From the IMG/VR virus record IMGVR_UViG_3300010149_000153, positions 1 to 25,569 of that record: a stretch of 25,569 bases of DNA. One strand, given 5' to 3'. The stretch comes from a virus. Positions 1-25,569 of the stretch are shown here, piece by piece. The notes beneath the pieces were generated by a model. The model saw only the letters and a program-made list of their open reading frames with translations. It was not told the origin of the DNA and ran no database searches. The position numbers were made by a program, and so were the translations under genes. Numbering within the stretch: position 1 is the stretch's first letter; each line of letters opens with the position of its first letter.

Positions 1-71
1 GATCAGGATTCCGCTTCTGCCACGATTGGTTGGCGAACAAGACATGCAAAAAAGACAGGGAGGAGGAATGA
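1..71 (+). CDS. C-terminal end of an unknown small protein (5' end cut off)
   Basis: An open frame enters from the left edge (first full codon at base 3) and ends at TGA 69-71. The visible 22 residues include FCHDWLANKTCKKDREEE, so it is rich in Cys, His and Lys and could be the end of a small zinc-binding protein, but too little is seen to say. It ends in three glutamates encoded by GAGGAGGAA, which at DNA level is the Shine-Dalgarno sequence of the next gene. The same ending recurs downstream, which is the main reason to believe this frame. Stop and next start share one base (TGATG). Confidence 0.55.
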   Translation, partial: SGFRFCHDWLANKTCKKDREEE

Positions 72-376
72 TGTCGTTCACTGGAAAGCGCAACAGCGGC
101 CCTCGAAAGACCATGTTCCACCGCAAGCCAAAGTCAAGGAGTATGGCGAACCGTGTGTGGAATACTGTTCATAGCGTGTATGGTCGGCCACCAACCTGGA
201 TGCACATGATTCCCCCTCGCCGTTGGTATGAAGGGGATGACGGCGAGAAAGTCTTCACGGAAACAACACGTTGGGTTATCTCGTTTGATGAGAACGGGGA
301 AAACAAAATGATCATAGATGGCCGAGCCAAAGATGTGGCTGAGGCAATCTTACAAGGGGGAATCCATGATGCTTGA
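71..376 (+). CDS. Hypothetical protein, 101 aa, basic N-terminus
   Basis: Unrecognised. The first 40 residues are strongly basic (KRNSGPRKTMFHRKPKSR), followed by a tryptophan-rich segment and a short domain that looks beta-rich (RWVISFDENGENKMIIDG). Two adjacent ATG codons (68 and 71) are possible starts. ATG 71 sits 4 bases after GGAGGAGG (59-66) and is preferred; ATG 68 lies only one base from it. The basic start suggests nucleic-acid contact, which is inference. It overlaps the next gene by 11 bases, typical of the coupled small genes in this block. Confidence 0.6.
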   Translation: MSFTGKRNSGPRKTMFHRKPKSRSMANRVWNTVHSVYGRPPTWMHMIPPRRWYEGDDGEKVFTETTRWVISFDENGENKMIIDGRAKDVAEAILQGGIHDA

Positions 377-1091
377 CGAGTTCAAATTCCCCCATGCTCC
401 AAAAACACCCTTGTCCGTGATTGTTTGTGAATTGGATCCAAGTGAAAAGTGGATTAAGAATCACCCCTCCACCCGTTCTGCTGTGATCGATGATAGTCTT
501 TCATATCCTGAAGACTTCTCGGAGGTTATAGCGTTCTTGCCAGCGGTCGAACTCCCCCATGCATTAAAATCACTTGATTTTATTGTATTCATTGATCTTT
601 ATGGAAACGTTGGACTCATGCCAATTGACAATGCAAGGAAGAATTACGATCCTTTGGTGAGAGAAGATACATCTGTCGAAGAACACTTTAGGCGTATGTA
701 CCTGCATAAGAAATTCACCAATGCTATGGAAAAGGCAGGATGGCATTGTATGACATCGGAAACAGATCTCAAGGCATTCCGTGATTTGACACAGCCATCA
801 GGAACGGAATTGTTCAAGACCGTGTTGTATGGAGAAGATGGAGAAGTGGATTCGGAAGAGGAACCCCTGCCATACGATCCAATACCAGAAGCAATACTGA
901 AAGGACTCGAACGCTTCGCCTTTTGCGAGGCTTGCGGCCATCCTCACGATACGGATGCATACTCCTTTGAGGTGGATGGCTGCGAGTCGTGCGGTGCTGA
1001 ATTCGACGGAATGAACTTATTGGGGCAGATCTTCGTCATCGGAAGCAATGAAGATTCCATGCCAGGTTTGGATCAAGAGGAATGGGCATGA
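366..1091 (+). CDS. Hypothetical protein with C-terminal zinc ribbon, 241 aa
   Basis: Unrecognised overall. The body is acidic (about residues 1-175). Toward the C-terminus two cysteine knuckles are visible, FCEACGHPH and GCESCGAEF, separated by about 16 residues, which is the spacing of a zinc ribbon. ATG 366 follows AAGGGGGA (354-361) at a normal distance, and a second ATG at 369 is also possible. Its stop overlaps the start of the next gene as ATGA. A role in binding nucleic acid or protein through the zinc ribbon is inference; no catalytic motif was seen. Confidence 0.65.
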   Translation: MMLDEFKFPHAPKTPLSVIVCELDPSEKWIKNHPSTRSAVIDDSLSYPEDFSEVIAFLPAVELPHALKSLDFIVFIDLYGNVGLMPIDNARKNYDPLVREDTSVEEHFRRMYLHKKFTNAMEKAGWHCMTSETDLKAFRDLTQPSGTELFKTVLYGEDGEVDSEEEPLPYDPIPEAILKGLERFAFCEACGHPHDTDAYSFEVDGCESCGAEFDGMNLLGQIFVIGSNEDSMPGLDQEEWA

Positions 1092-1378
1092 CTTTCACCA
1101 TTCCCGATCCACGTCCTCGAAAGCCATCTGCAAAGATTCCACGGTGGTGGAAATGCGGATGCGAAGTTAATCTGGATTGGGTTCTTGATGGATTCCAGTA
1201 TTGCCCATACTGTGGAATGAAGTATCCAAAAAATAAATTGAATTTGATCGGCAGATGGATGTCCTATTCAAGTTGGCATACGACATACAGAAAAATTTCT
1301 GTTTCACGTGATGATATGATGCAATGCAAAACAGTTGAGCATGAGCCTGGAAATAAGGGATTTACTTCAAAGTTATGA
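1088..1378 (+). CDS. Small zinc-ribbon protein, 96 aa
   Basis: Near the N-terminus lies a compact zinc ribbon: WWKCGCEVNLDWV, then FQYCPYCGMKYP, i.e. CxC and CxxC about 16 residues apart. The rest is basic and unrecognised. ATG 1088 is chosen over ATG 1082 because AAGAGG (1075-1080) is 7 bases from 1088 but only 1 base from 1082. The start overlaps the upstream stop as ATGA. After its stop there is a 37-base spacer with no recognisable signal. The function is unknown; small zinc-ribbon proteins are common among early viral genes and often bind nucleic acid or host proteins. Confidence 0.65.
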   Translation: MTFTIPDPRPRKPSAKIPRWWKCGCEVNLDWVLDGFQYCPYCGMKYPKNKLNLIGRWMSYSSWHTTYRKISVSRDDMMQCKTVEHEPGNKGFTSKL

Positions 1379-1415
1379 GTGAGCCTTTAAGCCCCATATC
1401 CCTTTGGATAGAATC

Positions 1416-1664
1416 ATGTGGCTTTTTGACAGAGCGGCGAAACGGGAACAGATGCGTAAAGAGCATGAATCATTCATTGCTCCTTTGAAGAATCTGCTTG
1501 CTGAATTATTTGCTGATCGAGGTATGCTCTTAGGAAGCACACAATATAATGAAATGATTGGAGTTGAGAAGTGTAAAGCCCTCAGCGAGATCGATGACAG
1601 AATTATTGCTGTCAAGGAAAGAATACATTCGGAGGCTACGCGATGGAAGCAACGTCTCTTGTGA
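1416..1664 (+). CDS. Hypothetical helical protein, 82 aa
   Basis: Unrecognised. The sequence looks almost wholly alpha-helical with heptad-like spacing and many charged residues (KREQMRKEHESFIAPLKNLL and ALSEIDDRIIAVKERIHSE), so a short coiled coil is likely. The start is uncertain: ATG 1416 is used, but a TTG at 1404 lies in frame and neither has a strong Shine-Dalgarno sequence. The 3' end overlaps the next gene by 22 bases. A frame on the opposite strand covers the same stretch but does not fit the direction of this block. Confidence 0.5.
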   Translation: MWLFDRAAKREQMRKEHESFIAPLKNLLAELFADRGMLLGSTQYNEMIGVEKCKALSEIDDRIIAVKERIHSEATRWKQRLL

Positions 1665-1987
1665 AAATATGGGAAGAGGAAGATGAAGGGCAACTTTGGA
1701 CATTGTGTTCAACCCTAACCTTTGGAATGGATTGGGAGGTTGCGGTTATGATTGCGCCTCCAAATCGAGCAGGTTGGAGTGTTGTTGATGTTGATGCAAC
1801 AAACCTTGTTTCACGTGCCATTGCGGATGAACATCTTGCAACAATTCAAGAACATCTCAAAAACATTGGATACAGGCTGAATAATGATCATGTCAAGTGG
1901 CGTTGGAAGTATGATCAAGCGGCAGAATCATTCCGAATGAATCTTCGCGCTCCAAAAATTGTTGCACCACTTCTGGAGGAGGAATGA
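1643..1987 (+). CDS. Hypothetical protein, 114 aa
   Basis: Unrecognised. A mixed alpha/beta protein with an acidic N-terminal patch (KIWEEEDEGQLW) and no cysteine cluster or known motif. The start ATG 1643 is well supported by GGAGG at 1632-1636, six bases upstream. It ends in LLEEE: the last codons form GAGGAGGAATGA, which doubles as the ribosome binding site of the following zinc-ribbon gene. Stop and next start are separated by only two bases. Confidence 0.65.
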   Translation: MEATSLVKIWEEEDEGQLWTLCSTLTFGMDWEVAVMIAPPNRAGWSVVDVDATNLVSRAIADEHLATIQEHLKNIGYRLNNDHVKWRWKYDQAAESFRMNLRAPKIVAPLLEEE

Positions 1988-1989
1988 AA

Positions 1990-2133
1990 ATGAAATGTGA
2001 AGATTGCGGAAGCAAGAATTTGATACCAAATGGGAAGAGATATTGCCCCCTCGAAAAGATCGAGAAGGATACTCTTCGATGCAAACAATGTAGGAGGTGG
2101 TTTTTTGGCGGTATCCATGCCCAATCCGAATGA
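1990..2133 (+). CDS. Tiny zinc-ribbon protein, 47 aa
   Basis: Starts MKCEDCGSKN and carries a second knuckle RCKQCRRW about 25 residues on, giving CxxC...CxxC with one extra Cys between (RYCPLEK). This is the pattern of a stand-alone zinc ribbon. ATG 1990 lies 7 bases after GGAGGAGG (1975-1982); an in-frame ATG at 1984 is only one base away from it and is less likely. The 3' end overlaps the next gene. Its function is unknown; the fold suggests nucleic-acid or protein binding. A second tiny protein of the same design lies at 12908-13039. Confidence 0.6.
   Translation: MKCEDCGSKNLIPNGKRYCPLEKIEKDTLRCKQCRRWFFGGIHAQSE
2092..2100 (+). promoter_or_regulatory. Strong Shine-Dalgarno site that favours a TTG start
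   Basis: AGGAGGTGG lies 7 bases (counted from the last G of AGGAGG) before an in-frame TTG at 2105, whereas the first good ATG (2117) is much farther off. The ribosome site therefore supports TTG as the start of the 173-residue protein that follows. The site lies inside the coding sequence of the tiny zinc-ribbon gene upstream. Confidence 0.5.
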
Positions 2134-2626
2134 GGAAGACGTCGAATGGGCGTACTACCTATGGAACTCTCTGTCACGGGATGGCGGCAAATGGATCCTC
2201 CCTGGTGTGGGAGTCTATCGCAGAACTGGTGATAAGAAGTTATCATTAACCGAAATTCATTTTGCGAAACCGAATAAAAACGAATTTGAGCAGAGTGTAT
2301 TTGATCGACACCACTGGATTATGGTTCTCGCGGATAACATTGGGTGGACAATAGACGAGGCTGTTGAGTTGGCTAAGGACGAAGATGGACAGTTAAACAT
2401 CCCTGACGAAATGATTGGTCATGTTTCGATCTGCAATGCACGATGCGGAGCCATATTACGAGTTGAAGAACCAGTTCCTTCCGAGATTTACGAATTGATT
2501 GATGAAGAACTGAGATGCCCCTGCTGCCAGCAGGAGCAAGTCATCGAACCCGCTTTGAAGGGAATCCATGTCATCGTTGATGATCGGGGCTGGCAATTGA
2601 AAAAGCAACGTCAAGAAGAGGAATGA
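2105..2626 (+). CDS. Hypothetical protein with C-terminal zinc ribbon, 173 aa
   Basis: Unrecognised in its N-terminal two thirds (tryptophan-rich, with DRHHWIMVLADNIGW and a helical segment). The C-terminal third carries a zinc ribbon: ICNARCGAIL and RCPCCQQEQ, about 30 residues apart. The TTG at 2105 is chosen because of the strong AGGAGGTGG just upstream; ATG 2117 is the alternative. The protein ends RQEEE, the last codons again forming GAAGAGGAATGA before the start of the next gene at 2630. Function unknown. Confidence 0.6.
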   Translation: MAVSMPNPNEEDVEWAYYLWNSLSRDGGKWILPGVGVYRRTGDKKLSLTEIHFAKPNKNEFEQSVFDRHHWIMVLADNIGWTIDEAVELAKDEDGQLNIPDEMIGHVSICNARCGAILRVEEPVPSEIYELIDEELRCPCCQQEQVIEPALKGIHVIVDDRGWQLKKQRQEEE

Positions 2627-2629
2627 TTC

Positions 2630-2926
2630 ATGAGTCAAGATTTTAATTCAAGATTGAACGGAGTTGTCCCTTGTCAATTCCAACCTGGTCATGAATTACA
2701 TGTTATGACAAGTGAAGCATTTGGAACGAGAGTTCTCAATTTACGCTTGAACAGAATCATACCATCCATCAGAGGATACACGGGCTATACTAAGCAGGGT
2801 TTTATGCTTCAAAGGGATGAAGCGAGAGTGCTGTTAGAACAACTTCTCGAAGTGGTGAACGACGATGATCAGTGGGAAGATGATGCAGAGGAAATCGTTC
2901 CAATAGTAGGTGAAGAAGATGCTTGA
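2630..2926 (+). CDS. Hypothetical protein, 98 aa, faint PC4-like pattern
   Basis: The centre reads as a small beta sheet followed by a helix (NLRLNRIIPSIRGYTGYTKQ, then GFMLQRDEARVLLEQLLEVV), after which comes an acidic tail (DDDDQWEDDAEE-like). This sheet-helix-acidic-tail layout faintly recalls PC4/p15 coactivator domains that bind single-stranded DNA, with the 'TKQGFML..DEA..LLE' stretch in the place of PC4's 'TKKGI.L...E...L'. The likeness is weak and by eye only. ATG 2630 follows AGAGGA of the upstream gene's EEE end. The 3' end overlaps the next gene by 8 bases. Confidence 0.55.
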   Translation: MSQDFNSRLNGVVPCQFQPGHELHVMTSEAFGTRVLNLRLNRIIPSIRGYTGYTKQGFMLQRDEARVLLEQLLEVVNDDDQWEDDAEEIVPIVGEEDA

Positions 2927-3299
2927 ACGCTGGCTTGAAAAACATCATGAAGTGATGGAGCAAATGATGATAGATCTTGAATTGCCAATTGAATTGCTAA
3001 ATTTCTGCTATGATCTTTGGTTGGGAGCGAGGTTGAAAGCACCAAGGACGCCAAACTCCCTGATCGTTGATTGCATTTACACCATAGCGCATATGACTGG
3101 CAACAGACGTTCCTTCACGCAAATGAAAGACGCATCGATGAGAGTCATTGGGCGGAGGTGTGAACCTCTCCATCATGACAGAAGGCGCAAGCGAGCAGGT
3201 GATACGCGTTGGGTCGAAACAGATTGGGGAAAACATTTGATTCTTTCATTGGTAAATGATGAGTCGTCGTATGACGATTTAGTCAATGGAAGTGTTTGA
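2919..3299 (+). CDS. Hypothetical protein, 126 aa
   Basis: Unrecognised. Helical N-terminus (MLERWLEKHHEVMEQMM) and a basic middle (RCEPLHHDRRRKRAGD). No membrane segment and no cysteine cluster. ATG 2919 sits 5 bases after AGGTGA (2908-2913) and is preferred to the GTG at 2910. It overlaps the preceding stop by 8 bases and is followed directly by the next gene, whose TTG start abuts its TGA. It could be a small DNA-binding protein judging by its charge, but no motif supports this. Confidence 0.6.
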   Translation: MLERWLEKHHEVMEQMMIDLELPIELLNFCYDLWLGARLKAPRTPNSLIVDCIYTIAHMTGNRRSFTQMKDASMRVIGRRCEPLHHDRRRKRAGDTRWVETDWGKHLILSLVNDESSYDDLVNGSV

Positions 3300-4766
3300 T
3301 TGACGACAAATTACAGGGAAATATCCGAGTCTTTGAGAGTGGCCCCTGTATTGAAAACAAAGAAGTATTCTTTGATCGAGAATTTGCTTCGTAAGAATCA
3401 CTTGAATCAATGGAAAATTGTTTATCTCATGCATTCCCCGTCATCTAAAGTTAGGTTGTCGGACGAAGACTTTCGAGAGATTTACTTCCTGCTCACAGAT
3501 CTGTACCCCGAAGAAGTTGAACCAAATCCAGATCCAATAAATCTGTTGTCTTATTTGTCAAAGGCTTCCAAAACAACATCGATTTCGGAAAGAGTCTTTG
3601 AGATCACACGGCAAGTTCTTCATGAGGAAAGAGATAACGCAGAGAGGGCAGCATTACTTCGCCCGTTGTTTTCAAGAATTGAAAGAGAGGATCTGTTTTA
3701 CGCTTTGTTGCGTATGAGTTCCAGACCATTGCCGATCAACCGACATGATGTTGTCAAGGCTTTAGCAAGAGCAAACGGAAAATTGATGAGGAACATTCGT
3801 AAAGCATCGTTTCTTATTGGTATGGAAAAAGTATGCCAACGGCTATCCAGGGGAGAAGACATCCAAGAGATCTTGACCCCTGCGCTTGGAATTCCAATGA
3901 TTCTTCCATCTCCATCGGTCTTGAGCATTGATGATTTACCGTTTGGCAAATGCTACATGGAAATACCAGAAGGGCAATGGATGACACTCCATGTCCTGCG
4001 AGATGATATTTTCATGTACGACTCCGTGGGGGCAAAGGTCATTGTGGAGGACGCTACACGGCAGATGGTTAAATCTGCTTCAATTGATGAGGGCATTTAC
4101 CTTGTTGAGTACGCATCAGGGAGAGACATCGAAATTCAAATTCTCGATCAGTTGAACGTTGATAGTGACATGATGTCGTTTGAAAAGCGTAGGGCTGGAA
4201 TCAATTGTGCAGAGTGGGCAAAGAAAGATATGGTTTTGTTGAAGGATGCCTCCTATTATATGGAAAAAGTTGGAGTATCACAACCTGTATTACTTTGGAA
4301 CTACAATGGGGTTTTGACCTATGAAAATTCCATTTATGAGGTTGCCTTGCTCAATGCACAAACATCAAAACATTCCATTTTCCAAGTGGTAGGAGGCGTT
4401 TATACTGTTGAAACCCCGCTTGCCGCACCTAAGTTGAAGAAATGGCGAGTTGCTGTTCGAGATGGCGACTCATATTATCCAGTGGGGTTGATCGAAGCCG
4501 TACCTTCGTTTTCGCTGAACAGATTCATCAAGCCACACAAAGTTGCAGATGGAGAAGAGGTTGTCATGATCTCCCCCGTGTTTGTGAAAGTCAAAGTATT
4601 GGGATCTGGATGGGGCGACTACGGTGCGTACATTCAAGGGGTCATCACTGGTCACGCCGAACAAGCGGGCTTGTCCGATTGCGTTAGCATCGATGAACTC
4701 GAAGTATTATCCAAGGGATGGGAAGATGGATATGGCGATATTATTGGAGATCGGCAAGAAGATTAG
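3300..4766 (+). CDS. ATP-dependent DNA ligase-like protein, apparently without the catalytic lysine
   Basis: The 488-residue layout follows archaeal ATP-dependent DNA ligases: a helical N-terminal region (about 1-190), a short linker ending GIPMILPSPS where ligases have their P-rich 'P.kPMLA' segment, then a nucleotidyltransferase-like region. At residues 220-225, where an active ligase has the K-x-D-G motif, this protein reads MEIPEG. The following TLHVLRDDIFMYDSVG matches in spacing the ligase 'vQIH..g.ev.iFSRNG'. The lysine that would carry AMP is therefore Ile and the Asp is Glu. No later ligase motif is clear. It may be a non-catalytic DNA-clamping or end-binding descendant. Start is TTG 3300, directly after the upstream stop, with GGAAGTG upstream. 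The ligase relation is by-eye judgement and moderate. Confidence 0.45.
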   Translation: MTTNYREISESLRVAPVLKTKKYSLIENLLRKNHLNQWKIVYLMHSPSSKVRLSDEDFREIYFLLTDLYPEEVEPNPDPINLLSYLSKASKTTSISERVFEITRQVLHEERDNAERAALLRPLFSRIEREDLFYALLRMSSRPLPINRHDVVKALARANGKLMRNIRKASFLIGMEKVCQRLSRGEDIQEILTPALGIPMILPSPSVLSIDDLPFGKCYMEIPEGQWMTLHVLRDDIFMYDSVGAKVIVEDATRQMVKSASIDEGIYLVEYASGRDIEIQILDQLNVDSDMMSFEKRRAGINCAEWAKKDMVLLKDASYYMEKVGVSQPVLLWNYNGVLTYENSIYEVALLNAQTSKHSIFQVVGGVYTVETPLAAPKLKKWRVAVRDGDSYYPVGLIEAVPSFSLNRFIKPHKVADGEEVVMISPVFVKVKVLGSGWGDYGAYIQGVITGHAEQAGLSDCVSIDELEVLSKGWEDGYGDIIGDRQED

Positions 4767-4911
4767 AGATTGGGCATTACGACAAGAGGGGCTATTTTCA
4801 TGGTTAGCAATACCGATGGCGGTCATTATGATATTGGGGGCGACATTGCTTTATCTCCTGTTGATGATGACGATAATCCCCTTCATATGGATCAAGCAGA
4901 AGGTGATTTGA
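4726..4911 (+). CDS. Small membrane protein candidate, 61 aa
   Basis: The frame encodes a charged amphipathic start (LLEIGKKIRDWALRQEG), then a long hydrophobic run from about residue 24 to 55 (WLAIPMAVIMILGATLLYLL, MMTIIPFIWI), then a positively charged end (KQKVI). This is one long or two short membrane helices. It overlaps the end of the ligase-like gene by 41 bases, and its stop would overlap a TTG start of the next gene as TTGA. However, the next frame stays open across most of it with a competing ATG 4800. Either this gene or that longer N-terminus is real, or both are. Confidence 0.4.
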   Translation: MDMAILLEIGKKIRDWALRQEGLFSWLAIPMAVIMILGATLLYLLLMMTIIPFIWIKQKVI

Positions 4912-5306
4912 CCTCGTTCATCATGTCGGCAACTTTGATTCGTGGTCAAATTCGTTGCAAACTTTCAACGATCTATCAGTGTGGGTATGAGATAAGACCC
5001 ATAATTTGGTTCGTCAAGCGAACGCCCCAGGTTGAAGACAATTTGAAACGTCTTGGTCTTGAATATCGTGACACATTTGTTCGTACACAAGACATCTCTA
5101 AATTGTGCCATGCATACCGCCGCTACTTCAATTTGAGCAATATGGAAAATCAGTTGAAAATGGTCGATCACTTTAATGGCATATTGCCGCAGCCACACAA
5201 TCACGAAGAGGTTGAGGAGATCATTGACTTGTTAGATGAACAGAGTGAGTCTTTAAGACCCCCCTCCCCTTCGGATGAATCCCGCAAAGGAAGTGAACAA
5301 ACATGA
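4908..5306 (+). CDS. Hypothetical protein, 132 aa (start uncertain)
   Basis: Unrecognised. The core is a mixed domain (TLIRGQIRCKLSTIYQCGYE, IIWFVKRTPQ), followed by helices and a charged, proline- and serine-rich tail (SLRPPSPSDESRKGSEQT) that looks disordered. Two starts compete. TTG 4908 gives a four-base stop/start overlap with the small membrane gene and sits just behind AAGGTGAT. ATG 4800, 8 bases behind AAGAGGGG (4784-4791), would add 36 acidic residues and overlap the membrane gene by 112 bases. The end overlaps the start of the next gene as ATGA, suggesting coupling to the replication block. Confidence 0.5.
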   Translation: MTSFIMSATLIRGQIRCKLSTIYQCGYEIRPIIWFVKRTPQVEDNLKRLGLEYRDTFVRTQDISKLCHAYRRYFNLSNMENQLKMVDHFNGILPQPHNHEEVEEIIDLLDEQSESLRPPSPSDESRKGSEQT

Positions 5307-6613
5307 ATGAAGCATTGAAGAGAGTAATGGACGCCAAGAACTGGGATGAAGCCACGACGAAGGAGAACTTCGCCACCTTCATCAAAGAAAACTACCCCGA
5401 AATTTGGACACAAGCAGGTACTGTTCTTGCTAATGTGTCGCCTGATGACATCGATTTCTTCTCGTCTGCATTTGAAGTGAACAGTGTTCGCCGCAAAGGA
5501 TCCGGTGGCAAAGGCGAAGAATGGGTTGGAATGGTCGTTGCTTATGACGGCACACGCGACACAATGGGTCGTCAAAGAGATTCGGCAATCGATGCCGCAG
5601 AAGTCAACATCAGTCAAGCCCTCCGCTACGGCATTGAAGTCAATGGACGCACCGTTTCGATTGGCCGTGTTTCCAAGAAAGACGGCGAATGGGTTGTCTA
5701 TGATGCCAACGATGCCATCACATACAAGGAATCAGTCAAGGGCGAAGACGTTCCGCTGTGGGTCATCGCCATCAACGGTGGAGCCTCTCACATCTGTCTT
5801 TTGAAGGCCGACAACCGATCACCAAAGCGAGCCTTCATGCCAAAGCGCAAGTGGCTTTTCATCGGCAACACAACCGGCTCCTTCTTCTCGGAAGGGCCAT
5901 TGCCTCCAATGACGCTTGAATGTTCTTTCTCTGCCGCAGAGGTTGATTTGCAACTGTTCCGCCCAATCCGATTCAAAGCGGAAAAGGAAGCAGCATGGAA
6001 GCCAGCAGGTTCCACTGAACCTGATGAGGAGATTCTCAAAGCACTTGACCTTGATCCAGATTATGGTTTGGATTGGGTTGAAGATCAAATGGTCGCAAAG
6101 GCGACTCAAATCTTCTCCCCCGATCAATTCTTGGCTAACTTCATGGAAACGGTTGATTTGGCCTCTGCCTTCGACTATCACATGGAGAACCGCAAGATTC
6201 TGTCAAGTGGTCGAGATTGGGGTCCGACATTCGCCATCAGTGGGACAGTTGATTACATCGACTATGCTGGAAAGGAGAATGCTTACACCGAGGGTGGCTT
6301 CAAGCATTCCCTCACATTGACCTCGAACAGCCTCCGCCGTGAAGATCCAAAGGCAAGTCTTTGGCTTGACGTTCCACGCGTTCTTGTTGAAAGCCATCAT
6401 GCACTTCAAGTCAAGAAGGCAGACAACTGGAAGGACTTTGCTCAGGGAAGCCGAGTGTGGGCTGTTGTTCGCTCTCGATCATGGCAAGGTACTGACGGAA
6501 ACATCAACCTCAACATGGACGCCCTCAGCGTCTATGCCATGCCTCTTCGTTCCATCGTTGCACAGAATGCCCCTGACGACGCTAACAGCCTCGGTCACAC
6601 GGAGGGATTTTGA
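5303..6613 (+). CDS. Probable OB-fold single-stranded DNA-binding protein (RPA-like)
   Basis: A 436-residue protein with two beta-rich regions (about 70-205 and 300-425) separated by an acidic helical linker. The strands KGEEWVGMVVAYDG, EWVVYDANDA and GPTFAISGTVDYIDYAG, SRVWAVVRSRSWQGTDG fit the alternating pattern of OB folds as in RPA-type proteins. No single diagnostic motif is visible, so the call rests on the strand pattern plus context: it directly precedes a Sak4-like ATPase, a pairing known in viral recombination modules where Sak4 acts with an SSB. It would coat single-stranded DNA during replication. The start overlaps the upstream stop as ATGA behind AAGGAAGTG. A different beta-sandwich protein cannot be excluded. 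Confidence 0.45.
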   Translation: MNEALKRVMDAKNWDEATTKENFATFIKENYPEIWTQAGTVLANVSPDDIDFFSSAFEVNSVRRKGSGGKGEEWVGMVVAYDGTRDTMGRQRDSAIDAAEVNISQALRYGIEVNGRTVSIGRVSKKDGEWVVYDANDAITYKESVKGEDVPLWVIAINGGASHICLLKADNRSPKRAFMPKRKWLFIGNTTGSFFSEGPLPPMTLECSFSAAEVDLQLFRPIRFKAEKEAAWKPAGSTEPDEEILKALDLDPDYGLDWVEDQMVAKATQIFSPDQFLANFMETVDLASAFDYHMENRKILSSGRDWGPTFAISGTVDYIDYAGKENAYTEGGFKHSLTLTSNSLRREDPKASLWLDVPRVLVESHHALQVKKADNWKDFAQGSRVWAVVRSRSWQGTDGNINLNMDALSVYAMPLRSIVAQNAPDDANSLGHTEGF

Positions 6614-7882
6614 ATGGCGGGAACTGGATTCTTTGACAACTGGGAACCCGTTGATACCACCAAGGAACCCGTCCGTGGAGAACCTGCTGCAACTGTTGCA
6701 GATCTTCCTTCGACCTCCTCAACTGGAGTCACTGTCGCACAAGCACCTCCTCTTGAGGCTTTGATCGATGAAGCACCCGATGCTCCTGAGCAAGAACCCG
6801 CCGAACCTGCACCACTTCCTCCTGTCGGAGATCAAGAAGGCATGGTTTCTGGATTCACTGAGGTGAAGCCTCCGTCCAAAGACGGGTGGCAATTGCCACA
6901 ATCAGCCAACCCTGCTTGGAAATTGATTGCGAAGGCGGTCAATACCAATCTCCGAGATTTCAACTTTGTTTTTGCAGGTGTCGATGGCCCTCGAAAGGCA
7001 GGTAAAACTGGATTTGTCTTGGACTCCCTCACAGAGGAGGAAATCGCAAATGGCGCACAGATCTGGCACGTGGACTTTGATCTTGGCGGGGAAACCACAA
7101 AGATGGCTCACCACAAAGACAAGGCGGCGAATATCGTCGTCCTCAATCCATGGGTTGTTTTCAAGGCTCGAAGCCGTGTCCCCTTTGACTTCCCTGCTAC
7201 TTTCCAAAACACCATGGACATTCTGCTCTATGCGGTGGAAGTTGCTGAGGCTCAAGAGGACTACTTCCTTGCTCACGGGAAGATGCCCACGCCTTATCTC
7301 AAGACTCTCTGTTTCGATGGACTCGACCATTGGTTGAACATCTGCGAAACAGTCATGAAGATCGAAGACCTTGAACTGGGCGTTGATGGCATCGCCGTAG
7401 CAGGAAAGGCGGCAACCACAAAGATTGGACGATTCAATTGGAACATCCGAAAGAATCGTTACAATGCAGCCATGTCAAATATGCTTGAATTAGCACGTCG
7501 CTTTGTTCATGTGTATTGCATCACGGGCCGCAAGCCGTCTTATGACAAGAACGGCAACGAGATCCGTGGAGCGGATGTTCCCGCATGGCTCAAGGACTCC
7601 GAGCGTGATTTCCAACAACTCATCTCAGTTGACATCGAAGAAATGCGCGATGACCATGGTGCATTGAATGGTGAATCCAAAGCAACTGCTGTGTTGAAAG
7701 CGAACCGCACAAGCCTCGACAGCCCTCCTCCAGTGGTACTCTTCAAAAGGACTCATGATGGAGGAATTTGGAACGGTTGGCCTGGTGTCAGCGACGGTTC
7801 CTTCCGACATCCTGATGATGTCTATGATGGCGTTTCGATCAATGAAGACGGTGAATTAGTCGTCATCCCTGGAGTTGAGTGA
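6614..7882 (+). CDS. Sak4/RecA-like P-loop ATPase
   Basis: A 422-residue protein. Residues 1-95 are low-complexity, rich in Pro, Glu and Ala (EPAEPAPLPP), likely a disordered tether. The RecA-like core carries a Walker A, GPRKAGKT (residues 125-132), and a Walker B, TLCFDGLD (231-238). This compact core with short Walker A spacing is typical of Sak4-family viral single-strand annealing or recombinase ATPases, often annotated as AAA_24 or 'nucleotide-binding protein'. It would load on ssDNA and help strand annealing or exchange. Start ATG 6614 follows GGAGGGA (6602-6608). The gene immediately follows the probable SSB, which supports the role. A Walker-type terminase or helicase is less likely, since no nuclease or helicase motifs are seen. 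Confidence 0.65.
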   Translation: MAGTGFFDNWEPVDTTKEPVRGEPAATVADLPSTSSTGVTVAQAPPLEALIDEAPDAPEQEPAEPAPLPPVGDQEGMVSGFTEVKPPSKDGWQLPQSANPAWKLIAKAVNTNLRDFNFVFAGVDGPRKAGKTGFVLDSLTEEEIANGAQIWHVDFDLGGETTKMAHHKDKAANIVVLNPWVVFKARSRVPFDFPATFQNTMDILLYAVEVAEAQEDYFLAHGKMPTPYLKTLCFDGLDHWLNICETVMKIEDLELGVDGIAVAGKAATTKIGRFNWNIRKNRYNAAMSNMLELARRFVHVYCITGRKPSYDKNGNEIRGADVPAWLKDSERDFQQLISVDIEEMRDDHGALNGESKATAVLKANRTSLDSPPPVVLFKRTHDGGIWNGWPGVSDGSFRHPDDVYDGVSINEDGELVVIPGVE

Positions 7883-8161
7883 ATGAGTCAAACATCACTG
7901 GCTGGTCAGGAACATGGGTACACCCTCTCGTTCGAGCATACCCCAGAGGTCATGAACGAAGCATACCGCATCCGTGGTCTTTTGCACACGAAGCATGACA
8001 TGACATTTGACACGGGAGTCGGTTCCGAAATCGATTGGTTTTTGGATTGGTCGCTTAGTGGAAATCACATGAACGACGTCTTCGCCGCTCTCACCATCGT
8101 GCTGAAATACATTCACGAATCAACAATCATCAGCGGTTATACGATCACGAAAACTCGGTGA
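7883..8161 (+). CDS. Hypothetical protein, 92 aa
   Basis: Unrecognised. A soluble small protein with a predicted helix-rich second half (HMNDVFAALTIVLKYIHEST) and no Cys cluster. ATG 7883 abuts the upstream stop (GTTGAGTGAATG), with GGAG just before. It ends in CGG TGA, where GGTGAT is the Shine-Dalgarno sequence of the next gene, which starts four bases later. Its position between the Sak4-like ATPase and the PAPS-reductase-family gene suggests co-translation but gives no function. Confidence 0.6.
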   Translation: MSQTSLAGQEHGYTLSFEHTPEVMNEAYRIRGLLHTKHDMTFDTGVGSEIDWFLDWSLSGNHMNDVFAALTIVLKYIHESTIISGYTITKTR

Positions 8162-8165
8162 TTCG

Positions 8166-9152
8166 ATGGAGGATGAATTCCCTAAGACAGGAATGGTTGC
8201 ATTCAGCGGTGGCAAGGACAGCGCAGCCATGCTCTTGCGTATGCTTGAGTTATGGACACAGGGGGATAAACGATACCCAATTACCAAGATCACATTTGCA
8301 GACACAGGATTTGAATTGCCTGAGTTGATCGAATACATCCGAATGATCGAGGCGTACATTCAAAAAACATATCCCGAATTGGATTTGAAAGTTGATTTTG
8401 TTGGATCTCCTCGAACATGGGACGACTGGTTCTATGGTGTGATCTCCAGAGGGAACAACAAAGGAAAACAACGTGGCGCACCCCTTAGAGCGTACCCTTG
8501 CTATTGGGCAAGAGAAGCCAAGGTGCAGCCTTTGCAAAAGGCTCAAGCGGATTGCGACGTCGTTTATATCGGCATTGCCGCCGACGAAGCCCATAGAGTC
8601 GGCAAGAAGGAAGACAAACGAAACGACAAGAACAGATACCCTTTGGTCGAGTGGGGATGGTCGGAAGCCGATTGTATGCGCTATCTTGACGAACGCAATT
8701 TGGTCAATGAGTTGTATGTCAATTTCAATCGCCTCGGTTGCTTTCATTGTATCAAACAGCCTCTTGATTCATGGTGGTCGCTTTGGCGTGGCTATCCCGA
8801 TCTGTGGGAAATTGCAAAGCATTGGGACAAGGAAAGTGTCAAGGTCAGCAATCATGGCCTAAGATCAATGAAACCTGGCAAGGATGGATACCTGTTAGAG
8901 GAATTGGAAAGCCGATTCAAAGAGGGGTACAAACCCTTGCCAAAGAAAGGATTGTATGATTGCAACTCCTGCAAGGCTGTATCCTTCACTGCCACTGGAC
9001 AAATGTCCTTGGCTGATTTCGATAGCGATGAAGCCATTGAAAGAATGAATCCAAAATTCATAGATGAAGAACCACCTGCCTGTGATATGCTGGCATCTCC
9101 TAATGAGATGAAAATACACAACTTGATCGAAGTAAATTTAGAGGAGGAATAA
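8166..9152 (+). CDS. PAPS-reductase/ATP-pyrophosphatase family protein (CysH/DndC-like)
   Basis: Residues 11-19 read VAFSGGKDS, the PP-loop signature of the phosphoadenosine phosphosulfate reductase family. IGIAADEAHR (136-145) stands where the family has its second nucleotide-contact motif. Cysteines at 112 (YPCYW), 192 and 195 (GCFHC), and 266 and 269 (DCNSC) could hold an iron-sulfur cluster, as in DndC and some CysH proteins. Family members activate or reduce sulfate (CysH) or take part in DNA phosphorothioation (DndC). Many viruses carry stand-alone members of unclear role. At 328 residues it is longer than plain CysH. No cysteine desulfurase or other dnd gene lies nearby. ATG 8166 follows GGTGAT. 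It ends VNLEEE in the stop-within-SD style. Confidence 0.8.
   Translation: MEDEFPKTGMVAFSGGKDSAAMLLRMLELWTQGDKRYPITKITFADTGFELPELIEYIRMIEAYIQKTYPELDLKVDFVGSPRTWDDWFYGVISRGNNKGKQRGAPLRAYPCYWAREAKVQPLQKAQADCDVVYIGIAADEAHRVGKKEDKRNDKNRYPLVEWGWSEADCMRYLDERNLVNELYVNFNRLGCFHCIKQPLDSWWSLWRGYPDLWEIAKHWDKESVKVSNHGLRSMKPGKDGYLLEELESRFKEGYKPLPKKGLYDCNSCKAVSFTATGQMSLADFDSDEAIERMNPKFIDEEPPACDMLASPNEMKIHNLIEVNLEEE
9141..9149 (+). promoter_or_regulatory. Shine-Dalgarno site overlapping the upstream stop
   Basis: GAGGAGGAA encodes the last three glutamates of the PAPS-reductase-family protein, is closed by TAA, and lies about 8 bases before the ATG at 9156. It is the clearest example of the stop-within-ribosome-site pattern seen through the + strand block. 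Confidence 0.6.
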
Positions 9153-9155
9153 ACC

Positions 9156-10214
9156 ATGAAAGAACGTTTGAAATTGAAGCCACCGAAGTTGATGCCCGTC
9201 CCTCGAAGGGATGATGTGAGGGGAACCTATGCATGGCATCCAGGGATGAAGGAATACAAGGGGGAAGACGGAAAAATTTACACGCCTGTCCTGCGAGTCT
9301 CCAAATCATCATGGTCAACATTCACCTTTTGCGAGCAGCAATACTTCATCAAATATGTTCTTGGAGTAAAGGAGCCTCAAAATGATGCAATGCTAAGAGG
9401 AACAAATGTTCACGATGCATACGAATACATCCTCGATCATCTCCTCGACATCCATGAAGCCCATGCGATTCGAGATCATCAAGGAGAGGAGGCTCTCCAT
9501 GACTATTTCCAATCATTGATTCCAACGAGTCAAGTATCAAAGGGGTGGGATGATGAGATCGCTCAACACACGGGCAATCCTTACCTTCTGGATGAGGAAA
9601 AGCATCTCGCCCGATTGATGACCGCTGAGGCAAAACGTTTCTTCCACAGCGACCCTGTTTATTTCAAGCCACTTGGAAATGAGAGGACCGTTGATGCCTT
9701 CGTTGAAATCGAAGTAAATGGGGTTGTTGTGCCTGTTCACTTGACAGGGATAATTGATCGACTCTTTGTTGGCCCAGAAGGGGATCTGCATGTTCATGAA
9801 TTAAAGACTGGTTTGTGGAAAGATAAGAAAACAAAGTACGAAGGCATGGCAGGAGAAATGGCATACTATGTTTATTTGCTACGCAAATCCGACGATCCTG
9901 AATTGGGAGGAGCCAATATCAAGTATTGGGGTTGGGATCATACCAAAGGACTCGAAGGAGAACCTGATCGCATCTATCGTTTTGTTGAGCGAGTTCAAAC
10001 TGGCATAGTCAGCAGCATGATTGCAAACCTCAAAGCAATGGTTTCAGCACACCTTCGATACAAAGGCGATTTTAACGGCAAGTCTTTCGCTGTAAAGCCT
10101 CCAAACGCTGAGAGGTACATCTGTGAGCCTTGGTGTAAAGTCGATGGATACTGCCCTAAGAATGCACGTTATCTCATGCCTAAAGAAATGAAGGAAAAGG
10201 CGGAGGGGAATTGA
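9156..10214 (+). CDS. Cas4/RecB-like PD-(D/E)XK nuclease with iron-sulfur cysteines
   Basis: A 352-residue nuclease. Order of motifs: WSTFTFCEQQYF with Cys59; RGTNVHDAYE with the family His86; GIIDRLF with Asp201; HVHELKTG with Glu215 and Lys217 (the E-x-K of PD-(D/E)XK); the EMAYYVYLL helix (residues 234-242, standing in the place of the QxxxY motif); then CEPWC and GYC (Cys323, 327, 333). Cys59 plus the three C-terminal cysteines match the four-cysteine [4Fe-4S] cluster of Cas4 and AddB nucleases. Such proteins resect DNA ends, giving single strands for recombination, consistent with the neighbouring Sak4-like and SSB-like genes. Start ATG 9156 follows GAGGAGGAA. No Cas1 or CRISPR repeat is present, so a CRISPR role is not supported. 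Confidence 0.8.
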   Translation: MKERLKLKPPKLMPVPRRDDVRGTYAWHPGMKEYKGEDGKIYTPVLRVSKSSWSTFTFCEQQYFIKYVLGVKEPQNDAMLRGTNVHDAYEYILDHLLDIHEAHAIRDHQGEEALHDYFQSLIPTSQVSKGWDDEIAQHTGNPYLLDEEKHLARLMTAEAKRFFHSDPVYFKPLGNERTVDAFVEIEVNGVVVPVHLTGIIDRLFVGPEGDLHVHELKTGLWKDKKTKYEGMAGEMAYYVYLLRKSDDPELGGANIKYWGWDHTKGLEGEPDRIYRFVERVQTGIVSSMIANLKAMVSAHLRYKGDFNGKSFAVKPPNAERYICEPWCKVDGYCPKNARYLMPKEMKEKAEGN

Positions 10215-10215
10215 T

Positions 10216-11547
10216 GTGCGATATATCAGCCTGTTTAGCGGAATCGAAGCGTGTTCAGTTGGATGGCGAAATCTCAATTGGGATCCTGTTGCCTTTGCTG
10301 ACTTTGATGATTTTCCATCTGCGGTGCTTGCTCACCATTATCCAAATGTACCCAACCTCAAGGATGTGTTGAATGTTGACTGGTCAAAATATGAAGGAGC
10401 AGCCGATCTCGTCGTCGGAGGAAGCCCCTGCCAATCCTTTTCTGTCGCAGGAAAGCGACTTGGAATGGATGATCCACGTGGCAACTTGGCCCTCCACTAT
10501 CTCCGAGTTGTTGGGGCAGTTCGCCCAAAGTGGTTCCTCTATGAAAATGTCCCAGGTCTATTGTCATCAAACGAAGGAGATGATTTTGCCATCTTCCTCG
10601 GAGAAGTGGCGAAACTCGGGTATGGGTTCGCCTATCGAGTTCTTGACGCTCAACACTTCGGAGTACCCCAACGAAGGCGTCGAATCTTCGTTGTCGGATG
10701 TGCTGACGGAGATTGGAGAAGTGCCGCAGCGGTACTATTTGACAAGCAGAGCCTCCAGGGGAATCTTGCGTCGAGCAGACAAAAGAGGGAAGAAGATCAA
10801 TCCCTCTCTGCGTTCGGCTTTGGAAGCGAGAGCAGACCTGTTGGAAGAGGAATAAGTGAAGAAAAACCTGCTGGATCTTTGACGGCAGGTATGTATCATC
10901 ATGGCTCGATCAACAACCAATGCTTAGGAACCAATGCTCATTTGATTATGGAAAAGGGAATCATTCATGCTGAAAAGGTCGGACCCACTATGGGGGCAAG
11001 CGGTCCACCTTATTCTCGAACAGGAAACCAAAGGGTTGAGCATGAAGCGTTAGTTGTGCAAAAATCAGCCTTCCAGCAACAAGGCGTCGATTTATTCAAT
11101 CAAGAGTTGACAGGAGATCTCCATTGCCCATTAAGAACAGCGGGAGGTCATGGCGCACCAGCAGTTATGCAGCAAAAAGAGGTGGCGGGTATTGTGAGCA
11201 AAGGCAATGGCGATATTTGGGAAACGCCAGAACGACACATGAGCCTTACAAGTGGAGGAGGATTAGCGGGGCAAGGTTATGCAGCAATTCGAGAAAATGC
11301 CATCGTTCGTAGGCTAACTCCACTTGAATGCGAACGGCTCCAAGGATTTCCCGATAACTACACAAAAGTTCCGTGGAAGGGAAAACCAGCAGAGGAATGC
11401 CCTGATTCACATCGATACAAAGGTCTTGGAAATAGCATGGCGGTTCCAGTTATGCAATGGATCGGAGAGAGAATTGATATGATGGACTCAGCAGACTTGT
11501 CAAATCGGAGCAAGCCGAAGGCAAGGAAGCAAATGACATTGTGGTGA
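10216..11547 (+). CDS. C5-cytosine DNA methyltransferase (Dcm type)
   Basis: A 443-residue enzyme that methylates carbon 5 of cytosine in DNA, using S-adenosylmethionine. Visible motifs in order: SLFSGIEA (motif I, residues 5-12), GGSPCQSFSVAGKR (motif IV, nucleophile Cys72), YENVPGLL (motif VI, Glu110-Asn-Val), PQRRRRIFVVG (motif VIII, 151-161), a variable target-recognition stretch (about 180-365), LTPLECERLQGFPD (motif IX), and YKGLGNSMAVPVM (motif X). Start is GTG 10216, 6 bases after GGAGGGGA (10202-10209). The length is typical of phage members. It probably protects viral DNA from host restriction; the target sequence cannot be read from the protein. An open frame lies within it at 10373-10855. 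Confidence 0.92.
   Translation: MRYISLFSGIEACSVGWRNLNWDPVAFADFDDFPSAVLAHHYPNVPNLKDVLNVDWSKYEGAADLVVGGSPCQSFSVAGKRLGMDDPRGNLALHYLRVVGAVRPKWFLYENVPGLLSSNEGDDFAIFLGEVAKLGYGFAYRVLDAQHFGVPQRRRRIFVVGCADGDWRSAAAVLFDKQSLQGNLASSRQKREEDQSLSAFGFGSESRPVGRGISEEKPAGSLTAGMYHHGSINNQCLGTNAHLIMEKGIIHAEKVGPTMGASGPPYSRTGNQRVEHEALVVQKSAFQQQGVDLFNQELTGDLHCPLRTAGGHGAPAVMQQKEVAGIVSKGNGDIWETPERHMSLTSGGGLAGQGYAAIRENAIVRRLTPLECERLQGFPDNYTKVPWKGKPAEECPDSHRYKGLGNSMAVPVMQWIGERIDMMDSADLSNRSKPKARKQMTLW
10373..10855 (+). CDS. Possible overlapping gene inside the methyltransferase, up to 160 aa
   Basis: In the +1 frame relative to the methyltransferase an ORF runs to TAA 10855. Its last 80 residues read like phage proteins I remember being annotated beside or within dcm genes: NSGMGSPIEFLTLNTSE, SSLSDVLTEIGEVPQRYYL, RGILRRADKRGKK. 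It ends ADLLEEE, with GGAAGAGGAATAA, the same ending style as the other genes here. It could start at ATG 10373, 10391 or farther in. Against it: methyltransferase conservation alone forces some similarity in the other frame, and shadow ORFs of this size occur elsewhere in the window. The recalled resemblance was not searched. Confidence 0.3.
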   Translation: MLTGQNMKEQPISSSEEAPANPFLSQESDLEWMIHVATWPSTISELLGQFAQSGSSMKMSQVYCHQTKEMILPSSSEKWRNSGMGSPIEFLTLNTSEYPNEGVESSLSDVLTEIGEVPQRYYLTSRASRGILRRADKRGKKINPSLRSALEARADLLEEE

Positions 11548-11551
11548 TATT

Positions 11552-12646
11552 ATGGCTTTATTTGATCATTATCCACGGGAAATCGACATGAGGACTCGAA
11601 AGGTGATCACAAATAAGAAACAGTTGGAGCATTATCTCAAAACAACAAACGGCAAAGCCAATTTGACCACTACGGTGTATGGTTTTCGTGAATTGAAAAC
11701 AAAGGGCAATCGTTGTGAGTATAGTACGGCAATTGTTCCTCACTTCGTCATGGACTTTGACGCTGATCAAGCGGTTAGATTGGAACAGATGCCCCTCTCC
11801 GATGCCCAAACGAAATGTTGTAGGGAGGTTGAACTGATGTCAAAAATGTTGAAGAGAAAGTCGATACAACATGCGATTTGGTTCACTGGCGGTGGATTTC
11901 ATATATGGGTAAAACTCGATCAAACATACGACTTGCCAACTGTCGAAATGAATGATTTGTTATTCTCTGGAAGAATGGTGATAAATCAATGGGTCAAGCA
12001 ATTCAATCTCATAACATTAGATCCGGTGGTTTCCTTTCGACCAGACCGCCACATAAGAATTCCAAATACTTTCAACTTCAAACGACAGTTGTGGGGGATT
12101 CCAGTAAATGTGGATGATCTTGAAAAGGGATGGCTTTTCATAGAGGAACAAGCGCATACGCCACGACCTGGCATGAAATTAGTCGAAGGTGGCGGCATGA
12201 CAATTACGATCACAAAGCGAGATTCTCAAACAATGTTTGCATCTCAATATGATCAAAAATCAAAGACCTTTTCAATGGAAGATCTGGAAATCGATATTGC
12301 TAATATCAACAATATACCAATGCTTCCATGTTTATCTCAAGCAGCGTGTGAAGTTGGAAGCAACCCCCCCCATAAACCACGTTCATACTTAATGATGTAC
12401 CTCATGGATTATTATCGAAACTTTGCAAGACCTCCAAAAACAAGCAAAGTGCCAAACCAACAGGTGATCGGACTCGCTCATGAATTTATCAAATCACTTA
12501 ATTGGGCCGACTATAACCCAAATGAAACAATGAAGTATCTCCGCCATGGTGCAGATCGATACTACAAGACACCAACCTGTCCAACCATTTACGCAGAAGG
12601 CATGTGTGTAGGCAAATGCCCCTATTACGATGGGAAGGGCGCATGA
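11552..12646 (+). CDS. Archaeo-eukaryotic primase with fused PriL-like iron-sulfur tail
   Basis: A 364-residue primase. N-terminal AEP domain: FVMDFDAD (residues 65-72) supplies the two metal-binding Asp (68, 70), WFTGGGFHIWV (110-120) is the primase 'SGG.G.HIW' nucleotide motif, and DPVVSFRPDRHIRIP (157-171) supplies the third acidic residue and the basic RxP motif. The C-terminal part has Cys260, Cys343, Cys352 and Cys356 in PTCPTIYAEGMCVGKCPYY-like surroundings, matching the four-cysteine [4Fe-4S] domain of PriL. Large and small subunit functions thus seem fused, as in primases of some archaeal plasmids and viruses. It would make primers for viral replication. The ATG follows GGTGATATT, in which TGA is the stop of the methyltransferase gene. 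Confidence 0.82.
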   Translation: MALFDHYPREIDMRTRKVITNKKQLEHYLKTTNGKANLTTTVYGFRELKTKGNRCEYSTAIVPHFVMDFDADQAVRLEQMPLSDAQTKCCREVELMSKMLKRKSIQHAIWFTGGGFHIWVKLDQTYDLPTVEMNDLLFSGRMVINQWVKQFNLITLDPVVSFRPDRHIRIPNTFNFKRQLWGIPVNVDDLEKGWLFIEEQAHTPRPGMKLVEGGGMTITITKRDSQTMFASQYDQKSKTFSMEDLEIDIANINNIPMLPCLSQAACEVGSNPPHKPRSYLMMYLMDYYRNFARPPKTSKVPNQQVIGLAHEFIKSLNWADYNPNETMKYLRHGADRYYKTPTCPTIYAEGMCVGKCPYYDGKGA

Positions 12647-12660
12647 AAATAGGTGATGAC

Positions 12661-12918
12661 ATGACAGATGACAAGATCGAGGAAATACGACGAAAGAAAG
12701 CAGAAGAAATGTTGAAACAACACCATAACAATGAGTTGCCTCCACAAATGCTTACTTGGTCATTCCGAGTGAATCCTCAATCCGGCTATTGTGAGATCAT
12801 GCAATTTGATAACATGGTTTCTTTGACTCTTGATCCAAAGTGGGCGAAATTGGTTTGCGATATGTTGAACAGCCTCGAAATCGCTAAACAGGCGGAGGGC
12901 GTTGGCAATGAAGTGTGA
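12661..12918 (+). CDS. Hypothetical protein, 85 aa
   Basis: Unrecognised. The N-terminus is a charged helix (DDKIEEIRRKKAEEMLKQ) and the rest a small mixed domain (TWSFRVNPQSGYCEIMQF). Start ATG 12661 is preferred because AGGTGATG (12651-12658) sits just upstream. An in-frame ATG at 12643 overlaps the primase stop as ATGA and would add six residues. The 3' end overlaps the next zinc-ribbon gene by 11 bases. The helix faintly recalls PDCD5-like N-termini, but nothing else supports that. Confidence 0.55.
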   Translation: MTDDKIEEIRRKKAEEMLKQHHNNELPPQMLTWSFRVNPQSGYCEIMQFDNMVSLTLDPKWAKLVCDMLNSLEIAKQAEGVGNEV

Positions 12919-13039
12919 AATGTGCGACAATGAGGTTGTTTCCAAGGTATCATATCATGTTCTCTGCGATGAATGCGGAGATAAACGCCGAAAGGCATAT
13001 GCAATGGCGTTCCAGCAAAGAAAAGAGGAGGAGGAATGA
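12908..13039 (+). CDS. Tiny zinc-ribbon protein, 43 aa
   Basis: Short but well-formed: MKCEMCDNEV at the start and LCDECGDKRRK further on give CxxC-x13-CxxC, a complete zinc ribbon, followed by a basic helix and the ending RKEEEE. The final GAGGAGGAGGAATGA is at once the glutamate tail, the stop and the ribosome site for the nuclease gene that follows (TGATG overlap). It resembles the tiny protein at 1990-2133 in design. It may bind nucleic acid or a replication protein; this is inference from fold and position only. Confidence 0.6.
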   Translation: MKCEMCDNEVVSKVSYHVLCDECGDKRRKAYAMAFQQRKEEEE

Positions 13040-13749
13040 TGTCCGATCAACGCGTACTTTTTATCGACAATCGAGAGAGATCTGGTCTTGAAAAACTGAT
13101 CATCAAATATCTCGACAAGAAAAATTTGAATCATCAAATGAGACAAACGATGATCACCGATTACTCTTTTGCAGACGTCGGAATCGAAGCAAAAACAATT
13201 CAAGACTACATGCAAAGCATGTATTCAGGACATCTTGAAAAGCAGTTGCAGAATTTGGAAGACAATTACAACCATGCATACTTAGTGATCCATGGGACTT
13301 TGGACAAGTATGTTGGATCTGCACGAAAGGGAGGGAGGAAAATACCTTTCCAACGTGCCTTCGCCTCATTTACAGGGTCTTTAGCAAGATATGCCACTGA
13401 CTACGACATTTCGATCCTAACATTTGACTCAACCTCTCTCGCCGCTCGTTTCATTGCAAAGCGTTTTGAGAAACATGGAACGCTTGGATCATCCTCAACC
13501 TATCGGCTCCTTCGGAAGACCGCCACAGAAGACATGAGAATCGACATCCTCCAGGCGGCAGGATGTAGCCTTGCCATCGCCAAGAGGCTACTCGAAGAAC
13601 ATGGCTCGATCATTGAAATTGCTTCGCTCAGTGCCAAGGAATTGATGGTCACAGAGGGCATTGGAAAGGTTCGTGCAGATCGAATCGTTCGTGCGATTAA
13701 CAGTGAAACAGAAGTTCCTCAAGAGCGCGTAAAGATGGCAAGAGCATGA
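13039..13749 (+). CDS. XPF/ERCC4-type endonuclease with helix-hairpin-helix
   Basis: A 236-residue protein. ERCC4 nuclease domain: FIDNRERSG (Asp10, Arg12-Glu13) matches the family's 'D.RE..S', ITDYSF (Asp41) its 'GDY', and GIEAKTIQDYMQSM (Glu50, Lys52, Asp56) its 'ERK...D...S', here with Ala in place of Arg. SGHLEKQLQNL fits 'dGRL..Q...L'. The C-terminal part (AAGCSLAIAKRLLEEHGS and TEGIGKVRADRIV) is a tandem helix-hairpin-helix that binds DNA. Enzymes of this type (Hef, Mus81, XPF) cut branched or fork DNA; this is the short, helicase-less form found in archaea and viruses. ATG 13039 lies 4 bases after GGAGGAGG. The neighbouring primase and helicase-like genes fit a role at replication forks. 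Confidence 0.85.
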   Translation: MSDQRVLFIDNRERSGLEKLIIKYLDKKNLNHQMRQTMITDYSFADVGIEAKTIQDYMQSMYSGHLEKQLQNLEDNYNHAYLVIHGTLDKYVGSARKGGRKIPFQRAFASFTGSLARYATDYDISILTFDSTSLAARFIAKRFEKHGTLGSSSTYRLLRKTATEDMRIDILQAAGCSLAIAKRLLEEHGSIIEIASLSAKELMVTEGIGKVRADRIVRAINSETEVPQERVKMARA

Positions 13750-13799
13750 GGCTTGATATATGACGCTCGCGTTCGCTTACCTTGCGACAGGTGAATCAA
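13750..13799 (+). promoter_or_regulatory. 50-base spacer with a possible weak TATA element
   Basis: This is the longest gap between genes on the + strand. It holds GATATAT (13755-13761), a possible archaeal TATA box at a workable distance from the next start, and AGGTGA (13788-13793), the ribosome site of the next gene. No transcription factor B recognition element is clear, so a promoter is only a possibility. Confidence 0.2.
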
Positions 13800-15251
13800 A
13801 TGCTCATGAAACCATCAACCGACTCTGGAGAAAGAAAATGGGACGACTACACATTAGTCAAGTCCCCGTTTAAGGGAAGCAAATTCATTCGAGAATACAT
13901 CGAACGTTTCAACACGGTGTCCTTTTTCAACGAATATGCTGGCTTGCTTTCACTGTTTTATGTCGTAGGCCAAGTCCTCGCACCCTATGTTCGAGTTCCA
14001 ATACACGGAATGTTTCTCGACACCAGAGTGCATGTGTTTTGGATACAACAATCTCGAACAGGGAAGTCTGCTGCATATGAATTTACAAAGAAACTGCTGA
14101 TCGAATGCGAGGTCGAAACCGCCAAATTCACATCTGGTTCGGACGCAGGTTTGCTTGGACACGTCGATGCTGAACCCGAAGTGGATGAAAACGGAAAGCC
14201 AACTGGCAAGACCAATTATGTGGTCACTAAAGGATTGCTTAATGGGTACAAAACTCTCCTTTTCGATGAAGGTAGTGTTTTGCTGGACGACAGAAAGGCG
14301 TATTTTTCAGAGAAGATCCTGTACCTGCAAGAAGCAATGGCCCCCATTGGTTCTGCCACAAATGATCTTTCAAAGGTATTGAAGGGCGCACCGATCAACA
14401 TCGTTTCAGGAGTATCTCTTTGGGCGACAACTTTCCCCCCGAAGGACATCATGCACCATGTATTGGAGAAAGGGTTCTTCCAGCGTGTATTCTTGTATCA
14501 AAATGATGTCAGCAATGAGTTGCGTCAAACAACCAGTGAGCATCGTATCTCTGGAACTTATGTTCCCGTACCCGATAAAGTGTGGGGGTACTCGGAAATT
14601 GCAGAATTTATCTTGGATCGCAAGGATCAGGTTCGTGACAGATTGTTGAAGGCATCGGCTACGACTCAACAAGAATGGAACGAAATGGATGATAACGAAA
14701 GAGATTCAATCGCCAATCAATATGCATACGATCTGTTTGATGTGGGGGAAGGATACCATGCTGCTTTACTTAATGCAACAGCCGACTATTATGATTTGGT
14801 CAATGGCATCGCCAATCCAAATATCAAAGAAACAGCAACATCATTCATACCCAACATCGAAAATTATACGATTACATTCTCAAACATCATTGCAACGATA
14901 ATGGGCAGCAAGATCATCACCGCTGATCATGTCATGATGGCAACTGAGATCATTTACGACAACATGCACAACCTAATCATATGGCTTGAGCAGAAGCAGG
15001 ATTTCAAGGCGAAAAAGAAGCGTGATGCATCTTTGCACGAATGGAAGATTGCATATGGAAAGTGTAGCAGGATGGTTCATTCTCGATCAAAGCGTGAATG
15101 TGTGGCTAAGAAAGAACTTGAGAAGGTCTATGCTGTTGATCAAGGCGTTAGCACCAAAACGGCGGAACGACGCTTGAAGAAGTTATCCGAATCTCCTGAC
15201 GCTGATCGTTTGATGGACGGGAGAAATGCATTCATTGCTTTGAACTGGTGA
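13800..15251 (+). CDS. P-loop ATPase, probable replicative helicase or DUF3987-like
   Basis: A 483-residue protein. WIQQSRTGKSAAYE (residues 81-94) is a Walker A whose usual first Gly is replaced by Gln. KTLLFDEGSVLL (151-162) is Walker B with Asp156-Glu157. GFFQRVFLYQN further on contains a likely arginine finger. LQEAM and VSGVSLWATTFPP lie at sensor-like positions. The C-terminal 80 residues are basic and resemble a winged helix (KTAERRLKKLSES). The arrangement resembles DUF3987-type helicases of plasmids and viruses and more distantly MCM-like AAA+ helicases. Beside a primase it is the best candidate for the replicative helicase. ATG 13800 follows AGGTGA by 6 bases; TTG 13782 is in frame but less likely. 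Confidence 0.6.
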   Translation: MLMKPSTDSGERKWDDYTLVKSPFKGSKFIREYIERFNTVSFFNEYAGLLSLFYVVGQVLAPYVRVPIHGMFLDTRVHVFWIQQSRTGKSAAYEFTKKLLIECEVETAKFTSGSDAGLLGHVDAEPEVDENGKPTGKTNYVVTKGLLNGYKTLLFDEGSVLLDDRKAYFSEKILYLQEAMAPIGSATNDLSKVLKGAPINIVSGVSLWATTFPPKDIMHHVLEKGFFQRVFLYQNDVSNELRQTTSEHRISGTYVPVPDKVWGYSEIAEFILDRKDQVRDRLLKASATTQQEWNEMDDNERDSIANQYAYDLFDVGEGYHAALLNATADYYDLVNGIANPNIKETATSFIPNIENYTITFSNIIATIMGSKIITADHVMMATEIIYDNMHNLIIWLEQKQDFKAKKKRDASLHEWKIAYGKCSRMVHSRSKRECVAKKELEKVYAVDQGVSTKTAERRLKKLSESPDADRLMDGRNAFIALNW

Positions 15252-15255
15252 TTTT

Positions 15256-15954
15256 ATGAAGAAGAAAACTAAGAAATTTTTATCGAAGAAAAAGATTGTA
15301 CCTATTGCGATTTTTTCGGATACCGACGCAAGTGATTTGGTGACAGGTTATAGCGTTCCTTCAAGGTTCAATTTAGCCGCAGTTGTGATCTGGAAAAATG
15401 ATCGTTTTCATGTCTTTTCCGATAAAGGAAAGGCAGATGTATCGTATGTTCTTGAAGACAACACAAAGACCAACCCTCTTCCTCTTTGGGAATTGAAAGA
15501 ATTCATCCAAGACTCGTTTTTAGTAGGCTATGATTTGGAAAAGTTTGGGATTCCATTGTTAGAGGAATATCTCAATGCAGAAGAGGATTTTGAACTAAAT
15601 GTTGAGTATTACGATATTTTGCAGGAATCGTTCAAAGCATACGAAAAACACAGCGGGGAAGGAGGAAAACGATTCCGACTCTTTCAGTTAGCATTTTGGA
15701 ATGCTTGTGAGAACTCAATAAATGTTGCAGATTTGATTGGATTTACGCATATGAAGATGATTCATTCATGGCATTATGGTCAAAGAAGAAAGGGGATAAA
15801 GAAGTTGAAAACGGAAGCAGTTTGGTGTGCTGAATTAGCGCATCGTATTTTCCGACGCCCACAAATACTGGTTCGTGATCACCGTACAAACAAAAAGGTG
15901 AGGATTCCAATTCAAAGCATTGGCAATTTGACGTCGGAAATTACTGGAGATTGA
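15256..15954 (+). CDS. RNase H-fold (DEDD exonuclease-like) protein with altered active site
   Basis: A 232-residue protein with a basic N-terminus. The strand order and spacing resemble DnaQ-like or 'RNase H-like' exonucleases: an opening strand IAIFSDTDASD (about 17-27), FLVGYDLEKFGIPLLE (88-103) in place of the 'vVGFNi.rFD.plL' motif, YYDIL (118-122), and VWCAELAHRIF (189-199) in place of 'eYC..DV..T..lf'. Each catalytic acid is changed or shifted: the middle motif has Gly where Asp is expected and the last lacks Asp. It may be a non-catalytic relative or only a distant look-alike. ATG 15256 follows GGTGAT, whose TGA ends the helicase gene. Its 3' end overlaps the convergent methyltransferase gene by 43 bases. 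Confidence 0.4.
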   Translation: MKKKTKKFLSKKKIVPIAIFSDTDASDLVTGYSVPSRFNLAAVVIWKNDRFHVFSDKGKADVSYVLEDNTKTNPLPLWELKEFIQDSFLVGYDLEKFGIPLLEEYLNAEEDFELNVEYYDILQESFKAYEKHSGEGGKRFRLFQLAFWNACENSINVADLIGFTHMKMIHSWHYGQRRKGIKKLKTEAVWCAELAHRIFRRPQILVRDHRTNKKVRIPIQSIGNLTSEITGD

Positions 15955-17102
15955 GGTTTGACGCCTTGGGCTTCTTCAACTGATTGAATAAAGTCATGAC
16001 CGAGCCAATAGGGAATGACTGATCGCAAATGGAATTTGTCAATGGTTGGGCTTCCAGGGAAGAGGGTATTTGCTGGCAAATCTCCTACGCCTTGAATACC
16101 TGACTTCGATCCACGTGGAGCCTTTTCATAGAACTTACCACTGAGACTTCGAGGCAATCGTGGTCGTGGAACAAAGGTGTCGGGGAAATGTCCAAACAGA
16201 TCCGTTGGTTTCAAAGCAGGAAGCGAACCTGGGGTCATCTCAAACAGATTTTCGTTTCGAGGAAGTCCAAAGAGGTTAGAGTGCGCGGGATCTCGATATG
16301 CTGCTGCATCGATGGTTTTCATTGGGAGATCCGATAATTCGTTCGTGTATCTTGCCCTGCCCGTCGCAGGGTTCTCATACACTTGATACATATCAGGATT
16401 CAAACTTTTTAGGTCATCAAACAATTTGCGAGATTGAGTCAATAAACTCATTCCCAATTCGCGTCGATCAATGGCCGACTGGATCTGTTCGTCGCCCATC
16501 GGTACAGGTTTTCCTCCTCTTCGAGTCATCATTGGTTTGCCTTGCATATCCAAATATCGTCCTAATTCATCACGCTCATACGAGTCTGGGCTTGAGGCTG
16601 CAACGTTGCCTGAGAATCCCAATTTGGATCCTTGGCCTCTGTTCTTGTTGTAGTGGGGTTTGACCCGATCCCAATGCCAACCAGTTGATTTGGTTTCATC
16701 CCAATCCTTCCCTGTCAAATCGGAATACTGATCCATCCACCTTTTATCCCAAATCCATCCTTTGTTTCCTGATGCAGTAGTGAATGCTTTGCAAGGAAAG
16801 GAAGCGACACCAGCGTCGATGCCTTCCCAATCGAAGTCATCCATGATCTCTTCTGCATTCATGTCCATGACATCTCGAATGTGATAATTTGGATCTCCTT
16901 GTTTCAATGATGGATCCAGTTCGTATGCTTGGACATTGTGTCCTCGTTTCTTTGCTGCTCCTCCCCATCCTCCTTCGCCCAAAAACTCAATCAGGGAGGA
17001 ACCGCCTAAACCTGCGAAGAGTTCAGCAAAATTGAGCCGATCTGCTGCTTTGAGAAGTGCCTCAAATACTTCCTCAAAGACATCATCGTTCATCTCAATC
17101 AT
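15912..17102 (-). CDS. Phage-type C5-cytosine methyltransferase ('ENP' family)
   Basis: A 396-residue protein, last gene of the late block. LNFAELFAGLGGSS (23-36) is the SAM-binding motif I, SFPCKAF (101-107) the catalytic PC motif with Cys104 (Phe-Pro-Cys rather than Pro-Pro-Cys), VYENPATGRARY (241-252) the ENP/ENV motif. LKPTDLFGHFP, APRGSKSGIQG and RSVIPYWL are C-terminal hallmarks of a family common in bacteriophages and bacteria, where they follow in this order. Compared with the family there is an insertion of roughly 100 residues between PC and ENP. It differs clearly from the Dcm-type enzyme at 10216-11547, so the virus may methylate two targets. The start overlaps the upstream stop as ATGA. 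Confidence 0.82.
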   Translation of the reverse strand: MIEMNDDVFEEVFEALLKAADRLNFAELFAGLGGSSLIEFLGEGGWGGAAKKRGHNVQAYELDPSLKQGDPNYHIRDVMDMNAEEIMDDFDWEGIDAGVASFPCKAFTTASGNKGWIWDKRWMDQYSDLTGKDWDETKSTGWHWDRVKPHYNKNRGQGSKLGFSGNVAASSPDSYERDELGRYLDMQGKPMMTRRGGKPVPMGDEQIQSAIDRRELGMSLLTQSRKLFDDLKSLNPDMYQVYENPATGRARYTNELSDLPMKTIDAAAYRDPAHSNLFGLPRNENLFEMTPGSLPALKPTDLFGHFPDTFVPRPRLPRSLSGKFYEKAPRGSKSGIQGVGDLPANTLFPGSPTIDKFHLRSVIPYWLGHDFIQSVEEAQGVKPQSPVISDVKLPML

Positions 17103-17344
17103 CTCTTTGTTGAGGCTCTTTTGCCACCTGCGCCTAACTGCCTACGCATGGCAGGTCGCACAGTTCCTCTGGATTTGTTTCTTTTGTACCGCCTTGCAGT
17201 ACGGCCACGTTTGACCTTTCGACTTTGACTCCATGCCTTGGCTTTTCCTGCTCGTACTGGACGATCTCCGATGTTTGCACGGGTGTATCCTCGAAAGCGT
17301 CCTTTGACGATGGAGTCCCATGCTTGGTCAAATGCCTCAGTCAT
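17099..17344 (-). CDS. Small basic protein with 'AW..xxK' N-terminal tag, 81 aa
   Basis: Begins MTEAFDQAWDSIVKG, an N-terminal segment shared in outline with the genes at 19318-19527 and 19524-19742, then becomes extremely basic (KVKRGRTARRYKRNKSRG). The basic part would bind nucleic acid and could help package or condense DNA in the virion; that is inference. ATG 17344 sits about 8 bases after GGGGGT; an in-frame start at 17359 is possible but spoils the shared N-terminus. It overlaps the upstream gene by 8 bases and the next as ATGA. Confidence 0.6.
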   Translation of the reverse strand: MTEAFDQAWDSIVKGRFRGYTRANIGDRPVRAGKAKAWSQSRKVKRGRTARRYKRNKSRGTVRPAMRRQLGAGGKRASTKR

Positions 17345-17543
17345 GCAATAAACCCCCATTGATCGAAGGGATAGGTTGAATCAGCGGCACAGGCTTCTTC
17401 CATACATGCTCACACAAAGGGCATTCCCACAAGAACATTCTGTCCCTACTTCCCGCATAGAAACCGTTTATGCGTACAGCGAGAACATCAGCGTTGCATT
17501 TTTCGCACGTTTGGCTAACCTTGTCTCGATATGCTCTTGACAT
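17337..17543 (-). CDS. Zinc-ribbon protein, 68 aa
   Basis: Two clear knuckles, TCEKCNADVL and WECPLCEHVWKKP, about 24 residues apart, make a classic zinc ribbon (CxxC...CxxC). The rest is a short proline-rich C-terminus. The start follows GAGGCGGT at a normal distance, after the stop of the structural gene. It lies within the late block, so a small virion or late regulatory protein is possible; no further function can be read. Confidence 0.65.
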   Translation of the reverse strand: MSRAYRDKVSQTCEKCNADVLAVRINGFYAGSRDRMFLWECPLCEHVWKKPVPLIQPIPSINGGLLHD

Positions 17544-17552
17544 TTTACCGCC

Positions 17553-18689
17553 TCATACGTGGGAAGCGTGAACATAGGTTATGACGACTTGTGTTGATTG
17601 ATCTAACGGGGGGGGCAATGACAAAGGATCGGGCAGGGATAATCTCGAACCAACGTTATAGTGAAGGTTTTCAGCCAAACTTCCAAGCGATTCACCTGCC
17701 GCTCCATAGCAATCAACCCAAACGAGCGAAGTTAATCCGTCTTCTTCACTTACCAAAGGCCCAAATTTAAGATCCACTCCCCACCTAAGATCAAGTGGAT
17801 GCCCTGGCGGATAAGCAATTAGAGGGGTCTTACTTGTCCGATGTATTGGCGTGATTTGATATTCTCCGCCTCCTCCAAATGGCCGTCCAAGCGATACATC
17901 GGATTGGAAAAATAAATGCGTTTGACCAGCACCTTGAGGATATTGAACAAATCCATCAGGATCGCGGGCATAAATTACGCCTAAGTTGGGGATGGGAAGG
18001 TTTGCTGCATTAAGTCCAGCGACGAAATCATTTCTCGTCCCAGATTTACTTCCATCGCTATGTTCCATGGCTGACAATGGAACGGGACCTGGGCGAATGA
18101 ATGACCTCTTATCTTCAATTGCATGTATCACGGGATTGCTTGCTCCTTTGCCAACTCGAACAGATGCCAATATGGTGTTCTGCCTCACCAACTCTGCACT
18201 CGGAGAACTTGGATACAAGCCGGTTGCAGTATCGACATATGATCCATAAACGAATCCAACATTGTTAGGAAGACGAGGATCGACATAAACCAGGAGTATT
18301 GCTTCATCCCCTGGGTTTGTTCCATTTGGTATCGCTGCGCCATGGTATGAAGAGTGATAGTTTGTTGTAGCACCGATGTCTAAAACCGATCCCGATCCAA
18401 TGTCATAAAACATACCGTCAAGTTGGGCAACACCAGTGTCCACATACAATTCCTTTGTCGATCCTAACGTGCCGTTTGGACGTACACACCCATTTCCGCT
18501 GATCGGATTGTTTCGGTCGCTTTCATCGTATCTGTTTAGGGTGATTGGGATAATCCCGTTCCCTAAACCGTTCTCAACAAAGTTGGTCAAAGATGGACTG
18601 GCAAGAACATCGGTGTCACGGAGTCCATCGTTTTGATATGTTGACGATGCGGTCTTTTCATGGCCTTCTGCCAAATTAGTGTTCGACAT
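17553..18689 (-). CDS. Probable virion structural protein, 378 aa
   Basis: No family recognised. Composition is typical of tail or baseplate proteins: rich in Gly, Ser, Asn, Pro and Thr with few Lys, predicted as beta strands with loops (YVDTGVAQLDGMFYDIGSGS, AILLVYVDPRLPNN, QNTILASVRVG). There is no signal peptide or membrane segment. It lies in the late block downstream of the giant tail protein. Start ATG 18689 is one base after the upstream stop with GGTGGA nearby. A receptor-binding or baseplate role is inference from composition and position. Confidence 0.55.
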   Translation of the reverse strand: MSNTNLAEGHEKTASSTYQNDGLRDTDVLASPSLTNFVENGLGNGIIPITLNRYDESDRNNPISGNGCVRPNGTLGSTKELYVDTGVAQLDGMFYDIGSGSVLDIGATTNYHSSYHGAAIPNGTNPGDEAILLVYVDPRLPNNVGFVYGSYVDTATGLYPSSPSAELVRQNTILASVRVGKGASNPVIHAIEDKRSFIRPGPVPLSAMEHSDGSKSGTRNDFVAGLNAANLPIPNLGVIYARDPDGFVQYPQGAGQTHLFFQSDVSLGRPFGGGGEYQITPIHRTSKTPLIAYPPGHPLDLRWGVDLKFGPLVSEEDGLTSLVWVDCYGAAGESLGSLAENLHYNVGSRLSLPDPLSLPPPLDQSTQVVITYVHASHV

Positions 18690-18690
18690 A

Positions 18691-19311
18691 TCAACAATTC
18701 CACCGTTTCAATGCCGCACCCTTTGGAGTCATTTTTCCACCTTTACTGGTTGGACCTTTGACTCCACTCATTCGGGCGCAAAAGGACTTACGCCTCTTAG
18801 CCTTCTTTGATCCAGCCTTGAGTTTGCTTGGCTTGGTGGTGACAGGTGGTTTGAGATTTGCGCCTTCTTCACGCTTGGCCTTTGCCCGTCCCTTTGCGTT
18901 CAAACCGCCCTTTCTGCTATGTCGGTTTGGGTTGTAGCCATGGAATGGCTTGGAATTTTTCTTTGCCTTTGAGATCATTGCTTTTGACAGCAAATCGCAA
19001 CTTTCACACTCACATCTAAACGCTTTGACCATGGTTGGTTTCCCTCCTACTCCTTGGGGTTTGGATCGCTTACGGCGCGTAGCCGCTTTCTTGTCCGATT
19101 GGCTCATACCCCTCGTTGTTTTAGGGGTTTTGGAAGAAACCTTCTTTGAAGGACGACATTTTGGATAGCCCTTACTATCCGTCTTTGCTTCGCCACGTCC
19201 ACAAGGAGGATGCTTGCCATCCTTATCCTTGCGAGAAACGTCAACCCATTTTTCTTTGAACCAACGCCTCAAGTCTTTTTCGATAAGATCCGAGATGGGG
19301 GCGTTGATCAT
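18691..19311 (-). CDS. Lysine-rich protein with 'SFCARM...LKRWNC' C-terminus (DUF5872-like)
   Basis: A 206-residue, very basic protein. N-terminal part: LRRWFKEKWVDVSRKDKDG, then HPPCGRG and GYPKCRPSKKVSSKTPKTT, a segment I associate with the DUF5872 family seen in phages and large eukaryotic viruses. A middle CECESC could bind zinc. The C-terminus reads KSFCARMSGVKG followed by GAALKRWNC, an ending I remember from small virion-linked proteins of many marine phages. The biochemical role is unknown; the charge suggests DNA contact inside the particle. The family link is from memory and not searched. Confidence 0.6.
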   Translation of the reverse strand: MINAPISDLIEKDLRRWFKEKWVDVSRKDKDGKHPPCGRGEAKTDSKGYPKCRPSKKVSSKTPKTTRGMSQSDKKAATRRKRSKPQGVGGKPTMVKAFRCECESCDLLSKAMISKAKKNSKPFHGYNPNRHSRKGGLNAKGRAKAKREEGANLKPPVTTKPSKLKAGSKKAKRRKSFCARMSGVKGPTSKGGKMTPKGAALKRWNC

Positions 19312-19317
19312 GGTGAA

Positions 19318-19527
19318 TCATTCCGTGTATTGGAAATTGGGGCATTCAAACGCATAGGCATGATCAGAGTGTCTTGGGCTATGTACCAAAAGACCACATG
19401 GATCCCAAGTCTGTTTTGCACCACATTCGGAGCATTTGCCACGCCTCTCACGTGTTCGGTTGCCATCCATTCCTGTGTATCGTTCTTTCATCAATTCCCA
19501 TGCTTTCTCAAGTGCTTCGTGAGTCAT
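19318..19527 (-). CDS. Small Cys-rich protein with 'AWELMK' tag, 69 aa
   Basis: Starts MTHEALEKAWELMKERYTG, sharing its N-terminal helix with the next upstream gene (MTETFEMAWELMKSDEKG), then carries GKCSECGAKQ, DPCG, several His and FECPNF, a likely zinc-binding module. Start ATG 19527 overlaps the upstream stop as ATGA and lies after GGGAGG; a longer in-frame start at 19584 would lie inside the upstream gene. The modular look (same helix, different C-terminal domain) suggests the helix docks these proteins onto a common partner. Confidence 0.6.
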   Translation of the reverse strand: MTHEALEKAWELMKERYTGMDGNRTRERRGKCSECGAKQTWDPCGLLVHSPRHSDHAYAFECPNFQYTE

Positions 19528-19742
19528 TTCTTTTTGCCTCCCTTTGACTTTTTCTTCCAGCCGCCGCCTTTGGACTTGTACCACTTAGAAGCCCAACCGT
19601 TGGCGTAGGCCGAAGGGTACACCTTGAACTTGGATCGAGCCTTTGATTTGGCTTGCGACCAGAGACCTGGGTTGGTTGGGGCGTTGTCGCCCTTCTCGTC
19701 GCTTTTCATCAATTCCCATGCCATCTCAAATGTTTCAGTCAT
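19524..19742 (-). CDS. Small basic protein with 'AWELMK' tag and 'YPSAYANGWASKWYK' motif, 72 aa
   Basis: N-terminal helix MTETFEMAWELMKSDEKG, a short linker, then ARSKFKVYPSAYANGWASKW and a Gly-Lys tail. The YPSAYANGWA...WYK...GG motif is one I associate with small proteins of tailed phages and giant viruses, usually of unknown role and often near proteins like the one at 18691-19311. Probably a late, possibly virion-linked, DNA-contacting protein. The start shares one base with the upstream stop (TAATG). Confidence 0.65.
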   Translation of the reverse strand: MTETFEMAWELMKSDEKGDNAPTNPGLWSQAKSKARSKFKVYPSAYANGWASKWYKSKGGGWKKKSKGGKKK

Positions 19743-20083
19743 TATCGAACCTCCATCAAAATTTCAATCCGAACCTCGTTCGTTGTATTTTTTTGGATCG
19801 GGACAAACGTCGTTCGGAATGCAGGTGCGTCGAGGGCATTTGTTCCGTGCAAAACAACTTCTTGGATTGGTTGAGCCGATGCTTGCTGAGAATCAAAAAA
19901 AGCATTGATTGAGATGGTTCGATCATCGATTCTTTGAATCTCAACATTTTTATTCAGTTGAGTATTTCCTGCCCCACTGTCTCTGCTTGATGCTTTGGAT
20001 CCAGACGAACCCAATGTGCAATTCTTGATCAGCGTTTGAAGGTGATCGGTCAAAGCGGCTTTGAGGGGGTCGAGAACAGGCAT
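19742..20083 (-). CDS. Probable small structural protein, 113 aa
   Basis: No family recognised. A short N-terminal helix (DPLKAALTDHLQTLIKN), a Ser/Gly linker, then a beta-rich domain (NVEIQRIDDRTISINAFF, EVVLHGTNAL, EVRIEILMEVR). This layout is common in small tail or baseplate accessory proteins. It starts two bases after the giant tail gene's stop with GGTGA just upstream, implying coupled expression with it. Confidence 0.55.
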   Translation of the reverse strand: MPVLDPLKAALTDHLQTLIKNCTLGSSGSKASSRDSGAGNTQLNKNVEIQRIDDRTISINAFFDSQQASAQPIQEVVLHGTNALDAPAFRTTFVPIQKNTTNEVRIEILMEVR

Positions 20084-20084
20084 A

Positions 20085-23000
20085 TCATTTCACCACGTAC
20101 TTACGGCTCTTGCTTGAACCGAGGGGTACACCCCTTTTGTTATTATCCCGAACACCTATGCTTCCAAGGCCGTTTTTGTGTTTTGCACCTATCACAAAAC
20201 CTGTATTATTTGTGTTCCTCACAGATAGTCGATGAACTGCAACGATTTGAATAGATGTGGACATCGATATGTTTTTGATGTCTTTTTCATCTGCTGATGA
20301 ACTGTTCAATCCACTGACCACAACAGATTCTGTACGAAGATCTGCGAGTATTCCTTCGATACCTTTCTCATACTGTGCAATCACAAGATTTGTTTTACCA
20401 GTGGAATGAGTATGCTCTGCTTCAAACACAGCAAACTTTCCGACAACTCCGTGAGTTGGAAGATTCACTGAAATAAGATCACCTGCTGAAACCGATGTGG
20501 CATTCATTAAACCTCTTATTCGTATCATCGGCGCACCATTTTCAACACGGGAGAGCAAAGCCTTTGCGATGGATCTTGCTTCCTTCACTGTCTTCAAACC
20601 AGGTATCTGTTGACGCAATGTCTTGACCAAACCTTCTTCTCCGTTAGCCGCAGATTCCCTAATTCGTTCACTGTCTTGAATACGAACAAACACAATCTCA
20701 TTTCCAGAAATCACATCCCCTACGATCACAATTTCGTTTGGTGAATCGAACAAACGACTAACGATGATGTCTTCGGCTCCATTTTCCACACCTAAACTCA
20801 AACCTGTATCGTCAAACACCTTGTCGGAATAAACAAGTTGACCTGCTCGGTAATTGATTATTTGACGATTATCGATTTGAGAGAGATTTCGGATCACATC
20901 CATAGTGTTCAAACCTCTTGCATCTCTCGATACAAATATGTCACTGTGTTGATTTCGCTCTTTCAATATCGGATGAGAGTCTGTGTTTTTGTTGATTTTG
21001 TTGCCAACTGATACCTGATCTGGTTTTGCTAATCGAATACCGGCAAAGTCGCCTCCAGCGTCATTCAATAATCTCATTGCTGCATCGGTGCTTCTCATAC
21101 CTATGTTTCCTAACTGAACTCCTCGAAGGTTGGAAATATCGATGCCAGAATCTTTCAAATTCTTTTCGCTTAGGTCATTAAAGGACATGTAGTCGGTGTC
21201 TAAATCGTTTTTGACACTGGCAACCGTCCACTTGTTTCTGTTGCCATCGATAACATGCGGAGGGAATTGAGATTCATTGATATTTAGTCCATCATGTTTG
21301 ATCCTTTGAGTTTCACCCTTTGATTGAATGACGCCCCGATCCTTACCGTTGGTTAAGGAGAATGAATTTTGTTGAGCCATGACGAAATCGGACGGTTCGT
21401 AATGCAGTAATCCTTGGAATGAGAGCGTTGTTTTTTCCACTGTATTCTTCTCTCGATTGTAAAACGGCCATGTGTGTCTTTGGATTTTTGATACAACAAC
21501 TGCATTGTCGATGAAAGAAGGTGCAACCACCTGTTTCCTCACCGTACTTCTTGCATCAAAGAGAGTCCCCACCTCAGTTAAGGACGAAACATCTGTGTAA
21601 TACCAAGTCATGCCAACATAATCGGATACAGTTGCCCCAGTTAGATCTGCCAAGGTTCCTGACGAGATCGTGATGTCATCGCCTTCTATGGATGAGTAAG
21701 TCAAAACGCCCGAATGGTTTAACGCAAATATCTTGCCGCCCCCTTTTGGAAGAACAGACGCATCATCCAAGGAATATACATTAGCCCCTTTGTTAGTCAT
21801 CACCTTCACCCTCGGATACAAGCGGAGAGCATCTTGTGATTGACTGATTTCTCCATCCTTTGAATGTATGGCGTGATCGCCCATTATGCCCTTTGAGGTG
21901 TCGTAAAGCGTTTCCGATTGGCTGATTTTGCCGCCTCCTCCAACGTGGGATGACTGAGAATACCGTGGCTCTATGGATGGTTGCATGATCTCATCGTTTG
22001 ATATTCGATGAGCGTCGGATTTTGCAAATTGAAGCATATTAGCACTTGGAATTAAATGCCAAACAACATCAAATTCATTGAAATCTGGGTACGAAATCTC
22101 AAACGAACCTTCTGCCGAAGTGATTGGTTCAACCTCTCCCAAATCTCGATCCGCATTCATTTCAAAGATTCCATACCTCTTGTCTCTCGTAAAAATTTGA
22201 GATCCGTATTTATCGTATGTTCCTGATAGGGATGCTCTTGGACCCAAAACAAAACCATCTTGTAAAAGATCGGAAGCAAAAGCAAACAATTTCAGTGGTC
22301 GAACTGGTCGAACAATATAGTCAACATATTTGCGAACTGGATGTGAAGCAACAGCCTTTCCAGTGTTTGAATCAACTTGAGATTTCATAGTGTCTTCGCC
22401 ATTGCGTGAGATGTATGTTTTTCGCAAAATATACACTCCTCCCCACGCTGGAAGATCGGCGGAACCTCTGACAGCCCATGCATCCAAAGCATGTGTCTTG
22501 TGATCCATTCGTACAGAATCCCCAGTTAGAACTATTGCTCCTTTTGAAGCATTTGAATCGGGACTCCAAGTTGGCTTAGTGGTGAAGTCTTTTTCAGCCG
22601 TTGCAGTTCCTGCACCATCGACTGTGAAGCCTTCTAACTGCAATTGAGATTTGATCTGGTGCGATGGCAAGACAGGGAAGTGGTATCCAAGCATTAAATC
22701 GGAATGCAAAGAAACAGACCTTGTTCCAACCACTCCGTATTGGACCTTCTTATTTTCTATTCTTTCACTTTCAACTTCCATGACCAAACCAAGACGAGGT
22801 TCTGCCCTCGATTGAATTTGTCTTATATCGGAGATTTCTGAGGTCAGCAGCGGCATGGCTTCGTTCACTGTCAATGAAGAACCCGAAATTTGACTTTGAC
22901 CGTTTGGAGGATACGAATATGTACCCAACGTCTTTGTTATCGGCCTCATATTGGTGTGTAACGCATTTCCACGAAGGTGATAAAATTGAGATCCAGTGAC

Positions 23001-25569
23001 GAAATCTGTTGTTTGAGCAATTTTAGCACTTGGCGACAGCGTTTGATCATAGGACGCAGATCCTGTCCATTGTTGCAAGTCAATCCATGGATCCGTCCCC
23101 TTGTTCAACGGTTTTGTGTTAAGATCATAATACAAAGCAGGGTGAGGCGAAGCAGTTGCCGTGAATTTTTTGTCATATTTTCGTGACAAGTAGGACTCAA
23201 CCTCTTTGATTTCATCTGTGGTTAATGCTCTTGGATAAAGGATGATCTCAGCGATTTGTCCTTGAAGGAAATAGGGACTTGGAACATTCGCAATTGAGGT
23301 TTGACCCGCCGTCATCCGCCAAAAGGCATTGGTTGCTGTTGCTTCTTGACATCCATTGACTCGAAGGGTTTGAGCGGCAGTAGCCCCTGCGCCATCTCCT
23401 CCACTCATCACGCAAGCAACGACATCAGGTATTCCAACATTCATTCGATTCTCAACAGAAGAAGTGTAAAGTTGCCCCCATCCTGTGTTTTGACCCCACC
23501 AAAATCCCCATTGATCGGTCCCTGACCACTTGGCGTAAAGGTTGAATCCTTGACGACTCGGAGATCCGACAGGTGCGCGTCGAGAAGAGATAATTCCTTG
23601 ATATGAGTTATCATCTGTATCCGAACACGCTACTGCAAAGAGAGTAAATTGAGCAGTATTCAATGACTCCAAATACCCCGCCGCCGATAGCAATTTATCG
23701 TTTCCATCACAATCAACTACGGGCATATTGTTGAAGTTAGCATTGCTTTTGACAAATGTGGGTTGTGCGGAAGCGGTTGCTTGAACAAATTCGATGTCAT
23801 TTCCAGATGAATCAATCCAAGAGGTGATTGCATCTCCGTCTTGAAGATCGAGGGCATCCGCTTTCAGCCAAAGACTGGCTCCTGATATTGGCAGTTCGGT
23901 TGGGCGTGTATCATCCAACTCGTAATCCCATCCACCTGATGCCATAACATGAGGGGAAAGCATACCGTTTTGCGTGATGCCAACTCTGTTCCCAATACCA
24001 ATTTTTTCATTTGGACTTAGCAATTCATTGCTTTGACGAATGTTTCTTTCGTCCTTCATAGCCTCAACTGTGAAATCATTTGCTACGAAACCAACAGGAA
24101 CAGATCGTTCAATTCCTAAAGTGGTTCCGTAATTCCCCCAATCAATTCCATCCGAAATTGAGAACGGAGATGCAAGGTCTTGAACAGAGTCATGTATGCC
24201 TCCGTCGAACCTGCCACTGTTTAACATCGCTTGGGAATTTCCTGCATCTGCCTCATTCGGATCTCCTGCAAGCATATTCAAGGCATCGGATCCGGTTCGG
24301 AAGCCCCATGATCGCACAGGCAAGCGGCGACTAACATCAATCGCAACGCAAGGTTGGAACGTGAAGAATTGCTTGTTGAAGTCTTCATTGTCTGTATCCT
24401 TGTCAATGCCCATGACAACACCGATTTCTTTAGTGGGATCTATGCCATCTCCAATACCTTCTCCTCTCGAAAATCGATTTCCGTTTGAATTCTCACTTCT
24501 TAGTCGCAGAGTCCCACTTGCCTCACGAATTGTGGAATGACCCATCCGTACAGCCCCTGCACCTCGAAGTCCTTCGATATTTCCATGACCACTTGCATTT
24601 AATCCATTGAATCCCCAATTTTGTAGCCATTGAGCAATGTAAAGGCGTTCAAAAGCCGAACTCTTCAATGGTTGAGCATCTGTTGTTGGGTGCGATGCAT
24701 TTCTTAAGAACAAACCATTTACAGCAGGGTAATCTCTTGATCGAGGCATCCCTGCTTCACGGTATCGGAACATCAAGAAATGTTCTCTGCTTGTGCCAAA
24801 TAATGAAGGGTGGCTATATTCTGCAAGCCAGTTACATAGGAAAGCATCTGGTTTGGCTCCGCTGAACGTGTCGGCGTCTTTGATTAAACCGTGATCTGCG
24901 TCACTTGGTTTATTGAAAGATGTGCTTGGAACAGTGTTGCTGAGGCTGACCGGCGCAGCATTCATGTTCAACAGTTCTGGATCGTGGGCGAACAATGGTG
25001 GAACTGTTGCCAATTCAGTCGCTACACGTGGACGGATAACCCCTTCTGCAAAACCTCGAACAAACCAATTTCCTGTGCTATCTGCGCTTAATTTGCGAAT
25101 TGGTTCTAAACGCCCACCCATGCCTAAATACTGATTTAGCATAAATCCATTGATCATGAACTCATTCGCAGTACCAAATCGATTATTTTCGGTCAGTGTT
25201 CCGCCCTGAACAGTCAAGCGTGTTGCAGACTTTGATCCTGATAATGATGCAGAAGCAAGAGCGAACTCAACTGATTGGCTTATGCCCTCTGCCTTGGTGT
25301 GTTCCTGACCTGGTGCGAAGAGATAATCCAAACAATTGCGGTGATTAACAGAGGTGTATGAACCGTCAACATCCGGCAATCTCATACCTTTCAACTCACT
25401 CAATGGTATCCCATCACCTGCAAACGATCCTGTCGCATAAGAAGAACTCACTTTTGCTTCCAGCGTATCCAACTCAAAAACAGTTGCAGAATTTGTGTTG
25501 TCTCCGCTGCCAAACCCATGGTGTTTGTATTCAGTTTCTCCCTCAAACATCAGTGAATAAGCAGATCCA
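20085..25569 (-). CDS. Giant tail/baseplate protein with LamG-like domain, 5' end cut off
   Basis: At least 1,828 codons are in the window and the frame stays open to the right edge, so the protein probably begins outside; ATG 25550 is only an internal possibility. Counting from that ATG, residues about 548-797 form a concanavalin A/LamG-like lectin domain (SGASLWLKADALDLQDG, ...GQIAEIILYPRALTTDEI). Residues about 1600-1740 (EARSIAKALLSRV, GDLISVNLPTHGVVGKFAVF, EAEHTHSTGKTNLVIAQYEK) recall tail-hub proteins such as gp27/late control D. The rest is beta-rich and Gly/Ser/Asp-rich without recognised family. It probably sits at the tail tip and binds a host surface glycan. It heads the late operon part seen here. 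Confidence 0.75.
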   Translation of the reverse strand, partial: GSAYSLMFEGETEYKHHGFGSGDNTNSATVFELDTLEAKVSSSYATGSFAGDGIPLSELKGMRLPDVDGSYTSVNHRNCLDYLFAPGQEHTKAEGISQSVEFALASASLSGSKSATRLTVQGGTLTENNRFGTANEFMINGFMLNQYLGMGGRLEPIRKLSADSTGNWFVRGFAEGVIRPRVATELATVPPLFAHDPELLNMNAAPVSLSNTVPSTSFNKPSDADHGLIKDADTFSGAKPDAFLCNWLAEYSHPSLFGTSREHFLMFRYREAGMPRSRDYPAVNGLFLRNASHPTTDAQPLKSSAFERLYIAQWLQNWGFNGLNASGHGNIEGLRGAGAVRMGHSTIREASGTLRLRSENSNGNRFSRGEGIGDGIDPTKEIGVVMGIDKDTDNEDFNKQFFTFQPCVAIDVSRRLPVRSWGFRTGSDALNMLAGDPNEADAGNSQAMLNSGRFDGGIHDSVQDLASPFSISDGIDWGNYGTTLGIERSVPVGFVANDFTVEAMKDERNIRQSNELLSPNEKIGIGNRVGITQNGMLSPHVMASGGWDYELDDTRPTELPISGASLWLKADALDLQDGDAITSWIDSSGNDIEFVQATASAQPTFVKSNANFNNMPVVDCDGNDKLLSAAGYLESLNTAQFTLFAVACSDTDDNSYQGIISSRRAPVGSPSRQGFNLYAKWSGTDQWGFWWGQNTGWGQLYTSSVENRMNVGIPDVVACVMSGGDGAGATAAQTLRVNGCQEATATNAFWRMTAGQTSIANVPSPYFLQGQIAEIILYPRALTTDEIKEVESYLSRKYDKKFTATASPHPALYYDLNTKPLNKGTDPWIDLQQWTGSASYDQTLSPSAKIAQTTDFVTGSQFYHLRGNALHTNMRPITKTLGTYSYPPNGQSQISGSSLTVNEAMPLLTSEISDIRQIQSRAEPRLGLVMEVESERIENKKVQYGVVGTRSVSLHSDLMLGYHFPVLPSHQIKSQLQLEGFTVDGAGTATAEKDFTTKPTWSPDSNASKGAIVLTGDSVRMDHKTHALDAWAVRGSADLPAWGGVYILRKTYISRNGEDTMKSQVDSNTGKAVASHPVRKYVDYIVRPVRPLKLFAFASDLLQDGFVLGPRASLSGTYDKYGSQIFTRDKRYGIFEMNADRDLGEVEPITSAEGSFEISYPDFNEFDVVWHLIPSANMLQFAKSDAHRISNDEIMQPSIEPRYSQSSHVGGGGKISQSETLYDTSKGIMGDHAIHSKDGEISQSQDALRLYPRVKVMTNKGANVYSLDDASVLPKGGGKIFALNHSGVLTYSSIEGDDITISSGTLADLTGATVSDYVGMTWYYTDVSSLTEVGTLFDARSTVRKQVVAPSFIDNAVVVSKIQRHTWPFYNREKNTVEKTTLSFQGLLHYEPSDFVMAQQNSFSLTNGKDRGVIQSKGETQRIKHDGLNINESQFPPHVIDGNRNKWTVASVKNDLDTDYMSFNDLSEKNLKDSGIDISNLRGVQLGNIGMRSTDAAMRLLNDAGGDFAGIRLAKPDQVSVGNKINKNTDSHPILKERNQHSDIFVSRDARGLNTMDVIRNLSQIDNRQIINYRAGQLVYSDKVFDDTGLSLGVENGAEDIIVSRLFDSPNEIVIVGDVISGNEIVFVRIQDSERIRESAANGEEGLVKTLRQQIPGLKTVKEARSIAKALLSRVENGAPMIRIRGLMNATSVSAGDLISVNLPTHGVVGKFAVFEAEHTHSTGKTNLVIAQYEKGIEGILADLRTESVVVSGLNSSSADEKDIKNISMSTSIQIVAVHRLSVRNTNNTGFVIGAKHKNGLGSIGVRDNNKRGVPLGSSKSRKYVVK

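Follow-up and report, generated by a model that had tools for sequence, protein, structure and literature searches.

A conserved DNA ligase homologue without a canonical active site in magrovirus-like viruses, probably repurposed for a non-enzymatic job

Does a viral protein that is laid out as a DNA ligase but lacks the catalytic residues of one still serve the virus, and in what capacity? This question is raised by gene g08 of a virus record of 25,569 bases (hereafter, the window), whose bases 1–14,763 are 99.99% identical to part of the 90.3-kb IMG/VR contig IMGVR_UViG_3300006793_000018 (hereafter, G001). The TTG start codon of g08 directly abuts the upstream gene, and the frame of 488 codons (coding part 3300–4763) contains no internal stop. 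The gene and its parts are as follows.

3300..4766, plus strand: pseudo-ligase gene g08, 488 aa, TTG start, stop codon TAG at 4764–4766 (ORF, AF2, Foldseek, hhalign)
3300..3884, plus strand: helical N-terminal domain, approximately residues 1–195, equivalent of the ligase DNA-binding domain (all-helical in AF2; full-length Foldseek and hhalign coverage)
3456..3500, plus strand: segment with the highest conservation in the family, LSDEDFREIYFLLTD, residues 53–67 (highest 15-residue window, 0.84)
3885..4388, plus strand: degenerate nucleotidyltransferase domain, approximately residues 196–363, boundary approximate (AF2/Foldseek, hhalign)
4389..4763, plus strand: C-terminal OB-fold domain, approximately residues 364–488, boundary approximate (AF2, hhalign, column table)

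Sequence searches with the g08 protein gave no meaningful match in Pfam, PHROGs or PDB, and an 18-member alignment of its family likewise gave none; weak Pfam matches to DED and Acetyltransf_11, far below the cut-off, were rejected as chance. Scans of viral contigs identified 64 loci with homologues, down to approximately 30% identity. No homologues were found in phage records or GTDB genomes, nor among plasmids, where the window protein was the only query. A family alignment of 52 rows served as the basis of the AF2 model and of the column counts given below for the motifs of the g08 family.

Modeled from the single sequence, the protein reached a pLDDT of only 33.5, as compared to 82.8 (pTM 0.62) with the 52-row alignment. 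The best Foldseek match of this model in PDB is 6wbo (E = 5.8e-20, approximately 565 columns, 15% identity, full length), and each of the best 50 PDB matches is an ATP-dependent DNA ligase or a ligase-containing complex, with archaeal ones on top. The matches in BFVD (viral structures) are viral ligases, including the DNA ligase of the archaeal virus HGTV-1. Relative domain placement in the model is uncertain, given the pTM and whole-chain TM-scores of 0.42–0.59. Aligned by hhalign with 58 archaeal and 2 viral ligases, the family scores 63.9 over 467 columns, as compared to at most 23.9 after shuffling of columns and 37.6 after shuffling of blocks (100 shuffles each), and about 21 with reversed alignments. 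The score is higher, 93.8 (E = 3.5e-11), with the ligases of syntenic viruses considered below, the hhalign alignments covering 459–467 columns.

Both Foldseek and hhalign recover, over the full length, the order DNA-binding, nucleotidyltransferase, OB. The same order and fold characterize the archaeal/eukaryotic-type ATP-dependent DNA ligases (PF04675-PF01068-PF04679; e.g., Pyrococcus 2cfm, Thermococcus 6wbo, Archaeoglobus 3gde), with which g08 also shares the Gly and His of the motif I region, the motif IIIa Asp, a downstream Arg, and the OB-fold strand W-x-x-x-x-R-D-G. Thus, by architecture and descent, the g08 protein is a member of the ATP-dependent ligase lineage. The original prediction, made from the window sequence alone, had described an ATP-dependent ligase layout in an intact 488-codon frame; both points hold, the predicted structure being a ligase fold of three domains and not an unrelated one, and the frame being under selection.

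What g08 lacks, as compared to these ligases, is the motif I Lys, the motif III Glu, the motif IV Glu and Lys, the motif V lysines, the motif VI R-x-D-K, and about 20 residues between motifs III and IIIa. The equivalents of the motifs map as follows.

3954..3992, plus strand: motif I equivalent, residues 219–231, YMEIPEGQWMTLH; E-x-K-x-D-G-x-R-x-Q-x-H in ligases (column table, n = 52; hhalign registers)
4017..4031, plus strand: motif Ia equivalent, residues 240–244; F-[SN]-R-x-G replaced by Y-D-S-V-G, Arg lost, Gly244 invariant (hhalign, column table)
4086..4103, plus strand: motif III equivalent, residues 263–268; D-[GT]-E-[IV] replaced by x-x-G-I-Y-L, followed by the deletion of about 20 residues (hhalign, column table)
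4140..4154, plus strand: motif IIIa equivalent, residues 281–285, ILDQL; Asp283 invariant, stacking Phe lost (hhalign, column table)
4284..4301, plus strand: motif IV equivalent, residues 329–334, PVLLWN; E-G-x-x-x-K replaced by P-x-x-x-x-N (hhalign, column table)
4338..4355, plus strand: motif V equivalent, residues 347–352, EVALLN; W-x-K-x-K lost (hhalign, column table)

Residues 215–231 of the window protein read FGKCYMEIPEGQWMTLH (window 3942–3992), with IPEG at 3963–3974. Family-wide, K-x-D-G of motif I is replaced by [IVST]-[PVIL]-[ERQ]-G; since E-x-[PVIL]-[ERQ]-G is one residue shorter than E-x-K-x-D-G, the register is ambiguous by one residue. Not a single homologue (0/52) has a Lys at residues 219–225, and so the replacement of K-x-D-G by I-P-E-G with loss of the AMP-binding Lys, as originally predicted, was upheld by the homologue alignment. 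The position of the motif III Glu is occupied by Gly265 in 52/52 homologues, and that of the motif IV Lys (residue 334) by Asn in 46 of the 52. Motif VI R-x-D-K, found in 16/16 intact viral ligases, is absent from the g08 protein (approximately residues 449–460). Invariant in the nucleotidyltransferase core are Gly225, His231, Gly244, Asp283, Arg297, and Lys309; in the OB domain the W...RDG strand is also kept, and WRVAVRDGDSYY (residues 382–393) is conserved. We refer to the protein as a pseudo-ligase because its active site fails the definition of the enzyme.

The gene belongs to a replication operon whose downstream genes are conserved as a block.

5303..6613, plus strand: g10, conserved syntenic gene, 436 aa (order kept in the family loci and in most intact-ligase viruses)
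6614..7882, plus strand: g11, conserved and syntenic; weak match to the AAA_24 ATPase family in a remote homologue (synteny)
9156..10214, plus strand: g14, PD-(D/E)XK nuclease, same block (Pfam; synteny)
11552..12646, plus strand: g16, primase-like, same block (weak PF01896 match, E = 0.005; synteny)
13036..13749, plus strand: g18, ERCC4-type nuclease, same block (Pfam; synteny)

Two further genes are interspersed here: a PAPS-reductase-like gene (PF01507, phrog_424; window 8166–9152, plus strand), inserted in the replication block in only part of the related viruses, and a C5-cytosine methyltransferase gene (window 10216–11547, plus strand), variably present within the conserved operon.

Scanning viral contigs with the archaeal ligase alignment located intact viral ligases, and in at least 11 genomes of sister viruses an intact K-Y-D-G ligase of about 510 aa occupies the operon slot of g08. 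In one such genome, G025, the ligase gene is followed by g10, g11, g14, g16, g18, g19, and g20. This arrangement recurs in G027 and in ten further regions, with individual genes undetected in some contigs; in one more region, that of G033, the contig ends near the ligase. Hence g08, sharing operon position and downstream order, is the positional orthologue of the sister-virus ligase. These ligases (G025, G027–G035, G037, G038, G040, L279, L299) are also its best profile match, but unlike g08 they possess K-Y-D-G-x-R (present in all syntenic ones), the motif III Glu, E-G-x-x-x-K and R-x-D-K (motifs IV and VI kept in 16/16 tabulated), and are predicted to be active. The g08 family HMM matches most of the syntenic intact ligases directly (hmmsearch, 6e-4 to 1e-8); the A2 search of G025–G027 gave no match, which we treated as a sensitivity limit, as hmmsearch matched on the same contigs. 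In the unrooted tree of g11 and g14, pseudo-ligase and intact-ligase viruses are split at 100% support, which is consistent with a single transition from ligase to pseudo-ligase, the intact form being considered ancestral because of its match to cellular ligases.

Is another ligase present in these viruses? Weak collinear PF01068 matches pointed to a gene between the portal and the prohead protease/MCP genes whose product is about 1140 aa long.

G001 25434–28856 (= L263:6434–9856), plus strand: second degenerate ligase, head module (PF01068, alignment)
L110–L117; G009 66356–69910; G012 11382–14801: homologues of the second degenerate ligase

In sister viruses, this position of the head module is occupied by a gene for a protein of about 850 aa that contains a ligase with intact Q-E-K-Y-D-G-M-R. 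In the clade of the window, motif I reads Q-K-[KM]-P-x-G-[KE]-R or similar, the motif III Glu is replaced (11/11), the motif IV Gly is deleted and its Lys replaced by Arg (11/11), and the motif V lysines are lost. Both ligases, that of the replication operon and that of the head module, are degenerate in this clade. The original prediction had placed g08 far from other pseudo-enzymes; the statement was incomplete, as the near-identical genome G001 encodes this second degenerate ligase about 43 kb away.

All 18 records selected because they encode a canonical ligase passed the PF01068 cut-off, and none of the 23 records of the window's clade did. NAD-ligase and RNA-ligase families had no match in the 23 clade records, which may be incomplete, and an archaeal/viral ligase HMM found no canonical ligase in three clade genomes of 90–108 kb. 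A scenario in which a canonical ligase encoded elsewhere frees g08 to decay was rejected, none having been found in the same, possibly incomplete, 23 records. Among the sister viruses, G025, G028–G035, G037, G038, and G040 have a canonical ATP-dependent DNA ligase gene in the head module in addition to the one in the replication operon; we found no remark on this ligase pair of magrovirus-like genomes in the literature.

The family is under strong purifying selection. The dN/dS ratio is 0.024–0.098 in 14 of the 15 computable pairs, the exception being a pair with almost no changes. The distribution of constraint also differs: the peak of conservation in a 15-residue window falls on LSDEDFREIYFLLTD in the g08 family and on motif I (0.77) in intact viral ligases. 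Constraint in the g08 family has shifted away from the active site and towards the N-terminal domain. The loss of every catalytic motif might suggest a decaying pseudogene heading for loss, but dN/dS values mostly below 0.1 and full-length intact frames across the clade, down to about 30% identity, make this extremely unlikely; the frame exceptions are L056, split in two, and L033 and L066 (one record), cut by contig ends. Still less credible, with a probability close to nil, is an accidental resemblance of an unrelated viral family to ligases. The silence of Pfam, PHROG and PDB sequence searches for the protein and the 18-member family would fit it, but independent structural and profile evidence, both with controls, and the direct matches of the family HMM to syntenic intact ligases do not. 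Since sister viruses hold an intact K-Y-D-G ligase at the same operon position, g08 is a retired ligase rather than a chance look-alike, and very probably one that is catalytically dead and functionally retained.

A ligase-fold protein without the canonical active site could use an unrecognized one, and the invariant residues of the nucleotidyltransferase core listed above may be seen in this light. The nucleophile might have relocated, or the protein might perform only the sealing step on DNA pre-adenylated by another ligase. Against this reading stand the loss of motifs III, IV, and V, which canonical ligases also need for the final step, and the lack of a conserved Lys in the motif I strand; the invariant Lys309 lies outside the canonical motifs. 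We regard residual catalysis as improbable. A dead ligase is needed as well if the protein acts mainly as an adaptor or decoy that, for instance, recruits or restrains the host ligase or sliding clamp without binding DNA, so that only the mechanism differs. The most conserved segment is the acidic N-terminal LSDEDFREIYFLLTD and not the former active site, and the nucleotidyltransferase and OB domains are acidic (mean net charges −8.9 and −8.2, as compared to −2.9 and −2.3 in intact relatives). However, no partner was identified, the operon is rich in DNA-acting enzymes, and the N-terminal domain is slightly basic, being the only g08 domain more basic than in intact relatives. The domain charges do not decide between DNA and partner binding, and we consider the adaptor a possible but less favored option.

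The reading of g08 as a retained, non-catalytic ligase can be extended as follows. In a group of magrovirus-like dsDNA viruses, the replication operon would ancestrally have held a ligase of about 510 aa with its active site intact. The window's clade retains this gene at its operon position, under strong purifying selection and with the whole DNA-binding/nucleotidyltransferase/OB architecture, but the AMP-accepting Lys and the most important residues of motifs Ia, III, IV, V, and VI have been lost. The present protein would then form no ligase-AMP and seal no nicks, sealing being left to the host ligase, on which the clade probably relies. It may take part in viral DNA replication or repair without catalyzing any step, anchored by its N-terminal domain, which would bind to DNA (at nicks or junctions, as ligases do) or else to a partner protein; the DNA-binding factor of the original prediction is a putative one. 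Because the gene, though stripped of every catalytic motif tested, is conserved at the position of the intact ligase of sister viruses, the protein has probably been repurposed for a non-enzymatic job, and the chances that this is a specific non-catalytic role in replication seem about even. Considering both loci, we lean somewhat towards the view that one clade turned both its ligases into conserved non-catalytic structural or recruitment proteins, with the ligase scaffold being selected beyond nick sealing.

Pseudoenzymes of replication proteins are already known; in archaea, inactivated replication enzymes include family B DNA polymerases. Like g08, the latter are replication enzymes kept as non-catalytic proteins, whereas g08 is a DNA ligase, is viral, and corresponds in position to an orthologue that is intact in sister viruses. 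Searches of the open-access literature yielded no report of a DNA ligase that a whole clade retains at full length but without the active site. Because the enzyme is intact at this locus in sister viruses, the two groups offer a natural comparison for roles of the ligase scaffold beyond nick sealing. For annotation, a gene labeled "DNA ligase" in these marine viruses does not in every case imply ligase activity.

The viruses themselves are probably marine and archaeal, and we call them magrovirus-like based on the chaperonin, genome size, and a ligase next to the prohead protease. Chaperonin PF00118 is present in 17/23 clade records, the largest of which are 90–108 kb, in agreement with the chaperonin gene and the genome of about 90–110 kb that characterize Magrovirales. 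Family B DNA polymerase (PF00136) was detected in 9/23, with G001, the 90-kb relative of the window, not among them. The MCM helicase (PF00493), reported for Aoguangviridae, was found in 0/23 clade records, an MCM requirement across Magrovirales not being established. The clade shares with published magroviruses the size of about 90–108 kb and the two oppositely transcribed modules. ATP-dependent DNA ligases were reported in the magrovirus families Aoguangviridae and Apasviridae (PMC10768690; PMC12999244; PMC10160649), and in magrovirus group A the ligase gene adjoins the prohead protease (PMC7318539), as it does in the window's clade. The published magrovirus ligase was treated as an enzyme, whereas in the window's clade both ligase genes are degenerate. 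Two other genes of the window were characterized by eye. At the module boundary, a 396-aa ORF (15912–17102, minus strand) resembles a second DNA methyltransferase (FAELFAGLGGSS ... SFPCKAF), and a 1821-aa ORF (20085–25550, minus strand) has an internal LamG-like stretch (ASLWLKADALDLQDGDAITSWIDSSG...) and is probably a tail or fiber protein.
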